Below, piece by piece: positions 1-64,000 of a stretch of 64,000 nt of DNA. Positions within the stretch are counted from its first letter, which is position 1. The number at the start of each line of letters is the position of its first letter. The DNA comes from a virus. The notes below the pieces were generated by a model, which did not search any database, had not been told where the DNA came from, and saw only the letters and a list, made by a program, of their open reading frames with translations. The translations under genes were made by a program, and so were the position numbers. The DNA lies in the IMG/VR virus record IMGVR_UViG_3300045971_000354, positions 62,001-126,000 of that record, one strand, 5' to 3'.

Positions 1-1
1 A

Positions 2-3000
2 GTTAATTCTAGCAGATTTTATGAGCCGCCTACTAATTTAACTAATAATCCGTTAAACGGATCTATTACTGATTTCTCTTTCTCAGAATTAAGCGATCAT
101 GCTAAAACTATTGCTGATAACAACAGTAAATTTATTGGAGTGTTCCCAGGAACCAATAATCTTAGAGATTTAAAAAATATAAGCACGTTTGGTACTCGTT
201 TAGTTAGTCACGATAACCCTATGAGCTTTGCACATTATTTTTTAGGAACTAAAGAAAATAATATTATTGATGCAATTAGAAAAGTATCGAATGATTATAA
301 TCAGTTTAAATCTGTATTACTTAGGAATATTCCTAAGTTTAAAGGAACATATACCGCTGCAGAAACATTAGATAATATTTTAGTATCTTTAAATTCTACT
401 AAAGACACGACAGCATCTTATAACTATTCAGATATGCTTGCTCACGGAAGCAGTAATGTTTCTAGAAAATTTACAGTAACTGATAGTCGAAATGTTCGAT
501 ATAGTCTTGCATCATTATTTGATGACAGCATATTATCTGAACGTGCAGTTTTAGTTTATGTTAATGATTCTATATTAGTTAACAAGCACGATTATCTAAT
601 TGAACAATATACTCCTACGATTACTATTAGCAAACCGTTAGTTAAAGGCGATATAATTACTATTTTAGATTATAGTAGCACAGTAGGTAGTTTTGTACCT
701 TCTACTCCTACTAAACTAGGACTATACCCAAAGTTTGCACCTAAAATATATGTCGACGATACATATATTACTCCGCAGTGTGTAATACAAGGGCATGACG
801 GCAATATTATGATTGCATTTACTTCGGTTGATGCATTTAAAAATAACAACATTGATGATCGAGATTTAGTTATCATGGAATATGAATCTCGTATTTTCAA
901 TAATCTAAAGATACAGTATAATCCTGAGTTATTAGATATTAATTCTATAATTCCGGGTGCATTTAGAAAAACTGATTTTTTACCGAATGAAATTACTAAA
1001 TTTATTACTCCTGATTTCTTACGTTGGGCAAGTTATTTCGGGGTAGATTATCAGACTAAAGTATCTGATGGGCATCCATTTACATATAACTATTCAGGGT
1101 CGTTTGATTCTATCTCTAACGCACCTGTTTCTGGATATTGGAGAAATATTTATAAGCATTTCTTTGACACCGATCGCCCGCATACTCATCCTTGGGAAAT
1201 GCTTGGTTTTACTGAGCAACCTATATGGTGGGAATCTGTATATGGCCCAGCGCCGTATACTTCCGGTAATGGAGTGATGTGGAAAGATCTCGAAGATGGA
1301 CGTATTGCCTCGGGTACTCGAGCAGGAATTGACTCAATGTATGCTCGTCCAGGATTACATAAAATTATTCCAGTAGATGCAAGCGGAGTATTATTGGATC
1401 CAATTGATGCGGGTATTACAGATACTACAAATATTAGTTTAGAGGTGTCGTTATGGCAAGCAGGGGATTGTGCTCCTGCAGAAACTACATGGCGTAGAAG
1501 CAGTTATTGGCCTTTCGTTTGCCAAGTTGTACTAGCACTTGCTAACCCTGCATCATATGCAGCATTATGTTTTGACCCTAGTAGAATGCATAAAAATATT
1601 GCAGGTCAATATAAGTACGGCACATCTGGCATATTTTTAAATCCAACTAACGTTTTATTATTCAGAGACACTGTAAATAACACTAGAGTATTATCTAGTG
1701 GATACAGTGTATTTGTGATTGAGGCAGGTATTGCTAGAAATATAAATTATCTTAATGTTTTAAACTCAGATTTTGCAAATTTAGATTATAACTTGATGGT
1801 TAAGTTAGGAGGTTTTGCAAGTAAAGAAAAATTACAAGTGGGTATTGATTCAGTTGATCCTACTAGCACATATGCTGGCTCGTTAGTGCCAAGTGAAGAT
1901 TATACAATATTTTATAATCAAAGTTCTCCGATTGACAGCATTAATATTTCAGGACTTGTAATTCAAAAAACTGAAAGAGGATGGATGGTAAAAGGTTACG
2001 ATAAGTATCGTCCGTATTTCACGATATTTACACCTTTTACATCTGCATTCGATCAAGCAGAACAGGTAGGAGGAGTTAGTGCACCGTACGTAAATTGGGC
2101 ACCTAACACTACCTATAATATTGGTGATATTGTATTCAACAGTGATCGCTATTATCGTGTGTTGGCAAGACATAACAGTGATACTACTTTTAATAAAGTA
2201 TATTATCAATCATTACCGTATCTGCCAATAGTTGGCGGCGCAAGCGTTCTTCGCCGAACCGTATTTGATACTAGTGAAACTATTATTAATTACGGGTCTG
2301 AATACTATTCTGTTCAAGATGTGGATGACTTAATTATGGGTTACGGTAAGTGGTTAGAATCTAAAGGATTTGTATTTAACGAGTATAATGGCGATTTAGA
2401 TCATGTATTAGACTGGAGTTTTTCCGCTCGTGAATTTTTGTATTGGACTACTCAGAATTGGGCACCTAACTCAATTATTACATTGAGCCCATTTGCAAAT
2501 AAATTAGTATTCCAATCAGATGTTGGAGTAGTTAATAGTATAACTGATTCTTTCTATGAATATAGTTTACTAAAAGCAGACGGCGGCGCTTTCCCTGAAC
2601 ATAATTTTAGTATTGTTCGATTAGATGGCGTGTTCTCGTTAAGTACAGTTAACACTACTGACGGTATATATTTTGCCAGACTCAATCTTGTGCAAAAAGA
2701 GCATGCATTAGTATTGAATAACTTTACAATGTTCAATGACGTTGTTTATGATGTTGAATCAGGATACCGCCAGCGCAGAGTTAAACTAAAAGGATTTAGG
2801 ACAGCTAACTGGAACGGTGATTTCTTTAGTCCTGGTTTTATTTTCGATCAAGCAATAATAAACGATTGGCAAAAATTTACAGACTACGGAGTTGGGGAAG
2901 TTGTTAGATTCTCGGGAAAATACTATTCTGCACCAAAGACTACTCCAGGTACTTCTGCATTTAATATTAATCAATGGATCCCGTTAGGAGATAAACCTAC

Positions 3001-6000
3001 TCCTAGATTGCTTCCTAACTTTGATTATAAGATTAATCAATTTGAAGATTTTTACAGTTTAGATATTGACAATTTTGATGTTGGGCAACAAGCTATGGCC
3101 CAACATTTAACTGGATATACTCCTCGTCCTTATCTGAACTATATTATTGGAGACCCTATTGCTCAATATAAGTTCTATCAAGGATTTATCAGAGATAAAG
3201 GTAGCCGTGCATCTCTAAATAACCTTAGTAAAGTTAGTTTAAACAATTTTCAAACTAGCGTAGACTTTAACGAAGAGTGGGCATTCCGTATAGGGCATTA
3301 TGGTGGATTTAACACTTATCAAGAACTTGAAATTAGTTTAGAATCTAATAAGTTCCTTGAGAATCCACAAATTATTGAATTCGTACCAACAAAACCGATC
3401 GGTACTTCTAATATTGTTTATTACAAAGATGCATCAGATGTAGTGGTTAAACCTGATAACTTTGATATTACATGTGTATTTGTTACAACATCGACTAGTA
3501 ATATTATAAAACTTCCAATAGCCGGATATGTTAGATTTGACGATGTATCTGCTACAGTATATAACCGTTCTAACATCTTAAATATTACTAATAATTCAAC
3601 ATTATTAGAAGGTGATACGTTCTGGATGGGATTTAGACCAGACGGTGAATGGGATGTTTTAAGATTATCTAAACAGCCTTCTGCTATATCAGACCTTGCA
3701 GTTTATATTCCTGCATCCTCGATGATTTTTAGCACATACTCAAGTCACAATCTCGCAGTCGGTGATTTAATTAGCGTTACTAAAATTGATCCCGCAGTTA
3801 ATGCTTGCTATGAAGTAATTGAGATTTTAAGCACTACTGAATTTATAGTCGCGTCGTCTCTTACTTCGTTGCCTAGCATTGCAACTCCTATTAACGGTGC
3901 TCTATTTGTTTTTAGCTCTTCGAGAGTAACTACATTTGACGATATTGCTAGTATTCCTTATTTAGAAAGATGGAAGGTTGGTGAAAAAATATGGGCAGAT
4001 CCTATTGATGAAAATGATACATGGAAAGTTTACGAAAAGAATGATAACTATCAACCAGTAGGTAATAATTTTACTGATGGAACAAATCAACCTGGCCAGA
4101 ATTTCGGGTCAGCAATCGCAGGTAGTTCTGATCATAAATTTATTATATCGTCGGCACCAAACTACATATCATTAACATCGTCCGGCACAGTGTTTGTTTC
4201 ATATCGTGATGTATTAAAAACTGCCCCGGAAATATTTTCATCATATACCCTTAATGACGGGTTAGGCGGAGGGTACTATACTGGAAACACTCCAACATTG
4301 TTTGGAGCTACACTAATTTTTAACCAAACAGCACGTATGGTAATTGCTGGTGCACCGTTAACTTCACAAGTTAGAAGCGTGTATCCGGGAACAGCTATAG
4401 TTAATGTAAACGGAGCCACAAATACTGGAACTGTTAATCAAGGAGTGGTTAAGCTTTCTTTATTAAAAGATGCAAATAGTAATTTTGCAGAATGGGCAGA
4501 TTCTACTGCTACTGTAACTGTAATTTCCGAATCCCCGGCTACATATTTTGGAGCAAGTTTAGCATACTCGGCAACTAACGGAAGATTAATTGTTGGCGCA
4601 CCGGGAAGTAACTCCATTTACGGATATACAGTTTCTGTATCGACTAGTTCAGTTAGCGTAGTTAAGAGTGGAAGTATTGTTGGATATGCCGGCGGATTAA
4701 AGTTCGGAACATCACTTACAGGAAATTTAGATTTAAGTATGTTTGCAGTAACTGATCCGTTGCATGTTTCTACATTGGGATCTTCTGGTACAATCCATGT
4801 TTACTATAATAACTGGCCAATTTCTTCTATCAGTTCTCAATCAATAACAGGCGACGATTTACCTATTCCTATGCAAGCCGGCGACACTTTTGCATCTTCT
4901 ATTAAGATGACTCAAGATGGAAAAATGCTAATTGCTGGTAGTCCATATGCATACGATCCTGTATTCGGCACTAAAACAGGCGTTGTTGATATTTTCATTT
5001 ATAATGGTATTAAATTTGTTCACAGTCAGAGAATTCATGCATCTACAGTTTCGTTAGATACTAAATTTGGTTATCAAGTTGATGTTAACGATAATGTTAA
5101 TTCATTAGTTATAGCAGCACATAGTCAATTTGCTTCGGCTAGTGCTACGTTTGACAAGTATGTTTACAACGATCCATTGCTATCACTAAAGCCGGTTTCT
5201 ACTACTTTTGATAGTAATTCTACTGTTTTTTATAGTAGTGAAAACAATACTGGCGATTCAAACATAGTACATAATTATGTAAAATCACCAACCGGATCTA
5301 AGTGGGTGTATGCTCAGGACCTTACAGTACCTGGAACTACTGCAACTGACTCGTTTGGGTCAGCTATATTTTTAAATGATAATTCTATATATGTCGGAGC
5401 ACCTGGATTTTCTAGTGTAGGAGTTGCAAGCAACGGGCAAATTTCTATATTTGATAAAACAGATATTAATGCGAATAGCTGGAATATATTTAGGCAACAG
5501 GAACCACTTGTTGATCTGGAACCAATTAAGCGTTCTATTACTATTGAAAATATTTCAGAACAGGTGAAAGATTATTTAGAAATAATTGATTCTGTTAAAG
5601 GAAAAATATTAGGAACAGCAGCCGCTGAACTAAAATATATTAGCTCTTATGATCCTGCGTTATATAATATAGGAGTTGACGGAGTTACAGTTAATTCCGA
5701 TGCCAACTGGCTTGATGAACATGTAGGTGAATTATGGTGGGATACTTCTTCTGTAAAATATATTTGGTATGAACAAGGCGATTTAGAATACAGAAAAAAT
5801 AACTGGAATAATATTTTTCCGGGCAGTACAATTGATGTTTATGAATGGGTGCGCTCGTCTTATCTTCCTTCGGAATGGAGCGCAGCAGAAAATACTAATG
5901 CAGGAGCAGCAGCCGGCATTAGTGGCCAACCTAAATTTACAAATGATTCTGTGGTGTCTGTTAAACAGTTTTATAATAGTAACAGCAATTCGTTCTCAAA

Positions 6001-9000
6001 TGTTTATTACTATTGGGTAAAGAATAAAACGACAGTACCTTCTAATATTCCGAATAGAAAGATTGCAGCATCCCAAATCTCTCAAAATATTGCGAATCCT
6101 GTAGGAAGCGGTGTGGAATTTTTAGCTTTTATTAGTCCAACTGCGGTTATTTTGGCTAATTACAAATCCTCTGTGATTACTGATACTGTTAATTTAAATA
6201 TTGGTTTCGATGTAATTAATAATTCTGCCAATCGCCATACAGAATGGGCATTGATGCAAGAGAATGATCCAAATAGTAAACCAAATTGGTTACTTGAAAA
6301 GAAATTAATTGATAGTTTACTAGGCCACGATAGTATTAATAATCCTGTACCTGATCCTGCATTACCTAGCAAATTAAAATACGGGATCGGTATTCGCCCT
6401 CGACAAAGTTTATTTGTTAATCGTAGAGAAGCTTTACGCAATATAATAGAATATTCAAATGGTATTCTACTAAACAATTTAATTACAGGCAAAGCTAATT
6501 TCAGCAATTTGTTAGCAGCTGATCAGCTCCCTGCCGCATCGACATATGATTCAATTGTTGAAGATATCTATATATTAGATTTAATTCCTACAAAGACTTT
6601 AAAAACTGCTAAAGTATCAGCAGTTGTTGATTCTGTTGGAAAAATAACTAATATTATTGTTGATCCGTTAGCCGCAGGTGCAGGTTATTTAACACCGCCG
6701 ACAATTACTATTAGTGATGTAGGCACCGGCGCAGAATTTAACGTAAATATTGATGTTCAAGGTAAGATCACATCAGTTGATGTTATAAAAGGTGGCACCG
6801 GATATTCAACAAGCATTGCACTAACAGTTAGACCATATACTGCAATTGTACGAACCGATTCTACTTCTGGCGGAAAATGGGCTAAGTATGAATGGGATGA
6901 TGTTGCATCCACATGGACAAAAACCAGAACTCAGAATTTTGATACTTCGATATATTGGAAATATATCGATTGGGCTTCGGCGGATTATAGTAACTTTACT
7001 ATCATAGAAGCTACAGTTCCATCACCATACGATTTATCTGAACTATTTTATCTTTCTACTGGTGCGTATGTTAAAGTGCAGAACGGCGGTGATGGTAGAT
7101 ATTTAATATTAAGCAAGACTTCGGGTACAGGCGGAACATTTGACAGCGATTGGAACATTGTCTATTCAGAAAACGGCACAATACAATTCTTAGATTCTAT
7201 TTGGAATTCAACTAACACTGTTTTTTCGTGGGATCAGATTGTTGGATTTGATGTTACTAGCTATGATCAAACTCCTGATGCTGAAATAAAGTATATTCTA
7301 GATGCATTAAAGGATGATATATTTGTTAATGAGTTTAAAGGATATTGGAATAAATTATTCTTAAAGGCAGTTCGATACGCATTAAGCGAACAGAAGTCTC
7401 TTGACTGGGCATTTAAAACAACATTTATTAGTGTAGTTAACAGTGCCGGCAGCTTAGATCAACGTCATACCTATAAGTTACAAAATGCTTCTTACTATGA
7501 AGATTTCTTAAATGAAATTAAACCGTATCATACAAAGATTCGTAAGTTTACAGAAGTATATACAGCTACTGATTTATCTCACAGCTTTAACACTGATTTT
7601 GATTTGCCGTCATTCTATGATAAACGCACTCTATCATTTAACACACCTTCGGCATATGAATTAACTCAATACCCTTGGAAAGCATGGAATGATAATCACG
7701 GATACGGTGTCTCAGTTATTAATATTTCAAACAATGGTGGTGGGTATACATCAACACCTATAGTAACTATTATTCCTGCTGTTGGTGATACTGGTGCCGG
7801 TGCAGAAGCAATTGCTTTTATATCATTAGGTACTGTAAATCGTATTATTGTTACTAACCCGGGAAGGGGTTATACAATAACACCTACTATAAAGATCAGT
7901 GGCGGCGGAAGCACTACTTTAAATTCTGCACAAGCTTATGCACAGCTCGGCGGAAGTCCAGTTCGTGCAAATAAAGTAAGAATGAAATTTGATCGAGTTT
8001 CAACAACTAGAGAAATTGGCAATCAGTATTTCTCACAAGTGTTTGTTGGTAATGGTATTGACTCTAATTTTAACTTAAAGTGGCTACCTCTTAACGATAA
8101 AACAACTATTTCGTTGACTAAAAATGGCATTCTACAGTTAAGTACTGATTATTCATTACTATTCTATAGTACGGCATACAAAACTCAATACGGACGAGCA
8201 AATAATTCTTACCTTAAGAAGTATGCGAGTTTGCAAATGTCGTATATTCCTGAGATTGGGGATGTTATTGAAATCACTTATCCTAAGAGTTTAGAACTAT
8301 ACACCGCAGTTGACAGAGTAGAAGATTACTATGCACCTAACGCAGGGATGCCTGGAAAAGAAATTGCACAAGTAATGAAAGGTGCAGAATATCCGGGAGT
8401 TTCGGTAGATACACTTCCACTTAACTTTGCCCAAGGTTGGTCGGGTACTGAAAGCGGCTGGGATAGTGCAGCATGGGATAATGCAGGATTAGTAGAAGGC
8501 TATTTGTCGTTTGCGACAACTGCATCGAGCCTTGCTCCTTTAACAATTCCGTTTGTTATTAATTCGGGTACACAGTTGAATGTCTATATTCAAGATATTA
8601 GCACAAACACATCTGTTGCACGAAGAATTGATGGCAGCTCTACCTCATCCTTAGTTCAAACAATTTTTGGTATTGGATCAGGTGCAATTGATAGAATTGA
8701 AGTTCCGGTTCCTGGTGCAGGATACGATGCAGCATTTCTTGATGTATTTGTAGCACCTCCGACTTCGCCGACTGGTAGAATTGCAAAAATTACTCCGAAT
8801 GTTTCAACCGGATCGATTGTTAGTTTTACTATTACCGATCAAGGAAGTGGATATCTTGTTGCTCCTGTAATTACAATTATTGAAAAACTAACTACAGGGC
8901 ATTCTACTAGCACAGTTACTATTCCTGCATTTGCTAATGCGATTATTAAGTCTGAATTTACTGCAACAAATACAACAGGTACAATTTCGTCGATACAAAT

Positions 9001-11308
9001 TCCTAGTAGTGTACTTACTGCTAGTACTTCATTAATTGTATTCCGCGAGTCAACTAGTGACGGTACAACGACTCCTACCGATGCCGACAGTTTAGATGCA
9101 TTAGTTTCCGGCGGCACATGGGATAAACTTACTGGTAAACTTAGTGGAGCATTAGGAGTTACTCCGGGTGATATAATTGTTGACGGCGATTCGTTCTTGT
9201 CAGCAGTTAGCAGCTATGCTCCTGAAGAATTTGTTCCAGGGCAAATTCAAGAAGCATTTGGAATTAGTGTTTATACAAAACCTCCAGTTGCTGCTCCGTT
9301 AATTGTTAATAAAAAGTATTGGGTAGACGGAACTATGTTAACTTATAAGTTAGGTACTACTCCGAGTAATCGAGATTCTGTTATTGCCACTTTCAATGGT
9401 CAAAAATTAGTTTCTAGTAGATACACTATAGACTTTGATGCTAATACTTTTACCTTTACTAATATAAATCCCGGTACCGGATGGTTAAGTTTAACTAGTA
9501 TGGGAGCAGGCACTGACTCTTTACTAAACTATACTACTGCGGTAAACGCAACTAGTTCTACAATAATTACTACCCCGGTTGCATATTCGGATGTTAAGAG
9601 TTCCTATGTAACTGTAAACGGTGTATCTATTTTAGAAAATGTAGACTATACACTAACAAGCGATAAATCTAGAGCTAAGTTTACTATAACTGCACCCGGC
9701 GTCATTCAGACATACTTGTTTAGTAAACCGTTTAAGTCATTCAGTGAAGTAACTGAGCAAATTATTATTTCAACAGGTACATCTACAACTTATGTATTAA
9801 CTCAACCTCCAGGGACAGTCGGCCCGTTCCATAACCAAGTAATTATTACAAAGAACGGATTAAGAATGTTACCTCCGGTGACTACTTATTATGAAGTTAC
9901 TAACGGACAACGGTCTTTTGATATTAGTTCGACAATTGTTTTTGATAGTGGAAAAGTTGATCTCCGACATTTAGAAGTTTATGTAAACGGAAAACGATCA
10001 AACACATTTGACTTTTGGAATTTTAATCAATCTGCAAATAAAGTTGTGTTTAAAAATGCAGCCTTAGTTGACGGTGATGTTATTGCAATTGTAGTAAAAC
10101 GAGATAACGAATACTTAATTGAGAATAATCAGTTAGAATTAATTTCTCCGTCTGCACCTAACGATGAATATCATATTACAGCGTTTACCAATCACGATCC
10201 TGATTTTATCAGAACAGAACGGTATACCGGTCGCGCTAGTAATCAATATGTTATGCAACGAAAAATAGTCGATGTTTCGTATGTATGGGTTTCTTACAAC
10301 GGTACCCCGTTGACTGCTAGCTTAGATTATAGTATTGATGCTACGAATAATGCAGTTCGAATCAGGGAAGGGATTTTTACAAGTCCCGACGATATTGTAA
10401 TTATAACAAGCTTTGCTGACTATATTCCACTTGATGTAACTGGATATAAAATCTTTAGAGATATGTTAGGTCGTACTCATTATAAGAGACTGAGTGCTCC
10501 TGATACTACTGAACTATTATTACCTTTGTCAATGGATGATGCTACTATCACTGTTAAGGACAGCAGTGTCTTAACCCCGGGACAACCTGCAAGAAATATA
10601 CCCGGAGTTGTTATGATCGATAAAGAACGTATTGAATTCTTTACAATCTCAGGGAATGTGCTCGGTCAATTGAGAAGAAGCACATTAGGAACTGCACCTA
10701 AGCCTGTGTATGATATTGGTACTTTAGTAATGGATCACGGAACAACCCAAAATGTTCCAGTTAACGAAGTTGTACAAAAGTTTGTAGTTACTGCTACTAC
10801 AACTGCTTCAGTTGTTGCAGGATATGTTTTAGATGGGATAACATTTGCTGCTAACACCCCGTATACTGATCAAGTTGAAGTACGATATGCAGGCCGCATG
10901 TTAATGAAACCGTTTATTGATCCTACAAATATTACAGTAACATACAATAACATAGCATATGATAGCGATCCTGCTCTAGATATTTTAGTAAATCCCGGAT
11001 TTGCAATCAATGCAGGCGGCGTACTGACCATTTCAACCAACAGCAACTTTATTCTTACAGAAGGTGCAAGATTAGAGGTTACTAAACGAATGTCTAATAT
11101 TTGGTACGATAGTCCAGCTTCAACGCTTACCCTTGCTAAAAATACAACTGCACAGGCTAAATTCTTAGCTGAAAAACCAGCAGCTTTACCGGCTGCAATT
11201 ATTTCATCAGCTCCGATTAATGTAACTGCTACTAGTGCAGTCTTGTATACAGAAACTGGCAGCATATTAACTGATGAAAATGGTAACCCATTAGAGGGCG
11301 GTATATAA
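2..11308 (+). CDS. Giant tail/baseplate-associated structural protein, 5' end outside window
   Basis: The reading frame is open from base 2, so the N-terminus lies upstream. A GTG at 140 is the first start-like codon in the window but is probably internal. At least 3,768 codons are visible. Seven FG-GAP-type repeats (FG.....DG..I.GAP pattern) lie near bases 4103, 4301, 4548, 4703, 4888, 5065 and 5354, the number expected of an integrin-alpha-like seven-bladed beta-propeller. Two carbohydrate-binding-module 5/12-like motifs (TYNIGDIVF...YYRV near 2110; YGVGEVVRFSGKYY near 2890) and three pairs of G.GY...P.(I/V)TI repeats (near 6678/6790, 7736/7862, 8714/8843) follow. The C-terminal part has the GT.....G......D...QNVP pattern seen in T4-like aquatic phage virion proteins. 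It heads the late tail module. The structural role is inferred from domains and context; the exact position in the virion is unknown. Confidence 0.85.
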   Translation, partial: VNSSRFYEPPTNLTNNPLNGSITDFSFSELSDHAKTIADNNSKFIGVFPGTNNLRDLKNISTFGTRLVSHDNPMSFAHYFLGTKENNIIDAIRKVSNDYNQFKSVLLRNIPKFKGTYTAAETLDNILVSLNSTKDTTASYNYSDMLAHGSSNVSRKFTVTDSRNVRYSLASLFDDSILSERAVLVYVNDSILVNKHDYLIEQYTPTITISKPLVKGDIITILDYSSTVGSFVPSTPTKLGLYPKFAPKIYVDDTYITPQCVIQGHDGNIMIAFTSVDAFKNNNIDDRDLVIMEYESRIFNNLKIQYNPELLDINSIIPGAFRKTDFLPNEITKFITPDFLRWASYFGVDYQTKVSDGHPFTYNYSGSFDSISNAPVSGYWRNIYKHFFDTDRPHTHPWEMLGFTEQPIWWESVYGPAPYTSGNGVMWKDLEDGRIASGTRAGIDSMYARPGLHKIIPVDASGVLLDPIDAGITDTTNISLEVSLWQAGDCAPAETTWRRSSYWPFVCQVVLALANPASYAALCFDPSRMHKNIAGQYKYGTSGIFLNPTNVLLFRDTVNNTRVLSSGYSVFVIEAGIARNINYLNVLNSDFANLDYNLMVKLGGFASKEKLQVGIDSVDPTSTYAGSLVPSEDYTIFYNQSSPIDSINISGLVIQKTERGWMVKGYDKYRPYFTIFTPFTSAFDQAEQVGGVSAPYVNWAPNTTYNIGDIVFNSDRYYRVLARHNSDTTFNKVYYQSLPYLPIVGGASVLRRTVFDTSETIINYGSEYYSVQDVDDLIMGYGKWLESKGFVFNEYNGDLDHVLDWSFSAREFLYWTTQNWAPNSIITLSPFANKLVFQSDVGVVNSITDSFYEYSLLKADGGAFPEHNFSIVRLDGVFSLSTVNTTDGIYFARLNLVQKEHALVLNNFTMFNDVVYDVESGYRQRRVKLKGFRTANWNGDFFSPGFIFDQAIINDWQKFTDYGVGEVVRFSGKYYSAPKTTPGTSAFNINQWIPLGDKPTPRLLPNFDYKINQFEDFYSLDIDNFDVGQQAMAQHLTGYTPRPYLNYIIGDPIAQYKFYQGFIRDKGSRASLNNLSKVSLNNFQTSVDFNEEWAFRIGHYGGFNTYQELEISLESNKFLENPQIIEFVPTKPIGTSNIVYYKDASDVVVKPDNFDITCVFVTTSTSNIIKLPIAGYVRFDDVSATVYNRSNILNITNNSTLLEGDTFWMGFRPDGEWDVLRLSKQPSAISDLAVYIPASSMIFSTYSSHNLAVGDLISVTKIDPAVNACYEVIEILSTTEFIVASSLTSLPSIATPINGALFVFSSSRVTTFDDIASIPYLERWKVGEKIWADPIDENDTWKVYEKNDNYQPVGNNFTDGTNQPGQNFGSAIAGSSDHKFIISSAPNYISLTSSGTVFVSYRDVLKTAPEIFSSYTLNDGLGGGYYTGNTPTLFGATLIFNQTARMVIAGAPLTSQVRSVYPGTAIVNVNGATNTGTVNQGVVKLSLLKDANSNFAEWADSTATVTVISESPATYFGASLAYSATNGRLIVGAPGSNSIYGYTVSVSTSSVSVVKSGSIVGYAGGLKFGTSLTGNLDLSMFAVTDPLHVSTLGSSGTIHVYYNNWPISSISSQSITGDDLPIPMQAGDTFASSIKMTQDGKMLIAGSPYAYDPVFGTKTGVVDIFIYNGIKFVHSQRIHASTVSLDTKFGYQVDVNDNVNSLVIAAHSQFASASATFDKYVYNDPLLSLKPVSTTFDSNSTVFYSSENNTGDSNIVHNYVKSPTGSKWVYAQDLTVPGTTATDSFGSAIFLNDNSIYVGAPGFSSVGVASNGQISIFDKTDINANSWNIFRQQEPLVDLEPIKRSITIENISEQVKDYLEIIDSVKGKILGTAAAELKYISSYDPALYNIGVDGVTVNSDANWLDEHVGELWWDTSSVKYIWYEQGDLEYRKNNWNNIFPGSTIDVYEWVRSSYLPSEWSAAENTNAGAAAGISGQPKFTNDSVVSVKQFYNSNSNSFSNVYYYWVKNKTTVPSNIPNRKIAASQISQNIANPVGSGVEFLAFISPTAVILANYKSSVITDTVNLNIGFDVINNSANRHTEWALMQENDPNSKPNWLLEKKLIDSLLGHDSINNPVPDPALPSKLKYGIGIRPRQSLFVNRREALRNIIEYSNGILLNNLITGKANFSNLLAADQLPAASTYDSIVEDIYILDLIPTKTLKTAKVSAVVDSVGKITNIIVDPLAAGAGYLTPPTITISDVGTGAEFNVNIDVQGKITSVDVIKGGTGYSTSIALTVRPYTAIVRTDSTSGGKWAKYEWDDVASTWTKTRTQNFDTSIYWKYIDWASADYSNFTIIEATVPSPYDLSELFYLSTGAYVKVQNGGDGRYLILSKTSGTGGTFDSDWNIVYSENGTIQFLDSIWNSTNTVFSWDQIVGFDVTSYDQTPDAEIKYILDALKDDIFVNEFKGYWNKLFLKAVRYALSEQKSLDWAFKTTFISVVNSAGSLDQRHTYKLQNASYYEDFLNEIKPYHTKIRKFTEVYTATDLSHSFNTDFDLPSFYDKRTLSFNTPSAYELTQYPWKAWNDNHGYGVSVINISNNGGGYTSTPIVTIIPAVGDTGAGAEAIAFISLGTVNRIIVTNPGRGYTITPTIKISGGGSTTLNSAQAYAQLGGSPVRANKVRMKFDRVSTTREIGNQYFSQVFVGNGIDSNFNLKWLPLNDKTTISLTKNGILQLSTDYSLLFYSTAYKTQYGRANNSYLKKYASLQMSYIPEIGDVIEITYPKSLELYTAVDRVEDYYAPNAGMPGKEIAQVMKGAEYPGVSVDTLPLNFAQGWSGTESGWDSAAWDNAGLVEGYLSFATTASSLAPLTIPFVINSGTQLNVYIQDISTNTSVARRIDGSSTSSLVQTIFGIGSGAIDRIEVPVPGAGYDAAFLDVFVAPPTSPTGRIAKITPNVSTGSIVSFTITDQGSGYLVAPVITIIEKLTTGHSTSTVTIPAFANAIIKSEFTATNTTGTISSIQIPSSVLTASTSLIVFRESTSDGTTTPTDADSLDALVSGGTWDKLTGKLSGALGVTPGDIIVDGDSFLSAVSSYAPEEFVPGQIQEAFGISVYTKPPVAAPLIVNKKYWVDGTMLTYKLGTTPSNRDSVIATFNGQKLVSSRYTIDFDANTFTFTNINPGTGWLSLTSMGAGTDSLLNYTTAVNATSSTIITTPVAYSDVKSSYVTVNGVSILENVDYTLTSDKSRAKFTITAPGVIQTYLFSKPFKSFSEVTEQIIISTGTSTTYVLTQPPGTVGPFHNQVIITKNGLRMLPPVTTYYEVTNGQRSFDISSTIVFDSGKVDLRHLEVYVNGKRSNTFDFWNFNQSANKVVFKNAALVDGDVIAIVVKRDNEYLIENNQLELISPSAPNDEYHITAFTNHDPDFIRTERYTGRASNQYVMQRKIVDVSYVWVSYNGTPLTASLDYSIDATNNAVRIREGIFTSPDDIVIITSFADYIPLDVTGYKIFRDMLGRTHYKRLSAPDTTELLLPLSMDDATITVKDSSVLTPGQPARNIPGVVMIDKERIEFFTISGNVLGQLRRSTLGTAPKPVYDIGTLVMDHGTTQNVPVNEVVQKFVVTATTTASVVAGYVLDGITFAANTPYTDQVEVRYAGRMLMKPFIDPTNITVTYNNIAYDSDPALDILVNPGFAINAGGVLTISTNSNFILTEGARLEVTKRMSNIWYDSPASTLTLAKNTTAQAKFLAEKPAALPAAIISSAPINVTATSAVLYTETGSILTDENGNPLEGGI

Positions 11309-11311
11309 ATT

Positions 11312-11401
11312 ATGCTAGTAATACCACTAGAAATGCTTAATGATCTCATAATAAATACATCATCTAGCGAAATGAATGCGGAACTTCTTCTTGGAACTTA
11401 A
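11312..11401 (+). CDS. Possible 29-residue ORF between the giant tail gene and the collagen-like gene
   Basis: ATG at 11312 opens a 29-codon frame whose TAA (11399-11401) directly abuts the ATG of the next gene. That tight junction is the main argument for translation. There is no good Shine-Dalgarno sequence, and a late-promoter-like box (11350-11357) lies inside it, so it may be only spacer. Function unknown. Confidence 0.25.
   Translation: MLVIPLEMLNDLIINTSSSEMNAELLLGT
11350..11357 (+). promoter_or_regulatory. Candidate T4-type late promoter box (AATAAATA)
   Basis: AATAAATA matches the NATAAATA form of the T4-like late -10 element used by T4-related aquatic phages. It sits about 45 bases before the collagen-like fiber gene at 11402, in the late tail module. 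The motif is short, so the call rests on context. Confidence 0.45.
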
Positions 11402-12562
11402 ATGACAAAAGTAACACAACTACCAATAGCAACAACTATTACAAATTACGGAGTATTCGTTATCGTTGATGGCGGAATTACTAAACAAATTGGTTGGCAG
11501 ACTTTAAAATCGGGAGCATTCAAAGGCGATACCGGAATACAAGGACCGATCGGTAATACAGGAACACAGGGTATTCAAGGGCCAATCGGAATAACCGGAA
11601 CAGCCGCTACTGTTGTAGTAGGCACTGTAGTTGCGAGTACTGTGACAACAAGTGTTACTGATGTCGGAACACCGGGTAGTGCAATACTTAATTTTGTGTT
11701 ACAGCAAGGTATTCAAGGTATTCAAGGTATTCAAGGACCGATCGGCAATACAGGAACACAAGGTATTCAAGGACCTATCGGATCAACTGGGACATTAGCA
11801 GATCTTCAAATTGGTATAGTTTCTACCGGAACTACTGCTACTGTTGGTATTTCTACTTCAAGCACAATTACAGCGGTATTTACGACATCAACTACTGCTG
11901 CAACAACAGCATCGTCGACGTTAACTACCATTATATTGACAACATCTTCGTCAATATCAACATCTTCGTCGACTGCAACTGTTTTTACTTTAATTACTAC
12001 ATCGACTACTATTTCAACATCTTCGCTAACTGCAACTATTGTTACGACAATTTCTACGGCAACTACTAGATACGGTACATTTCTTAATTTTGTATTACCT
12101 CCGACCCAGTCAACTGTTGGCATTGTTTCACTTACTACCGCTACTACTAGCACAGCAGGTGTGGTTAAAATTGGATCAGGAATTGATGTTTCGTCGAGCG
12201 GCACAATTAGTGTAACTCCGTCTAATGTGGTGTTTACTGGCGGAACTGTTAATAATAGTTCTACATTTACTAATAATCTATCAGTGTACGGAACATTTAC
12301 AGCGGCAACTTTATTAGTTGGCTCAACTGGCATTGGCACAGTGCAATCAACAAACGATCTTTCATTAAAAGCAGCAGGCATTATTACTACTAACGCACCA
12401 TTTGTGTTACCGAGTTATAACTCAACTACAACATTGGCAGCACTTGTTGGCATTCCTGTAGGTGCAACTGTTTTCGTTACAAATGCGCCAGGCGGTGCGC
12501 AACCTTGTTATTTCGACGGAGTACATTGGTATACATTTAACGGCAGAGTTCAGGTTCTATAA
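11402..12562 (+). CDS. Collagen-like tail fiber protein
   Basis: 386 residues. The N-terminal part has two blocks of collagen-like G-X-Y triplets (residues about 40-65 and 100-130; units such as GPIGNTGTQGIQGPIG), which are expected to form a triple-helical shaft. Between and after them lies a long Ser/Thr-rich low-complexity stretch (residues about 140-225). The C-terminal about 50 residues (VGATVFVTNAPGG....YFDGVHWYTF) resemble the terminal knob found on many phage fibers. It is followed by the protease gene with a one-base TAATG stop/start overlap, so the two are translationally coupled. A host-contacting fiber or decoration role is inferred from collagen repeats and position; the receptor is unknown. 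Confidence 0.8.
   Translation: MTKVTQLPIATTITNYGVFVIVDGGITKQIGWQTLKSGAFKGDTGIQGPIGNTGTQGIQGPIGITGTAATVVVGTVVASTVTTSVTDVGTPGSAILNFVLQQGIQGIQGIQGPIGNTGTQGIQGPIGSTGTLADLQIGIVSTGTTATVGISTSSTITAVFTTSTTAATTASSTLTTIILTTSSSISTSSSTATVFTLITTSTTISTSSLTATIVTTISTATTRYGTFLNFVLPPTQSTVGIVSLTTATTSTAGVVKIGSGIDVSSSGTISVTPSNVVFTGGTVNNSSTFTNNLSVYGTFTAATLLVGSTGIGTVQSTNDLSLKAAGIITTNAPFVLPSYNSTTTLAALVGIPVGATVFVTNAPGGAQPCYFDGVHWYTFNGRVQVL
11708..11734 (+). repeat. Three tandem 9-bp repeats encoding Gly-Ile-Gln
   Basis: GGTATTCAA occurs three times head to tail, encoding collagen triplets G-I-Q. Perfect nucleotide identity suggests recent slippage, a cheap way to change fiber length. Confidence 0.8.
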
Positions 12563-14115
12563 TGTTACGTTCATATTATGTTGTAGTGAGCGAACCTCGC
12601 TTTAAAGAAGAAATTCATAAAGAACTTCTGGCTGAAAACGGCAGCGATACTGTGCCTGATCGTTCAGTTGAGCATGAAGATTTAATGCCATTTAGTGAAT
12701 ACAATGGCATATTTTTAATGACAGATGCAGAAGCCGAGCGTCTTTCTACTGATTTTAGGGTTACAGATGTTCATTTGAGTGCAGAAGATCAAGGATTTAG
12801 TATTGTTCCCTGTGGTACTAAGCATTATCAATACGATAAAAATACCGCTACACAGACAGCAGCAATGAAAAACTGGGCGTTAGGCAGGTGCATTAGTCCT
12901 ACTGAAAACTTCGGCACCGCGGTTTCTACCTCAACATATACTTATACATTAACCGGTAAAGGGGTTGATGTTGTTATAATGGATACCGGTATTGAACCTA
13001 GTCATCCTGAGTTTGCAGTAAACCCAGATGGTACTGGCGGAACACGAGTAGTATCTATTGACTGGACTGCTTATGGAGTCATAACAAGTACTCCTACTGG
13101 CGGGTTCTTAGGTGATTGTGACGGGCACGGATCTAATTGTGCTAGTATTGCAGCAGGTAATACTTGCGGGTGGGCCAGTGATTCAGCAATTTATAGCATG
13201 CGAATAGTTGGAACAGGGTTGCCGACTGAACACGATATTTTAGATGGTAGAGTATTAGGGCTTGTAAACGAAATAAAAGCATGGCAGACTTTAAGACTAT
13301 TTCACCTTGGGAAAGCAGTTGATCCTTCTACTGGTTATCGTAGGCCTACTATTGTATCTTGTAGTTACGCTTATTTAAACACATATACTAACCTTAAGTC
13401 GATTACTTATAGAGGAGTAGCCTCTTTAACAACAACAACTAACGGCATTTTAGGAGCCCTTGGTCCTGCACAAGGAAATTCTGGGAACAGTCATGGTGTT
13501 CGGTATGCAGCAGTCGAAGCTGAGATTGCATCTGTAATTGCTGCTGGAATTATTGTTGTCGGTGCCGCAGGAAACGATAGTCATAAAATTGAAGTTCCGG
13601 CCGGAGTTGATTATAATAATTATTGGACAAATACTAGTAATCTTAGTTCTTATTACCACCGCGGCGCGACCCCTGGTTCTACACCGGGTGTAATATGTGT
13701 AGGTGCAGTTGCAGCCGCTCTACCTGAACATAAGGTATATTTTAGCTGTGCAGGCCCTCGAGTAAATATTTTTGCTCCAGGATATTACGTCATGGGAGCA
13801 TGGAGCAGTTCGACTTACGCTATTCCTTCAGTGCAAGATCCTCGAAACTCGTTATATTATTTTAGCAAGATTAGCGGCACTAGTCAGGCATGCCCGCAGG
13901 TTACGGGAGTAGGTGCATTATTATTAGAATTACGTCCTTGGATGAATTCAACTGATGTAACTAATGTTTTATCTAGTATTTCTAACAAAAATCAACTTAA
14001 CGAATCGTACTACGGGCAAACTGGAACGTATACAAATTCCGCTAGCTTACAAAGTGGACCAAGTAACTACTTGTATATGGCGTATAACCAGCCTATTCCG
14101 TTAACTATTACCTAG
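12562..14115 (+). CDS. Subtilisin-family (S8) serine protease in the tail module
   Basis: 517 residues. All catalytic elements of the peptidase S8 family are present in order: Asp141 in VVIMDTGIEPSHPEF, His189 in GDCDGHGSN, the oxyanion Asn338 in VVGAAGNDS, and Ser441 in ISGTSQACPQVTGV. The first about 130 residues contain no recognised domain and could be a propeptide or a virion anchor. No signal peptide is seen. The start ATG overlaps the TAA of the collagen-like gene by one base, and the gene sits among fiber genes. That points to a virion-associated or fiber-maturing protease rather than a secreted enzyme. Catalysis is well supported by motifs; the substrate is unknown. Confidence 0.9.
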   Translation: MLRSYYVVVSEPRFKEEIHKELLAENGSDTVPDRSVEHEDLMPFSEYNGIFLMTDAEAERLSTDFRVTDVHLSAEDQGFSIVPCGTKHYQYDKNTATQTAAMKNWALGRCISPTENFGTAVSTSTYTYTLTGKGVDVVIMDTGIEPSHPEFAVNPDGTGGTRVVSIDWTAYGVITSTPTGGFLGDCDGHGSNCASIAAGNTCGWASDSAIYSMRIVGTGLPTEHDILDGRVLGLVNEIKAWQTLRLFHLGKAVDPSTGYRRPTIVSCSYAYLNTYTNLKSITYRGVASLTTTTNGILGALGPAQGNSGNSHGVRYAAVEAEIASVIAAGIIVVGAAGNDSHKIEVPAGVDYNNYWTNTSNLSSYYHRGATPGSTPGVICVGAVAAALPEHKVYFSCAGPRVNIFAPGYYVMGAWSSSTYAIPSVQDPRNSLYYFSKISGTSQACPQVTGVGALLLELRPWMNSTDVTNVLSSISNKNQLNESYYGQTGTYTNSASLQSGPSNYLYMAYNQPIPLTIT

Positions 14116-14123
14116 GATAAATA
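14116..14123 (+). promoter_or_regulatory. Candidate late promoter box (GATAAATA) before 14129
   Basis: GATAAATA lies immediately before the ATG at 14129. T4 late start sites fall six bases after the box, so transcription would begin at or next to the ATG and give a nearly leaderless mRNA. Alternatively the AGGA within it serves as Shine-Dalgarno for read-through transcripts. Confidence 0.35.
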
Positions 14124-14128
14124 TCACT

Positions 14129-14782
14129 ATGGATACTAACAAAACATCAATTTTAACTACTGCAACAGTGGAATCACACCCAAACGAACACAGCGGTTTA
14201 CACATTCAAGGGCATATTAAAATTTTTGACCCTCAAACTGAAGAAGTTTTCATCAATAAACGCAATGCAATTCATTATGAAAATTTTAGTATCGGGTTAG
14301 CGCAAGCAATGAGTAATCAAGGACAAGGATTTATTTCCGAAATGTGTTTCGGAAACGGCGGAAGCCGCATTGATCCTACAGGAATTATTACTTACCTTAC
14401 TCCAAATGCAGTTGGGTCAAATGCTAGTTTGTATAATCAGACTTATTTTAAGAATATTGATGCTACTAGTTCAAGAGATACAGACCCCTCTAGAAATTTT
14501 ATGGAAGTTCGACATATTACAGGAACTGCGTATAGCGATATTCTAGTAAGTTGCCTACTTGACTTTGGCGAACCATCGGGTCAGCAAGCATTTGATAATG
14601 CAACTTCTTCAGGTACTGCTTATGTATTTGACGAAATTGGATTACGCGGATATAATTTCAACGGAGAAGGTACTGGTATGTTGCTTACTCATGTTATTTT
14701 CCACCCTGTACAAAAGAGTTTAAACAGACTACTTCAAATAGATTACACAGTTCGTATTCAGAGTTTAACTAACGGGGCTTAA
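14129..14782 (+). CDS. Putative tail structural protein, unknown specific role
   Basis: 217 residues, soluble, no signal or membrane segment. The N-terminal segment (GHIKIFDPQTEEVFINKRNAI, quoted in part) and FGNGGSRIDPTG resemble phage virion proteins of unknown function that commonly sit with tail fibers in T4-like aquatic phages. It lies 13 bases after the protease gene and 1 base before the first of four fiber paralogs, so it is almost certainly co-transcribed with them. I recognise no catalytic motif. A structural or fiber-adaptor role is inferred from position only. Confidence 0.65.
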   Translation: MDTNKTSILTTATVESHPNEHSGLHIQGHIKIFDPQTEEVFINKRNAIHYENFSIGLAQAMSNQGQGFISEMCFGNGGSRIDPTGIITYLTPNAVGSNASLYNQTYFKNIDATSSRDTDPSRNFMEVRHITGTAYSDILVSCLLDFGEPSGQQAFDNATSSGTAYVFDEIGLRGYNFNGEGTGMLLTHVIFHPVQKSLNRLLQIDYTVRIQSLTNGA

Positions 14783-14783
14783 A

Positions 14784-16022
14784 ATGAGTTATACAATAAA
14801 ATTTTCTGATCCTAATACTTCGGCAAAGCCTCCGATTGTTATACTTGATAATTCAAAAGATCAGAGCTCTACCAGCCTAACATTTCTTGGAAAAAATTAT
14901 CCAGGGTATGGGCAAATTGTTGCGGAAAATTTTCTGTGGTTATTAGAACACTTTGCCGGCCCCATTCCGGGACCAGTTAATCCTGTTCAAGGACAACTTT
15001 GGTATAACAACACCGACGGCAAATTATTAGTTAACGACGGTTCTTCGTGGTCGCCGGTAAACAGATTATTTCAACAATCAGTTGACCCGACAACTATTAG
15101 CTCAAATGTTAAACTCGGTGATGTTTGGGTTGACACTTCTAATCCAAACGGAATTCAATTAAAAATTTACAACGGGACTATTGGAAAACCTTGGTCTCAA
15201 ATAGGAAACAACGATCCTAATACCGGCAGCTTCCCGTATTTAGGAATATTAGATACTGACAATGCTATTCACACTGTTATTAAAGATACAATAGAAAATA
15301 GCGGCACTGTAATTGCAATTTACGCCAAGGAGGATTTTGTCCCTCAATCTCCTGATTTCGGGTTTAGCCAAATTAGAAAAGGAATTAACATTCCTGCTGA
15401 TGCTAGATTAAACGGAGCCTCGCAATTTGCATATTCATTAAAATCAACTCCTACTTCAGAACCTATCCTTACTAATTGTATTCTTAGAAACGATATTAAC
15501 CAGAGAATAAGTGGAACACTAAGTATCGGAGTTGATACTAACTCGTTACAGATTGGTTATAACAATTCGTTTATTTTACAAACAGTAAATCAGTACAATT
15601 CAAATTTTGTTAATACCTACCAATCTACTGCTACTTCACAGATTAGCGGAAAATTTACATTTAATTTACAAGTAGCTGGGAAATCTGCAGAACTACTTAC
15701 TGTCGATGGGGCAACTCAAACTGTCACAATAGGTGATGTTGGTAAAAAAATTAATGGCAATTTAAATGTTACTGGAGACGTTAGTTTTATTCCGGCAGGT
15801 TCGATTATGCCGTTCGCAGGGTTAGTTCCTCCAACAGGCTGGTTAATTTGTGACGGGTCGACTACAAGTACAATTGTTCGCCCAGCATTGTTCGGAGCAA
15901 TTCAATATAATTATGGTGGAACAGGATCAATTTTTAATCTTCCTAATCTTACAAACAAATTGTTTGCTACTAACGCAGTTAACACATCAACTTCGGCAAT
16001 AAAATATATTATAAGATACTAA
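14784..16022 (+). CDS. Tail fiber protein with tail-collar domain
   Basis: 412 residues. The N-terminal about 90 residues carry the domain shared by this and the next three genes: a YTI start, LGKNYPGYG, then ENFLWLLEHFAGP and NPVQGQLWYN. The C-terminal about 75 residues form a phage tail-collar domain: IPAGSIMPFAGLVPPTGWLICDG, ALFGAI..NYGG, FNLPNLTN, as in short-tail-fiber family proteins. The middle is beta-rich and repetitive. Likely function is a trimeric host-recognition fiber; the shared N-terminus is presumably the virion attachment part. It is the shortest of the four paralogs and the only one with the collar ending. Confidence 0.85.
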   Translation: MSYTIKFSDPNTSAKPPIVILDNSKDQSSTSLTFLGKNYPGYGQIVAENFLWLLEHFAGPIPGPVNPVQGQLWYNNTDGKLLVNDGSSWSPVNRLFQQSVDPTTISSNVKLGDVWVDTSNPNGIQLKIYNGTIGKPWSQIGNNDPNTGSFPYLGILDTDNAIHTVIKDTIENSGTVIAIYAKEDFVPQSPDFGFSQIRKGINIPADARLNGASQFAYSLKSTPTSEPILTNCILRNDINQRISGTLSIGVDTNSLQIGYNNSFILQTVNQYNSNFVNTYQSTATSQISGKFTFNLQVAGKSAELLTVDGATQTVTIGDVGKKINGNLNVTGDVSFIPAGSIMPFAGLVPPTGWLICDGSTTSTIVRPALFGAIQYNYGGTGSIFNLPNLTNKLFATNAVNTSTSAIKYIIRY

Positions 16023-16025
16023 ATC

Positions 16026-17975
16026 ATGAGTTATACATTAAAACTAACTAACGGTACGATTCTGCTTACACTTGCAGATCAACATTCTGACCGCATAACT
16101 ACCAGCCTAACAATGATAGGTAAGAATGTAAATGCCTATGGTACAGATCTTAATGATAACTTTATACATTTGTTAGAGAATTTTTCTAGTGTTAATCGTC
16201 CTATTAATCCATTAGAAGGTCAATTGTGGTTTAATGCTACTGATCAAAGAATTTATGTATATGCAAAGTCTCCATCTTCTTCAAATGATTTTAAACCAGT
16301 CGGCGGCCCAATTATAGGAAGCACATTGCCTTATAATGTTTCTACTGGAGACTTCTGGTTTGATACTTCTGCTAAACAACTTAAATTTTTAGCAAGTCCT
16401 GGTAATTTGTTTACCATAGGGCCAGCGTTCGATGCAGCAGCTGGAAAATCTGGATTGATTGTTGAAACTACTGCTACTACCGTTGGCCCAGCCTCGATAT
16501 TAGAGTTATATATTGATGGTCAAGTTCTTGGAGTAGTTAGTACTGATCAATATACTTTTTCCGTTCCGTACAACGGTATTACTACAGCAACCGCTGGCAT
16601 TAATCTTATTCCTGGGTATAAATTTGTTGGAACTGCAACATTTGCCGAAACGCTAATTTCACCTACTACCGGAGCATTGCTAACTGCTGATTCGTTTTTC
16701 CGTAAAGATACATACCCGATCTATACACAAGGGTTTACCGTTGCAAATGATTTTCCTGGGGTTATAATTGGATCTGGAACTGATATTCAATTATGCAATA
16801 CCGGTTCGAGTATTTTAGCAACATCGCCAGTTGCAACATTAAAAATTAACGGGTTGGGCCAAGATTTTAATTTAGACATTAATCCATTAACAACTAGCAC
16901 TAGACAATCCGCAGTGTATATTGATTCGTCGAATTCTAGAATTGGAGTTTTTAATACTAAGCCTTTGTACCCTGTTGACATTACTGGCAATGTTAATATT
17001 AACGGAAATCTTATTGTTACCGGGTCGTCGACTTATATTACTAGTGCTGATTTAAGAATAGAATCGAAAGTAGTAGAATTATCATCGGGCACTATTACTA
17101 ATGACGGTATTGCAAATGGCGGCGGCGTTAAGTTATTCGGAGATAGTGTTAAATCTGTGTTGTGGAGTCTTAGCAATAATGCATGGACTTCTAACGTTAA
17201 TTTTGATATTGACTCTACTAGCACTTATAAAATCGGCGGAGTTAGTGTAGTCCAAGCTGGCGGGCTAAGTTCGTCTGTTACTGCATCTAGTTTAACATCA
17301 GTTGGAAATTTAGTCAACGGTACTACTATTGGTCAAATAACATTTTCGACCTCTACGATTGGAACAACAAATTTTGTTCCATTATATCTCGGTAATCAAA
17401 ACACTGCAAATATTGATTTCGGCGGAAATACTCTTCAAAATGTCACTGCACCTCCGATGGGTGCTGGCCCATCGTTTGCACAGTATTCTAACTATGCTGC
17501 TACTAAGGGATATGTTGACGGTGCTATTTCGAATGTTCTTGGAACACAAAAAGGTCAATTCTCCACAACAATTGATGTGACAGGTCATGCACAGTCTCTT
17601 GCAGATCCGGAGTTAGATATTTACGTTCAGGCAATGCTTAACATGCTATACCCGTCATCGTCATCTGATCCTAGTGGAAATTATGGTATTTACGATGGCG
17701 CACGGGCACGAGTAATTGTAACTAGATATACATCTTACGGAGTTCCTTCAGTAGCTAGTGATTTTATTAATTTCGGCAATCCTGTGGTCCTAAACAACAC
17801 TAGTACCGAAGTTATTGCGTATTCTCAATTTATTCGAGCAGTAACTACTCTTCCTGTTACTCCGATCGGAATTAACAGAGGTATCAAACAATATATACTA
17901 TCAAGCGGTATTTGGATTGCGTATATTGTAACTGGTACAGGCAGTAATATTATCTACACCGACGGAACCTGGTAA
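16026..17975 (+). CDS. Tail fiber protein, paralog 2
   Basis: 649 residues. It has the shared N-terminal domain (MSYTLKLTNG, MIGKNVNAYG, NFIHLLENFSS, NPLEGQLWFN). A middle section containing SIL..TLKINGLGQDFNLDI and VDITGNVNINGNLIVTGSS resembles the beta-helical shaft segments of phage fibers. The C-terminal about 150 residues (from GTQKGQFSTTIDVTG) are unlike those of the other paralogs, with no collar and no YADLAE domain. It starts 3 bases after the previous stop. Host-binding specificity probably resides in this unique C-terminus. Confidence 0.8.
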   Translation: MSYTLKLTNGTILLTLADQHSDRITTSLTMIGKNVNAYGTDLNDNFIHLLENFSSVNRPINPLEGQLWFNATDQRIYVYAKSPSSSNDFKPVGGPIIGSTLPYNVSTGDFWFDTSAKQLKFLASPGNLFTIGPAFDAAAGKSGLIVETTATTVGPASILELYIDGQVLGVVSTDQYTFSVPYNGITTATAGINLIPGYKFVGTATFAETLISPTTGALLTADSFFRKDTYPIYTQGFTVANDFPGVIIGSGTDIQLCNTGSSILATSPVATLKINGLGQDFNLDINPLTTSTRQSAVYIDSSNSRIGVFNTKPLYPVDITGNVNINGNLIVTGSSTYITSADLRIESKVVELSSGTITNDGIANGGGVKLFGDSVKSVLWSLSNNAWTSNVNFDIDSTSTYKIGGVSVVQAGGLSSSVTASSLTSVGNLVNGTTIGQITFSTSTIGTTNFVPLYLGNQNTANIDFGGNTLQNVTAPPMGAGPSFAQYSNYAATKGYVDGAISNVLGTQKGQFSTTIDVTGHAQSLADPELDIYVQAMLNMLYPSSSSDPSGNYGIYDGARARVIVTRYTSYGVPSVASDFINFGNPVVLNNTSTEVIAYSQFIRAVTTLPVTPIGINRGIKQYILSSGIWIAYIVTGTGSNIIYTDGTW

Positions 17976-17984
17976 GGAAAAATA

Positions 17985-20060
17985 ATGGCATATACTTTAA
18001 ACAAATCTAATGGCGGCACTTTAGTAGTAGTTGATGACGGTACAGTTTCTAGTGGTTTCAGCATTACATTTGTTGGGAAGAATGCTAGTAATTATGGCAG
18101 AATACAAAATGAAAATTTAGTTTATCTGTTAGAAAATTTTGCTAAGCCTGTACAACCATTAAACCCTATCCAGGGGCAAATTTGGTTTAATTCTAATCCA
18201 GTTGTAAATAGACCTGCTATATTTGACGGCACAAACTGGAGACCTCTTGCGGTTCTTCAGTATAGTAACGCTCCTACTGATACGTTAATTAATGCAGGGT
18301 CTAACCCGATAATTGATTTTGCAGCATCGACTCCTGGTGATTTGTGGATTAACAAAACCACAAATCAATTGAGTATTATTACTAATACCGGTCCTTTGTT
18401 AGTTGGCCCGGAGTCGGTTTTTGGGTTTAGCACCACTAAGATGTCATCTACTACAATGGCAGATGTAACAAATAGAAATCTGCCAGTAATTAATTTAACA
18501 ATTGATGGCGAAGTTCTCGGAGTAATTTCAAGCACACCGTTTGCGTCTAATGTTTCCGGATTCCCTAACGTAGTTAGAGGATTAACATTTAAAGATAATA
18601 CACTATCATTAACAGTGCCGTCGATTACTAGTACTTCTATTAACAGTACAATTTTAAATGTCTCAACATTAACCGCTGTTCAAATTACTGCATCAATAAC
18701 TTCAAGTACTAACGTTTTTAGTAATGTTGTCGATGCAAGCACTGTTAATGCAAGCACTGTTAATGCAAGTACCGCAATAATTACTCCCCAACTAACAGCG
18801 GCATCCGCGTTACCTGCATCACTTAACGGAGTTTGGAATCTAACTACAGGATCTACAATTTTACCGAGTATTAATTTAGGTAACAATTTAGGATCTGTTT
18901 CTAATCGATTCGGCACTATATTTTCAGGTGTTGGTGATTTTAACGCAGTATACGATAACGGATTTAGAGTCGTTACTGAAGGCACTATTGCAGGAAAGGG
19001 AGTTACTTCCTTATCCGGAACAGCAAATCAAATTACAGTAAGCACCAGTACTGGGGTTGTTCAACTTAGTTTACCTGGAGCAGTTTCTCTTAACACATTA
19101 AGTGTGTTACAACTATTTGTCAACGGATCACCTGTTGTGACTGAAGGCACTATTGCAGGAAAGGGAGTTACTTCCTTATCCGGTACAGCAAATCAAATCA
19201 CAGTTAGTGCTAGTACTGGAGTTGTTCAACTTAGTTTACCGAATACTATTAACGCCGGAGTGATTTCTGGGTCTCAGCTGTTCGATAACGGTTCAAGAGT
19301 AGTGACTCAAGCAACAATTGGACAACTTGGAGTATCATCGTTAACTGGTACAGCAAATCAAATTACAGTAAGCACTAGTACCGGAGGTGTTCAACTTAGC
19401 TTACCTGGTACTATTAATGCTGGGCTAATTTTTGCTAACGGATTATACGATTCTGGCGCTAGAGTAATTAGTACAGCTAATATTGGTACTTATGGAGCAG
19501 CATCTATTTCCGGCACCGCAGGACGCCTAGCTGTTTCAAATGTTAATGGGGCATATACTCTTACGTTGCCGGACAGCGTTTCGATTCCGACTATTTCTGT
19601 TTCCACATTACTAGCTCAAGGAACACAAAGCACTATATCCGGAAAATGGGTATTAGGTGCAAGTTCTTCACTACAAGCAACATATGCTGACTTAGCAGAA
19701 AACTACGAGTCAGATAAGCATTATATACCGGGTACTGTATTAGTATTTGCAGGTGATAAAGAAGTTACCGCATGTACTATTAAAACTGATAGGCGTGTCG
19801 CAGGGGTTGTTAGCTCTAATCCTGCATATTTAATGAATGTCGATTGTCCCGGTATTGCAGTAGCAGTTGCGTTACAAGGGAGAGTTCCTGTTAATGTTAT
19901 TGGTAAGATTGTTAAGGGCGATTTGCTTGTTACATCTGATCTTAAAGGATTTGCAGAATCAAATAATTCTCCTTGTATGGGAGCAGTTATTGGAAAAGCG
20001 TTATCTGACAAGGATTTTATCGGACCAGGAGTCGTGGAAGTTGCCATTGGAAGATTGTAA
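17985..20060 (+). CDS. Tail fiber protein, paralog 3, with repeats and YADLAE C-terminal domain
   Basis: 691 residues. The shared N-terminal domain is followed by about four repeats of roughly 55-60 residues built around TSLSGTANQITVS.STG.VQLSLP (bases about 18980-19600). The C-terminal about 125 residues begin with YADLAENYESDKHYIPGTVL and continue with VAGVVSSNPAY and GKIVKGDLLVTS. Such terminal domains are found on many phage fibers, and some relatives act as self-cleaving intramolecular chaperones; whether this one cleaves itself is not evident. Paralog 4 carries the same ending. GGAAAAATA precedes the ATG. Host-recognition fiber is inferred. Confidence 0.8.
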   Translation: MAYTLNKSNGGTLVVVDDGTVSSGFSITFVGKNASNYGRIQNENLVYLLENFAKPVQPLNPIQGQIWFNSNPVVNRPAIFDGTNWRPLAVLQYSNAPTDTLINAGSNPIIDFAASTPGDLWINKTTNQLSIITNTGPLLVGPESVFGFSTTKMSSTTMADVTNRNLPVINLTIDGEVLGVISSTPFASNVSGFPNVVRGLTFKDNTLSLTVPSITSTSINSTILNVSTLTAVQITASITSSTNVFSNVVDASTVNASTVNASTAIITPQLTAASALPASLNGVWNLTTGSTILPSINLGNNLGSVSNRFGTIFSGVGDFNAVYDNGFRVVTEGTIAGKGVTSLSGTANQITVSTSTGVVQLSLPGAVSLNTLSVLQLFVNGSPVVTEGTIAGKGVTSLSGTANQITVSASTGVVQLSLPNTINAGVISGSQLFDNGSRVVTQATIGQLGVSSLTGTANQITVSTSTGGVQLSLPGTINAGLIFANGLYDSGARVISTANIGTYGAASISGTAGRLAVSNVNGAYTLTLPDSVSIPTISVSTLLAQGTQSTISGKWVLGASSSLQATYADLAENYESDKHYIPGTVLVFAGDKEVTACTIKTDRRVAGVVSSNPAYLMNVDCPGIAVAVALQGRVPVNVIGKIVKGDLLVTSDLKGFAESNNSPCMGAVIGKALSDKDFIGPGVVEVAIGRL
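18735..18764 (+). repeat. Two perfect tandem 15-bp repeats plus a degenerate third
   Basis: GCAAGCACTGTTAAT occurs twice in tandem, then a degraded third copy begins at 18765. The repeats encode A-S-T-V-N units in paralog 3. They keep the frame and would change shaft length by five residues per step. Confidence 0.85.
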
Positions 20061-20068
20061 GATCTACC

Positions 20069-20076
20069 GATAAATA
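20069..20076 (+). promoter_or_regulatory. Candidate late promoter box (GATAAATA) for fiber paralog 4
   Basis: GATAAATA lies 19 bases before the ATG at 20095, in the only sizeable gap between the fiber genes. The predicted start would be near 20082. The motif and spacing fit a T4-type late promoter that gives the last fiber gene its own transcript. Confidence 0.5.
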
Positions 20077-20094
20077 CACAAACTTGAAAATAAT

Positions 20095-22350
20095 ATGCCA
20101 TATACAATAAACAAAACTAACGGATTAAAAATTATAGTTGTTCAGGATGGCACTATTAATACTAGTGCGCTTGATATTACTTTAGTGGGCAAAAACTACA
20201 TAGGGTATGGCGAAGCTTTTAATGAAAATTTTGTAAAATTATTAGAAAATTTTGCAAATTCTACTCGGCCTGCTAAGCCGCTTGCAGGACAACTTTGGTA
20301 TGACACCACAGTTAATAAACTTAACGTGTATACTGGTGTTGGAACAGTTCCTTGGAAACCGATTGGTATTGTCAATAACGGAACTACTCAGCCAGTTTCT
20401 GCAACTTCAAATATTGGTGATTTATGGTGGGATGCAATTAACAAGAAGTTATTTGCATACAACGGGACAGAATGGACTATCATCGGCCCTTCAGTAGTTA
20501 AGGGCAGTAATAGTGGCGCATTTGCAGGTACTATTTTAAGTCAAAATGGCCCACCGGCAAAGTCGGTATTATTTCAATCAATTAATGGCACTCCGACGTT
20601 TGTATCTAGTACTGATCCGTTATACGCTTCTGACCTTTCTGATGCATCGGCTTCGTTATTCCCAAGAGTTTTTACGGGAATTACTTTTCCAAATACGGAT
20701 ATTAAAGGTATAAGTGTAACTGATATTTCAGTTCAAAATCAACCTAAAGGTCATATTCTTTGGGGTACTGCTGCATCATCGTTAGGATTGATAGTTGCAT
20801 CTACGGCAACCAGTGGCTTTTCGTATGTTGATGCCAACAACTTCTTACTTAGAAATGAATTAGCTAGTTTCGGCAATCAGTTAAGTCTTAAAGATAATAA
20901 TGGTGTTGTAATAGGTAATCCTTATGTAATGCAGGTTCATGTTGCTCCTACTAATGTTGGTAACGTGAGTGTGTTTGCAGGGTCTAGATTAAATCTTAAT
21001 GTTAACACTAGCTATGGAACTTATACTACTGTTGTATCAGCAGATGGTGCAAATAACAAGCTTAGTCTATTGCCGAACGCTACTATCCCTACAAATATCG
21101 GTAGTACACTTACCTCGTTTGATACAGGGTACTTCGGTACTGTAATTGCAAATACACTTACTGTTAAAACTTTTCTATACGAACAGCAAGAATTAGATGC
21201 AGTATATATTTCTGCAACAAAAATAAATGTTGCAACTACCGTAACAGCGGCAGTGTTTTCCGGATCTGGAGCAAAGCTAACCAATATACCAAACTCTGCG
21301 TTTATTGCAAGTACCTCAACTATTACTGCTGGGATTGGATTGAGTGGCGGCGGAACAGTAACATTGGGCGGCACTATTACACTTACTAATGCAGGTGTTC
21401 TAAGTATGACAGCGGGAACTGACACATCTGTGTCCGGACTTACTGGCGATATTAAAGTGTGGAATAACAGTACACTTCAATCTGTTACTAACCGAGGTGC
21501 AACTTCTAACAGTGTTATACAATTTACAAACTCTACAAACGCATCTAGCACTGCGACTGGATCATTACAAGTAGCAGGCGGCGCAGGAGTTGGAAAGGAC
21601 TTATATGTAGGCGGCAACATCTACATGGCTGGAAATAAAGTTGTTAATGTATCATCTGTATTAGCGGGAATTGGAATTGGTGTTACTCCTTCTCAAAGTT
21701 CTGGCACTGTTGCAATTTCTAATTCCGGAATTTTAAGCATTAACGGAACACTTGATCAAATTAATGTTTCGGTTGGAACTCAATCTCCAGTCCTTAGTTT
21801 ACCACAAAGTATCTCTCCTTTGTCGTTTGTTACTTTTGCCGGGGTAACTGTTAATGGCCTGTTAGTTACGACAAACAGTGTTACCACTCCTAGCCTAACA
21901 ACCGGAGCAACTGCCACTGCTGGAAATATTATCGGCCAATGGACATTAGGATCCGGCAGCACCCTACAATCAACCTATGCTGACTTAGCAGAAAAGTATG
22001 CTGCTGATCGAGTTTATACAGAAGGTATGGTGTTGGTAATAGGCGGTTCTAACGAGGTTACTACTACTTCAATACGTGCCAATGTAGCAGTCGCGGGCAT
22101 TGTGTCTATAAACCCTGCATTTAAGCTGAATTGTGCGGCAGGATCAGACGATTCTCACCCCTATATTGCACTAAAAGGCCGGGTTCCGTGCAAGGTTATT
22201 GGTCCAGTATACAAAGGCAATCTACTTGTAACTAGCAGTAAACCCGAGTATGCAGAAGCATTTAAGGACGGTGACAGCCCGAATGCAGTGTTAGGGATTG
22301 CACTTGCAGATATGTTAGATAATTTTGGTGTAGTTGACGTAAAAGTTTAA
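20095..22350 (+). CDS. Tail fiber protein, paralog 4, with YADLAE C-terminal domain
   Basis: 751 residues, the longest of the four paralogs. N-terminal domain: MPYTINKTNG, LVGKNYIGYGEAFNENFVKLLENFA, KPLAGQLWYD (each part of the shared domain). The C-terminal about 130 residues start YADLAEKYAADRVYTEGMVL and match the end of paralog 3, including a 20-base identical DNA stretch (19683-19702 and 21978-21997). The shaft contains GGGTVTLGGTITL and NGTLDQINVSVGTQSP repeats. It ends 4 bases before a strong terminator and closes the tail operon. Virion adsorption fiber is inferred from family features. Confidence 0.8.
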   Translation: MPYTINKTNGLKIIVVQDGTINTSALDITLVGKNYIGYGEAFNENFVKLLENFANSTRPAKPLAGQLWYDTTVNKLNVYTGVGTVPWKPIGIVNNGTTQPVSATSNIGDLWWDAINKKLFAYNGTEWTIIGPSVVKGSNSGAFAGTILSQNGPPAKSVLFQSINGTPTFVSSTDPLYASDLSDASASLFPRVFTGITFPNTDIKGISVTDISVQNQPKGHILWGTAASSLGLIVASTATSGFSYVDANNFLLRNELASFGNQLSLKDNNGVVIGNPYVMQVHVAPTNVGNVSVFAGSRLNLNVNTSYGTYTTVVSADGANNKLSLLPNATIPTNIGSTLTSFDTGYFGTVIANTLTVKTFLYEQQELDAVYISATKINVATTVTAAVFSGSGAKLTNIPNSAFIASTSTITAGIGLSGGGTVTLGGTITLTNAGVLSMTAGTDTSVSGLTGDIKVWNNSTLQSVTNRGATSNSVIQFTNSTNASSTATGSLQVAGGAGVGKDLYVGGNIYMAGNKVVNVSSVLAGIGIGVTPSQSSGTVAISNSGILSINGTLDQINVSVGTQSPVLSLPQSISPLSFVTFAGVTVNGLLVTTNSVTTPSLTTGATATAGNIIGQWTLGSGSTLQSTYADLAEKYAADRVYTEGMVLVIGGSNEVTTTSIRANVAVAGIVSINPAFKLNCAAGSDDSHPYIALKGRVPCKVIGPVYKGNLLVTSSKPEYAEAFKDGDSPNAVLGIALADMLDNFGVVDVKV

Positions 22351-22354
22351 CCGT

Positions 22355-22380
22355 GAAAAAGCGCCCAAAGGCGCTTTTTC
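22355..22380. terminator. Bidirectional intrinsic terminator between convergent gene blocks
   Basis: GAAAAAGCGCC, loop CAAA, GGCGCTTTTTC: a perfect 11-bp stem ending in a T run on both strands. It lies between the fiber gene stop (22350) and the convergent minus-strand gene stop (22398). Confidence 0.92.
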
Positions 22381-22397
22381 AATTCTAGCTAAACAAT

Positions 22398-23006
22398 TTA
22401 CGCACTTTCTGTAACAGAAACTTTCTTACCCTTGCTTTTGGGAGGATCAATCTCATCTGCCTCCTTACGCAACTTTGCAGCTTCTTTGTAAAGAGCATCG
22501 GCTTTTGATCGCAGATCGGCTGGACTTTGTACAGGATCTACAACTACCTCGGCTGGGACTTCGTCTACAATAACTTCTGCAGATTTTTTCGCATCGTCGT
22601 TAATAGTGGGAATTGTTGAGTTTGATCCGTCTTTAATCGACAAGTCATCTAACTTTACGCCTTTCTGTTCTGCGATAATGATATTCAACTCGTCTAATGG
22701 AATCGAAGTTTTATTATCTGGAGTAACTAGTACACCAGTAGTAGGAACCTTTTTAAGCAACCCGTTGGTATGAACATATTGCAACATGTTTGAACCGTCT
22801 GGGAATCTACGGACTGATAATACATCCGCAAGTTCATTTGCTTGCTGACCGGATTCAGATTCGACTAAGCTCATAAGAGCATCGTGATAAGAATCCATCA
22901 GTGCTTGGGTACCAATTACTAGTGCAGACTTTGAATCCCCGGGGATAGTGCGGTACGCAATAACGATCTTCGCCCCGTTGTTTTTCATTTTACCAACATG
23001 TTTCAT
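22398..23006 (-). CDS. Conserved phage protein of unknown function
   Basis: 202 residues. The N-terminal two thirds look globular (VIAYRTIPGDSKSALVIGT, YHDALMSLVESESG, VRRFPDGSNMLQYVH). The C-terminal third is acidic, then lysine-rich, with a likely coiled coil (ADALYKEAAKLRKEADEID) and a basic tail. AAGGAGATAAC precedes the ATG. It is the last gene of a three-gene set that probably starts at the late box 23605-23612, so it is likely a late, possibly virion-linked protein. I do not recognise a function. Confidence 0.75.
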   Translation of the reverse strand: MKHVGKMKNNGAKIVIAYRTIPGDSKSALVIGTQALMDSYHDALMSLVESESGQQANELADVLSVRRFPDGSNMLQYVHTNGLLKKVPTTGVLVTPDNKTSIPLDELNIIIAEQKGVKLDDLSIKDGSNSTIPTINDDAKKSAEVIVDEVPAEVVVDPVQSPADLRSKADALYKEAAKLRKEADEIDPPKSKGKKVSVTESA

Positions 23007-23017
23007 ATGTTATCTCC

Positions 23018-23296
23018 TTAGGCTGCTGGTGCAGCTTCTGCTGGGGGAGCAACTACGTTTAAGAAGTCATTTAACTTATTAAAAGTTGCACCTACCGCAG
23101 CCATTTCAGTAGCACGGAATGCTCCGCGCTGACTTGCAACGTCAATAATAGCCCGTAGATTACCGAGGTCCTGAATAGTCAGTTCCGGAGGTGTTGCTGC
23201 CGCTTGCTCCGGCGATGCTACTGGTGCTGCTACTGGTGCAGTTACTTGCTTTGGAGCCGATGCTACCGATGCTGCTTGTTGTTCTTTCTTTGCCAT
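23018..23296 (-). CDS. Small Ala/Pro-rich conserved phage protein
   Basis: 92 residues. The N-terminal half is low-complexity Ala/Pro/Gln. The second half is a compact helical segment (DLGNLRAIIDVASQRGAFRA then MAAVGATFNKLNDFL) that resembles a small protein common in T4-like aquatic phages. AGGAGAAC precedes the ATG at good spacing. It sits 11 bases upstream of the 202-residue gene. No function can be assigned. Confidence 0.75.
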   Translation of the reverse strand: MAKKEQQAASVASAPKQVTAPVAAPVASPEQAAATPPELTIQDLGNLRAIIDVASQRGAFRATEMAAVGATFNKLNDFLNVVAPPAEAAPAA

Positions 23297-23306
23297 TTAA
23301 GTTCTC

Positions 23307-23591
23307 CTATTTGTTCTTGTCCAAGTATGGACAGGCTAGACTTAACATAGTTAGTTCTTTTGAATCTTCAATCCCAATTTCTTGGATCTCTTCCAACTTG
23401 TTAATAGCTGGATTTACTCTTAACGTTTTTGCGATAGCATACCTACTATCTAAGTTAAGGTAAATCCACTGATCTATCTCTGTTATACGAAAGGTAACAA
23501 TGCTCATTTTAGCAAAATGTATTGGTATGTAATTTAGCCGCCGTGCATCTAATGCATTTAACGGATTTACCTCACCTCTTACTAAAGACAT
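23307..23591 (-). CDS. Small conserved phage protein, unknown function
   Basis: 94 residues, no membrane segment or known motif. The sequence reads like a compact alpha/beta protein (IPIHFAKMSIVTFRITEIDQ, then WIYLNLDSRYAIAK). The ATG is preceded by TAGGT and lies 14 bases after a perfect TATAAATA late box, so it is the first gene of a short late transcript with the next two. Function unknown. Confidence 0.7.
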   Translation of the reverse strand: MSLVRGEVNPLNALDARRLNYIPIHFAKMSIVTFRITEIDQWIYLNLDSRYAIAKTLRVNPAINKLEEIQEIGIEDSKELTMLSLACPYLDKNK

Positions 23592-23603
23592 TATGTACCT
23601 ACT

Positions 23604-24866
23604 TTATTTATAATATGCAGTCTGGCCGAATGGCGCAGTTATGGATTCGGTTCCATGAATAATAAACAGCGTTTCGCAGTAATCTTCATCTCCCCAACTT
23701 CCGCAAGGATATCCGTCCGTAAACATAATGAAACGCTTTGGATTAATATCGTTATTTTTCATAAACTCCCAGTTAGCTTCGAAACTAGTTCCTCCGCCGC
23801 CCTTCGGTTCGTAACTCAAAATATCATCGGCAGTATCACCGGTAAATTTTGCATATTGATATACGCTTGTATCAAAACACCACAGATCTAATTTGAAGTC
23901 GGTATATTCGTCCATAATACCTTTAACTTCGGAGAGCATATCACGTGCCATTGCATTTGAAATACTTCCACTCATATCCAGGCATACTGATACATCAATT
24001 GTATCTTCATTCATCATTCCGGGCAGTATTGCTCCGCTCATTTGACTTTTACGGTTCGGACGACTGAAGCTAAAGTTGCTTTTGACAATACTTTGGATGT
24101 TCATGCGTAGCATCTCACGCCAATCCATTTTTGGCTCAGTAAAGTCTTTAATCATACGTGCAACACCTGCCGGTAGATTGCCAGCACCTGCAGATTGCGC
24201 AGCACTAACCATCGCCTCTTTGATTTCGTCACGAATTTGTTTGCGTTCTTCAGCAGTTAGTTTCGGACGTCCTTTACCTTTTCCAGCACCTTCACCGTCT
24301 TGGTCACTGTCGCCTTCACTGTCGTCGCCATCTTCCATATGCTCGTCAAGCAGTTCGCCCAACTTACTCATATCAATCTTATCGGCCTTTTCATACAGGT
24401 CGTCGTAAATTTGTTCATACGACCAGTCGCGATATTTTGGATCGTAATAGACTTTCATAAAGTCTGGAAATTCTCCGATCTTTTCGTCCTTACAAATTTG
24501 ATTAACGGCAAAGTCGGCAGCAATATTAGAAAGTACTGGATCGCGGCTCTCACGACGTCCCATATGATCGAATACGTTATGTAGAACTTCGTGCCCGAAG
24601 CCGAACTCTGCAACTTTTGGGCTCATTTTATCAACAAAGCCAACATTGTAAAAGAAGTTTCGCCCGTCAGTTGCAATAGTCGGGCACCAATCACTTGCAT
24701 CCACAAGTGTTAACCGCGTTGCCATATTGCCAAAGAACGGATGACGAAGCAACAATCCAATTCGGGCAGTTACAAGCTTTTCAATAACTTTATTCTTTTC
24801 AGCTTGCGTAAATACTCGGTCTTTATCGACCTTGCCTACACGCTCTTGCTTCATTACTTTAGACAT
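23604..24866 (-). CDS. VWA-domain protein with metallopeptidase-like N-terminus (MoxR partner)
   Basis: 420 residues. The N-terminal domain has a zinc-protease-like motif GHEVLHNVFDH (H92, E93, H96), as in the DUF2201 putative metallopeptidase family. A highly acidic linker follows (residues about 175-195). The C-terminal domain is von Willebrand A type, with a MIDAS motif CLDMSGS (D297, S299/S301) and a later FTDGYP. This domain pair is known from bacterial MoxR-associated VWA proteins, which act with an AAA+ ATPase in assembling or remodelling protein complexes. The ATPase gene lies directly upstream in transcription order (24947-26026). A consensus sigma-70 promoter drives this gene separately. 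What it remodels is unknown. Confidence 0.85.
   Translation of the reverse strand: MSKVMKQERVGKVDKDRVFTQAEKNKVIEKLVTARIGLLLRHPFFGNMATRLTLVDASDWCPTIATDGRNFFYNVGFVDKMSPKVAEFGFGHEVLHNVFDHMGRRESRDPVLSNIAADFAVNQICKDEKIGEFPDFMKVYYDPKYRDWSYEQIYDDLYEKADKIDMSKLGELLDEHMEDGDDSEGDSDQDGEGAGKGKGRPKLTAEERKQIRDEIKEAMVSAAQSAGAGNLPAGVARMIKDFTEPKMDWREMLRMNIQSIVKSNFSFSRPNRKSQMSGAILPGMMNEDTIDVSVCLDMSGSISNAMARDMLSEVKGIMDEYTDFKLDLWCFDTSVYQYAKFTGDTADDILSYEPKGGGGTSFEANWEFMKNNDINPKRFIMFTDGYPCGSWGDEDYCETLFIIHGTESITAPFGQTAYYK
23605..23612 (-). promoter_or_regulatory. T4-type late promoter box (TATAAATA)
   Basis: An exact T4 late consensus on the minus strand, inside the last codons of the VWA gene and just upstream of the gene starting at 23591. 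It would uncouple late expression of the three small genes from the early VWA gene. Confidence 0.65.
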
Positions 24867-24891
24867 TTATATTCCTTGTTGATGTATTACT

Positions 24892-24920
24892 ATTATACAG
24901 CATTATTTTGGTTTTGTCAA
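24892..24920 (-). promoter_or_regulatory. Perfect sigma-70 consensus promoter
   Basis: On the minus strand TTGACA (24915-24920), a 17-base spacer and TATAAT (24892-24897): a 12/12 match to the bacterial housekeeping consensus. The VWA gene start (24866) follows after about 25 bases. Host RNA polymerase should use it early. Confidence 0.9.
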
Positions 24921-24926
24921 GTAAAC

Positions 24927-24944
24927 AAGGGCCTTTCGGCCCTT
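24927..24944 (-). terminator. Hairpin terminator after the MoxR gene
   Basis: Minus strand AAGGGCC, GAAA tetraloop, GGCCCTT: a perfect 7-bp stem 3 bases after the moxR stop (24947). The following T tract is weak (GTTTACTT), so termination may be partial. Confidence 0.7.
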
Positions 24945-24946
24945 TC

Positions 24947-26026
24947 TTATTCCATTGCTGCAATAATGTACTTGCCGAACTTTTCGTGAAACTCATCAAA
25001 GCTTTTCAGCTTAGAAGCATCGAACGGTAGTCCGTATTGTGTAAGAGCAACTTTGGCTCCCATAACAGTTAGTTCAGTTGGGAAGTTATCCATCATGAAA
25101 CGGAAGAAGCAGTCTGCTTGATCGTTCCAGTCTTTTGCCTTCTTCTCATTTGCGGCTTGCAACTCGTAGCACAGAGAAATAGTTAGCGAATACATTGCAG
25201 AGATCTCACGAACTTGCAGTTTCTTGACCATACCTTTTAGGATATCTTCCGGCTTCGGCATTTGGTTTGCAACCTTACGGTGTGCCATAAACTTAACGGC
25301 AAGACCGTCACCCACTGCGCCTGCGATCAAATCAGTTAGTGTACCTTCGCTTAGGTCTTCGTCTGTTAGCAAATCAGATACAAATGACCAGCTTCGTGGT
25401 GTTGCGAATGCACGGCTTGAAGAACGGGGATCAAAATCGTACAAATCTTGTTTTGCGAAGCCCAAGTAACCGACTACTTGTTCATGGCACTTGTTCAAAA
25501 CAGCCCATTGTTCCCAATCGGCGTGATTAACCTTCAATTCCAGATGCAAGAAACGATTTGCAAGCGGTGCAGGCATACGATATGTAACACCCTTGTCCGA
25601 TTCACGGTTACCGGCAGCAACAATGCTAACACCTTTTGGTAGTACATAAGTGCCAACTCGGCGGTTCAAAATAAGTTGATATGCAGCCGCTTGTGTAGCA
25701 GGTGCAGCAGAGTTAAGTTCGTCCAAGAAAAGCACTGCGGTACTATCTGGATCGGACGGAAGTTCGGTCGGAGAAGCCCACTCCATGCGGCGCGTATCTG
25801 GATTAAAGAATGGGATACCCTTAATATCAGTAGGTTCCCACAGGCTCAAACGCACATCGACGACTTCGCGTCCTGTTTCGTCTGCGATTTGTTTAACAAT
25901 ATCGGACTTTCCAATACCAGGAGCACCCCACAAAAACACAGGACGTCCTACTTTAAAACAAGTACGAATTGCGGCCTTAGCTTCGTTTGGAGTTTGTGTG
26001 CGGTTTGCACTAGTTTGTTCTGCCAT
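24947..26026 (-). CDS. MoxR-type AAA+ ATPase
   Basis: 359 residues. Walker A GAPGIGKS (34-41), Walker B VLFLDELN (98-105), sensor-1-like VAAGNRES and the Arg-rich PAPLANRF segment are all in the MoxR/AAA_5 arrangement. It presumably hydrolyses ATP to remodel a target together with the VWA/metallopeptidase-like protein encoded next. MoxR-VWA pairs of bacteria act in metal insertion and complex assembly. Each gene of the pair has its own consensus promoter with a terminator between, so they are coordinated but independently dosed. AAGGAAGTAA precedes the ATG. The phage role is unknown. Confidence 0.88.
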   Translation of the reverse strand: MAEQTSANRTQTPNEAKAAIRTCFKVGRPVFLWGAPGIGKSDIVKQIADETGREVVDVRLSLWEPTDIKGIPFFNPDTRRMEWASPTELPSDPDSTAVLFLDELNSAAPATQAAAYQLILNRRVGTYVLPKGVSIVAAGNRESDKGVTYRMPAPLANRFLHLELKVNHADWEQWAVLNKCHEQVVGYLGFAKQDLYDFDPRSSSRAFATPRSWSFVSDLLTDEDLSEGTLTDLIAGAVGDGLAVKFMAHRKVANQMPKPEDILKGMVKKLQVREISAMYSLTISLCYELQAANEKKAKDWNDQADCFFRFMMDNFPTELTVMGAKVALTQYGLPFDASKLKSFDEFHEKFGKYIIAAME

Positions 26027-26072
26027 TTACTTCTTCCTTAAAAGTTGATTAACTGCTTACACTATGTATATA

Positions 26073-26101
26073 GTATAACACAGCCTAACAAGAAAGTCAA
26101 G
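26073..26101 (-). promoter_or_regulatory. Sigma-70-like promoter for the MoxR gene
   Basis: Minus strand TTGACT (26096-26101), 17-base spacer, TATACT (26073-26078). The -35 overlaps the stop region of the upstream gene. The leader to the ATG at 26026 is about 40 bases and contains AAGGAAG. Confidence 0.85.
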
Positions 26102-26492
26102 CAGCTTCAGCATCGTTTTTTAGCGACATTGCTTTAGCAACGCCAAATTTTTGAACATCTCCGCTAAACAATATCAATTGCACAGCAGTTTTTTCTTTAA
26201 ACACAACAATGGATTTTTTATCAAGGAAATAAGGACCGTCAATGAACCGATCTAGCCAAATCATTACTTGATTTGTGAGGGTAAATTCGTTCGGAAATGC
26301 TATATCGTAGCTCTTCATATCCATATCATCAGTAAAAACTTTGAACCCTGCATCGGTTAGTCGCATACCACCTACGGCCTTTTTTCGAGGATTTATCCAA
26401 AGCACTGCAAGATTTTTTTCAAGTGCTTTTGGATCAGTCGGCCACCCCAATTGCGTACTAACAAGTTGGGTGAGGTGATGCTTTATGTCCAT
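26097..26492 (-). CDS. Conserved hypothetical phage protein
   Basis: 131 residues, soluble and mixed alpha/beta (LAVLWINPRKKAVGGMRLTD, quoted in part; FPNEFTLTNQVMIWLDRF). It abuts the next upstream gene at 26492, where the ATG shares a base with the preceding stop. It has the look of a small conserved core protein of T4-like aquatic phages, but I cannot name it. Confidence 0.65.
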   Translation of the reverse strand: MDIKHHLTQLVSTQLGWPTDPKALEKNLAVLWINPRKKAVGGMRLTDAGFKVFTDDMDMKSYDIAFPNEFTLTNQVMIWLDRFIDGPYFLDKKSIVVFKEKTAVQLILFSGDVQKFGVAKAMSLKNDAEAA

Positions 26493-26776
26493 TATTTTAA
26501 TACTTCGCCACTAGTTAGTTTATATACTTCAAAGTCATTACAGCCAAATAGCTTATTAAGTTTTTCTGCAAGATTTATTGCGTGGCCGCTATTTGAAAAT
26601 GACACTTTTTTATACTTTGGACCTACCAGCTGACCTATTAGACTTGTGGTTTTTAAGTTAACGGGCTTACCTTGAAAAAACACAGCCCAAATGGCGTCAG
26701 CTTCCAAAACCTGTTCAGTTTTGTAAGTTTTTTTATTTGTAACTTCGAGTAATACTTTAGGTTTTGGTCGGCTCAC
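26492..26776 (-). CDS. Hypothetical protein
   Basis: 94 residues, basic N-terminus, no recognisable motif (LEADAIWAVFFQGKPVNL; FSNSGHAINLAEKLNKLF). Its ATG overlaps the stop of the homing-endonuclease gene by four bases (ATGA at 26773-26776). Before invasion by the endonuclease it was probably continuous with the upstream gene run. Function unknown. Confidence 0.6.
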   Translation of the reverse strand: MSRPKPKVLLEVTNKKTYKTEQVLEADAIWAVFFQGKPVNLKTTSLIGQLVGPKYKKVSFSNSGHAINLAEKLNKLFGCNDFEVYKLTSGEVLK

Positions 26777-27333
26777 GAGATTCCCCTTTTTGAATACCTA
26801 GATTTTTGAGATTCTGATATTTTTCTTTTTGATTCTTCAGACATTTTTCGACCAATTGGCATTAGTTGCAATGCTCTCTTTTGTCGAATTTTTTCTATAG
26901 TTTCTTCAGAATGGGTTTTTCCAGACATTGGATTACTCTGGAGTTTTCTCGCTGCTTTAATTTTTTGTTTAGTTTCTTCAGAATGTTTGCGATTTTTTGA
27001 ATTTTCGCTTAAGATATGTCTACCGTTTTCTGTAATTCCGGTATCACCTCCCATTAACCCGTCTTCTGGTTTTAGGTTTGCGTAATCTTTCGATTCTACA
27101 ATATTATGCTCTTTTGAATATTGCAGTGCAAATTGTGTTAATTCATCTTTATCTGTAAACAGTTTAGACCAAATAGTGGCGATATCACGCCCGTGCTTTT
27201 TAAGGTGACGAGTCCAAACAATGCCAGATCCGAGATATTTTTCCGGATCTTGGATAGTCTTACCGAAGTATTTTAGCCCAGTTATATTATGTTGTTTTAA
27301 ATATAACCATGTAGGTTTAAAAGTTTTTTCCAT
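26773..27333 (-). CDS. Free-standing GIY-YIG homing endonuclease with NUMOD3 motifs
   Basis: 186 residues. N-terminal GIY-YIG-like module: WLYLKQHNITGLKYFGKT, then YLGSG..W..HLKKHG. The C-terminal half has three helix-rich NUMOD3-type DNA-binding repeats (SKNRKHSEETKQKIKAAR; GKTHSEETIEKIRQKR; GRKMSEESKRKISESQ). This is the layout of Seg-type mobile endonucleases of T4-like phages, which cut intron-less cognate sites to spread themselves. The gene has its own late box (27360-27367) and a hairpin just before the ATG. Target site unknown. Confidence 0.85.
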   Translation of the reverse strand: MEKTFKPTWLYLKQHNITGLKYFGKTIQDPEKYLGSGIVWTRHLKKHGRDIATIWSKLFTDKDELTQFALQYSKEHNIVESKDYANLKPEDGLMGGDTGITENGRHILSENSKNRKHSEETKQKIKAARKLQSNPMSGKTHSEETIEKIRQKRALQLMPIGRKMSEESKRKISESQKSRYSKRGIS

Positions 27334-27334
27334 T

Positions 27335-27358
27335 CTGCGTATTCTCTTATATACGCAG
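27335..27358 (-). promoter_or_regulatory. Hairpin over the endonuclease ribosome-binding region
   Basis: Minus strand CTGCGTA (27352-27358), 10-base loop TATAAGAGAA, TACGCAG (27335-27341), then A and the ATG at 27333. The AAGAG Shine-Dalgarno-like sequence is in the loop. The predicted late start (about 27354) is inside the first arm, so late transcripts could not form the hairpin. This matches the switch described for T4 I-TevI. Confidence 0.6.
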
Positions 27359-27359
27359 T

Positions 27360-27367
27360 TATTTATC
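27360..27367 (-). promoter_or_regulatory. Late promoter box (GATAAATA) for the homing endonuclease
   Basis: Minus-strand GATAAATA directly upstream of the hairpin arm. The start site predicted six bases on falls within that arm. Confidence 0.55.
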
Positions 27368-27387
27368 TTAATTTACCAGATGTGCAC

Positions 27388-27612
27388 TTAGAGTGTACCG
27401 CCATCAAACTTAATAGAGACATCACCGGTTTGTTGCACACTTAACGCAATTGCATCTAATTCACCTGCTAAACGTGTCATTACTACTGCTAAACTTTCTT
27501 CTAGCATAATGATGTCGTTTATAGGCAAATTTAACGTTTTCTGACCGCTTTTTCGTGCAATTCGAGCCTTTTCCAAGAACATTTCGATGGGTATTGTATT
27601 AAGCGGTTGCAT
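27388..27612 (-). CDS. Small hypothetical protein
   Basis: 74 residues from the chosen ATG at 27612, which has AGGGA five to six bases upstream. An ATG six codons earlier (27630) lacks a ribosome-binding site. Predicted mainly helical (PIEMFLEKARIARKSGQK; INDIIMLEESLAVVMTRLA), ending in a short beta stretch. It overlaps the preceding gene by 14 bases. Function unknown. Confidence 0.6.
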   Translation of the reverse strand: MQPLNTIPIEMFLEKARIARKSGQKTLNLPINDIIMLEESLAVVMTRLAGELDAIALSVQQTGDVSIKFDGGTL

Positions 27613-28093
27613 TGCTGTCCCTTGATACATTGTTTAAAATAGTACGCATTTCTAATTCAGTCTTAAAAGGACCCTTAAAATCGTAGCGTTCCAGTGTAAT
27701 TAGTTTGGGACAGAAGCTTTTAACCCATCCTTTCTTGAAACGGATTACATAGTAACCTGCACAATATAAACTTTTACTTTTGCTGCTCTTTGCATATATC
27801 GGCAAGTGCTTCTTTACATTCCACAACGGTCCGTATGCTTTTCCGTTCATTGGAAAGCCGTAAATATCCTGCGGAAGATCTTTTATCTTAGGTTCTTTCT
27901 TTACAACTGATTGATCAAGTGTAATTCCGAACCGTTCTTTAATCTCTGTAAGATCTCCGACTTCGATTTTTTGTCCACGATATAGAAAGCTATAACCCTT
28001 TTTATCTTTACTAAGAGTTCCGACTTTTTCACCGTCGGTTTCGATAATCCAAAACTTGTTTGGAACTAATACTTTTGCAACTGCTGCGATCAT
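27599..28093 (-). CDS. Conserved hypothetical phage protein
   Basis: 164 residues. A basic, beta-rich N-terminal part (KFWIIETDGEKVGTLSKDK) precedes a conserved-looking block (GPLWNVKKHLPIYAKSSKS; YCAGYYVIRFKKGWVKSFCP). The ATG overlaps the exonuclease stop by four bases (ATGA), so it is translationally coupled to it. The association with an exonuclease hints at DNA metabolism, but no motif supports that. Confidence 0.7.
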   Translation of the reverse strand: MIAAVAKVLVPNKFWIIETDGEKVGTLSKDKKGYSFLYRGQKIEVGDLTEIKERFGITLDQSVVKKEPKIKDLPQDIYGFPMNGKAYGPLWNVKKHLPIYAKSSKSKSLYCAGYYVIRFKKGWVKSFCPKLITLERYDFKGPFKTELEMRTILNNVSRDSNATA

Positions 28094-29082
28094 GAGTGGT
28101 ACCTTGCGTTTAATGGGTCGGCATAGCTTTGTGCTTGCTCGCTAATTTTTTGTAGATCGTATTGGGCACAAAACTTCATCAGTCTTACACCAACTTGAGC
28201 AACGTTCTTTTGTTTATCAATCTCTGCTTGGACTGTTTCGACCATTAATTTCTTAATATCTTCGGGCTGTGCAGTTAAGTCACATAATACAACGTTCCGT
28301 TGATAGTCGTCTAACACACGATGTTCGGCTCCTTCGTGATCAGTCCATCGCTGTAGCATCATATTATTCCATGCCCAACCTTTCTTATCACGATCTCCAA
28401 ATGCTTCGCGTAGCCCGACTTTGTTCTTACTGCCCTTTTCGCGAACACCTGGATATGCAGAGAAAATATTATCGCTAGTATCTCCGCGCATACACTTTTC
28501 AAATAACAACCATTGAGGATCAGGTTCGGGCTTTAGTAGTCCGGTCTTGCTATCCTTAACACGTTTGCCATTTTCATCGAAGTAACCTTCGTGTGTGGTA
28601 GTAATTTTCGATACACCGTTATATTGCTTAACATTAACTGCGATTAACTGTGCAAAGTCACCGTCTGTGCTGATAATAACATGATCATCTTCCGGATGTG
28701 CTTGAATAAATCCTGCAATAGTATCGTCAGCTTCGAGCTCCGGATTTTGCAAAACAGAGCAATTTGTTTTTTCAATAATAAAGTTTTTAAAATCGTCAAA
28801 CGTTTCCCAAAACAATTTATCTTCTTCTTGTTCTGCTGCGGTATGCTTTGCACGGGCATCGGTACGTTGACGCTTATACGGAGCATACACCTTTTTCCGC
28901 CAGCTTCGCCCTTCTAAGTGAAACACAACGTGATCACCTTTAAACTCTTTCCATGCCTTACGAACACTCATTAAGACAGTGGCAAGGCTCATGCCTACCT
29001 TGTCTTCAAGGGTTCCACGAACGACATGGCGTGCACGAAAAAATGTGTTTGCTGTGTCCACATGGATAAATGTTTTCTTCAT
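28090..29082 (-). CDS. rnh: 5'-3' exonuclease / RNase H-type flap nuclease
   Basis: 330 residues. It shows the FEN/5'-nuclease fold signatures: N-terminal IHVDTANTFFRARH, ELEADDTIAGF, ISTDGDFAQLI and RGDTSDNIFSAYPGVREKGS with acidic metal ligands, in the order seen in T4 RNase H and related phage 5'-3' exonucleases. In T4 this enzyme removes RNA primers during lagging-strand replication. It fits with gp43, gp44 and gp45 elsewhere in the window. It starts where the preceding gene stops (29082). The gene symbol is given by analogy to T4. Confidence 0.85.
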   Translation of the reverse strand: MKKTFIHVDTANTFFRARHVVRGTLEDKVGMSLATVLMSVRKAWKEFKGDHVVFHLEGRSWRKKVYAPYKRQRTDARAKHTAAEQEEDKLFWETFDDFKNFIIEKTNCSVLQNPELEADDTIAGFIQAHPEDDHVIISTDGDFAQLIAVNVKQYNGVSKITTTHEGYFDENGKRVKDSKTGLLKPEPDPQWLLFEKCMRGDTSDNIFSAYPGVREKGSKNKVGLREAFGDRDKKGWAWNNMMLQRWTDHEGAEHRVLDDYQRNVVLCDLTAQPEDIKKLMVETVQAEIDKQKNVAQVGVRLMKFCAQYDLQKISEQAQSYADPLNARYHS

Positions 29083-29456
29083 TAAGAGACCTCTGACTTT
29101 CCGTTGTTTAATTTATTGACATTGATGTAACCACTACCTCGACGATCCATCGGAATACCTTCATCATTTCCAATTTCTTTACAAAGATCTTGAAACCACT
29201 GATCTACAAGTTCTTCGTCAGTGACACCTGTGTAACCATTGTTACGTAACATTAACACAAAGTACTCGTTCCAGTCAAGTTCAAAAAAGCCGTTTCGTGG
29301 ATTCGTCGGATCTACTTTTGTATCTAGAACAGCTACCCAAGGTTCTTTACCTTCAGTTGCTGCCTTCTTAGGGTCGATAACAGGAGACTCACCTGCATAC
29401 TTTGCAGCTTCTTTACTTGCTGTGATGCCTAGGATTTTTTTAATTTTGTTTAACAT
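29082..29456 (-). CDS. Conserved hypothetical phage protein
   Basis: 124 residues from the ATG at 29456, chosen because it forms a TAATG overlap with the preceding stop. An in-frame ATG at 29480 is also possible. An N-terminal basic helix (MLNKIKKILGITASKEAAKYA) precedes a conserved-looking domain (EPWVAVLDTKVDPTNPRNG; FELDWNEYFV; ELVDQWFQDLC; MDRRGSGYINV). Similar small proteins occur in T4-like aquatic phages. Function unknown. Confidence 0.7.
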   Translation of the reverse strand: MLNKIKKILGITASKEAAKYAGESPVIDPKKAATEGKEPWVAVLDTKVDPTNPRNGFFELDWNEYFVLMLRNNGYTGVTDEELVDQWFQDLCKEIGNDEGIPMDRRGSGYINVNKLNNGKSEVS

Positions 29457-29719
29457 TATTTTCTGCCATTGAAGTTCCATTTTAGGAACGCTGTTTTTTC
29501 TATATAATAAAATTCGTATATTTTAGCTATATCAGTAGGCAGCGAAGATAATCGTTGCCCTCTATAGCATTTAGTTAGCCACAACTTCTTTCCGGTCAAA
29601 AAACAATTATGCGGGATTGCACAATATTGTAAATGCCAATTGGTAGCATTTTGTAATCCCCAATCTTGACTTGGAGGCGATTGTGTAGTGTCGCCCATTA
29701 AGTTTGCTAACGTGCTCAT
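29456..29719 (-). CDS. Hypothetical protein
   Basis: 87 residues with four cysteines (LQYCAIPHNCFLTGKK; TKCYRGQR), no clear zinc motif and no membrane segment. It overlaps both neighbours by one to four bases, so it belongs to a coupled run from queE down to the exonuclease. Function unknown. Confidence 0.6.
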   Translation of the reverse strand: MSTLANLMGDTTQSPPSQDWGLQNATNWHLQYCAIPHNCFLTGKKLWLTKCYRGQRLSSLPTDIAKIYEFYYIEKTAFLKWNFNGRK

Positions 29720-29919
29720 GTCTTACCCCACTTAATCTTTAGCCATATTCGTTCATGAATATAATAATCTATACTCAACAACATGTGTAAGATTGTTGCA
29801 AATCCAGTAGATTTTCCGATATCGCCTATTAACAAATATGTCCATAATATTGTGAATAACCACGCCGTTAGTCGGTATGTTATCATTCGTACTATGGTTC
29901 TTTTATGTGTCTCTATCAT
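29716..29919 (-). CDS. Small membrane protein, DUF2061-like
   Basis: 67 residues. It begins ETHKRTIVRMITYRLTAWLF, has two hydrophobic segments and ends in IDYYIHERIWLKIKWGK. The HERIW near the end is characteristic of the DUF2061 family of small inner-membrane proteins. It overlaps the queE stop by one base (TAATG). Family function is unknown. Confidence 0.75.
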   Translation of the reverse strand: MIETHKRTIVRMITYRLTAWLFTILWTYLLIGDIGKSTGFATILHMLLSIDYYIHERIWLKIKWGKT

Positions 29920-30782
29920 TATGCTAGTGCTGCAAACAAGTGCATCTGAGTTTGCATAATGAGTCCATTTTGCATACAGTACTGCCCAACATACTTGTGA
30001 TTAGCTTCGTTCTTGGCCATATTTAAAAGGCCGGGCTCCCACCAAGAAATTACTTCATCTACAGTACTTCGTTCTGCTATACTGATTGCGCCCTTTTCAG
30101 CACGTAACAGTTTAATCTTTTGAGGGAAGTCGTTGTACACATTCATCGGAGAACAGTAAATATCCTTACCTGTGTTAGCTTTCCATTCCAATGCCCAGTC
30201 AGGGACTGTGTTGTACGGAGTATTGGGATCTGCACTAATAACAAACTTTAAAACATTTGCTCGTTCTAAGATTGTCTTGCCTGGTTTTAGATACCGGGTA
30301 GGAGCTTTACCAAACTCTGCACATTTCGGTGAGCAAACAAGCGTAACACCTTCTGGTACCACTGTGTCGGGAATACCGTTGCTTTCGACTTGAACTGCTT
30401 TGAATACATCGCGTTGCTTATACATAAAATCTGTAATGTTTTCTTGCAACAATGGTTCGCCACCTGTCATTACCAATACAATATTAGGAAATAACCCTGT
30501 ATATGGATTTTGTGGAACTGCCCATTCTGGTGCAGTCTGACCTTTGTTAGTCCAATATGCTTTGATAGTCTCATCCATCTTATCTGCAATCTGATCAAAC
30601 GTCATCCAATCGCCGTCGTCAAAGAATGTGTCGCAGAATGAGCAATCTAAATTGCACTTTGCAAGGCGGATGAATAACGCAGGCATACCGGCATACGGTC
30701 CCTCTCCTTGCAGCGTGAAGAACATTGACGTAACAAATAAACTATCTTTAGGTGCGTCTCGAAAAAACTTCTTTCCGATCAC
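29919..30782 (-). CDS. queE: QueE, 7-carboxy-7-deazaguanine synthase (radical SAM)
   Basis: 287 residues from a GTG at 30782. The radical-SAM cluster motif CNLDCSFC (C43, C47, C50) follows the QueE-typical TLQGEGPYAG. MTGGEPLLQ and VESNG also match. The enzyme turns 6-carboxytetrahydropterin into 7-carboxy-7-deazaguanine; FolE and a QueD-like gene for the preceding steps are in this window. The start is uncertain: AAGGAG (30808-30813) stands seven bases before an in-frame ATT at 30800, giving an N-terminus I/M-FGTNEVIGKKFF that resembles other phage QueE proteins. The GTG has only GGAA. In phages this pathway feeds deazaguanine DNA modification. Confidence 0.9.
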   Translation of the reverse strand: MIGKKFFRDAPKDSLFVTSMFFTLQGEGPYAGMPALFIRLAKCNLDCSFCDTFFDDGDWMTFDQIADKMDETIKAYWTNKGQTAPEWAVPQNPYTGLFPNIVLVMTGGEPLLQENITDFMYKQRDVFKAVQVESNGIPDTVVPEGVTLVCSPKCAEFGKAPTRYLKPGKTILERANVLKFVISADPNTPYNTVPDWALEWKANTGKDIYCSPMNVYNDFPQKIKLLRAEKGAISIAERSTVDEVISWWEPGLLNMAKNEANHKYVGQYCMQNGLIMQTQMHLFAALA

Positions 30783-30801
30783 TTCGTTGGTTCCAAAAAT
30801 T

Positions 30802-31062
30802 TTAATTCTCCTTAATTGTATCGAGCCACATGTGCTCAGTTACTTTGTACATTTCTAGTACATTAATATGCATGACTAACAATTTTTCATTAAGAGACAA
30901 CCAATCTAACATTGCTTGTGCATCCTGCCGACGACTAAACCGCATTGCTTTATTAGCATCTGTACTAAACTCTACCGAGTTAATAGGTCCACCAACAAAC
31001 CATTCAGGGCGTGACGCAGGGTGAGGTAAGTTAAGTTCAATTAGCCAAGCAATTTCATTCAT
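30802..31062 (-). CDS. Small hypothetical protein
   Basis: 86 residues from the ATG at 31062, chosen because AAGGAGA lies seven bases upstream and the previous gene stops at 31064. Starts further upstream would run into that gene. It contains WLIELNLPHPASRPEWFVGG and FSRRQDAQAMLDWLSL. No known motif. It ends two bases before the possible QueE start, so it may be coupled to queE. Confidence 0.6.
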   Translation of the reverse strand: MNEIAWLIELNLPHPASRPEWFVGGPINSVEFSTDANKAMRFSRRQDAQAMLDWLSLNEKLLVMHINVLEMYKVTEHMWLDTIKEN

Positions 31063-31063
31063 A

Positions 31064-31354
31064 TTAAATCTCCTTAATTCCAAAGTGTTCTTTAATACAC
31101 TCAGTTGCTTCATATATGCCGTTAACAATGCCGTCTTCGTACATCGCTAATGTTTTATCTTTTGGTTCAGATTCTAAATATTTTGCATGATTTTCACTTA
31201 CGTTAATGCATTCCCGAACAATCAGCTCGGCGAACTTTTCCGCTTGCTCATTTGTGACAAAGTAATCTCTATCTTCAATGAGAGTTCGGGGATTGCCACC
31301 TAGAACATATCGCCACCCTGCTTGCTCAGCAAGTTCTTTAATTCGTTCGTTCAT
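31064..31354 (-). CDS. Small hypothetical protein with FAELIVREC helix
   Basis: 96 residues. The motif EKFAELIVRECINVSENHAK closely resembles EKFAELVIKECARRAVDHIL in the gene at 31737-32015. The two may share a common module often seen in small phage proteins of unknown function. The C-terminus EATECIKEHFGI is typical of that group. A single base separates it from the next gene. Confidence 0.65.
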   Translation of the reverse strand: MNERIKELAEQAGWRYVLGGNPRTLIEDRDYFVTNEQAEKFAELIVRECINVSENHAKYLESEPKDKTLAMYEDGIVNGIYEATECIKEHFGIKEI

Positions 31355-31355
31355 A

Positions 31356-31562
31356 TTATTCCTTAATCAATGTAGCGGACATTACTTTTGATAAACGGCC
31401 TACTGTTACTGTCATTTGATATTGCTGGCCTTTTTCTACTGTGTCAATATCTATTCCTGGCGTATCCTTGTTAAAGGAATATATCCAATCATCGTCTGTC
31501 CTAAGGTGAACTAACTTGAATCCTTCTAAGACTTCAAGCACTGTGCCAATAACTTCTTTCAT
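31356..31562 (-). CDS. Small hypothetical protein
   Basis: 68 residues, beta-rich (GTVLEVLEGFKLVHLRTDDD; YQMTVTVGRLSKVM), possibly an SH3- or OB-like small fold, but no family is recognised. Its ATG overlaps the stop of the 58-residue gene upstream (ATGA at 31559-31562). Confidence 0.6.
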   Translation of the reverse strand: MKEVIGTVLEVLEGFKLVHLRTDDDWIYSFNKDTPGIDIDTVEKGQQYQMTVTVGRLSKVMSATLIKE

Positions 31563-31735
31563 TTGTCCTCGTACTTCACAAGTTTAACATCAAACTCGTC
31601 GGCAAATGCTTCCGCTAATGCTGCGGTTAATTGTTCGGTTAATTCATCACATCCGGTTGCATTAGTTGCAAGCAACTCTTCCCAGAACTCGTGATTGCCT
31701 TCTGTAATAGTTAACTCGAATGTGTAGCGTTTCAT
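31559..31735 (-). CDS. 58-residue small protein
   Basis: ATG at 31735, TGA at 31559-31561 overlapping the next ATG by four bases. The frame fills an otherwise empty gap in a densely packed operon. It encodes an acidic, helical peptide (MKRYTFELTITEGNHEF; ELTEQLTAALAEAFADEF). The exact fit between neighbours supports it as real. Function unknown. Confidence 0.65.
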   Translation of the reverse strand: MKRYTFELTITEGNHEFWEELLATNATGCDELTEQLTAALAEAFADEFDVKLVKYEDK

Positions 31736-31736
31736 A

Positions 31737-32015
31737 TTAGTTAACTGGTTTGAACGAGTCTAGTATGACTGTGTCTGTTCCGAAGCTTTGCCCTGTTGAA
31801 GATAAAATATGATCAACTGCACGTCGAGCACATTCTTTGATAACTAGCTCTGCAAACTTTTCAAACACAATGTCAGGAATAACTAACACGCCTGCATCTC
31901 GTGCTAGCTGAACAATGTTCCCTGCAGTTTTTTGCGAGACAGAAGATGATTGATCTAATGTTGTTAAATATTCTCTGCTTGCTTGGCTTGCAAATTGATT
32001 AAGTAAATCATTCAT
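31737..32015 (-). CDS. Small hypothetical protein with FAELVIKEC helix
   Basis: 92 residues. The C-terminal half carries FEKFAELVIKECARRAVDHI, related to the gene at 31064-31354 as noted there. The N-terminus is helical and Ser/Gln-rich. It overlaps the HIT gene stop by four bases. Function unknown. Confidence 0.65.
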   Translation of the reverse strand: MNDLLNQFASQASREYLTTLDQSSSVSQKTAGNIVQLARDAGVLVIPDIVFEKFAELVIKECARRAVDHILSSTGQSFGTDTVILDSFKPVN

Positions 32016-32398
32016 TGTTTATCCTTTTTATAATTACCTTTACCTGGGATAGTGTTTCTAACGCCACCTACAGGATCTTCAACATCACCATTCCTCCGAG
32101 GAATCATATGAATATGCGGCCACATAACAGTTTGTCCAGCAGCTTCGCCGTAATTCATTCCAATGTTAAATCCATCCCATGCTCCACCATCTACTCCGTT
32201 CTTCCCGTGTTCTACTGCATCAGTAAATGCTTCATACAAAATGCTTATAGTGTTATATTTAGGCACAAAGAGCAAGTGGCCTTCTGTACACGGATATTTG
32301 TCTCTGAAAACGATTACATGAAAGTCGTCTCGAATAACATCATCCCACGGTGCTGTTGATTCGCTAATATGGTTTGGACCATTAAAAATTTTATTCAT
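32012..32398 (-). CDS. HIT-family protein with altered histidine triad
   Basis: 128 residues. The end of the domain reads GQTVMWPHIHMIPRRNGD. The canonical HIT triad H.H.H becomes W.H.H: the first histidine is Trp, while the second and third are kept. HIT proteins hydrolyse or transfer nucleotide monophosphates from dinucleotide or nucleotidyl adducts. The central triad histidine is the usual nucleophile and is present, so activity is possible. It is coupled by a four-base overlap to the cupin gene upstream. The substrate is unknown. Confidence 0.8.
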   Translation of the reverse strand: MNKIFNGPNHISESTAPWDDVIRDDFHVIVFRDKYPCTEGHLLFVPKYNTISILYEAFTDAVEHGKNGVDGGAWDGFNIGMNYGEAAGQTVMWPHIHMIPRRNGDVEDPVGGVRNTIPGKGNYKKDKQ

Positions 32399-32754
32399 TT
32401 CTGACTATCTCCTGGAAGTACACGGTAATTGTCTTCGACACTATCCGGTGTGCTAACTTCAATTATAGTGCCTTTTTCAATACAAATCAACTGGTGTGGC
32501 TCTAGCGGCAAGTTACGCCAAACATCACCCTTTGATAAAACTGTTTCTTGCTGCGATGCATCTTTAGTAAGAATACTTACCACTATGAATTTTCCATCAA
32601 GCACATACCATGATTCATCTTTTTCAGCATGAAAATGCATACTGAATTTTGCACCAGCATTAAAATTCATTAGCTTACCACAATACTTGCTGTTAGTTGC
32701 CCAGATAAGTTCTGAACCCCATCCTTTTTCTACGCTTCCTGTGAGTCTTGTCAT
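32395..32754 (-). CDS. Cupin-fold protein (mannose-6-phosphate isomerase-like)
   Basis: 119 residues from the ATG at 32754, which forms an ATGA overlap with the phosphoribosyltransferase stop. A TTG four codons earlier is less likely. Cupin metal-site motif FSMHFHAEKDESWYVLDG, later GDVWRNLPLEPHQL. Similar single-domain cupins bind or isomerise sugars or sugar nucleotides. With the second cupin, ugd and glycosyltransferase nearby, a sugar-related role is plausible but unproven. Confidence 0.75.
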   Translation of the reverse strand: MTRLTGSVEKGWGSELIWATNSKYCGKLMNFNAGAKFSMHFHAEKDESWYVLDGKFIVVSILTKDASQQETVLSKGDVWRNLPLEPHQLICIEKGTIIEVSTPDSVEDNYRVLPGDSQK

Positions 32755-33293
32755 TTTAGCCACCAATTACTATATGGAAATTCTACTGATAAATCATCCT
32801 CTACGGTGTTGACCTCAACTCCGGTAAAATCCATTTTTACATTACATTTACTAGCAGTATTATCAACTACTACTGCAAACTTAACATTCTTATTCCATAC
32901 ATCCGCCCATCGAGAATGATTAGGTAAACACCCGCCTTGCCAATCTTCCACAAGCCAATTGAATGTTTCACCTGTTCTGTTAATATCATCAACTACAAGG
33001 ATATTTTTATTCAATTCGGGAAGTGTTCTAACGGTGTTAGTAGGCACTGGAAGTTCGTCACCTTCGTAAGGCAAGTACCCAAATGCATCTTCTGCAACCC
33101 ATAAATTACTCTCATCTTTGTTTAGAATTTGTAGAGGAACATTGAAGTACTGACTAATTAGTAGCGAGGGATATAATCCTCCGCCGTTAATTCCTACTAT
33201 GTAATCAGGCCTCCAACCACTGTTAGTAATCTCTCGGCAAATGCTTGAGATTATACTTTGATATTCTTGATGATTAAGAGTGAGCTTGTTCAT
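32751..33293 (-). CDS. Phosphoribosyltransferase-family protein
   Basis: 180 residues. The PRPP-binding loop NILVVDDINRTGETF (98-112) and the upstream IVGINGGGLYPSLLI are typical of type I phosphoribosyltransferases. Such enzymes attach nucleobases to ribose-5-phosphate. The base used here cannot be read from sequence. It could be salvage, or handling of a modified base given the deazaguanine genes nearby. It is coupled to both cupin genes by overlaps. Confidence 0.8.
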   Translation of the reverse strand: MNKLTLNHQEYQSIISSICREITNSGWRPDYIVGINGGGLYPSLLISQYFNVPLQILNKDESNLWVAEDAFGYLPYEGDELPVPTNTVRTLPELNKNILVVDDINRTGETFNWLVEDWQGGCLPNHSRWADVWNKNVKFAVVVDNTASKCNVKMDFTGVEVNTVEDDLSVEFPYSNWWLK

Positions 33294-33747
33294 GTCGATC
33301 CTTTAAATATTTTTCGTGATTGATCCAGTTATTATTGACCAGGAATCCCCAATCTCGTTTATGTGGACCGGGCATAAACAACGTCCAGGCAACAACTCCT
33401 TCTTTTAGTTCAATACGGTGATAACTCTCGGGTTTACAAATACGAAAGTGTCCCGGACCTCGCCAGTGTTGAGTCTCTCCTACTTTTAATCCGTTTGCAA
33501 ATACAGGAGTCCATTCATAGTATCCGCCTTTAAGGATAAATGTAGCATATGGCCACGGATGATCATGCATATCATCTGGATCACCTTTAAGGAACTTATG
33601 TAAGAACACATTAAATGGAAACGCCTTTCGATCTTTAAGGAACAGATAATATCGTTCCAAGTAAGGCTTATTACAGACACGATCCATAATAGTGATCTTT
33701 CGACCTCTTTGATCCATCCAGTTTAAAAATTTGTTAGTAAGTGTCAT
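33274..33747 (-). CDS. Cupin-like conserved phage protein
   Basis: 157 residues. The HDHPWPYATFILKGGYYEWT and RGPGHFRICKPESYHRIEL segments form a cupin-like metal-binding arrangement, followed by WTLFMPGPHKRDWGF. Similar proteins occur in several phage genomes, usually beside nucleotide or sugar genes. The enzymatic role is unknown. It overlaps the phosphoribosyltransferase gene by 20 bases. Confidence 0.7.
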   Translation of the reverse strand: MTLTNKFLNWMDQRGRKITIMDRVCNKPYLERYYLFLKDRKAFPFNVFLHKFLKGDPDDMHDHPWPYATFILKGGYYEWTPVFANGLKVGETQHWRGPGHFRICKPESYHRIELKEGVVAWTLFMPGPHKRDWGFLVNNNWINHEKYLKDRHEQAHS

Positions 33748-33916
33748 CTTGTGATTTGCAAAGTTCTAAAGTGTTTTTAAATTGATTCCACGCATTTTCT
33801 AAAGTTGGAAACTTTTTACAAAGCCTTCCGACTTGTAGTGGATCAGTTTTGTATTTGAGATAAATCTCATGTTGATCATCTGTCCAATCATCACTGTCCT
33901 TGTGTACTGTAATCAT
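33734..33916 (-). CDS. 60-residue hypothetical protein
   Basis: Acidic helical peptide (DDWTDDQHEIYLKYKTDPLQ; TLENAWNQFKNTLELC). Coupled to the previous gene by ATGA at 33913-33916 and overlapping the next by 14 bases. No function assigned. Confidence 0.6.
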   Translation of the reverse strand: MITVHKDSDDWTDDQHEIYLKYKTDPLQVGRLCKKFPTLENAWNQFKNTLELCKSQDDTY

Positions 33917-34308
33917 GAAGCCTTCAACGCTTCGATTGTAATGATCTTAGAAATCTCAGTCCCAAGGTCCATGTCGTCATGTATAACATACAATCCAATA
34001 CCCGAGGTATCCTTGCGACGATTATACATTTGTGTTTCGATAATTGTACCGCCACGTGCTTTAATAACTTTAAATCGAATTGCTTGCTCAGACGCAATTT
34101 CGTCTGCTCGAGCAGGTTCTAGCTGTAGCCCTTGTACTTTATTCGCCCCACTTGTATTAGGATTAATATCGCTATTCAACCAGTTACGAACTCGTTGTTT
34201 AAATGTCATCGGTTTCTTTTCCGCGGTAATTGTATTATAATACTTTGGTTCGTATTCTGCTTTTGCAGAAGAAACTCCGATTAATTGTCCGTTCATCTTG
34301 GTGCCCAT
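33913..34308 (-). CDS. Conserved hypothetical phage protein downstream of folE
   Basis: Up to 131 residues. A second ATG at 34296 makes a four-base ATGA overlap with the folE stop and may be the true start. The C-terminal half is the more conserved-looking part (AIRFKVIKARGGTIIETQMY; GLYVIHDDMDLGTEISKIIT). No motif known to me. Coupling to folE places it in the same transcript. Confidence 0.65.
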   Translation of the reverse strand: MGTKMNGQLIGVSSAKAEYEPKYYNTITAEKKPMTFKQRVRNWLNSDINPNTSGANKVQGLQLEPARADEIASEQAIRFKVIKARGGTIIETQMYNRRKDTSGIGLYVIHDDMDLGTEISKIITIEALKAS

Positions 34309-34991
34309 CCTTGTTGTAATGCAATGTTATCAAAAAACTCTTTCTTTACGCTAGCATCTTCTTTAAAAGCACCTTTAAGTACAGTTGTTTGTGTTAGCGA
34401 ACTATGCGCCATAATGCCCCTATTCTCGCAGCATCCATGTGTTGCTTGAATATAGACTGCTACGTTGTCGCTGCCAGTCGCTTTGCTAATCTCTCTAGCG
34501 ATATCATTACAGAGTTCCTCTTGTAAAGTACCACGGCGAGCACACCACTGAGCAATACGAGAATACTTGCTAAGACCAATGAGCTTTTGAGCGGCAATAA
34601 TACCAATATAAGCAACGCCGTTAACAGGCTGATGATGATGTGAACACATAGAACGGAGCTCACTACGTACAACCAACATACCTTCGTATCTATCTTGGCT
34701 ATCGTTTGGAAAAGCCGTTGCATCTGGTTCTCTTTCATATCGTCCACTCATTACCTCATTAAAGTACATTTTTGCAAGGCGTTTTGCTGTGCCTTTACTA
34801 TTAGGATCGGTTTCACGATCGATCAGAAGTGCATCGAGTACACTTTCAAATGCTGTAGTTGCTTCTCCGATTAATCTGGCTTTATCCATTTCTGAAACAT
34901 ATTCAGAAATATTATCGCCTGCCCAGAATCGCTTATTCTGCGAACGCATGTGATCGCGAATTACCTGTGAAAGGTTTTTACTATTTTCCAA
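34293..34991 (-). CDS. folE: GTP cyclohydrolase I
   Basis: 232 residues from a TTG start with CGGAG ten bases upstream. FolE signatures: MCSHHHQPVNGVAYIG with zinc ligands C116 and H119, LIGLSKYSRI, RGTLQEEL, and THGCCENRG containing C187. It converts GTP to dihydroneopterin triphosphate, the first step toward both folate and 7-deazaguanine. With QueE, a QueD-like protein and DpdA in the window, the deazaguanine route is the likely purpose. A sigma-70-like promoter with a 17-base spacer lies upstream (35036-35064). Confidence 0.92.
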   Translation of the reverse strand: MENSKNLSQVIRDHMRSQNKRFWAGDNISEYVSEMDKARLIGEATTAFESVLDALLIDRETDPNSKGTAKRLAKMYFNEVMSGRYEREPDATAFPNDSQDRYEGMLVVRSELRSMCSHHHQPVNGVAYIGIIAAQKLIGLSKYSRIAQWCARRGTLQEELCNDIAREISKATGSDNVAVYIQATHGCCENRGIMAHSSLTQTTVLKGAFKEDASVKKEFFDNIALQQGWAPR

Positions 34992-35035
34992 TTTTATTAT
35001 TCTCCGATGTTAAGCCAGTGGATTGGCATATAGCT

Positions 35036-35064
35036 AGTATACAGATTTATTTAGGATCTTGCAA
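35036..35064 (-). promoter_or_regulatory. Sigma-70-like promoter for folE
   Basis: Minus strand TTGCAA (35059-35064), 17-base spacer, TATACT (35036-35041). It gives a leader of about 40 bases before the TTG at 34991. The -35 lies in the end of ugd. Confidence 0.65.
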
Positions 35065-35850
35065 CCTTAGCAACGTATTTTTCTTTACTGCGGCATCCAC
35101 TATATTCATATTCAATTCTAGATCTGCTGCAAATTTTAACAATGCAGAAGTATCTTTCGGGAAGCATGCTCCACCGAATCCATATGCTCCGTCCGGCCCC
35201 GGAACTTGCATATGACTCTTACCAATTCTAGGATCTGCTTTTACTAGTTCGGCAACCAATTTGTAATTACAATCTAATGAATTTGCCAACGCTTCTATTT
35301 CGTTCATAAACACAACCTTGGTTGCCATGAACGAATTAATTGTGTACTTTGCTAGAGATGCTTCCGCAATTGAGCAATACCGAATTGATTTTAAACTTGG
35401 CTGACTAATTTTTATTACTCGCTCTGCTTCGCGCATATACGCACTAACATTTCCACCGATGAATGCAAATTCTCCGTTGGCATAATCTTGCACTGCATTT
35501 GCCGCAGTTAAAAACTCTGGTGCATGCACTAAGTTAGGAAACCGTTCTTGTAATTTAGAATAGGTAGCCGGCGGCGCCGTGCACTTACTAATAATTACTC
35601 CTCGGTACTTTACATCATTTAGCTCTGCTAATACACTTTCCAATGGACCAGTATCGCATGTTCCGTCTGTACTTTGCGGAGTAGGAACAGATATAAAAAT
35701 TGCAGAGCAATCCTTTAGTTCTTCGTATGTTGCGTTTAATCCTTTATATGGATCACGCAAAACAACAGGCATCGTTATAGAATCAAATGACTGCTTAATT
35801 GCCCCGCCTACAAACCCTAATCCAATGATACCGATCTTTTCATTATACAT
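35047..35850 (-). CDS. ugd: UDP-glucose/GDP-mannose dehydrogenase family protein, short form
   Basis: 267 residues. N-terminal NAD-binding IGIIGLGFVGG; CTAPPATYSKL; KYTINSFMATKVVFMNEIEAL (in part); catalytic-cysteine motif GGACFPKDT near residue 230. The usual C-terminal UDP-binding domain of this family (total usually about 390-450 residues) is missing: the protein ends just after the central helix. It would oxidise a nucleotide sugar to a uronic acid if active. It overlaps the glycosyltransferase stop by one base. The substrate is uncertain, and the truncated form could have a changed role. Confidence 0.8.
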   Translation of the reverse strand: MYNEKIGIIGLGFVGGAIKQSFDSITMPVVLRDPYKGLNATYEELKDCSAIFISVPTPQSTDGTCDTGPLESVLAELNDVKYRGVIISKCTAPPATYSKLQERFPNLVHAPEFLTAANAVQDYANGEFAFIGGNVSAYMREAERVIKISQPSLKSIRYCSIAEASLAKYTINSFMATKVVFMNEIEALANSLDCNYKLVAELVKADPRIGKSHMQVPGPDGAYGFGGACFPKDTSALLKFAADLELNMNIVDAAVKKNTLLRLQDPK

Positions 35851-36926
35851 TATGTTATATTTCCTAAAAGTACATCTGCGTTAAAGAAATATTTAGACAA
35901 ATCTTCAGTTTGTTTTCGCAATTGTGGCAGACGTTTTATGTAATGCGTCATGGTAACAATAATGTGGTGACACAACTCTTGTCTATGTACTGTATAGCTA
36001 TCCCAATCTTTGGTCCATTCACTTGGATATTTAAATCCTTCGTGATACATTTCGGAATATGAAAGGCGATCTGGTACCATAGGTATAGCATCAACTAACG
36101 CCCCTTCGTAACATCCGATACCTAGTGTTTCTTGTAGACTTGCGCTAAACACAATCTTCGATTGACCTAGCAATGTATGATATTCTTCTTTGCTAAGTTC
36201 CTGATCTTGACAAACAATAAACTCGTACTGTGGTAATAATGTTGCAAGATCTCTAAAAATTTCAACCTGCTTTTCGGGCGCAATACGATGCGGAAACAAA
36301 ATAAGATCATGCTTTGATAAAGTTTTATATGGAGTAAGAGTTTCTTCCATATACTCCATTGGCCAACCAGTTTGCACAATTTTTTTATCGTATTCTGGTT
36401 TCCACCCTGTGATACGAGTCTTGCCATCTTGTAATAAATTATTTACAAACATTTCAATATGAAACTTAGTTGCAAAGTAGTTGAAATCTATTGCATGATA
36501 CAACGCTTTTTCGGTATGCCTAACCCAAGGAGCATTTCCAATCAATCGACCTAAAAAGTCTTGAGGATCATAACTGCCGGCGTGCCATAGTGCATGAATA
36601 GTAATTGGGATTTCCAATAACTCACTCATATACTTTAGGTTAATTATACCAGGATGCCATGCGTCAGTAAAAATAAAGTGGTCGCCCCCACGAATGGATC
36701 CGTCGCAAAACATACGGCCCATTTGCTCAACCTGGTTAGACTTATATACATTAGTCCCACCAAAATTGAGAAAAGCACCAGGAGTGGTAGCAGCAGGAAT
36801 ATCAGTAGGACCGGAAATAATTTGAACATTGAAGCCAGCCTTCTTAAAGAGAGCAGGTACACGAGACTTCCATTGTCCTGTGTACCTGGTACTCACCGCC
36901 TCTATATCGACGATGAAAATTGTCAT
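35850..36926 (-). CDS. Glycosyltransferase, GT-B fold (GT4-like)
   Basis: 358 residues. The C-terminal half has the GT-B donor-site pattern LILFPHRIAPEKQVEIFRDL, then ETLGIGCYEGALVDAIPMVP with the glutamates typical of GT4-type enzymes. The N-terminal half carries GGDHFIFTDAWHPGI. It presumably transfers a sugar from a nucleotide donor to DNA, virion protein or host glycan. The adjacent dehydrogenase could supply the donor. T4-like phages use other glycosyltransferases on modified bases, so DNA is a possible but unproven acceptor. Confidence 0.75.
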   Translation of the reverse strand: MTIFIVDIEAVSTRYTGQWKSRVPALFKKAGFNVQIISGPTDIPAATTPGAFLNFGGTNVYKSNQVEQMGRMFCDGSIRGGDHFIFTDAWHPGIINLKYMSELLEIPITIHALWHAGSYDPQDFLGRLIGNAPWVRHTEKALYHAIDFNYFATKFHIEMFVNNLLQDGKTRITGWKPEYDKKIVQTGWPMEYMEETLTPYKTLSKHDLILFPHRIAPEKQVEIFRDLATLLPQYEFIVCQDQELSKEEYHTLLGQSKIVFSASLQETLGIGCYEGALVDAIPMVPDRLSYSEMYHEGFKYPSEWTKDWDSYTVHRQELCHHIIVTMTHYIKRLPQLRKQTEDLSKYFFNADVLLGNIT

Positions 36927-37147
36927 TAGGACTCCTGGCGTTCCTTAGACTCGCGACGGGCCTTACGTTGCAAGAACTCTTGCGTCCGTTGCCAATCCTT
37001 ATACGCCTTGGATCGATACAGATCCGCCTGATCGAAAGCGATCATTTCAAACCGGCAATGATCATGCCACACATCAAGATCAGCAAAGATCTTGCTTACT
37101 TCTGGCTTCATAGTCAGATACTTACCGAGCCACTTTGGTGCTGCCAT
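36926..37147 (-). CDS. Small hypothetical protein
   Basis: 73 residues. Segments MKPEVSKIFADLDVWHDHCR and FDQADLYRSKAYKDW, with a highly basic C-terminal helix (FLQRKARRESKERQES). AGGAAAC precedes the ATG. It overlaps the glycosyltransferase start by one base and lies between it and the queD-like gene. Function unknown. Confidence 0.65.
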   Translation of the reverse strand: MAAPKWLGKYLTMKPEVSKIFADLDVWHDHCRFEMIAFDQADLYRSKAYKDWQRTQEFLQRKARRESKERQES

Positions 37148-37162
37148 TTTTGTTTCCTATTA

Positions 37163-37543
37163 TTAAAAAGGATTATTAGAAAATTGAAGATATGCGCCAT
37201 TCTCGCCATCTTCGCTCACGTCAACCCAAACCTCACGATTTGGGTATCTTGCATTGATTGTTGTGTTTAGATCACGTGCAATCATTTCGCAGGATTTGAA
37301 ATCTAGCTCGAGTGTGCCGTCATTGTAGCAATTCTCAAGCCAGCGTTTAAATTGGATGAATTCAATATCTCGGTCGTCGTGTGTTACTGCAATCCAGACT
37401 TTGAAGTGAAAAATATGTCGATGCGGGAATCCCAGGAAGCTTACATCGGCAAGATTAATTGCGTCGGCCGCAGCAGGGTAACAGTGTATGCCTTCCTTAC
37501 GAAAGGTTACCCAAATCATTGATAGTTTATCGTTTGGTCTCAT
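37163..37543 (-). CDS. queD: QueD-like (6-carboxytetrahydropterin synthase / PTPS family) protein
   Basis: 126 residues. His20 in GIHCYPAA with His41 and His43 in FPHRHIFHFKVWI fit the three-histidine zinc site of the PTPS/QueD T-fold. The C-terminal CEMIARDLNTTI...VWVDVSEDGENGA follows the family's SEVLAKWI...V.V.ET pattern. It would make 6-carboxytetrahydropterin from the FolE product, feeding QueE. The match is diverged and I cannot confirm all catalytic residues, so the symbol is tentative. Coupled by ATGA to the gene upstream. Confidence 0.65.
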   Translation of the reverse strand: MRPNDKLSMIWVTFRKEGIHCYPAAADAINLADVSFLGFPHRHIFHFKVWIAVTHDDRDIEFIQFKRWLENCYNDGTLELDFKSCEMIARDLNTTINARYPNREVWVDVSEDGENGAYLQFSNNPF

Positions 37544-38070
37544 TTGATGATCTTGTCGTTAGAGTATTGATCCCAAGATGTAAACTTACTACGATCTTTA
37601 AGATCGTGCAAGCTGTGTGACCATACACCTGGGTTAGTTGCTTTGAAATCCTTGTCATCAATTTTAATCATTGTGTTGTAGTTCCACAATTTGATGTAAG
37701 GAATAGGAACACGAATTTGCGGAATAAAATTATCAAATTCGTTCAAGCCGTTATCGTTAAATTCTTCTACCAGATGTAGAGGAATGTCGAGACTACACAG
37801 ATATCCCTTCTTAAGGAAATCAATTATCATGTTTTCCCAAGATTCCCAGGATTCAATATCAGTAGTATCAAAGTTGAAGCTATGATTTGCGCCAAAAAAG
37901 ATATGCTTAATAGCAACTCCGCACATAGTGAGCTTCATTGCAATATCTGTAATAGGTTGCACACCAGTTACAAACAATGTATCCATACCGTGTGCAGGGG
38001 TATGTTCCACCTCTACTCCAGTGAAGAATACAATGTTCTCTGCTTTGCCTTCTGTATAATCTCGTTTCAT
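37540..38070 (-). CDS. Conserved protein of unknown function between queD-like and dpdA
   Basis: 176 residues, soluble. Prominent segments: FFTGVEVEHTPAHGMDTLFV, IKHIFFGANHSFNF, YLCSLDIPLHLVEEF, FIPQIRVPIPYIKLWNYN and KIDDKDFKATNPGVWSHSLH, with many conserved-looking His and Asp residues. I recognise no family. It is coupled to queD-like by ATGA and has its own consensus promoter, with a start site only about a base from the ATG (leaderless candidate). Context suggests a role in deazaguanine modification; this is inference. Confidence 0.75.
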   Translation of the reverse strand: MKRDYTEGKAENIVFFTGVEVEHTPAHGMDTLFVTGVQPITDIAMKLTMCGVAIKHIFFGANHSFNFDTTDIESWESWENMIIDFLKKGYLCSLDIPLHLVEEFNDNGLNEFDNFIPQIRVPIPYIKLWNYNTMIKIDDKDFKATNPGVWSHSLHDLKDRSKFTSWDQYSNDKIIK

Positions 38071-38076
38071 GCTACT

Positions 38077-38105
38077 AGTATAGTATATTTTACGTTATTT
38101 GTCAA
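38077..38105 (-). promoter_or_regulatory. Sigma-70 promoter giving a probable leaderless transcript
   Basis: Minus strand TTGACA (38100-38105), 17-base spacer, TATACT (38077-38082). Only six bases separate the -10 from the ATG at 38070, so the transcript would start at or beside the start codon. No Shine-Dalgarno is possible. Confidence 0.8.
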
Positions 38106-39741
38106 GCAAATCTACAAGATTTTGCAGCTTTTCATCTTCGGGGTCTTCCAAATCAACTTCATTAGATTTGGTAACATTTTCTACTTCGAACAAATTCATA
38201 AACTCGTTTTCAGCATTTCCGCCCTGCATTCTAGAACCTTCAAGTGCTTTTAAGAAAGGCGTTGCTTGATCGATTAGTGCAAACGCATCTGCTTTAGTTG
38301 TAGTATTAAATAATTCTTCAATAAAGCGGTCGAAATACAAAATGTTTCGTGGAACCCAATCGCTATATTCATCACTAGCCGCATCTTTACTTCCTAATTT
38401 ATTCCAATGTTTCCATTTAATAGTATCACGAGTTTTTGCAATTTCGATATCCATTAATTGTTGAGCACGTTGAACAGCTTTAATATGGCATTCGACATTA
38501 TGCCCCATCATCAATGCATACGCAAAGCTATCCCAGGAAGTCTTATTAGGAATCTTATTAAGTTTATTAAGCTTTGGCGGAACATGATAGTGCGATACAT
38601 TTAAGTGATCAAACTTGACAAGTTTCCCGTCTTTGCCTGTTAATTCGGCATCTGTTTTGCGTTCGCCTAAATCGTAGTAGCAAATATCGCCTACGGTTAA
38701 CCGACGTCCAGTCTCGCTTTCAAACGGGAACGGTATGTCGGAACCGGAAAGGGCTTTGTTGTCGAATCCTTTGTCCATAATAACGCTCCAACGCTTTGTA
38801 GTGTGTTGCGCGTTTGTGTAGACAAGTCCGTGCGCCGTTGCGATGAATGGGGATGCGCAGTCAAAAGAGATGGTAAGTTCTTCATTGATATGTTTCCTGA
38901 TTTGTCTTTGAATTAAGGTTAAGTAACAACTCCAATCTAATTGAGCAGTGCCCAAGAAGTGGATCCAATTTTTGCCTTTCAGCAAACCATCTTCACGCAA
39001 GGTCATAAGACGCTTTAACGTAATATCCATTTTGCACATGTTGGCGCCTCCGAATGCCCAACCTTCGGCAGCTTTATCGCCCCAAACCGCAGGATCACTA
39101 AACTCTTTAACGCCATTGTACCAATCTTCTGCAGACTGCCAGTCCCATCCTTGCAACACGTTAAGGAACTTTGTTTGTCCTAGCCGGTTCTTTAGGAAAT
39201 ACTCGTTGTTAAACTTTGTCTTATCCAAACAGTCTTGGACCGACTTTAGTCCAGTCTTCGGACTGTGATTGTGATCACACGCCCAGGTTGGGACGTCAAG
39301 CATCATTGACCAATCTGCTGTTAGCTCAAGCCAATTTAGAATGTCGTCGCGGGTTTTGTTTGCCTTAACTCCTTCGAAGTCTAGCCAATCAAATTTTAGA
39401 ACGCCTTTACCAATTTGGTATCCGCCGGAGTCTCCGAGAATCATAGTGTTCCCACGATCACGTTGTTGGATCATTGACTCCTGCGTCATACTCTTTGTAA
39501 GATCTAACTGTGCGTGGCCCGCAGAGTAAAGACCATATTTGTATGTGAAATATCCCTGTTCAGGATTTAAGAAGTTCATACCTTCGATTCCGCGATCAAA
39601 GCCGGCGGGAATACGATTTTTTGGAACAAACTCTTCTAGTCGCTGTTTAGCAACATAGGTACTATAGAAGCTAGAGATTGCTGGAAGAAATACTGCGTAA
39701 TCTCTCTGTAGAGGGGTTAAATTAACTGGTGGATTTGTCAT
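38095..39741 (-). CDS. dpdA: DpdA-like tRNA-guanine-transglycosylase homolog (DNA deazaguanine insertion)
   Basis: 548 residues. TGT-fold hallmarks: GDSGGYQIGKG with the catalytic-site Asp104, the QG...GWAFGGAN region, FLGTAQ, and SFDCASPF with Asp294 at the position of the TGT nucleophile (the FDC motif). Phage and bacterial DpdA proteins use this chemistry to exchange guanine in DNA for a 7-deazaguanine. The C-terminal about 200 residues are specific to this type and end in an acidic tail. FolE, QueD-like and QueE in the window supply precursors. It overlaps the next gene by 20 bases. The precise modified base is unknown. Confidence 0.82.
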   Translation of the reverse strand: MTNPPVNLTPLQRDYAVFLPAISSFYSTYVAKQRLEEFVPKNRIPAGFDRGIEGMNFLNPEQGYFTYKYGLYSAGHAQLDLTKSMTQESMIQQRDRGNTMILGDSGGYQIGKGVLKFDWLDFEGVKANKTRDDILNWLELTADWSMMLDVPTWACDHNHSPKTGLKSVQDCLDKTKFNNEYFLKNRLGQTKFLNVLQGWDWQSAEDWYNGVKEFSDPAVWGDKAAEGWAFGGANMCKMDITLKRLMTLREDGLLKGKNWIHFLGTAQLDWSCYLTLIQRQIRKHINEELTISFDCASPFIATAHGLVYTNAQHTTKRWSVIMDKGFDNKALSGSDIPFPFESETGRRLTVGDICYYDLGERKTDAELTGKDGKLVKFDHLNVSHYHVPPKLNKLNKIPNKTSWDSFAYALMMGHNVECHIKAVQRAQQLMDIEIAKTRDTIKWKHWNKLGSKDAASDEYSDWVPRNILYFDRFIEELFNTTTKADAFALIDQATPFLKALEGSRMQGGNAENEFMNLFEVENVTKSNEVDLEDPEDEKLQNLVDLLDK

Positions 39742-40087
39742 GTTCTGTACTTAATATAATTGTAGCATCTAATTGCAGTTTTGCCTTTTCTAAATTCTCC
39801 ACCGCAATCTTTACAGCAGGATGTGTATCAGCCAATGTTTTTAGATTTGCTTCTTCGATCATTTTTTTCATGGCCCAATCGAGCGCCGCTTCTGAAGAAG
39901 GCACTATACCAATTGATCCAAGGGATCCGTTGACTGTTACCCATGACGCACCGTCGTACACCTCGAAGTTGTTATTTCTATAACGCACTAATCCAGCACT
40001 CGGCGCACCGTCGTTAATCCATATACTAGTAGGACCACCGCCTGACACATTAAGATGCTTACTTGTACTTGTTAATGCAGTTATCAT
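39722..40087 (-). CDS. Conserved hypothetical protein with fiber-like GLVRY...VYDGASW motif
   Basis: 121 residues. The N-terminal half (GLVRYRNNNFEVYDGASWVTV) resembles a motif common in phage virion and fiber proteins. The C-terminal half is helical (EAALDWAMKKMIEEA; PAVKIAVENLEKAKLQLDA). It lies between gp45 and dpdA with overlaps on both sides. The virion-like motif in a replication operon is unexpected. Function unknown. Confidence 0.65.
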   Translation of the reverse strand: MITALTSTSKHLNVSGGGPTSIWINDGAPSAGLVRYRNNNFEVYDGASWVTVNGSLGSIGIVPSSEAALDWAMKKMIEEANLKTLADTHPAVKIAVENLEKAKLQLDATIILSTEHDKSTS

Positions 40088-40821
40088 TATGCTTGTGCTG
40101 GAATGATGTATTTGTAAGTAGCAATACCACTATCGAGTTCGATTTGCATTGCACCGTCATTACTAATGCTAAACTTAGTATTATTGGCATCTGCAATCTT
40201 TAAAATGCTCAATACCTGGCTCACTGGCCATGTCCACGCCTTATTAAGCTTTCCTGTAACATCAGTTGCAAATACAAATTCGCCACCGTGTGTACTTTGA
40301 TCACCAAAGATAAACTTTAGATTCCCATCTTCAACCTTAGTTAAGAATGTTGCGTGTTCGCTGTTCGCCGCCGCTTGAAAGTTGAACCGCTGAATAGCGG
40401 AAACTGTCGGGTTAACTTCAACGTGCCAATTCACTCCACGGAACTTAACAGTCTTCAACTTCTCGTTAATAATTTCAGTGTTCATGAAACGATAGTCGTT
40501 CTTGAAGTCACCTGCCTTGTTTTCAAAGTGCAACCCTACCGGAATCGTATCACCGTTGCGATCTGCACTAACAATTTCAATTGTTGCATCTTCGCGATAT
40601 TCTGGACAGTCTAAATGAATCTTCAACTTATTAAGTTGTGGCATACCAAATACGCCCTTCATTTCTAGTTGTGGTTTATTGACCTCGCCATACATAATAA
40701 CACTACGGTCATCTGCCATGGAGTCGATTTTTGTGGACTTGTCTTCACCTGTAATCTTAACGATGTTAAGAAAGCCTAGATTGTGTGTATGTCCAACGAT
40801 GTCTTTAAGTAAGTCTTGCAT
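40087..40821 (-). CDS. 45: DNA polymerase sliding clamp (gp45)
   Basis: 244 residues, the usual length for T4-type clamps. The sequence (GFLNIVKITGEDKSTKI; VIMYGEVNKPQL; VEVNPTVSAIQRFNFQAAAN; FIFGDQSTHGGEFVF; WPVSQVLSILKIAD) follows the T4 gp45 fold pattern. In T4 the trimeric clamp tethers the polymerase and also serves as the mobile activator of late transcription. It lies just downstream of the polymerase gene. It has its own sigma-70-like promoter and an AAAGGA ribosome site. Confidence 0.9.
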   Translation of the reverse strand: MQDLLKDIVGHTHNLGFLNIVKITGEDKSTKIDSMADDRSVIMYGEVNKPQLEMKGVFGMPQLNKLKIHLDCPEYREDATIEIVSADRNGDTIPVGLHFENKAGDFKNDYRFMNTEIINEKLKTVKFRGVNWHVEVNPTVSAIQRFNFQAAANSEHATFLTKVEDGNLKFIFGDQSTHGGEFVFATDVTGKLNKAWTWPVSQVLSILKIADANNTKFSISNDGAMQIELDSGIATYKYIIPAQA

Positions 40822-40838
40822 AATTTGTTCCTTTATTA

Positions 40839-40867
40839 AGTATATTTAGATCTGCGAGTAATGTCAA
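40839..40867 (-). promoter_or_regulatory. Sigma-70-like promoter for gp45
   Basis: Minus strand TTGACA (40862-40867), 17-base spacer, TATACT (40839-40844). The leader to the ATG at 40821 is about ten bases and contains AAAGGA. Confidence 0.82.
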
Positions 40868-40874
40868 ATTTATT

Positions 40875-43544
40875 TTATTCAAAGTCAAATAAATTTCCAA
40901 AGTTATTGTCTTGCGTAGTTGAGTCCAAGTCCCATTCTAGCACCCCAATAAGATTTTCTAGTTTGTTGTTGATAATAGTAGTTTCCATTTCAGAATGCTC
41001 AAACGGAAGATCTTGAAACCACTTTGGTAAGCGTAATTCATCAACCGGATACGCAACACTGCTATATCCCAACGGATTTTCTTTCATCTTGCAAACAATA
41101 ACTTTCATACCGTCTACAATATTAACGGAGTATTTGTCTCCGTTCATACGCTTCAATGTATTCCAATTGATTGATGCTCTAACGTGCCCTGGCATATTTG
41201 CCTTGCCGTATTTCTTTTCCTTTGCTTCGTATTCTGCAATATTATTTGCGCGTTTTGGACTACCTTTTTCCCAACCTGGCCGCGCCTTAAACTCTGTTCG
41301 GAATACTGAAATCATTTCTAGAATCTCTTTTTCTTCGGTACCGTTGAGTACCTTTGTTAGAATTTCTTCAAGGAATTTCTGCATAAACTCAGGAGTATCA
41401 CTGCGCTTTAAGTCAAGCCCCATCGCTTTAATCTTACCGGGCTTATCACCGGTGTCTTGTCGTTTGCCGTCCTTATCGTAGTACAAAACCGCATATCGCT
41501 TCTTAGTAATGAATAAGCCCTTAATAGCAACTATTTCTCGTCCTGCTTTAATAACTTCGCCGCGCGTTTTTGGGCAATGAAAGTCATCTAGCATGAATTG
41601 CGGGAATGTTGCATTTACTTCGTCGGCAATCTGATCATACAGTTGGATAACGGTATCTTTATTCCACGGAATTAATCCCTTCTGAATGTCTTTCTTCAAT
41701 GTATTGTATGCGCTGAAGTAAACAGAGTCAGTATCACCGTAGATTACGCTCTTTCCTATGTAATCGTAGTCGCCTGTAATGTATTCATTTACTTTGCCGG
41801 CCATATGACGAGCAATGCGTCGCCCTGTGAGGGTGGTTGATTGACCAATTCGATTGTCGAAAAAACGACAACCAGCATTAAGAATAGCACCATACAGTGA
41901 GTTAAGGTTAATTTTCTTAACCAGCTGGCGCTTGTCCCAATACTCTTCTTCAATTTTGTTGCCGGCATTAATTGCATCCTTTAGTTTTGCTTGCATTTCT
42001 TTACGTTCTTTGTACCAACGCTTTAGCAAGCCCGGAATAATTCCTTCTTTTGCGTATGTAAAAATAGTTCCGTTTGCACTTAGCATCCACGGCTGATTAC
42101 TTTCAAATATCATTTCGAATATTTGTGCACCACTTAGTACATCGGTACTTCCATCTTCCCAATCAACAATAATATCGTGTGATTTATCTTGATCCATAAC
42201 AAATTCGTATTCGTTACTACCGAATTTCCCTTCCCACGCAGCGGCAAACGAATTTCCCTTCGCTATCTTTGCATCAATTTCTACTTTTGTGTACTCGGGA
42301 CGTAATTGTCCGACAATTGTTTCGGGTCCCATGTTTAATGCACGAATTGCAGATGGATACAGAGAGTTAATATCCATTGATCCGATCCAATCGTGGATAC
42401 CTTTCTTCGGATACGCAACATATGCACCTGCGGCCTGCGAATCTACTTCGCTATCACGACTACGCCGACTTGGAACAATAAGACCTTTTGCGTGGGCTTC
42501 GTTAATAATCGCTTGCTCAGTAACAGCAACAGCACCCATCGTTGTTTGAATCAACACAGTGTTTTCGTGCGCTACTGTATTTGCAAGGTCGATAAACTTT
42601 AGCTTACGGTCTAACTTTTCTAACAGCATTGTATCTTGTCGATTATATTCAATAAACTTTTTAAAGTCGTTGTTATATAATTGATCAAGTGTGCCTTCGT
42701 ATGCTGTCTTATGTTCCCCTAGCTCGTATTCTGCAATAGCATCGAGTCTAAAACTATGACGTTCTTCATATGTGTACTTACGATACAGTTCCAAACTATC
42801 TACGTGAACGCGACCGATCAAGTCGTATGTTACCGCAGCTTTACCGTACTTTTCGTATTCGCGTTTCTTAGGGAATTGATTCCATAAGCACAATCTGCGA
42901 GTGTCGTCTTTACTCAACGCCTTGATAACGCGATTAACAGTGTACGGCATATCGAAGCCTTCGCTGTTCCAACCACTCATCACATCTGCATCTTCAATAA
43001 GATTCAAAAACATATCAAGCATTTCTGCTTCTGTTTCGTACAAGATTGTGTTTGGAAACTCTTTAACTGCGTCCTTTGCCTGCGCCATTGTTATTGTCTT
43101 TGGAGGTACTGCTAAACATACCAGTGTTTCTAACCATTGTAGATACACTGCGATTGCAGTAATGGGCATGAATGCATCTTCAGGACTTGCGTATCCACGT
43201 TCGGGATCGAAGTCTACCTCAATGTCCCAAAAAGCTACATTTAGTTTTGGGGAGTCTTTACCTAGATAGTTTTCTTCCAATACACGAAATACTGGATTAA
43301 TGTCGCTTTCGAATAGTTTTCGATCGCCGTGTATTTTTAGTTCTTTTGCATGTTCTTTCCAACTTTTGCTTACTACTCTGCTTAGTTGGTCACCAAATAG
43401 ACTTGTATACTTTCCCTTCTTATCGGGCTGGTAAAACATATACTTTGCCGGAAACTGCTGGTATACTCGATTACCTTTTACATCGCGTTCGACGACAGAT
43501 ACGATATCTGTCTCGCGGTCCCACCGTGCATCTACATAACTCAT
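40875..43544 (-). CDS. 43: Family B DNA polymerase (gp43)
   Basis: 889 residues, close to T4 gp43 (898). Exonuclease motifs FWDIEVDF (Exo I), WNSEGFDMPY (Exo II) and YNRQDTMLLEKL (Exo III). Polymerase motifs MDINSLYPSAIRALNMG (A, near residue 390), KKINLNSLYGAILNAG (B) and IYGDTDSVYFSA (C, near 600), then KKRYAVLYYD. Both proofreading and synthesis sites look intact, with no intein or intron. The C-terminus NNFGNLFDFE resembles the clamp-binding tail of T4-like polymerases. The mRNA leader carries two hairpins that may allow autogenous control. TGGAGA precedes the ATG. Confidence 0.96.
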   Translation of the reverse strand: MSYVDARWDRETDIVSVVERDVKGNRVYQQFPAKYMFYQPDKKGKYTSLFGDQLSRVVSKSWKEHAKELKIHGDRKLFESDINPVFRVLEENYLGKDSPKLNVAFWDIEVDFDPERGYASPEDAFMPITAIAVYLQWLETLVCLAVPPKTITMAQAKDAVKEFPNTILYETEAEMLDMFLNLIEDADVMSGWNSEGFDMPYTVNRVIKALSKDDTRRLCLWNQFPKKREYEKYGKAAVTYDLIGRVHVDSLELYRKYTYEERHSFRLDAIAEYELGEHKTAYEGTLDQLYNNDFKKFIEYNRQDTMLLEKLDRKLKFIDLANTVAHENTVLIQTTMGAVAVTEQAIINEAHAKGLIVPSRRSRDSEVDSQAAGAYVAYPKKGIHDWIGSMDINSLYPSAIRALNMGPETIVGQLRPEYTKVEIDAKIAKGNSFAAAWEGKFGSNEYEFVMDQDKSHDIIVDWEDGSTDVLSGAQIFEMIFESNQPWMLSANGTIFTYAKEGIIPGLLKRWYKERKEMQAKLKDAINAGNKIEEEYWDKRQLVKKINLNSLYGAILNAGCRFFDNRIGQSTTLTGRRIARHMAGKVNEYITGDYDYIGKSVIYGDTDSVYFSAYNTLKKDIQKGLIPWNKDTVIQLYDQIADEVNATFPQFMLDDFHCPKTRGEVIKAGREIVAIKGLFITKKRYAVLYYDKDGKRQDTGDKPGKIKAMGLDLKRSDTPEFMQKFLEEILTKVLNGTEEKEILEMISVFRTEFKARPGWEKGSPKRANNIAEYEAKEKKYGKANMPGHVRASINWNTLKRMNGDKYSVNIVDGMKVIVCKMKENPLGYSSVAYPVDELRLPKWFQDLPFEHSEMETTIINNKLENLIGVLEWDLDSTTQDNNFGNLFDFE

Positions 43545-43556
43545 TATTATTCTCCA

Positions 43557-43574
43557 TACCGCTTATGGCCGGCA
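43557..43574 (-). promoter_or_regulatory. Proximal operator-like RNA hairpin in the polymerase leader
   Basis: On the mRNA: UGCCG (43570-43574), 8-base loop GCCAUAAG, CGGUA (43557-43561), a 5-bp stem with one G-U pair. The Shine-Dalgarno UGGAGA (43551-43556) follows with no gap, so protein bound here would block translation. T4 gp43 represses itself at a 5-bp stem, 8-base-loop hairpin in the same place. Confidence 0.65.
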
Positions 43575-43585
43575 ACCTTCTATAT

Positions 43586-43603
43586 AGCGAATTATGGCTC
43601 GCT
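43586..43603 (-). promoter_or_regulatory. Distal operator-like RNA hairpin in the polymerase leader
   Basis: On the mRNA: AGCGA (43599-43603), 8-base loop GCCAUAAU, UCGCU (43586-43590), a perfect 5-bp stem. The loop matches the proximal hairpin in seven of eight bases though the stems differ, which points to a shared ligand. Confidence 0.6.
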
Positions 43604-43614
43604 GAACCTTTCTC

Positions 43615-43905
43615 TTAACTATTTATTAGTCGAACTAACGCAAGTGAATCAATACTGACTAGCAGTAAGTAGTTTGCCATCATTCCTGTACTTCTTCGTG
43701 TCCACGCCGCCCACCCAAATATTGCACATTGAGTCATGAATAATGGATACAAAATTAGGAAAGGCGGATTCGGAACTGTTAAGGCCATTGTAATGCTACA
43801 CGCAATACTCATTGCCCATGCAACTATTTCAAGAGAAAATCTTAACGGGTATGCTTTGAAGTCTTCTGTAATCCACTTCCGTGTATACGTAAAGAAATCT
43901 GCCAT
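43615..43905 (-). CDS. Small integral membrane protein
   Basis: 96 residues with about three hydrophobic segments (LEIVAWAMSIACSITMAL; FLILYPLFMTQCAIFGWAAW; YLLLVSIDSLALVRLI) after an amphipathic N-terminus. No signal peptide cleavage site. Similar small membrane proteins sit near polymerase or dsbA in related aquatic phages. Its ATG shares one base with the dsbA stop. Function unknown. Confidence 0.7.
   Translation of the reverse strand: MADFFTYTRKWITEDFKAYPLRFSLEIVAWAMSIACSITMALTVPNPPFLILYPLFMTQCAIFGWAAWTRRSTGMMANYLLLVSIDSLALVRLINS
43620..43627 (-). promoter_or_regulatory. Candidate late promoter box (AATAAATA) upstream of the polymerase
   Basis: Minus-strand AATAAATA in the last codons of the preceding gene. 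The predicted start near 43614 would still include both leader hairpins. Weakly supported. Confidence 0.3.
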
Positions 43906-44174
43906 TAATCTTCTTTCTTAAAGCTGTGGCCGCTAATATCTACAATAGTTTCAAGGTCGTCAAACTCACGGAATACTTGATCCCATTGATCTTTTTGTGC
44001 AATACGAATTGCTTTCTTAATGACACTAGGCTTTACTTCCAGTTCTTCTGCTACTGCTTTGATGGTATCATTAAGACCTTCAGTAAGGTCGGCTATTTCG
44101 GTCATTACGGTTACACCTTCGGAAATGATTTGCTTAATCTTTGCCTGTTCGGGCGCACCAAATACTTTACTCAT
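43905..44174 (-). CDS. dsbA: DsbA-like double-stranded DNA-binding protein
   Basis: 89 residues. The core IADLTEGLNDTIKAVAEELE with VKPSVIKKAIRIAQKDQW matches the DsbA family of T4-like phages. T4 DsbA binds double-stranded DNA near late promoters and stimulates late transcription. The late-type promoter boxes in this window make that role plausible. ACAGGAGAATT precedes the ATG. The assignment rests on core similarity, length and context. Confidence 0.75.
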   Translation of the reverse strand: MSKVFGAPEQAKIKQIISEGVTVMTEIADLTEGLNDTIKAVAEELEVKPSVIKKAIRIAQKDQWDQVFREFDDLETIVDISGHSFKKED

Positions 44175-44235
44175 ATAAATTCTCCTGTTAATGTTATATT
44201 GTATAGTATTTTCTTATGAAACACAACCCATCTGA

Positions 44236-44243
44236 CATAAATA
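44236..44243 (+). promoter_or_regulatory. Candidate late promoter box (CATAAATA) for the plus-strand HNH gene
   Basis: CATAAATA on the plus strand, about 65 bases before the ATG at 44308. TAGTTC (44250-44255) can pair with GAACTA (44296-44301), which overlaps the AAGGAAC ribosome site. The predicted late start (44249) does not remove that arm, so the switch seen at the other two homing genes is less clear here. Confidence 0.45.
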
Positions 44244-44307
44244 AAAGTGTAGTTCGCGCACCTCGACAATGCCAACTACTCTAACAGTTTATAAGGAACT
44301 ATCAGCA

Positions 44308-44901
44308 ATGATATTTATTGATAACAAATATACCCGTCGGTATAATTTAATTATTTTATCTGCTCAAAACAGAGTATTAATCGGTTACAAAGAAAAGCAT
44401 CACATTATTCCGAAATCTATCGGAGGTACTGATTCCAAAATTAACATAGTAGAATTAACGGCAAGGGAACATTTTATATGCCATCTTTTATTACGAAAAA
44501 TGGTAATCGGTAACGACAAAAGTAAAATGGCGCTTGCCGCATTTATGCTTACTACGGCATCATCTACTCAACAACGTTATAAAATAACAAATCGACGATA
44601 CGAGATTCTTAAGAAAGAATTTTCCGAAGCAAAGAAAAATAACCCCTCTCCTAAGAAAGGAAAAAAGATTACCGATCCTATTCAACTTGCTGCTATTAAG
44701 GCAGCAGTATTAAAGAGAGAAGAACGATATAAGTCAGGCGAGATGGTTAGGACAGTTGGCAAATATATAAGAACAGAAGAACATCGTACTCAACACGCAG
44801 AGGCTATAAAATCTCGACCTAATTTTACTACAAAGAATTATAAACATACTGACGCTACTAAAAAGAAAATAGGTCTAGCAAACACTAAACCTACTTCTTA
44901 A
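44308..44901 (+). CDS. Free-standing HNH homing endonuclease, opposite strand to its neighbours
   Basis: 197 residues from the ATG at 44308, chosen because AAGGA lies upstream and because the HNH paralog at 45726 begins at the equivalent point. An in-frame ATG at 44269 adds 13 unlikely residues. HNH core: KHHIIPKSIGG..SKINIVELTAREHFICHLLL. The C-terminal basic part has NUMOD3-like segments (RTEEHRTQHAEAIKSR; HTDATKKKIGLANTKP). It is inserted between dsbA and the gene at 45742 and points against the operon, typical of mobile endonuclease genes. It stops one base before the next convergent gene ends. Confidence 0.85.
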   Translation: MIFIDNKYTRRYNLIILSAQNRVLIGYKEKHHIIPKSIGGTDSKINIVELTAREHFICHLLLRKMVIGNDKSKMALAAFMLTTASSTQQRYKITNRRYEILKKEFSEAKKNNPSPKKGKKITDPIQLAAIKAAVLKREERYKSGEMVRTVGKYIRTEEHRTQHAEAIKSRPNFTTKNYKHTDATKKKIGLANTKPTS

Positions 44902-44902
44902 T

Positions 44903-45742
44903 TTATTTTTTCTTTGCTGCTAAAGTTTCGATTAAGACATTTTCCAACCAAACTTCGTAGGATTCTTTCATCTTTCTTCTTCGCAATGGGTCAACAGCTT
45001 CTTTCTGAGCAGCTTTTTGTTTCTTTTTGTAATCAGCACTTGCTTTATCTGCGGCTACTTCTTTCTTAGAAGGTTTACCTTTTTGCAACTTAGGATCATA
45101 CAACGGCCCATTCCAATCGTTAGCTTCGCCTAAGCCGCGCTTTTTCATTTCACGATCGACTACTCGATTTTGTAATGCTTGTGGGCTGTGTGGTTCTGCT
45201 GGACCATCGACATCCTTGTATATTTTGCCCTTAAGATCTAAGTTCTTAATTGTTTTGTCATCGTGGCCTTTGTTACGCTTGACAATTTCGCCAGGCTTTC
45301 CTTGAGCTCCGCCCCAACCTTGCATACCACGCTTCACTTGCTTCACGCCACGCTTGATTGTATCGCCAATTCCTTCTTCTTGACTTCCGCCCTCTGGAAG
45401 ACCACCGTGCTTTACTTTGCTCCACTTTTGATCAGATCCTTGTGGAGTCATTACCGGACCTTCTGCCACTGTGCTACGATCGCACGTATTTCTCTTGCTG
45501 CAAGTACTGCATTCACATGTTTTAGTGGCACAAGATCTACCTTCTTCGAGTTGTCTTGCTAATTCAATTTGCAAGCTTTCTGCATATTCTTTATTCTTAT
45601 GCTTTACATCGCCTTGCTTTAATGCTTTCTTCTTATCTTTATGAGCACCAGCCGCTCCACTTTTTGCTTTTGCAGCCATAACTTGCTGATTAGGATTTCT
45701 GGGTTTCAGAGAAGGAATTTCGATTTTATTTTTGTTGCTCAT
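44903..45742 (-). CDS. Lysine-rich protein of unknown function between two HNH genes
   Basis: 279 residues from the ATG at 45742 (AAAGGTG six bases upstream). A TTG eight codons earlier is a poorer choice. Very basic and low in hydrophobics, with a four-cysteine cluster CATKTCECSTCSKRNTC that could bind zinc and long Lys/Gln/Gly-rich disordered regions. The C-terminus ESYEVWLENVLIETLAAKKK is a likely helix. Similar basic disordered proteins in phages are often virion or scaffold components. Flanking by two homing genes suggests the locus is a repeated insertion target. Confidence 0.65.
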   Translation of the reverse strand: MSNKNKIEIPSLKPRNPNQQVMAAKAKSGAAGAHKDKKKALKQGDVKHKNKEYAESLQIELARQLEEGRSCATKTCECSTCSKRNTCDRSTVAEGPVMTPQGSDQKWSKVKHGGLPEGGSQEEGIGDTIKRGVKQVKRGMQGWGGAQGKPGEIVKRNKGHDDKTIKNLDLKGKIYKDVDGPAEPHSPQALQNRVVDREMKKRGLGEANDWNGPLYDPKLQKGKPSKKEVAADKASADYKKKQKAAQKEAVDPLRRRKMKESYEVWLENVLIETLAAKKK

Positions 45743-46460
45743 TTGGCACCTTTTTACAATTATCAAAGTGATATTTTATCATATTATTTAGTCCACCTTC
45801 TTTGTCACAATGCGGACAGATTACACGTTTTTGAGGACCTGCCTTTTTACCTCGCACCGGGTTGTCTGATCTCAATTTTATTTCACTCATTAATTTTTTT
45901 GTTTCGTCTGAATGTTTTTTTCCTAAATTTGGCGGATTGAATTTTTGTGTTTCTTTTCGTTTAAGCTTAGTAGCTTCTGATTGCTTGTGACCAGTTTTTC
46001 TTGCTAACTTATTTTTATTAGCTATATCCGGATCTGGATGATTTTTGCAGTTATCGAAGTGATACCGAGATAACGCATTTCTTCCACCTTCTTTGTTACA
46101 ATGCGGGCAAGATATAATGCTGTGCGGTTTTTTGTTAACGATTTTAAATCGCTCGCCGGTAAGTTGACCGACCCGGCGCCTTATCCATCCGAACGATTTG
46201 TTGTTTGATCGATTACCTGCAGGATCAAAACACATAAGATGTGCAGCGTATACTAGCTTGGGGTCGCTGGGATAGATTTTGACTAATAGTTGATGAGCTA
46301 GGAAATGCTCTTCGGCAGTTAATTTGACTAAATTTGTTTTGCAGTTAGTTCCACCTACACACCGAGGAATAATGTGATGGTTTTCGGAATACACGTTAAC
46401 TGGCAATATTCGGATACGTGCGCGATCTATGAGGAGAGTGTAGTGCTTTTTATAATTCAT
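45726..46460 (-). CDS. HNH homing endonuclease with two added CPHC zinc motifs
   Basis: 244 residues. HNH core: SENHHIIPRCVGG..CKTNLVKLTAEEHFLAHQLL, related to the HNH protein at 44308. Two copies of a C..C...GG......YHFDNCK unit follow (SCPHCNKEGG near residue 115 and CPHCDKEGG near 215), each likely a small zinc-binding DNA-recognition module. NUMOD3-like segments lie between (GHKQSEATKLKRKE; GKKHSDETKKLMSEIK). A late box and a perfect hairpin precede the ATG. It overlaps the next gene by 17 bases. Confidence 0.85.
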   Translation of the reverse strand: MNYKKHYTLLIDRARIRILPVNVYSENHHIIPRCVGGTNCKTNLVKLTAEEHFLAHQLLVKIYPSDPKLVYAAHLMCFDPAGNRSNNKSFGWIRRRVGQLTGERFKIVNKKPHSIISCPHCNKEGGRNALSRYHFDNCKNHPDPDIANKNKLARKTGHKQSEATKLKRKETQKFNPPNLGKKHSDETKKLMSEIKLRSDNPVRGKKAGPQKRVICPHCDKEGGLNNMIKYHFDNCKKVPNEQQK

Positions 46461-46461
46461 A

Positions 46462-46483
46462 AAATAAGTTATTAAACTTATTT
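46462..46483 (-). promoter_or_regulatory. Hairpin immediately before the HNH start codon
   Basis: mRNA AAATAAGTT (46475-46483), loop TAAT, AACTTATTT (46462-46470): a perfect 9-bp stem ending one base before the ATG. The late box 46479-46486 overlaps its first arm, and a late start near 46473 would remove the whole arm. No clear Shine-Dalgarno is visible. Confidence 0.6.
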
Positions 46484-46486
46484 ATC
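46479..46486 (-). promoter_or_regulatory. Late promoter box (GATAAATA) embedded in the HNH hairpin
   Basis: Minus-strand GATAAATA overlapping the first arm of the leader hairpin, the same layout as at the GIY-YIG gene. Confidence 0.55.
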
Positions 46487-46508
46487 TTATTGCGACAAAG
46501 GTGCGGAG

Positions 46509-46682
46509 TTATCTCTTTATTACGTTGGTAGGTTTTTTCTTCTTTGCTTTGCTACTCGTTGCCCCTGGGCCACCATTTAAAAATCCGTTTCCGTAGGCGC
46601 CTGTTGCAACGTTGCTTGCAATATTTGCAGATGAGATAGCTCCTTCACTTGCGGATTCTTTGAATAGTTCTTTTATTTTCAT
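46509..46682 (-). CDS. 57-residue protein with MKIKEL N-terminus
   Basis: ATG at 46682 overlaps the preceding stop by four bases (ATGA); TAA at 46509-46511. It begins MKIKELFKESASEGAISS, continues with a Gly/Ala-rich segment and ends KAKKKKPTNVIKR. The N-terminus matches that of the next gene (MKIKELIVETAPEG). Last gene of a five-gene ATGA-coupled operon. Function unknown. Confidence 0.65.
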   Translation of the reverse strand: MKIKELFKESASEGAISSANIASNVATGAYGNGFLNGGPGATSSKAKKKKPTNVIKR

Positions 46683-47062
46683 TTCTTACTCTTCTTCATC
46701 CAATTTGGAGTTGGACTATGCTTGTGTGTATCTTCGGGCTCGGAACTTTTAGACCAAGGTGTAACTCGTTTATGATCAGACGGTACAGTATTATACGCTG
46801 CCTGCATCATATTATCTTCTTCTTTTGTATAAGGATGTGTTGTATTATATTTTTCTACCCAACTCGACGCATCTACACCATCAATTTTTTTAGTGTCTTG
46901 ACCATGCGCCATTGCAACAGCCATTCCTATTCTATTCATATGATATATACGATCGTACCCACCGGTATCACGTGCACGGGACACGCCCTTCTGCACCGCA
47001 ACATGGTGGTCATGCATCTTTCCCTCGGGAGCGGTTTCTACAATAAGTTCTTTAATCTTCAT
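46679..47062 (-). CDS. Conserved hypothetical protein with MKIKEL N-terminus
   Basis: 127 residues, His-rich and polar. After MKIKELIVETAPEGK come VSRARDTGGYDRIYHMNRIG, then MAVAMAHGQDT, resembling small proteins of aquatic phages of unknown role, and a basic C-terminus. Coupled by ATGA at both ends. The shared N-terminal peptide with other genes of this operon may be a sorting or assembly tag (inference). Confidence 0.7.
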   Translation of the reverse strand: MKIKELIVETAPEGKMHDHHVAVQKGVSRARDTGGYDRIYHMNRIGMAVAMAHGQDTKKIDGVDASSWVEKYNTTHPYTKEEDNMMQAAYNTVPSDHKRVTPWSKSSEPEDTHKHSPTPNWMKKSKK

Positions 47063-47346
47063 ACTGGTTTTTCACCTGTTAGTCCCGGTCTACTAAACCA
47101 AAGTTTGATGTATTCATCAGATCCTGGCTTAATATTATGTTGACGCATGAGTTCAACCTTGCTTACTTCATTAGTTGTATTTATAGGTTTTTGTTTAGCC
47201 TTGTATTCTGCAAGTCTTGCTTCAGCACCTAACCCGCCCATTAACTGGCCAATTTTTAGTTCGTGTATAGGATCATCGGGAGCAAGATAACAATCGTCGT
47301 CGCTATCTTTGCTTAGGTTATCACTAGTTATGTAGTATTGCTTCAT
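47059..47346 (-). CDS. Hypothetical protein
   Basis: 95 residues, acidic start (SDNLSKDSDDDCYLAPDDPI), then LKIGQLMGGLGAEARLAEYK and a C-terminal SDEYIKLWFSRPGLTGEKP. No motif recognised. Coupled by ATGA at both ends between the 1,885-residue gene and the 127-residue gene, so probably a partner in the same process. Confidence 0.65.
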   Translation of the reverse strand: MKQYYITSDNLSKDSDDDCYLAPDDPIHELKIGQLMGGLGAEARLAEYKAKQKPINTTNEVSKVELMRQHNIKPGSDEYIKLWFSRPGLTGEKPV

Positions 47347-50300
47347 TTCTGCTTTAGTTGTTCTAGTAAGCTAGCGATTTGAGTTTCCCATCCTTCGCCA
47401 ATTTTAACACCTTTTGACTCTACGCTTTCTGCACCTACTAAGTCACCTGCTTTTGCCCCACGCTTCTGATTGCGTAGTTGTCCAGCTGTTCCTAGCTTGT
47501 TCTTATCAGATCCGGAAAATGCACTCTTAGGTAGCATTGCTTCGGATTTTTTACCAGTAGCAGCATCGTGTCTAGCTTGCATTTTAGCAGTAAATGCAGG
47601 AGTTGCTGTTGACTTACTTTTCGTGATATGTGGACTATTCTTTTGAGTATTGCCCGGTAGCGATCTAGTCATTACTCCCGTTGCTGCTGCAATTGGAAAT
47701 GATTCGGTTTTCTTTGGCTCTTCCTTTTTAGGAATGCTCGACGGAATAACAGAACGTGATTGACGTGCTGCTGTCTTACCTTGCGAGTTTTGTACTGCTT
47801 TTGCTAATCTCAGTTTAGCAGAAGTTGACTCTGCTATATTTTCTGATATACTTTTTCGAATAGTAATATCATTTGGTTTAGATAACATTAACATAGATAG
47901 TGCTTTATCAAGAGAAGTTGCATCAGGAAAAAACGCCGAAGTCATTATTAAATTACCATTATACGATGCAAGAGGTTGTCGTGGCCATACATCTTCTGGA
48001 TCATTGTTAAATTCTAATTGTATTATTTTTTTGTCAGTTGGCTCTCTATAAATCTTTGTAATTTGTTTAGGAGTTCTGAATCCGAATAATTCTGCGTTAT
48101 CTTGTGATAATTGTAAGTTTAAAATAGATACTGATGTCCCTACATTAATCTGCATATTTTTACGCTGATCTAATTTTTTAAATGTTTCTAGAAATTGTTT
48201 TCCCGAATCTACTACTTTCGAAATACCTTCGAACACAGCTGAACTTAGCCGCGTAAAATGTGTGTGTGGCCCAATTGGCACTCCGCATTTTCTCATCTCC
48301 GGAATAAGCGATTTTTGGACATAATTAACAATTTCGTCTACAGTTAATTCTTTTACATAGAATGCAGTATACGATTCGGCCATTCTAGGATCGCCTTTTA
48401 ATTTTAATGCAGCATCTACTTGCTTTGCGTGTATCTTTTCTTCAGCACTTCGCTTTCCATTTACTCTATTAATACCTTTTCGTAATGAAGTAGGAGCAGG
48501 AGAATCTTTAAGATCCTTCTTGTACTTCAGTAGCTTATCAATAGTAAGTTCGGATATCTTACCTTCACCCATTGGCACTTTAACTCCGCGCTTCTGTAAT
48601 TCTGCTTGCAACGCTTGCAGCTTGTTTGGTGCACGGGCAATAGCATTGCGAATATCGCCTGCTATCTTGCTAGGTAATTTACTTAACACATCATTTACGA
48701 TCTGTTCAGCGTGACCTGCTTGTTGTCCGATGGCTGGATTCTTAGGAGACTTTGCTACCGGCTCGTCGTCATAATCATCCTCTTCTCCGGATGCTTCTAA
48801 CTCGCTTAGATAATTTCTAAAGTCTTGTTTCGCTTTAATCCACAACTGTGCCTTGCGAGCTAATTCTTGATCGCCGATCTTCTGTCCCATTTGTGCAAGA
48901 ATTTCGGGTAACTGATCTGCTAGTGCACTAAAGTTTTTAGGAAGTGTTCCTAGAAAATCATTTAACGGTGCAGCATGTCTCGGACTTTGTTGCGCCAAGT
49001 GGCGTAATTCTTTACCTAACTTGTTAAAGTAAAAATTATTGTACCAACGAGATGCAGCACCAGCGGCAACCATTTGAAATCCTTTTAGATCTCCTTTACT
49101 TGCATAAAACTGTTTTGCCATCTGTTTCATTGTTGCATACAATTGAAGAACTGGCTCCCCGATATCATTTGAAATTGCGCGAAGTGTAGATTTTAATTCT
49201 GGACCCTCATCGACAATATAGTTACCTATTCCAACTCCTGCCATCCTGTCTTGGTATTCTTTCACGGTATGAGTTATTATTTTATTTTTCAATGACCACT
49301 CGCTGAATTTTAGCCCTAACATTGTTTTAAATTTTTCTAGGTCGTTGATTGTTGGAAAAAATAATACAGTTTTGAGTAAGTCGCCTTCTACTGAATTACC
49401 TTCTGGAAATTGTTTCTTAACACCGTTTATTTCAAAAATTACCTTACCAGAAGTATACCTAAGTAATTTATATGGTTGATCAAAATGTGCAACACTTAAT
49501 AGGTGTGCAGGCAACATTGAAGTTATCGAAGTGTATACATACGATTTGCCTACTATCGGAGCATTACTATATATTTTTAAGAAATTTTGTAAATTTTTGT
49601 AATCGGCGCTGTTTTCAAATAACTTAGGAGTTTTTAGTAGTTCTTGTCGTAGGTCCTCTTCTTGCTCTTCCCATATTGGCTCTAATGGAATATTATCAAA
49701 ATCTTCAGAAATAATTGCCTGGAAATTAGTTAAGTGCGGCATAGTTAGCGCATTAAACAATCGCATCTCTGCAACTGGTGATCCTGCTGGTGTTACTGCC
49801 GGAGCAGCAGGCGCCGCAGGCTGTTGCGGAATATCTTGTACTCCCATCCCTTTCTTTGTTAGGTCCATTAAGTGCTTAATCCAATCAGCCCCTAACTTTT
49901 TAATATCAAATCCTTGGCTCCACACTTGAAATTGTTGCTCAGGAGTTGCATTTGGATCTTTTAAAATATTGCGAAGCTTAGTAAAGCTCATTCCAGTTCC
50001 GCGAGGTGTAACTTCTAAACTAACCTTGACATGTTCGTATCCTTGGAACTTATTAACAGCTTTCATTAATGCATTAGCAATGTTCATATTAGCGCGGTCT
50101 TCACCCACCATAATAATAATGTTGTCGTATCTTGGCGGCTTGCCCGGCAATGGATTAATTAACTCATGCTTGATTTTTTGTATTAACGATCCGCTATCTT
50201 GTACCGTACTAATATTGCTTGCATACTGTGGATACATTTTATGCCAGGTCTGTACTTTAACCGCTGGCGGAATAGGATCGTCTTTGCCTTCTGCATTTCC

Positions 50301-53000
50301 AATAAACAAATACGGATCTCCACCTACCTCTTTAGCTTTGTTAATTGTGTAATCAAATAATTGCTCGTGACCAATGTGTCCTACAAAACTTCCAATAGCA
50401 ACTACTGCGGTTTTACTAGAATTTTCACGAGGGCGTTCTGTTCTTGCAGTTGCCTTTGCTGCTAGTTTATCTGCAATAACTTTACGTTGTTCGGTACTAG
50501 TTACTTTAACAGGTCCAAGGCGAGTGTTTAACACTATGCCTTCGTAGTCTTGACCTAATATGTCTTTACCTACAATATTAGGATCTTCGGCAATTGCCTT
50601 TTCTAATGCAAGTTTAACTGGCTGTAATGCCGCAGCAACATCTTGCTTTCGCTTTAGACTACCGGGACTCTTATCAGCTAACATTGCCTTAAATTGTGAT
50701 ATGTTTTCTATTGGAGGAACTAACGCTGTTACATCTAACGCCTCGTTTTGTGTTAAGCTATTATCAATAAACATCACACTACCTAACTTTCCTACGCTAA
50801 GTAGTTCTTTTATGAACTCGTTTGCATTTGGTAATTCTTCGCCAGTATCTGCTTCTACTACTCGAAACGGAACAAGTGCAAGTTGGATACCTGATGGTAA
50901 CTTGTCATAATGTATTCCTACAAACTTTAGCTTTCCTTCCGGAGTTTCAGTTGCAAACGGCAAATATAATACTTCACAAGTTACTTGCTTGTTAAGTAAA
51001 AATTCAGGACCTAACTTGCTGTCGACTAATTTAACAGCATTCATCATCTCAGTGAATAAATCGTCAAACAGTTGAGCTCTTCCTAAAATTTCTGGATCAG
51101 TTGTTCCTTTCTTTTGATGATAGTCTACAAACCCTGCTTGATACCGAGGTGGTGTGTTACTTGTGCCCATGAAAGGCTTCCCGGCAGCATCCTTTCCAAA
51201 GCGCCCGCCAAATCCGTCGACTTTAACATTTAGTGGCATATTCTCCAACTTAAATGCACCATTGCCGTCGTGCAACTCATCTAACAAATCTAAGAAATCT
51301 ATAGTCTTTAGATCTCGTAGATGTGGCATTCCTTTTCTGAGTTGTGCTTTTACTTCTGGTTGCGGAATAGGATCCTTATTATGTTCAGTTCCGATAGCCT
51401 CTGCAACCGGTTGCTTTGCAGCAGACTTTGCTTTGAACTGTTCTTCGTAATTCATTGCTTGCTGCACTGCTTGCTTCCTTGTTTCTTGTCCATTTGCGAG
51501 TTTTAATGGCTTATGACCGTCACCGCCTAATACCATTATATCAAGTGCTGCTAGCTTTGTATCACGATCCCTAACTGGATCATCTTTTGTAATCATTTGG
51601 GCTTGCTGCCCAAATAAAATATCAATAAAATGTTGTGCAACTGCTTCGCGTTGTGTATCATCTAAATATCTGTTCATTAGATCTATTGTACCAACAAAGC
51701 TTTGTTGTAATTTTAAATCCTGAGCTTTTGGTTTTACACCGTAAACTTTCTGAAACTGCGATGAAAGATTTTGATCGTAGCTGCGTTGTGAAGGTTCGAG
51801 CAACTGCATAACAGGAATGCCGTCTTTTTCCATCGGTTGATTTGTTTCCGGATCGATGTATGGCTGATACTTTGAACTTAGACCACCGCCTTGTGCGCTT
51901 GTTACTGCAAACGAATAATCTGCATCAGTAACTGGTTCAGGGCTAATTTTTGTGCTCTTCTTTAAAACACGAGCAACATATTTTGTACTTGCTTGTGATG
52001 TAGGCAATGCACGGTTAATCCATTTGTGGAATACACCCTTGATGCCTGATGCCATATCGTCGTAATGAGAACTATGACTGTATGCAAACCAGTCAGATGG
52101 TTCATTCTTTTCTTTGTTATATGGTCCAAGCTCGTAGTCAATTTGAATCTTAACTGGCGGCTCATCTAGCATCCATAATGCAGATAGCGATGAATTAAAC
52201 CCGACAAATGTTCCATTACCGATCTTTTGACCTACAATAGATTTCAACCATGCAGCTACATCGTCGCCAATTTCTTGATCAACTTGCGTGTCGATGTCGC
52301 CGACTTTTACTTTCTTTAGCTTATTCATAAAGTCTTGAGTGCTAACACTCTTGACATCGAAAAACTGTAAACTGCTTCCACTGAACATTTTTCCAGATGC
52401 GATTAGCTTCGGATCCCAAATAGGACGTCCGTATGTTGCAGCAAACGAATCATTTTGCGCAGAAAGTAGTTCTCTGATCTTTCCTACCATGAAATCACGA
52501 TTATGCAATTTCAAATCAATTTCTTCGGCCTCGTGTTCTCCGGGCATACCTTGCCAACCGGGGCTTGTGTTTGATAAATTTCCACCTTCGCTAATTGCTT
52601 TTGCACTTAAAAATTCAGGATGCAGTTTATTAAACTCTCGCATAATAATGCCCGCGGCGATGTGAGCATCGTTTTCAGTTTGTGATCCTGTACTTGGATC
52701 CATTTTATCACCGTCAACGAATTGCTTTGCATGATGTAACTCGTGAGCTAATGTACGTAGACTATCTACTGGTTGACGATTACCTATAGCTAACTGAATT
52801 GTATAATTGTCTGGATTAAACTGCCCCATTGTTGGTTGCTGGGAATCTTGAATCTTCTTCTTCAAGATAATAGTCGGTAGCTTATCTAATTTTGTAATTT
52901 TCTTTGCAATAGGTAAGAATACGCGCAATATATCGTTGAAATCGTATTCACGAGATTCAGTTATCTTATTAAACTGAGTAACAAAATCATTTAATTTCAT
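47343..53000 (-). CDS. 1,885-residue multidomain protein: zinc peptidase, KxDG nucleotidyltransferase/ligase-like and HIGH-type adenylyltransferase-like domains
   Basis: A zincin-like motif LAHELHHAKQ lies at 85-93. A ligase/capping-type nucleotidyltransferase block follows: motif I KVDG at 593-596, motif IV EGIV at 820-823 and a motif-V-like VKVT near 831. Next is a nucleotidyltransferase (HIGH) fold with GSFVGHIGHEQLF (870-882) and MSFTKLR (1004-1010), as in NMN adenylyltransferase-type enzymes. Pro/Ala linkers flank it. At 1079 an internal MRLFNALTMPHLTNF recalls the starts of neighbouring genes. The last about 800 residues are helical, then two loosely similar FFP...L.K...ML segments, and a basic disordered tail. 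ATGA overlaps both neighbours. The combined function is unknown; a virion-borne protein acting on nucleic acid or NAD is one possibility. Confidence 0.8.
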   Translation of the reverse strand: MKLNDFVTQFNKITESREYDFNDILRVFLPIAKKITKLDKLPTIILKKKIQDSQQPTMGQFNPDNYTIQLAIGNRQPVDSLRTLAHELHHAKQFVDGDKMDPSTGSQTENDAHIAAGIIMREFNKLHPEFLSAKAISEGGNLSNTSPGWQGMPGEHEAEEIDLKLHNRDFMVGKIRELLSAQNDSFAATYGRPIWDPKLIASGKMFSGSSLQFFDVKSVSTQDFMNKLKKVKVGDIDTQVDQEIGDDVAAWLKSIVGQKIGNGTFVGFNSSLSALWMLDEPPVKIQIDYELGPYNKEKNEPSDWFAYSHSSHYDDMASGIKGVFHKWINRALPTSQASTKYVARVLKKSTKISPEPVTDADYSFAVTSAQGGGLSSKYQPYIDPETNQPMEKDGIPVMQLLEPSQRSYDQNLSSQFQKVYGVKPKAQDLKLQQSFVGTIDLMNRYLDDTQREAVAQHFIDILFGQQAQMITKDDPVRDRDTKLAALDIMVLGGDGHKPLKLANGQETRKQAVQQAMNYEEQFKAKSAAKQPVAEAIGTEHNKDPIPQPEVKAQLRKGMPHLRDLKTIDFLDLLDELHDGNGAFKLENMPLNVKVDGFGGRFGKDAAGKPFMGTSNTPPRYQAGFVDYHQKKGTTDPEILGRAQLFDDLFTEMMNAVKLVDSKLGPEFLLNKQVTCEVLYLPFATETPEGKLKFVGIHYDKLPSGIQLALVPFRVVEADTGEELPNANEFIKELLSVGKLGSVMFIDNSLTQNEALDVTALVPPIENISQFKAMLADKSPGSLKRKQDVAAALQPVKLALEKAIAEDPNIVGKDILGQDYEGIVLNTRLGPVKVTSTEQRKVIADKLAAKATARTERPRENSSKTAVVAIGSFVGHIGHEQLFDYTINKAKEVGGDPYLFIGNAEGKDDPIPPAVKVQTWHKMYPQYASNISTVQDSGSLIQKIKHELINPLPGKPPRYDNIIIMVGEDRANMNIANALMKAVNKFQGYEHVKVSLEVTPRGTGMSFTKLRNILKDPNATPEQQFQVWSQGFDIKKLGADWIKHLMDLTKKGMGVQDIPQQPAAPAAPAVTPAGSPVAEMRLFNALTMPHLTNFQAIISEDFDNIPLEPIWEEQEEDLRQELLKTPKLFENSADYKNLQNFLKIYSNAPIVGKSYVYTSITSMLPAHLLSVAHFDQPYKLLRYTSGKVIFEINGVKKQFPEGNSVEGDLLKTVLFFPTINDLEKFKTMLGLKFSEWSLKNKIITHTVKEYQDRMAGVGIGNYIVDEGPELKSTLRAISNDIGEPVLQLYATMKQMAKQFYASKGDLKGFQMVAAGAASRWYNNFYFNKLGKELRHLAQQSPRHAAPLNDFLGTLPKNFSALADQLPEILAQMGQKIGDQELARKAQLWIKAKQDFRNYLSELEASGEEDDYDDEPVAKSPKNPAIGQQAGHAEQIVNDVLSKLPSKIAGDIRNAIARAPNKLQALQAELQKRGVKVPMGEGKISELTIDKLLKYKKDLKDSPAPTSLRKGINRVNGKRSAEEKIHAKQVDAALKLKGDPRMAESYTAFYVKELTVDEIVNYVQKSLIPEMRKCGVPIGPHTHFTRLSSAVFEGISKVVDSGKQFLETFKKLDQRKNMQINVGTSVSILNLQLSQDNAELFGFRTPKQITKIYREPTDKKIIQLEFNNDPEDVWPRQPLASYNGNLIMTSAFFPDATSLDKALSMLMLSKPNDITIRKSISENIAESTSAKLRLAKAVQNSQGKTAARQSRSVIPSSIPKKEEPKKTESFPIAAATGVMTRSLPGNTQKNSPHITKSKSTATPAFTAKMQARHDAATGKKSEAMLPKSAFSGSDKNKLGTAGQLRNQKRGAKAGDLVGAESVESKGVKIGEGWETQIASLLEQLKQK

Positions 53001-53380
53001 ATCTTATACTCGCCTTTGATAATGTCTTTGTGGTGATGGTCTGCTAGGCGTTTGCATAACTCGATAAAAAACTCTTTAGTAAATGTATCAGCTGGATGCC
53101 CCTTCACTTCTTTATCCTTGTAATATTCTAAGCAGCCTTCTTTGGCCATTGGCAACCATCTCTTCCAATCGTGCCCGCTTATTTTGTCATCCTTCTTGTG
53201 CGCTGCTTTAATTTCCTTTGCATGTGGGAGGAAATGTTTCTTGTGTAGATCGTCGCTATCCAATATATGCCAAAATACAGCATCTGCAATTTTGCGTTCT
53301 TCTTCTTTTCCTAGGGTATCGGGATTACTATCCGGGTCAGAATCGTGTTTTATATTGCCAAAAAATTCAAATAGTCTCAT
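52997..53380 (-). CDS. Conserved hypothetical protein with MRLFEF N-terminus
   Basis: 127 residues. N-terminus MRLFEFFGNI, then charged helical segments (KIADAVFWHILDSDDLHKKH; FTKEFFIELCKRLADHHH). It is the first gene of the ATGA-coupled operon that includes the 1,885-residue protein. The short MxLxEF-type start recurs across this operon. No function recognised. Confidence 0.7.
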   Translation of the reverse strand: MRLFEFFGNIKHDSDPDSNPDTLGKEEERKIADAVFWHILDSDDLHKKHFLPHAKEIKAAHKKDDKISGHDWKRWLPMAKEGCLEYYKDKEVKGHPADTFTKEFFIELCKRLADHHHKDIIKGEYKI

Positions 53381-53416
53381 ATTAGCTCACAAGTAGTTAT
53401 TACCCTATATTTAGCG

Positions 53417-53884
53417 TTAAAAGTTTAGTGTGGCAGAATGTAGTGTGCCGCGGCTAAAGTCCATGCGTATGCGCAGCCATGCATAATTTCCCGTAAATTC
53501 TTTTAGATTTGTTTGTACAGGGTGGCTAATCGCACCACTAAATCCGCCGCTAATCCCTGCACCTCCAGTAGTTTCTAGACCTACATAGATTTGTTTCGTT
53601 TCTGCAATATCGACCCATTCTGCATCAACAGGATTCGGGTATAAGCTAGCTTGTACTAGCAATGACCCCATAAAACTTCCTTCAATAACGTATTGAATGG
53701 AATGAAGTACGCTTCCTAGCCCGTAGTACCCGCCCGCTTTTTCTTTTACGCTATACAATGTTAGCACAGGATCGGGTTTCCTGCCATCTACCATCTGTGG
53801 GAATGTTAGCCCTACTTGGGATGTGTGGGTATTTTTAGTCGACCACGGATTGTAAAATTCAAACGGTTTGCTTATTAATGGCAT
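53417..53884 (-). CDS. Putative virion structural protein, unknown role
   Basis: 155 residues, beta-rich. HSIQYVIEGSFMGSLLVQAS and YAWLRIRMDFSRGTLHSATL resemble a jelly-roll-like pattern seen in small phage virion or neck proteins of T4-like aquatic phages. Begins PFEFYNPWS after four residues. CTAGGAAC precedes the ATG. The structural role is inferred from composition and pattern; I cannot name a T4 counterpart. Confidence 0.65.
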   Translation of the reverse strand: MPLISKPFEFYNPWSTKNTHTSQVGLTFPQMVDGRKPDPVLTLYSVKEKAGGYYGLGSVLHSIQYVIEGSFMGSLLVQASLYPNPVDAEWVDIAETKQIYVGLETTGGAGISGGFSGAISHPVQTNLKEFTGNYAWLRIRMDFSRGTLHSATLNF

Positions 53885-53916
53885 GTTTGTTCCTAGATAA
53901 ACTATTTACCAGCTTT

Positions 53917-54582
53917 CTAAGTATCTCTAAGAACGAACTCCTCTGCTCTCTTTACATACTTGCCTAAAAACAAGCTTACTAACAATAAGTGCGATTTATC
54001 ATGTACATATAAGAAGGGCCCTTGATAAAATCGTCGCCCTTTCCCGTCTAACCACTGTAATGTAGTCTTGCTTGCTTGGATAGTTTCTGGATAGTTATCT
54101 AACCATTTGAGAAAACTAGCCCGTTGGTGCTCAGGAAATGCAGGTCTTATATATACTCTATGCTTAAATTTACTCTGCGGAAGTTTGTTACACAACACCT
54201 GCGCTGATTTTTCTTGCAATGTTGCTAACTCTGTATCATTTGCAGGTGCAGATATACTTTTGACCCAATATGCCAACTCTTTCTTTATTTCTTCAAATTG
54301 TACAGGGTCATTTAGATACATTGTTATTGTATCATGTTCTACTCTGAGTTTTAGCCCTATATTTAGATATGGCTCTACATCATTTACAAATTGCAGCAAT
54401 GTCGGTTTGTTAATATGGACAGTTCGACTATTCCCAGCACTTGCATCTAATGTAGAGCCTGTACAAAACAATTTAGTTTTTTCAAGGCCCCAGTATCGTA
54501 AAAACGATGCTCCGTAGGTTTTTAGCTCTATACGGTAAGCCCACTTACCGTAATAAAGCTTATTTGTCTGAAAGACTTTCAT
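53917..54582 (-). CDS. Conserved hypothetical protein
   Basis: 221 residues, basic. N-terminal VFQTNKLYYGKWAYRIELKT and C-terminal FYQGPFLYVHDKSHLLLVSL, then LGKYVKRAEEFVLRD. No motif known to me. The middle is helical with KLPQSKFKHRVYIRPAFPEH. It overlaps the end of clpA by 23 bases and so is expressed with it. It may be a clpA-linked accessory, but this is only context. Confidence 0.65.
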   Translation of the reverse strand: MKVFQTNKLYYGKWAYRIELKTYGASFLRYWGLEKTKLFCTGSTLDASAGNSRTVHINKPTLLQFVNDVEPYLNIGLKLRVEHDTITMYLNDPVQFEEIKKELAYWVKSISAPANDTELATLQEKSAQVLCNKLPQSKFKHRVYIRPAFPEHQRASFLKWLDNYPETIQASKTTLQWLDGKGRRFYQGPFLYVHDKSHLLLVSLFLGKYVKRAEEFVLRDT

Positions 54583-56845
54583 CTTCAGTTTCTACCGCAG
54601 ATACCTTAGTCTTTGCAGACAATACTTCAATGAATTTAAAGGTAAATGCATCGTCAACAGCATCAATTTCAACGATTCCGCCAGCAACTAGTTTTCCGAA
54701 CAAAATTTCCTTGCTCAATGGCTTCTTAATATGTTCATCAATAGCACGGCCTAGCGGTCTTGCACCCATCTTCTTGTTAAAGCCCTTCTTAATTAACAGT
54801 TCAACGGCATCGGGGGTTGGCTTGATATGAACATTCTTATCCTTAATTTGCGCATTTAACTCGTCAATGAACTTCTTAACAATCTTAATCATTGTAGTCT
54901 GATCAAGTTTGCCAAACTGGATGACTCCGTCTAACCGATTGCGGAATTCAGGCTTAAAGAATGTGTTAACAGCAGCGTTAATTTCACCGTCTCGCTCTTG
55001 ACTACCAAAACCCACGGCGTTTTTCTCTTGATCAGATGCACCTAAGTTACTTGTTAAAATAACAATAGCATTCCGTCCGTCTGCTTTCTTACCGTTACTT
55101 CCAGTTACAAAGCCGTTATCCATCAACCCAAGCAAGATGTTGCTTACACTAGGATGTGCTTTTTCAATTTCATCAAGTAACAAGACGCAGTTAGGATGTT
55201 CTTGTAGTTTAGTTACAAGTTGTCCGGCATTATCTTCAAATCCGACATACCCGGGAGGAGCCCCAATGAACTTTGCAACACTATGTGACTCCTGGAACTC
55301 GCTCATGTCAAATCGGACTAGTTCAACTCCTAGTGATGCAGCAAGTACCTTTGCGGTTTCTGTCTTCCCGCAGCCCGTCGGGCCGACGAACAAGAAATTA
55401 CCAACAGGCTTATTATGCGACTTCAGTCCAGCTTGTGAGATATAGATCTTATCTAGCAGAATATCAATAGCTTTGTCTTGGCCGAATACTTTGCCGTGCA
55501 TATTCTTATCAAGATTCTTAAGATTTTGATTTTCTTTTGCAGCAACTTGTTCAAGCGGCAAATTAGCAATCTTAGCAACTTCAAAAACAATTTCGTCGTG
55601 ATCAACAATCCCGTTCTCTTCATCACGGACCTTAAAACGAGCACATGCACTATCAATCAGATCGATTGCTTTGTCGGGCAATTTCTTGTCGGTCATATAT
55701 TTGACAGAATATCGCACACTATCAATGACTGCTTGGTTAGTGATCTTTACACTGTGATGCTTTTCGTAATATTTCTTAAGGCCCTTGATAATTTTAATAG
55801 CCATTGCTTCGCTTGGTTCATCAATTACTACCCGTTGGAACCGGCGCATTAGTGCACGATCCTTTTCAAAGTGCTTGCGGAACTCGTCCCAAGTAGTTGA
55901 TGCAATAACTTTTAATGTGCCCTTTGACAATGCAGGCTTTAGCATATTGCTCATATCGTTTGAGCTTCCACTAACTGCACCGGCACCACTCATCATGTGT
56001 GCTTCGTCAATAAACAGAATACAATTCTTTTTCTTTTCCAACGCAGTAATGACTAGCTTCAGACGTTCTTCAAAGTCGCCACGATATTTAGATCCAGCAA
56101 GCATCGCTCCGATATCTAGACTATAAACAACATGTTCTTTGATATACTTTGGAACTGAACCTTCTACAATCTTACGAGCAAGCCCTTCTGCAATTGCAGT
56201 CTTTCCTACGCCAGGCTCGCCGATCATCATTACGTTTGACTTTTGTCGACGTGCAAGAACAAGTTGAATTTCTTCGATTTCTTTCTCACGACCGATTACT
56301 GGATCAATCTTCTTTTGCTTAACTTTAGCATTCAAGTTTGTGCAAAACTGTACAATAACCTTTTCGAGATTTGCATGAACTGCCTCTTCGTTTACTGAGT
56401 CCATGTCATCTGCTTTTTCTTTTGTGATAAATTCTAGGAACTCGTCTTTATCAATGTTCGCTTCTCGCATATAGTATGCAGCATGGCTTTTCTTTTCCGA
56501 GAACAAACTAATAAAGCAATCAATAGGTTCAATAATTGAGCGACCAGTAAACAGTACCTGAGTAAACGCACGATTCAACATACGCTCCATTGAGTGGGTT
56601 TTTCGTGGTTTAATATCCGGGTCAGTAGTTACGATATCAGTAAACTTTTCATCGATATGCTGTTCTACCGCAGCTTTTAGCGACTTTACATTAGTGCCGA
56701 ACTCGTCTAACAGCTTTTCAAACTTTGCATCTGTAACAAGCCCGTAAAGGAAATGTTCTAGAGTGATATATTCGTGATTGCGCTTCGATGCGGATTTTAC
56801 AGCTTGTTCGAAAATTACTTCCAAGTCTGAATTTGGTTCTAACAT
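54560..56845 (-). CDS. clpA: ClpA-type AAA+ unfoldase
   Basis: 761 residues, as in bacterial ClpA. N-terminal Clp repeat domain, D1 Walker A GEPGVGKT (209-216) and Walker B CILFIDEAH, D2 Walker A GPTGCGKT (near 490), IGAPPGYVGF and the FKPEFRNRLD sensor region. The ClpP-docking loop, IGL in E. coli ClpA, reads VGF here (NAVGFGSQE), so docking to host ClpP is plausible. No middle coiled coil, so it is not ClpB. It probably redirects host proteolysis. It lies in an operon with def and dnaJ. Confidence 0.9.
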   Translation of the reverse strand: MLEPNSDLEVIFEQAVKSASKRNHEYITLEHFLYGLVTDAKFEKLLDEFGTNVKSLKAAVEQHIDEKFTDIVTTDPDIKPRKTHSMERMLNRAFTQVLFTGRSIIEPIDCFISLFSEKKSHAAYYMREANIDKDEFLEFITKEKADDMDSVNEEAVHANLEKVIVQFCTNLNAKVKQKKIDPVIGREKEIEEIQLVLARRQKSNVMMIGEPGVGKTAIAEGLARKIVEGSVPKYIKEHVVYSLDIGAMLAGSKYRGDFEERLKLVITALEKKKNCILFIDEAHMMSGAGAVSGSSNDMSNMLKPALSKGTLKVIASTTWDEFRKHFEKDRALMRRFQRVVIDEPSEAMAIKIIKGLKKYYEKHHSVKITNQAVIDSVRYSVKYMTDKKLPDKAIDLIDSACARFKVRDEENGIVDHDEIVFEVAKIANLPLEQVAAKENQNLKNLDKNMHGKVFGQDKAIDILLDKIYISQAGLKSHNKPVGNFLFVGPTGCGKTETAKVLAASLGVELVRFDMSEFQESHSVAKFIGAPPGYVGFEDNAGQLVTKLQEHPNCVLLLDEIEKAHPSVSNILLGLMDNGFVTGSNGKKADGRNAIVILTSNLGASDQEKNAVGFGSQERDGEINAAVNTFFKPEFRNRLDGVIQFGKLDQTTMIKIVKKFIDELNAQIKDKNVHIKPTPDAVELLIKKGFNKKMGARPLGRAIDEHIKKPLSKEILFGKLVAGGIVEIDAVDDAFTFKFIEVLSAKTKVSAVETEDESLSDK

Positions 56846-56846
56846 T

Positions 56847-57335
56847 TTATTTCCTTTTAGATTTTTTAATACCGAGAGCCCATTTTAACGGGCTGACCCT
56901 ATCCTGAAACACTACACCTTCCAAATGATCAAGTTCGTGCAAAAAGCATTTACATTCGTATCCTGTAAATTCTGATTCTACAAACTCGCCCTTAGCATTC
57001 TGCCATCGTGCCTTAATTGCCTTTGGTCTTTTTATTTTAACATAAACTCCGGGAAAACTCAAGCATCCTTCTTCTAAATCTTCGATGTCGTCTGTATTTG
57101 CGATAACTTCTGGATTAAAGAAAGCGATACTATTTTCAGGTTTAAACCGATGCCCCATTACAAATACTCTAGCCTCAATGCCCACTTGATTTGCCGCAAG
57201 CCCGATGCCGTCGTGCTTAATCATTGCATCTTTCATATCTTGTTCAAGTTGTTCTGGGTCCGTTGACGGACTAGTGAAATCGAACTCGGGCATTCTCTTT
57301 CGAAGAATTGGATCTGGGAATTTTACAATTTTCAT
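56847..57335 (-). CDS. def: Peptide deformylase
   Basis: 162 residues. All three motifs are intact: GIGLAANQ (43-50), EGCLS (89-93) with metal ligand C91, and HELDH (133-137) with two His ligands and the catalytic Glu134. It removes the formyl group from N-terminal formyl-methionine of nascent proteins. Phage deformylases are known from aquatic phages. Start ATG overlaps the dnaJ stop by four bases. No signal or extra domain; the C-terminus is basic. Confidence 0.95.
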
Positions 57336-58147
57336 TTTATATCTAATTCTCTTAGTTTAATTTGTTGGTCTTCAGTTAGCATTGGAATACGCATATTAAG
57401 TCTAACTAGTATTCTTCCCCTTCTCGAAGGATCATTAAAGTTAGGCATTCCGTACCCCTGTAATGCTAGCACTGAATTGTTTTGTGTACCTGCAGGAATA
57501 ATTGCTTCTAAATACTTGTTATCGATACTGGATAGATTAATAGTCTTTCCGAGCATTGCATCTATGCAGCTTAGTTCGATTTCTTGAACTAGATCATCGC
57601 CCTGCCGAGTATATGTGTGATGTTCTGAAATTTGCACATTTAGCATTATATCTCCACGAGGGAGATTCGAGATCGAATCATCGCCCATTCCTGCTAACCG
57701 TAGTGTTTGGTTAGTATGGATGCCCCTTGGAATATTAATACTTAGGGTTTGATCGCGTCCGCTTGGCAATGTTATATTTACAACCATTTCTTTACCATTA
57801 AACGCATCTTCTAATGATATAACTGTTTGTAGTTGTAATGCGCGATTTTGTTGCCGTTGTGGATGACGACTAAACCCAAACAAATCCCCAAACGGACTTC
57901 CGTGCCCGAACATTGACTCGAAGTCACCGGGGAACCCGTGGTGATGCGACTGCTGTCGAGGATTATCGTGTTCTGCTCGTTTTTGTGGATCGCTTAGTGT
58001 AGCATAAGCTTCTTGAATTTCTTGAAACTTTGCAGTATCGCCGCCTTTATCGGGGTGATGTTTACTCGCAAGACTGCGAAATGCTTTTTTGATTTCGTCT
58101 TCGGATGCTGATCTCTCAACTCCTAGGGTTTGATAATAGTCCTTCAT
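57332..58147 (-). CDS. dnaJ: DnaJ/CbpA-type co-chaperone
   Basis: 271 residues. J domain [20 protein letters not shown] with HPD at 31-33, Gly/Phe-rich linker ([20 protein letters not shown]), then the two C-terminal substrate-binding beta domains. The four-CxxCxGxG zinc finger is absent, so it is a class II (CbpA-like) protein. It would stimulate host DnaK. The promoter (58155-58183) places the start site next to the ATG, so the mRNA is probably leaderless. First gene of a dnaJ-def-clpA operon. Confidence 0.92.
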
Positions 58148-58154
58148 TGTAATA

Positions 58155-58183
58155 ATTATACTACCTTTGAAGGACTATGTCAA
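58155..58183 (-). promoter_or_regulatory. Perfect sigma-70 promoter for dnaJ-def-clpA, probable leaderless transcript
   Basis: Minus strand TTGACA (58178-58183), 17-base spacer, TATAAT (58155-58160). Seven bases separate the -10 from the ATG at 58147, so the start site is at or one base before the start codon. Confidence 0.85.
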
Positions 58184-58196
58184 TGATCCGGCTCTG

Positions 58197-58514
58197 TTAC
58201 TTTACCATTGTGTCTACATTCGGAGAGTTCATTGCTGTAATCTTCTCTTGGCCTCTACTCCATGCAGCAACACCTAGAACTGCACCCATTGCCATGTGAA
58301 AAAATCCACCAGACTTCAATGTAATAGGATCCCACTGAACTAGTGTGTTATGAACAACTCCTTGTGCGCCAGTCCATAAGATTGGAAACACAATGAAATC
58401 AAATATGCAAACAGCCATGTACATCCACCCCATTGCAGGACGCCATTTTGCAGACATCCAATCAGATGACGGTAATGAACCGACGATATGTGTATTAGGA
58501 TCTATTTCTGCCAT
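58197..58514 (-). CDS. Putative holin (three-TM-type)
   Basis: 105 residues. After a polar start, KWRPAMGWMYMAVCIFDFIV leads into a first hydrophobic segment, then HMAMGAVLGVAAWSRG forms another. The RP..GW.Y start before a membrane segment resembles the three-TM holin family. It follows a 38-residue membrane peptide and spanin-like genes, so a role in timed membrane permeabilisation is likely. No cleavable signal peptide. Confidence 0.65.
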   Translation of the reverse strand: MAEIDPNTHIVGSLPSSDWMSAKWRPAMGWMYMAVCIFDFIVFPILWTGAQGVVHNTLVQWDPITLKSGGFFHMAMGAVLGVAAWSRGQEKITAMNSPNVDTMVK

Positions 58515-58517
58515 AAC

Positions 58518-58634
58518 TTACTTCTTTGCTAACCAAGCTTGTACTTTTTCTTGAACAATCTTTGCCCAAAACGGTTGAGGGAAATTCCATCCAACAAACG
58601 CACCTACTAAAATCCACATAATTGTATCCGTCAT
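58518..58634 (-). CDS. 38-residue single-membrane-segment peptide in the lysis cassette
   Basis: ATG at 58634 with GGAGA eight bases upstream; TAA at 58518-58520, four bases before the holin start. It reads MTDTIMWILVGAFVGWNFPQ, then a short amphipathic basic tail (KIVQEKVQAWLAKK). A perfect late box lies just upstream. Probably a small holin-associated or regulatory peptide (inference). Confidence 0.65.
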   Translation of the reverse strand: MTDTIMWILVGAFVGWNFPQPFWAKIVQEKVQAWLAKK

Positions 58635-58653
58635 AATAGTTCTCCTATATGCT

Positions 58654-58661
58654 TATTTATA
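58654..58661 (-). promoter_or_regulatory. T4-type late promoter box (TATAAATA) for the lysis genes
   Basis: Exact TATAAATA on the minus strand, 20 bases before the ATG at 58634. The predicted start near 58648 leaves a short leader with GGAGA. Confidence 0.65.
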
Positions 58662-58672
58662 GGTTTTACCGG

Positions 58673-58957
58673 TTATTTTGGCGGTGCGTTAAAGATTTCT
58701 TTTTGGTCGTTATACCATTTAATCCAATTATCTACTTCGATCTTGCATTCGCTATATTGTGCATAGTTATCTTTAACTACGCTTAACACAGTACTAAACT
58801 TCGTAGTGCCTTCTTCGATTAACTTTAAATCAGGGCATGCAACCATTAGTTCCTTTGGAACATCTGGAAATTTTTTATCTACTGACGGGACTTTAGGTAT
58901 GGTCCCCCAACAGCCCGCTAGCATCATTACAGCTAATAGGATTGATACTCTTTTCAT
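58673..58957 (-). CDS. Lipoprotein, probable outer-membrane spanin (o-spanin)
   Basis: 94 residues. Signal sequence with lipobox LAGC (Cys16) after MKRVSILLAVMM. The mature part contains KKFPDVPKELMVACPDLK and ends in a Pro-rich tail. A lipoprotein beside a membrane/coiled-coil protein and holin fits a two-component spanin that fuses inner and outer membranes at lysis, implying a Gram-negative host. ATGA overlap with the preceding gene. Not overlapping in frame as Rz/Rz1 can be. Confidence 0.75.
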   Translation of the reverse strand: MKRVSILLAVMMLAGCWGTIPKVPSVDKKFPDVPKELMVACPDLKLIEEGTTKFSTVLSVVKDNYAQYSECKIEVDNWIKWYNDQKEIFNAPPK

Positions 58958-59397
58958 TTCTTGACTCCTAATGCAGCACTATTTAGGATACTAATAGCTT
59001 CTGGATCAATTACACACTGCGAATCGAGCTTCTTAGAAACTTCGTCAATATGTGTCTGAATAGCAGCCTGCGTAGCTTTAACTGACGCCATTTGTGTTTT
59101 TACTGCATCGGAAATTTCTTTATTCTTATCTTGACTTTGGGCTTCTGCAATTGCAGCCTGCGCCTGTGCTGCTTCAATTTGTGCTATATAGCTTTTTTCT
59201 GCTACATACCCGCCCTCAAAAAACACCCCTGCAAGTAAACATAGTGCACCTACTGCTTTTGCAAGTATTCCATATTCTGAAATACCTACAATATTCTTTG
59301 CGACAGCTCCCACTATGCTAAGTATAATTCCTAACACAATTAGTCCGTGCACTATCCATTCAACTGCACCGTTTGGTAAGATTGACATAAACCACAT
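58954..59397 (-). CDS. Membrane protein with coiled coil, probable inner-membrane spanin (i-spanin)
   Basis: 147 residues. Two hydrophobic segments (IVHGLIVLGIILSIVGAVA; LAKAVGALCLLAGVFFEGGY) are followed by an Ala/Gln-rich coiled coil (about 75-130) and a Cys near the end (DSQCVIDPEA). Classical i-spanins have a single N-terminal segment, so the two here are a deviation. Pairing with the lipoprotein gene supports the spanin call. Confidence 0.65.
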   Translation of the reverse strand: MWFMSILPNGAVEWIVHGLIVLGIILSIVGAVAKNIVGISEYGILAKAVGALCLLAGVFFEGGYVAEKSYIAQIEAAQAQAAIAEAQSQDKNKEISDAVKTQMASVKATQAAIQTHIDEVSKKLDSQCVIDPEAISILNSAALGVKK

Positions 59398-60167
59398 TAC
59401 CAGATGTCCTTGGATAAAATAACAGCACGACTACCGTTGCGGATTAAGAAGTGCCCTTCGATCTTGTTAATATCGTAGTTACCTAAATACTTGTTTAGGA
59501 ATAATACTTGCCCTCTGCTCGATTCGTCTAACTGTAGCCCGCCTCTAAGTGCGTTCTTTAAGGTATTATATTCGCCTATGGCGATTAGTTTTGCAGTTAG
59601 CGGACCGGCATAGGGCTTTGTAAACGTAATTGTTTGACTCTCGCCCATTTCAACTGAGTCAATTGCACCTTGGTCAAAGAAATCTGTCACTTCTCCTTGA
59701 TCTTCTGACGATGTTCTTGCCTCGTATTCTTCGGGAGTTAAAGGAACTACTTTTGCAAAATCTTCTTCGGAAAAGTCGTATCCTTCTTTATCTTTATACC
59801 AGCGGAATCGCCAGTCTGAGCACTCGCATAGTTGTCCTAACCCTGCAAGTAGATCTTTAACATTACTTGGAGATTTTTTATCCCGTTCTAGTTCAACAAA
59901 TATGCTGTACTGTCCGTCCTTCTCTTCGCCCGAACTAACGTCGGCATCTAGAACGAAGTCGTAACCTTTCTCAATAAACTCCATTAAGTCAATTGCAGGT
60001 TCTTTATCAACAGCACGAAAACGAATAACCATTACGTCTTTGTCATTGCCCATCTTGCTTTCATATTGATCTATGGTGAAGTGATTGTCTACCATATCTT
60101 TAAGGTCGGACCTACGTAGGCCTTCCATTACTTTATTGACCTTGGACCGGTGCTGGCGTGTTGTCAT
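59397..60167 (-). CDS. Conserved phage protein of unknown function
   Basis: 256 residues from the ATG at 60167, which has GGAGG nine bases upstream inside the previous gene, giving a 35-base overlap. A later ATG at 60128 has a weaker site. Acidic, mixed alpha/beta (VMVIRFRAVDKEPAIDLMEF; YSIFVELERDKKSPSNVKDL; INKIEGHFLIRNGSRAVILS). No motif recognised. Expressed from the late box upstream of its partner, so possibly a late or virion protein. Confidence 0.7.
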   Translation of the reverse strand: MTTRQHRSKVNKVMEGLRRSDLKDMVDNHFTIDQYESKMGNDKDVMVIRFRAVDKEPAIDLMEFIEKGYDFVLDADVSSGEEKDGQYSIFVELERDKKSPSNVKDLLAGLGQLCECSDWRFRWYKDKEGYDFSEEDFAKVVPLTPEEYEARTSSEDQGEVTDFFDQGAIDSVEMGESQTITFTKPYAGPLTAKLIAIGEYNTLKNALRGGLQLDESSRGQVLFLNKYLGNYDINKIEGHFLIRNGSRAVILSKDIW

Positions 60168-60672
60168 CTGGCATTGCCTCCGTAGCTGCTGAATCTGGGT
60201 TCATTTCTGTGTTTGGATTGATCGTAATATGATCACGAACGTACTCGCTCTGTTGGCGCTTCTGTCCTTGATATATATCTTGCATAAGTTTTTTTGGCAT
60301 AGTAATAGATACTACCCAAATAGGGTGCGAATCAATCTTTCCTTTCTTTGTTCCTGGGCGAAAATCGCTTGCTTTGTAAACTTTACGTGGAACTAGCAGA
60401 TCTTCCTTTTGATATGTTACTTTGCAGCCGTAATCAAGCAATCTTGCTGCTGCTACAGGATCTGGCATATCTTCGTACGGCCACATAAACTTGCAAGTAA
60501 CTGCATGCCGATGTACTTCAGGACCAACAACTAGCTCGCCGTCTTCCCAGTTCTTGTACACATACAAATCTAGGTCGTCGATTACTCGTTCAAAATCCTT
60601 AAGAATCTTAAAAGCATCGTCGTTTGTTGTAAGTGTTTCAATGTTTTTGATTACATCTATAATATCATGCAT
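60133..60672 (-). CDS. Conserved phage protein of unknown function
   Basis: 179 residues. Segments FERVIDDLDLYVYKNWEDGE, HRHAVTCKFMWPYEDMPDP and KIDSHPIWVVSITMPKKLMQ are typical of a small T4-like aquatic phage protein I cannot name. The C-terminus is disordered and acidic. AGGAA and an exact TATAAATA box precede it. It lies divergently from phoH. Confidence 0.7.
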   Translation of the reverse strand: MHDIIDVIKNIETLTTNDDAFKILKDFERVIDDLDLYVYKNWEDGELVVGPEVHRHAVTCKFMWPYEDMPDPVAAARLLDYGCKVTYQKEDLLVPRKVYKASDFRPGTKKGKIDSHPIWVVSITMPKKLMQDIYQGQKRQQSEYVRDHITINPNTEMNPDSAATEAMPDDNTPAPVQGQ

Positions 60673-60695
60673 GGAAAGTTCCTAGTTATCTAGTA

Positions 60696-60703
60696 TATTT
60701 ATA
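60696..60703 (-). promoter_or_regulatory. T4-type late promoter box (TATAAATA)
   Basis: Exact TATAAATA on the minus strand, 24 bases before the ATG at 60672, in the divergent gap with phoH. No convincing plus-strand promoter for phoH is seen there. Confidence 0.65.
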
Positions 60704-60786
60704 CGATTCAAAATTATGCCATTTAATTACCCTTTTAGCATTAGAAGTTAAATACTTTTGCAGGTCCCCGACATAGGAGGTCACCA

Positions 60787-61542
60787 TTGTCAAGACTAAA
60801 ACGACGCGAACGTAGTACAGGGGCTAACAACAGTCCCGATCCTAGATTCAATGAAACTAAAAATCTTATTGAGATTAAAAACTACATCAAAAAGAAGCAG
60901 CAAGTCCAAATCATTCCTCGCAATACTAGCCAGGAAACATACTTAGAACTACTTAAGAACCCCAAAAAATACATTATTTTTGCTATCGGACCCGCCGGCA
61001 CAGGCAAAACGATGATTGGTGTTCAAATGGCCATTAAACAATTAAAAGAGGGGGTGATTTCTAAAATAGTAGTCACGAGGCCAGCAGTAAGTGTAGATGA
61101 GGATCACGGGTTTTTACCAGGAACATTAAATGAAAAGATGGCGCCCTGGACTCGTCCTATTTTTGATGTGTTTGAAGATTATTATCATCCGAAAGATATC
61201 CAAACGATGTTAGAAGATGGCGTTATCGAAATAAGCCCGCTAGCTTATATGCGTGGACGCACATTCAAAGACGCCTTTATTGTAGCTGATGAGATGCAAA
61301 ATGCAACTCCTAGCCAGATGAAGATGTTGTTAACTCGTATTGGGGAAGGTTCGAGAATGGTCGTTACAGGAGATTTACATCAAGCAGATAGACCAAACGA
61401 AAACGGATTGTTGGATTTTGTCCAACTTGTCCAATCACATAAGGGCCACAAAATGATTGACGTGTGCTGGTTTGAAACCAAAGACATCGAACGTCACCCT
61501 GTGGTTAAAGAAATTTTATCAATCTATAAGGAATTGGATTAA
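60787..61542 (+). CDS. phoH: PhoH-family ATPase
   Basis: 251 residues from a TTG start with AGGAGG six bases upstream. Walker A GPAGTGKT (68-75), RPAVSVDEDHGFLPG, Walker B VADEMQNATPSQMK and VTGDLHQAD are all conserved PhoH features. Only the core ATPase is present, the usual phage form. PhoH is very common in aquatic phages; proposed roles include RNA metabolism and the phosphate-starvation response, but function is unsettled. It is one of only two plus-strand genes in this half and is followed by a strong terminator. Confidence 0.93.
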   Translation: MSRLKRRERSTGANNSPDPRFNETKNLIEIKNYIKKKQQVQIIPRNTSQETYLELLKNPKKYIIFAIGPAGTGKTMIGVQMAIKQLKEGVISKIVVTRPAVSVDEDHGFLPGTLNEKMAPWTRPIFDVFEDYYHPKDIQTMLEDGVIEISPLAYMRGRTFKDAFIVADEMQNATPSQMKMLLTRIGEGSRMVVTGDLHQADRPNENGLLDFVQLVQSHKGHKMIDVCWFETKDIERHPVVKEILSIYKELD

Positions 61543-61571
61543 AAATCATTCAGCTTTAACTTAACCCAAAC

Positions 61572-61615
61572 AAAAACCGCATAACACTGACCTGCAACTC
61601 AGTTATGCGGTTTTT
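61572..61615. terminator. Intrinsic terminator after phoH, usable in both directions
   Basis: AAAAACCGCATAAC (61572-61585) pairs perfectly with GTTATGCGGTTTTT (61602-61615), a 14-bp stem, with T runs on both strands. It separates phoH from the convergent minus-strand gene ending at 61618. Confidence 0.9.
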
Positions 61616-61617
61616 CA

Positions 61618-61977
61618 TTAAAAGATACTAATAAACGAATGCCACATGCTTTCAACAAGATGATACACCCACATTACTCCCTGCCACAATAACCAGCATA
61701 CAAATGCAGTGCCTAGCAAATCGACCATCCAGCTAGATTTCGATGAACTATTATTTTCAGATTGCGGCTGATCATAATAAGTTTGGTTATATTGTTGGGG
61801 TACTTGACTAGCATTTTTTGCCGCAGCCCTCGCAGCATTTTCTGCGGCCTTTGCAGCTTTTTCTTGGACCTTAATCTGCTTTTTCTGTAATTCAATTTGT
61901 TTACAAACCGGGCATCCCATCCAAGTTAGTGTATTGCTTCCACACCCGCCACAAAAACTAGTTTCTGCATTTGCCAT
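61618..61977 (-). CDS. Zinc-ribbon protein with C-terminal membrane anchor
   Basis: 119 residues. N-terminal four-cysteine zinc ribbon (FCGGCGSNTL then GCPVCKQ), an Ala/Lys-rich helix (residues about 28-58), a Gln/Asn/Ser-rich linker, and a hydrophobic C-terminal segment LLGTAFVCWLLWQGVMWVY. No known family function. It has its own sigma-70-type promoter, suggesting early expression, and ends in the shared terminator. A membrane-tethered zinc protein acting early on the host is conceivable. Confidence 0.75.
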   Translation of the reverse strand: MANAETSFCGGCGSNTLTWMGCPVCKQIELQKKQIKVQEKAAKAAENAARAAAKNASQVPQQYNQTYYDQPQSENNSSSKSSWMVDLLGTAFVCWLLWQGVMWVYHLVESMWHSFISIF

Positions 61978-62001
61978 AATAACTTTCTTTAATGTAATAA
62001 T

Positions 62002-62030
62002 AGTATAACATCATTATTTGGCAAAGTCAA
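62002..62030 (-). promoter_or_regulatory. Sigma-70-like promoter for the zinc-ribbon gene
   Basis: Minus strand TTGACT (62025-62030), 17-base spacer, TATACT (62002-62007). The leader to the ATG at 61977 is about 17 bases and contains AAAGAAAG. Confidence 0.85.
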
Positions 62031-62056
62031 GTACTAAATTACTCAAATTATTAGCA

Positions 62057-62983
62057 TTACTTCTGGAGTCTAGCCAATTTACAGAGCGTGGCTGCAAGGT
62101 TAATTTCTGGATCAGCAATAATTGCATGATCACACAAGCCTTGCTTAATAATTAGCAATGCACTATCCTTTGTATCGTCATCCTTGCCAAACAAATCTAA
62201 ATTGTCATAAAGCCAACGATAAATGTCTTCCATTTCTTCCGGACGAGCACTTGCACAAATCAACTTACGAGCTTGTTGAATCTTACCTGCCTTAAACAAT
62301 TCAACCATTTGCAGCTTGTAATCACCGCTGCTCGAATCACTTGCAGTTACACCCATCAATTTTCCATCCTGCACATTTTGTTGCACAAGATTGATACATT
62401 TACGCAGATCCGGATACGCAGCTTTTACAAAAGTGTCCAGCGTGTCTAGGTCAAAATCAATGTTCTCTTCCATTAGAATAGTTGCAACACGAGCAGTATA
62501 TTCATCCTGATCAACTTTATCAACGTGAAACGATTGACACCGACTATGAATAGCTGGCATAATTCGCTGCGGCAAGTTACAAGTAAGCACAAAGCGAGCG
62601 GTCTCGTGAAACTGTTCCATAACACCACGCAACACAGCCTGAGCATTATGCGTTAGGTAGTCTGCCTCGTCTAACAGCACAACCTTAAACGGTCCAAACG
62701 GAATCATACTAACAAAGTTGATGATCTTGTCTTTCAAGAAATCAACACCGTTATCGCGACTTGCGTTAATTTCCAACAGATCGAATTCTTCAATGCCGAT
62801 TTCATTCAGCAGCATCTTTGCCAATGTAGTTTTACCAATACCGGGACTGCCACTTAGCAGCAAATGAGGAATAGATTTCTCCTTAATCCAGCTATTAACT
62901 TGTCTCCGTTGATTTTCATCGCGAAACACGTATCCGTCTACTGTTTTAGGACGATACTTCTCTACCCACAATTCCTTAGCCAT
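62057..62983 (-). CDS. 44: Clamp-loader ATPase subunit (gp44)
   Basis: 308 residues. RFC-type AAA+ features: VEKYRPKTVDGYVF, Walker A GSPGIGKT (45-52), VVLLDEADYLT, TCNLPQRIMPAIHSRCQ with the SRC arginine finger. In T4 four gp44 and one gp62 open and load the gp45 clamp. No gp62 homolog is recognised in this window. It starts three bases after the preceding stop. Confidence 0.92.
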   Translation of the reverse strand: MAKELWVEKYRPKTVDGYVFRDENQRRQVNSWIKEKSIPHLLLSGSPGIGKTTLAKMLLNEIGIEEFDLLEINASRDNGVDFLKDKIINFVSMIPFGPFKVVLLDEADYLTHNAQAVLRGVMEQFHETARFVLTCNLPQRIMPAIHSRCQSFHVDKVDQDEYTARVATILMEENIDFDLDTLDTFVKAAYPDLRKCINLVQQNVQDGKLMGVTASDSSSGDYKLQMVELFKAGKIQQARKLICASARPEEMEDIYRWLYDNLDLFGKDDDTKDSALLIIKQGLCDHAIIADPEINLAATLCKLARLQK

Positions 62984-62986
62984 TCT

Positions 62987-63451
62987 TTATCCTTTTTTAA
63001 GTTCTGCTTCTGTTACACGTTTGCGTAGACTACTGCTACTAAACGAATGATCTCTACCATTATACACAATTTGTATGCCTCTTGCAAGGCATTCGGCTTT
63101 TCCAGTAAATTCCTTATGCTCATATTCGACACCTAATATTCGCACATCAACCGGCAGGATAAGCAGCAAGTCTATGACATCTTTCTCCGTTTGATATACA
63201 ACTACTTCGTCTACATTACGATTGGTACTTAATTGAATTTGTCGTTCTACAATACTCTGAACAGGCGGATTCTTCGTATCCGGTCGATCAATAGTTGGAT
63301 CAGTTTGTAACGCTGCAATCAAGTAATCGCAATGATTCTTTGCTTCTGCAAGCATTGCGATATGACCTGCATGAAAAAGATCAAATGTAGAGAACGTGAT
63401 TCCAATCACAAGTCCTTGCTGTTTTAGTTCTTTAATTTTGTTAAATATCAT
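62987..63451 (-). CDS. Cytidylyltransferase-like protein (HIGH nucleotidyltransferase)
   Basis: 154 residues. TFSTFDLFHAGHIAML (H27 and H30 of the HxGH site) and a C-terminal FSSSSLRKRV matching the ISSTxxR motif place it in the cytidylyltransferase/adenylyltransferase family, close in size to glycerol-3-phosphate cytidylyltransferase. It would join CTP or ATP to a phosphorylated alcohol or sugar. The substrate is not determinable. It overlaps the gene upstream by 11 bases and sits next to gp44. Confidence 0.8.
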   Translation of the reverse strand: MIFNKIKELKQQGLVIGITFSTFDLFHAGHIAMLAEAKNHCDYLIAALQTDPTIDRPDTKNPPVQSIVERQIQLSTNRNVDEVVVYQTEKDVIDLLLILPVDVRILGVEYEHKEFTGKAECLARGIQIVYNGRDHSFSSSSLRKRVTEAELKKG

Positions 63452-63701
63452 CTTCTATTACCTCCATTTCCGGAATACACGGTTTATCGTTGCTTTCCCA
63501 TTCTGGAAAATAATGTAACCTATATTCTTTTCCGCCCATTTTATAATATTCTGTACTTGAGCGTTGATTGTTTGTTTCTTTGTAAGGCCCTACTAACATG
63601 AGGAGAAGCATAGTGTCGTTAAACTCTTTGCCCTCAATTTTTCGAGTCGCCGGCCCCATCACTTTTCGTATAAAGGCAAGAGCTTCTGCCTTTGTTTTCA
63701 T
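63441..63701 (-). CDS. Small hypothetical protein
   Basis: 86 residues (LAFIRKVMGPATRKIEGKEF; YYKMGGKEYRLHYFPEWES). No motif known. The ATG shares a base with the preceding TAA (TAATG at 63699-63703). Function unknown. Confidence 0.65.
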   Translation of the reverse strand: MKTKAEALAFIRKVMGPATRKIEGKEFNDTMLLLMLVGPYKETNNQRSSTEYYKMGGKEYRLHYFPEWESNDKPCIPEMEVIEDDI

Positions 63702-63868
63702 TAAACAAGTTCCTCGACAATCCCCAGCCCCTCTGCTAGAATAAGGAAGATGCCGCCTGCATATATTGCACCATAACAGAATGCAGCACCTGCTACGATG
63801 CGAAGTACACTCTTGACAAGAGATATATAGAAGTGACCTTTACTTGTATCTTTAGGTTGAATATTCAT
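63701..63868 (-). CDS. 55-residue membrane protein
   Basis: ATG at 63868 overlaps the preceding TGA (ATGA at 63865-63868); TAA at 63701-63703. It contains SLVKSVLRIVAGAAFCYGAI and a long hydrophobic stretch YAGGIFLILAEGLGIVEEL. Similar small membrane proteins occur near replication genes of T4-like aquatic phages. Overlaps at both ends support it as real. Function unknown. Confidence 0.7.
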   Translation of the reverse strand: MNIQPKDTSKGHFYISLVKSVLRIVAGAAFCYGAIYAGGIFLILAEGLGIVEELV

Positions 63869-64000
63869 TTTACGTAGATAATTTTATCGAAGCCTTCTGC
63901 TTCAGTTGGTTCTTCCCAGTTAGCTCGCATACTCTGCACAACTTCGGGAGGAATAGTTTTCCCCGGACGTGACGCAAGACGACGTTGCAGTTCCTTAGCT
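63865..64000 (-). CDS. C-terminal fragment of a gene cut by the window edge
   Basis: 44 codons to TGA at 63865-63867; the 5' part lies beyond 64000. The fragment reads RRLASRPGKTIPPEVVQSMR then ANWEEPTEAEGFDKIIYVK. The ending ...EGFDKIIYV resembles the C-terminus of P-loop kinases such as polynucleotide-kinase-like proteins. That is only a suggestion from a short fragment. Confidence 0.6.
   Translation of the reverse strand, partial: AKELQRRLASRPGKTIPPEVVQSMRANWEEPTEAEGFDKIIYVK

Follow-up and report, generated by a model that had tools for sequence, protein, structure and literature searches.

FG-GAP β-propellers form the ligand-binding heads of animal integrins, in which Ca2+ sites of the type DxDxDGxxD lie in the A-B loops of the later blades, the ligand face is the one carrying the B-C loops and, in some members, an alpha-I domain is inserted in a propeller loop. 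In T4-like phages, gene 7 comes after genes 25 and 6, and we know of no FG-GAP propeller in its product, gp7. In the baseplate pins this protein is a monomeric component of the wedge, and one of its domains swivels when the baseplate rearranges (PMC3004832). Propellers are already known from phages, as are FG-GAP proteins from viruses. The C-terminal seven-bladed propeller of PhiKZ gp131 (PDB 4GBF) sits at the baseplate periphery and has been proposed to bind or degrade receptors, and the receptor-binding protein of Staphylococcus phage phi11 carries a baseplate propeller with a presumed GlcNAc site (PMC4901313). Here we describe a phage locus with a seven-bladed FG-GAP propeller of the integrin-alpha type, set between the conserved N- and C-terminal parts of a giant protein that looks like a component of the baseplate.

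The window analysed here, 64,000 nucleotides long, comprises bases 62001-126000 of a 143,463-base IMG/VR virus record. The propeller-bearing open reading frame occupies 1-11308 on the + strand, is read from base 2 and is open at the window edge on its 5' side; it supplies the C-terminal 3768 of the 4427 residues of the complete protein, whose start codon (L008:17025) precedes the window by 1976 bases and which ends at 11308. We assign it as a giant virion structural protein of the baseplate, at the position of gp7, on the strength of its homologues and of a match to phrog_10938 'virion structural protein' (E 5.6e-237, a similarity over the conserved body). Homologues were found in 86 phage records at roughly 24-30% identity, nearly all of them from giant phages, including PA5oct, RaK2, K64-1, Atu_ph07, SCTP-2, Munch and Serratia phage BF. 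Upstream of the propeller is a CBM_5_12 (chitin-binding type 3) module (2093-2185, +; Pfam 28.4 bits, cut-off 26.2), and downstream is a conserved flank (ITIENISEQVKDYLEIIDSVKGKI...YDPALYN; 5525-5668, +) common to the PA5oct, RaK2 and Atu_ph07 homologues. Searches with the flanks matched phage structural protein and no integrin or membrane receptor. The C-terminal part also contains GYxxxPxVTI-type repeats (profile A2 positions 339-397, near residues 2210-2270 of the visible protein), which weakly resemble the Dpo31/Dpo36 tailspike in a profile search (E 0.003).

A first-pass annotation made from the DNA letters had placed seven FG-GAP-type units at 4100-5440, spaced about 50-100 residues apart. 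Seven in-frame units are indeed present: their core motifs fall at residues 1367-1804 of the visible protein, they extend from 4100 to about 5497 when the last strands are included, so that the proposed end was right to within about 60 bases, and successive units are about 51-97 residues apart. A unit hidden Markov model trained on relatives, with the window sequence left out, scored units 1-7 at 11.6, -0.4, 17.0, 0.3, 8.0, 6.7 and 13.7 bits, all in register, and found no FG-GAP core beyond these seven in the 3768 visible residues. Because the best of 200 shuffled controls reached 2.7 bits, five of the units are individually above chance; units 2 and 4 draw their support from register, family alignment and fold. 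The Pfam model FG-GAP_2 (PF14312) passed its cut-off of 23 when run on the sub-region (25.4-25.8 bits) and scored 11.7 bits with the whole 3768-residue protein as query. The same annotation had proposed looking for FG-GAP in related phage tail proteins, and 18/18 aligned relatives match FG-GAP_2 at E 1 or better (best 3.2e-13).

The seven blades, all on the + strand and all with their strands in a structural model, are preceded by an N-terminal β-hairpin (IWAD...WKVYEK; 3986-4057, +; model strands E6-9, E19-23 and E27-29), in which W8, W18, V20 and K23 are invariant across 58 sequences. Blade 1 (FGSAIAG..FIISSAP..GTVFVSY) spans 4100-4246, and blade 2, which has a long B-C loop (PLTSQV...NQ), spans 4301-4519. 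Blade 3 (FGASLAYS..LIVGAPG) lies at 4547-4684, followed by blade 4 (FGTSLTG..MFAVTDP..GTIHVYY; 4703-4849), where pLDDT is mostly >90, and blade 5 (FASSIKM..MLIAGSP..GVVDIFIY; 4889-5038). Blade 6 (5066-5323) is interrupted by a long B-C loop modelled at low confidence (5123-5263, +; pLDDT 40-47), and in blade 7 (FGSAIFL..IYVGAPG..GQISIF..WNIFRQ; 5354-5497) Pfam FG-GAP_2 is over its cut-off.

An integrin-like fold with seven blades had likewise been predicted from the letters, with structure prediction named as the means of checking it, and profile matches, an AlphaFold2 model and Foldseek now bear this out. The model is a propeller (pLDDT 83.7, pTM 0.86) of 28 strands, arranged as seven four-stranded A-B-C-D blades plus the N-terminal hairpin, and an earlier model from 18 sequences agrees with it; closure of the ring is read from the strands and the fold matches. 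When a profile of 58 relatives was compared with solved structures, integrin alpha chains alone were found at E <0.01 (best 2.2e-17), and a smaller profile recovered integrins alone from the PDB at E <1e-3. The top solved structures in Foldseek are the headpieces of integrins alphaV and alpha5 (E 7.6e-14 to 2e-12; TM 0.47-0.65, by target). As AlphaFold2 training included integrins, the fold and profile evidence are partly dependent, and both agree with the unit count.

Whether calcium loops are kept had been left unclear, and here the answer is negative. The A-B loops are 3-5 residues long in the window and 2-14 residues long across 59 relatives, and no calcium motif occurs within the blades of any of 59 propellers; a Ca-like motif in 5/59 relatives falls at position 10 only, in the hairpin and outside the blades. 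Short A-B loops and the lack of a blade motif indicate that calcium loops were lost or never present. Loop length varies most on the B-C side (mean s.d. 5.9 residues, maximum 108 residues; A-B 0.8, C-D and D-A 1.8). Residue variability in the B-C and D-A loops is not above that in the A-B and C-D loops, so length alone distinguishes the two faces. The blade 6 loop carries a conserved TTFDxxxTxF motif in which D414 is invariant and F413, T418 and F420 are conserved in at least 90% of 58 sequences; a scan covering whole proteins found it in 59/63 proteins of the propeller clade.

In a sister branch, the propeller site is mostly 660-1250 residues long, and in sister lineages CBM_5_12 modules occur with FG-GAP units inside it, over the Pfam cut-off in L190 (E 2.4e-8), L186 and L191 and as weaker matches in L138, L142 and L157. 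In L138 and L186 the module directly follows the GAP-like motif of blade 2, as judged by eye. Such modules lie inside the propeller in sister lineages and not in that of the window, whose CBM_5_12 sits elsewhere in the protein. Two further insertions were seen among relatives: about 130 residues in the blade 3 A-B loop of L010 (13481-15430) and about 90 residues in the blade 7 B-C loop of L019 (13457-15508), the latter without a Pfam match. A candidate assignment of the L019 segment to DUF4214 was dropped, as Pfam gives no such match.

The proposal that the propeller lies inside a phage tail or baseplate protein is upheld by gene order. Upstream of the giant gene are a gp5-like hub/lysozyme gene, a gp25-like wedge gene (phrog_43, E 1.2e-17) and a gp6-like wedge gene, and directly 3' of it is a tail fibre-like gene (11402-12562, +; phrog_5073 tail fiber, E 1.5e-11). 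A tail collar/fibre-like gene follows (14784-16022, +; phrog_9116, 19618 and 523) and then three fibre-like genes (16026-17975, 17985-20060 and 20095-22350, +), whose N-termini share phrog_14394/15511 with the preceding gene; a module common to four adjacent fibre-like genes (14784-22350) suggests that one kind of attachment point serves several fibres. PA5oct, Atu_ph07, RaK2, Munch and Phosso all show the same succession of small wedge protein, large wedge protein and giant protein. In its record the PA5oct homologue gp355 is marked ESI-MS/MS, a virion detection by mass spectrometry. Profile searches of the PDB with the N- and C-terminal parts gave no similarity to T4 gp7 or another baseplate protein, so that 'gp7 position' refers to gene order, on which the baseplate location rests. 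Elsewhere in the window, a DUF2201 metallopeptidase/VWA-like gene (23604-26026, -) adjoins an AAA (MoxR-like) ATPase gene, and a 1885-residue protein without a Pfam match is encoded at 47343-53000 (-).

Scans of viral contigs found 218 loci with propeller relatives, of which 80 were kept, and the conserved body at 588 loci at least. A scan with the propeller of the window alone returned no relatives; these came from flank and alignment queries. Among 50,697 phage records we found no member of the propeller lineage. In a FastTree tree of 125 homologue bodies with a midpoint root, all rows with the propeller fall into a single clade of 97 uncultured phages with a support of 100, and in the three rows of this clade without a propeller match the contig stops short of the site or inside it. 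The propeller is absent from the other 28/125, among them all named phages tested, PA5oct, RaK2, Atu_ph07 and SCTP-2 included. A single gain is the simplest account of this tree, although midpoint rooting leaves loss on the other side formally possible.

What such a propeller, inferred in the first-pass annotation to bind a ligand, might do can be considered in the light of these comparisons. The giant protein would sit in the baseplate wedge in several copies and hold the propeller there as a non-enzymatic platform, whose length-variable B-C loops may attach to the host envelope, most likely through generic recognition of glycans; such binding would help the baseplate to seat on the cell once the fibres have bound. 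To this reading of the propeller as a host-envelope-binding platform of the baseplate we give about an even chance. The evidence supports a platform in the baseplate that is conserved, non-enzymatic and probably exposed. Loop-length variation together with the carbohydrate-binding modules of some relatives favours binding, and the modules inside sister-lineage propellers are the main pointer to use at the envelope. The known baseplate propellers of the phi11 receptor-binding protein and PhiKZ gp131 point the same way (PMC4901313). Some phage propellers are enzymes, as in endosialidases (PMC4901313), and lactonases appear among the lower-ranked fold matches, but it would surprise us greatly if this one were an enzyme domain, such as a glycan-cleaving one, instead of a binder: the top matches by both profile and fold are the non-enzymatic integrins, and most invariant positions are G, P, W and F residues with structural roles in the FG-GAP core, among which no cluster of catalytic residues stands out.

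How the propeller has evolved bears on two further explanations. At longer range, no other large block of the giant protein is as poorly conserved as the propeller: the window and its near relative L009 share 33-44% identity there, compared with about 60-75% in most flanking blocks. Fast divergence at this range and loops variable in length would suit a receptor-binding domain proper that determines host range and evolves under arms-race selection, as would the apparent recent exchange of a propeller by recombination, or else assembly chimerism, in the pair L082/L087, in which the propellers are nearly identical (dS 0.07) and the flanks are not (dS 0.5-0.7). Yet a host-range determinant seems decidedly improbable: propeller identity tracks N-flank identity over 2628 pairs (r 0.84; N- versus C-flank, r 0.85) with a single clear outlier (flank 0.81, propeller 0.51), it is similar to flank identity in close pairs, and dN/dS is low in close pairs (0.04-0.24, like the flanks, in pairs whose choice by propeller similarity is a bias). 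Vertical inheritance and purifying selection thus point to a conserved platform for adhesion or docking more than to a host-range determinant exchanged between phages. Slow evolution of this kind, unlike that of a fast-changing receptor-binding determinant, agrees as well with a role in docking a further tail protein as with envelope binding, and a structural role is also plausible. By analogy with the contact between integrin alpha propellers and their beta subunit, the propeller may be an internal assembly module, with a face that binds a tail protein such as a fibre base or a neighbouring wedge, and make no contact with the host. Its retention throughout the lineage, while in an all-against-all comparison the neighbouring fibre genes were gained, lost or strongly diverged between relatives more than the propeller was, would be expected of such a module, and the conserved TTFDxxxTxF motif suggests one fixed contact. 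We consider this a possible but tentative alternative, as interfaces are usually conserved, whereas the propeller diverges more than its flanks, is lacking from related phages and tolerates large inserts and carbohydrate-binding modules.

A broader and distinctly speculative picture, which as a whole we think unlikely, is that each baseplate wedge of the lineage carries a calcium-free propeller resembling an integrin head, that its loops serve as sockets for glycan-binding modules and that sensing or gripping of the host surface ahead of sheath contraction is a task of the baseplate itself as well as of the fibres. In the open-access literature we found no paper on FG-GAP together with phage and baseplate or with jumbo phage (subscription journals being outside the scope of this search), and a propeller embedded in a baseplate protein thus seems to be undescribed there. 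That a widespread lineage of uncultured giant phages has a fixed, apparently once-acquired propeller in its baseplate protein offers a clear target for studies of host contact.

Set beside the systems described so far, the giant protein shares with T4 gp7 its gene position, after gp25 and gp6 and before the fibre genes, and its character as a multi-domain wedge protein (PMC3004832), but has no detectable sequence similarity to it and is of another size (119 kDa for T4 gp7 versus 4427 residues here). The other phrog_10938 proteins, PA5oct gp355, RaK2 ORF070, Atu_ph07 gp180 and Munch 262, have homologous N- and C-terminal parts and the same gene order, but other or almost no sequence at the propeller site. 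FG-GAP_2 repeats or the same predicted fold recur in Phosso gp108, C48C1 CDS0129, an Atu_ph07 'hemagglutinin', a virion protein of S-TIM5 and giant viruses of eukaryotes, but in other genes and contexts, not in the gp7-position protein. Sinorhizobium phage Phosso gp108 (L113, record 57900-68978), annotated only as hypothetical, is about 3.7 kaa long; the 3454 residues read contain 24 FG-GAP_2 stretches (560 bits), sufficient to build several propellers in tandem. A 1480-residue hypothetical protein of phage C48C1 (Kyanoviridae; L112:5859-10301) has seven such stretches and lies a few kilobases from a baseplate hub/lysozyme gene. PhiKZ, a giant phage with a contractile tail, likewise has a seven-bladed propeller on its baseplate, that of gp131, but gp131 is a separate protein from another phage group and gave no profile match at E 1 or better. 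The phi11 propeller differs in being five-bladed and part of a trimeric receptor-binding protein with stem and tower, and neither profile nor fold search found it. The closest counterpart is the integrin alpha chain: although the phage propeller is without Ca2+ loops and is embedded in the middle of a giant structural protein that has no thigh or calf domains, membrane helix or beta partner chain, it has the same seven FG-GAP blades, finds in integrins its best profile and fold match and, like them, takes domain insertions in its loops.

Follow-up and report, generated by a model that had tools for sequence, protein, structure and literature searches.

Tandem pseudoknots before a phage DNA polymerase gene as a probable translational operator

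What is the repeated structure in front of the DNA polymerase gene of an uncultured phage, and does it control the synthesis of the polymerase? To our knowledge, detailed accounts of a replicative polymerase that governs its own synthesis by way of an RNA operator are limited to T4, RB69 and a few of their kin. The window analyzed here, a stretch of 64,000 nucleotides, is part of a 143-kb uncultured virus record and carries polB on its minus strand (40875..43544), which encodes an 889-aa family B DNA polymerase of the gp43 type (Pfam DNA_pol_B, 2e-38; PHROG 262, 7e-197). The nearest solved chain to this PolB is that of RB69 gp43 (1clq, with 1ih7 and 1waj; 2e-70), and among its cultured kin are jumbo phages such as Sinorhizobium phage Phosso, with 49% identity, and Agrobacterium phage Atu_ph07, with 44%. 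The polB leader on the minus strand reads aaaGGTtc-AGCGA-GCCATAAT-TCGCT-atatagaa-GGT-TGCCG-GCCATAAG-CGGTA-TGGAGA-ataataATG. A first-pass annotation had pointed out two hairpins here, each with a 5-bp stem and an 8-nt loop, and every base that it quoted, as well as the 11-nt gap between the two, is correct for the minus-strand mRNA. In hairpin 1, AGCGA (43603-43599) and TCGCT (43590-43586) enclose the loop GCCATAAT (43598-43591); in hairpin 2, 11 nt further on, TGCCG (43574-43570) and CGGTA (43561-43557) enclose GCCATAAG (43569-43562). The loops are indeed equal in seven of eight bases, and the second hairpin does adjoin the ribosome-binding site: TGGAGA (43556-43551) directly follows CGGTA, which ends 1 nt before the Shine-Dalgarno GGAG, and precedes the ATG (43544-43542) by 6 nt, GGAG itself lying 7 nt before it.

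The window sequence by itself gives weak evidence, and the element would not stand out from it. The folding energy of the leader is ordinary (z = -0.74 vs shuffles). Nested folding gives the site-2 stem a probability of 0.95 and the site-1 stem one of 0.007, a different hairpin being preferred at site 1. The heptamer GCCATAA occurs in the window at chance frequency, with nine copies found and 9.6 expected.

Leaders of related polB genes were collected by scans of viral contigs. Both units are found in 125 of 126 distinct leaders, whose polymerases are 71-83% identical, and the duplication proposed from the window is thereby established; the sole exception, L158, has neither unit. The strict pattern is present at both sites in 109 of these first 126 leaders. 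Twelve others have it at one site and, as judged by eye, a bulge in the stem, a loop of 9 nt or a small insertion at the other. In four the units are placed further upstream, and in one of these, L166, the first unit has a variant loop, again as judged by eye. The element is also absent from L184 and from several distant relatives. When 51 diverse leaders were aligned and 13 pairs scored for standard pairing and double changes, standard pairs filled 94.1% of the cells, compared with 73.9% after shuffling and 21-40% after sliding by 1-3 columns, and both sides had changed in 164 cells, compared with 49 +/- 9 in shuffles. The stems thus covary around a constant loop, GCCNNAAN, as the first-pass annotation had anticipated. 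In the first stem of the 51 leaders, the inner four pairs are 100% standard with 8-24 double changes each, and the outermost pair is kept in most. RNAalifold recovers both helices without being given them. On the polB tree, the commonest stem pairs changed state 17-50 times, their 5′ and 3′ bases about equally often; the second stem pair of site 2 shows 50 state changes, 50 on each side (240-row tree). At site 1, A occupies loop nucleotides 4, 6 and 7 in each of the 108 units whose loop has 8 nt; at site 2, it occupies nucleotides 6 and 7 in each of the 116 units, and nucleotides 4-5 vary. As far as sequence comparison can tell, the signal for paired stems is overwhelming, and we have hardly any doubt that the polB leader forms a paired RNA structure.

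The stems of the two hairpins are therefore real, but the units are more than hairpins, because the GCC of each loop can pair with a GGY upstream of the stem. Each of the 230 units scored has an RGY triplet 5-9 nt before the loop, and every one of these can pair with its own loop triplet, that is, loop nucleotides 1-3: the combinations are GGU/GCC (210 units), GGC/GCC (13), AGU/GCU (5) and GGU/ACC (2). The search pattern also allowed mismatched combinations such as AGU/GCC or GGU/GCU, and the 230 units contain none of them. Among more distant relatives, with about 50% identity to the Phosso polymerase, a clade has AGU/GCU at site 2, and there is also one AGC/GCU as well as a third case of GGU/ACC. 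An apparent AGC/GCC exception in L245 is a different hairpin picked up by a loose pattern. Mapped on the polB tree, the upstream A has five separate origins at site 1 and one at site 2, each together with U in the loop, so that six of six independent changes are concordant (two-sided sign p 0.03, sites pooled), a test limited by the rarity of changes in this helix.

In each unit, the GGY and the loop GCC would form a first helix, S1, of 3 bp, and the stem of variable sequence a second, S2, of 4-6 bp; the geometry is completed by an L1 of about 0-3 nt and a last loop of 5 nt that is rich in A and has two invariant A residues. In pseudoknot 1 of the window, the 5′ strand of S1 is GGU (43606..43608), S2 is made of AGCGA (43599..43603) and UCGCU (43586..43590), and the loop GCCAUAAU (43591..43598) supplies GCC as the 3′ strand of S1 and AUAAU as the A-rich L3. 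In pseudoknot 2, the corresponding parts are GGU (43575..43577), UGCCG (43570..43574) with CGGUA (43557..43561), and the loop GCCAUAAG (43562..43569). The S2 strands are assigned from the sequence and the aligned leaders, and the GGU triplets from RGY conservation and covariation. The element should accordingly be widened to 43551-43608, to take in the GGT triplets (43608-43606 and 43577-43575) that precede the two stems and are part of the structure.

S1 stops at 3 bp, the next inward pair being no better than in shuffled sequences (0.61 vs 0.56 at site 1; 0.31 vs 0.28 at site 2), and a helix of this length makes a poor hairpin alone, which favours the pseudoknot. The lack of pairing beyond 3 bp also makes it less likely that S1 begins an ordinary competing hairpin, although minimum-energy folding of the window sequence predicts such a hairpin at site 1. 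Plain tandem hairpins were rejected for pseudoknots because the upstream RGY is invariant and covarying. Since the GGY/GCC pairing is universal in the units scored, covarying and without violations, two tandem H-type pseudoknots are the best, and a very probable, reading. S1 and S2 would then form simultaneously; they could instead be alternating hairpins. The A-rich last loop (NNAAN) could lie along the groove of S1. The third S1 pair is U.G in more than 90% of the units, and loop conservation holds for a single orientation, which points to an element acting as RNA and not as DNA.

The two units keep a fixed distance. From loop to loop it is 27-30 nt in 119 leaders, and 29 nt in 80 of these, L1 and the linker trading length; the second loop lies at -31 to -16 from the start codon in the same leaders. 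Fixed spacing between the loops as against a variable distance to the ATG suggests that the two loops are read together, and would be indirect evidence for cooperative binding at the two units. In a distant group, the stem runs into the Shine-Dalgarno sequence itself (CGGAG). On the upstream side, a TAAATA motif resembling the -10 element of T4 late promoters lies at 43620..43625 on the minus strand, within the 3′ end of the upstream ORF and 11 nt upstream of the first GGT. Of 119 distinct leaders, 92 have a TAARTA whose end is 10-12 nt from the first RGY on its upstream side, the distance being exactly 11 nt in 68. Over the 143-kb record, intergenic sequence holds 35 of 122 TAAATA copies vs 6% expected, an enrichment of about five-fold; the motif lies mostly upstream of genes on the same strand and is a candidate late-type promoter motif of this record. 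Were it to act as a T4-late-like -10 element, transcription would begin some 5 nt before pseudoknot 1.

The element is tied to a single gene. A covariance model of the tandem was searched over 15 records of 119-353 kb, which are fragments, and each gave one strong match (15/15), always before polB (E 1e-12 to 1e-19; best other match 0.07); a search of the window's record with a single-unit model found no second copy. Two candidates in the record of one relative, G008, were set aside. At the weak single-unit match G008:76665 (L278, G008:C1:76665-76693; E 0.007), GTGG-GCCAAAAA-CTAC precedes a gene for a SufC-like ABC ATPase, lacks RGY at the right place and is probably a chance match, and at the weak match G008:17292 (E 0.07) there is no motif. 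In L013/L017, L053, L144 and L166, the element is separated from polB by a small ORF that overlaps polB by ATGA, and the pseudoknots precede this ORF. The element thus stays before the first cistron of the pair, as expected of an operator acting on the polB translation unit. The small ORF encodes about 40-60 aa, is cysteine-rich in these four cases and possibly occurs in L183 and L226 also; two of these ORFs had no PHROG match, and the product could be a polB-linked regulator.

The polB genes of T4, Phosso, Atu_ph07, CBB, Vibrio 2.275 and 121Q gave no covariance-model match, and conservation seems to end within the wider polB group, the element seemingly being absent from the cultured phages examined. 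Bacterial MAG contigs, marine or freshwater, yielded four PolB relatives, and none of the three that reach the gene start has the tandem. In a sister polB group (L219-L272), the place of the first unit is taken by another covarying hairpin, TCG-NNNN-(ac..tta)-NNNN-CATG, which has the stems GCTC/GAGC, GTTC/GAAC and GCCC/GGGC, and the Shine-Dalgarno-proximal unit in the sister groups is still the pseudoknot. The TCG-...-CATG hairpin may be a second RNA motif, and the proximal pseudoknot may represent the older core and the tandem a later state.

Among known systems, the gene 43 operators of T4, RB69 and RB49 are closest: they too belong to the leader of a gp43-type PolB gene, adjoin or cover the ribosome-binding site, and combine a 5-bp stem with an 8-nt loop. 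The loops of the three contain UAAC, UAAC and UAAA, with AC/AA as the key bases (PMC3014915). Only the AA is shared with the present element, where it is invariant, and UAAA, UAAG or UAAU appears in many site-1 loops. The loop GCCNNAAN differs from the T4 loop, AAUAACUC, as had been noticed at first sight, and T4 has one plain hairpin, whereas here there are two units, each with its loop paired with an upstream GGY. The element would act like a gp43 operator but misses two of its defining features, the loop sequence and the single plain hairpin. Some T4-type polymerases are reported to be without autoregulation, and according to the same review there is no evidence for a pseudoknot in gene 43 (PMC3014915).

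Pseudoknots do serve as operators elsewhere. T4 gp32 recognizes one in its own leader, and the operator of rpsO (S15) also has one; the gene 32 leader was considered in 2010 to be possibly the sole viral pseudoknot in translational autoregulation (PMC3014915). The gene 32 leaders of T4, T2 and RB69 resemble the present element in that an H-type pseudoknot, here supported by comparative evidence, lies in the leader of a T4-type replication gene, where that of gene 32 is used for autogenous repression. Gene 32 has one pseudoknot about 67 nt upstream together with UUAAA repeats, while polB here has two close to the Shine-Dalgarno sequence, 12 nt separating pseudoknot 2 from the ATG, and no such repeats. 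In rpsO, the pseudoknot likewise lies over or beside the ribosome site and is an autogenous operator, but it is single and cellular, and the gene and the sequence are unrelated. The guanidine-II (mini-ykkC) riboswitch likewise places two similar stem-loops before the ribosome site, their loops constant and their stems changing; its loops differ from those found here, where there is neither an Rfam match nor a guanidine-related gene. Rfam 15 gave no match at E<=1 in the window leader and none at the gathering score in six relatives, and no paper on tandem pseudoknots in phage leaders turned up in the literature searched.

The tandem is almost certainly a control switch on the amount of polymerase, and translational control of polB is likely. 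The two pseudoknots together would constitute a cis-acting translational operator. On binding of a trans-acting factor, the pseudoknot on the Shine-Dalgarno side, helped by the one 29 nt upstream, would block entry of the 30S subunit and lower polymerase synthesis. In the autogenous form of this mechanism, free polymerase that is not on DNA would bind the two invariant-loop sites and shut off its own mRNA, as do T4 and RB69 gp43. The polymerase is the likeliest ligand because T4 and RB69 gp43 use a hairpin of equal size at the corresponding gene, and because the element is found nowhere else in the records searched and has the loop AA in common with gp43 operators; by this analogy, we regard it as reasonably probable that the polymerase itself binds. 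Counted in favor of the whole reading is that RegA, the T4-type general repressor, was not detected in nine records by a profile that finds T4's own. Counted against it are the nearest cultured phages, which are without a model match, L158 and L184, which lack the element, a loop that is not that of T4, the T4-type polymerases reported to be without autoregulation, and the competing hairpin at site 1. As a whole, the reading of a tandem pseudoknot translational operator of polB, most likely autogenous, is favored with somewhat better than even confidence. The interpretation in the first-pass annotation survives in so far as the element is polB-specific, on the ribosome-binding site and duplicated, with a constant non-T4 loop and covarying stems; its plain hairpins do not.

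The same RNA could respond to something other than the polymerase. A new structural class that senses another signal, such as a nucleotide or another replisome component, and couples polymerase synthesis to the state of replication is a tentative and rather unlikely idea. That the operator is bound by another phage or host protein, such as a ssDNA-binding protein, a replisome regulator or a ribosomal protein, is unlikely: pseudoknots are used in just this way by the T4 gp32 and rpsO (S15) operators (PMC3014915), but a regulator of several genes should have more sites than the one before polB in each of the 15 records, and RegA was not found. The fixed distance of TAARTA invites a further explanation, in which two 5′-terminal pseudoknots stabilize the mRNA or fix its translation rate without any ligand. 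A promoter 11 nt upstream would put pseudoknot 1 a few bases from the 5′ end, and 5′ structures slow mRNA decay. A passive structure, however, needs neither invariant loop bases, nor a constant 29-nt spacing, nor a GGY/GCC pairing kept through 17-50 stem changes, and the second unit is set against the Shine-Dalgarno sequence; we consider this explanation quite unlikely. Known small riboswitches share the outline of the element, being small H-type pseudoknots with A-rich loops, beside the Shine-Dalgarno sequence and in tandem, and the invariant loop positions would fit a binding pocket. A tandem riboswitch, with each pseudoknot recognizing a small molecule, such as a nucleotide reporting DNA synthesis, and gating the ribosome site, is nevertheless improbable, given that Rfam has no match, that the one gene controlled is not metabolic and that only about 5-6 bases per unit are invariant. 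The inverted repeats do stand beside a promoter-like motif, but a transcription operator or replication origin at the DNA level is highly improbable for an element that has U.G in most S1 helices, conserves its loop in one orientation, lies 3′ of the presumed start, is tied to the ribosome site and keeps its place before the first cistron.

If the tandem pseudoknots are a translational operator read by the polymerase, the same job, autogenous control of the polymerase, may be done by a different RNA, two pseudoknots at a fixed spacing. The element is evident at well over a hundred polymerase genes of uncultured phages and lacks an Rfam match. The natural compensatory series GGU/GCC, GGC/GCC, AGU/GCU, AGC/GCU and GGU/ACC provides ready-made test RNAs, and such variants would help to ask how a polymerase distinguishes its own mRNA from DNA, a structural question for gp43.

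Upstream of polB, two ORFs of the window, 45726-46460 (minus strand) and 44269-44901 (plus strand), likely encode homing endonucleases of the HNH type; the former has a NUMOD3 motif, and the latter contains HHIIPKSIGGT-like text and has no Pfam match. Two genes upstream of polB, at 43905-44174 (minus strand), lies a gene for an 89-aa protein that matches PHROG 639, 'transcriptional regulator' (1e-8), and is kept in relatives.
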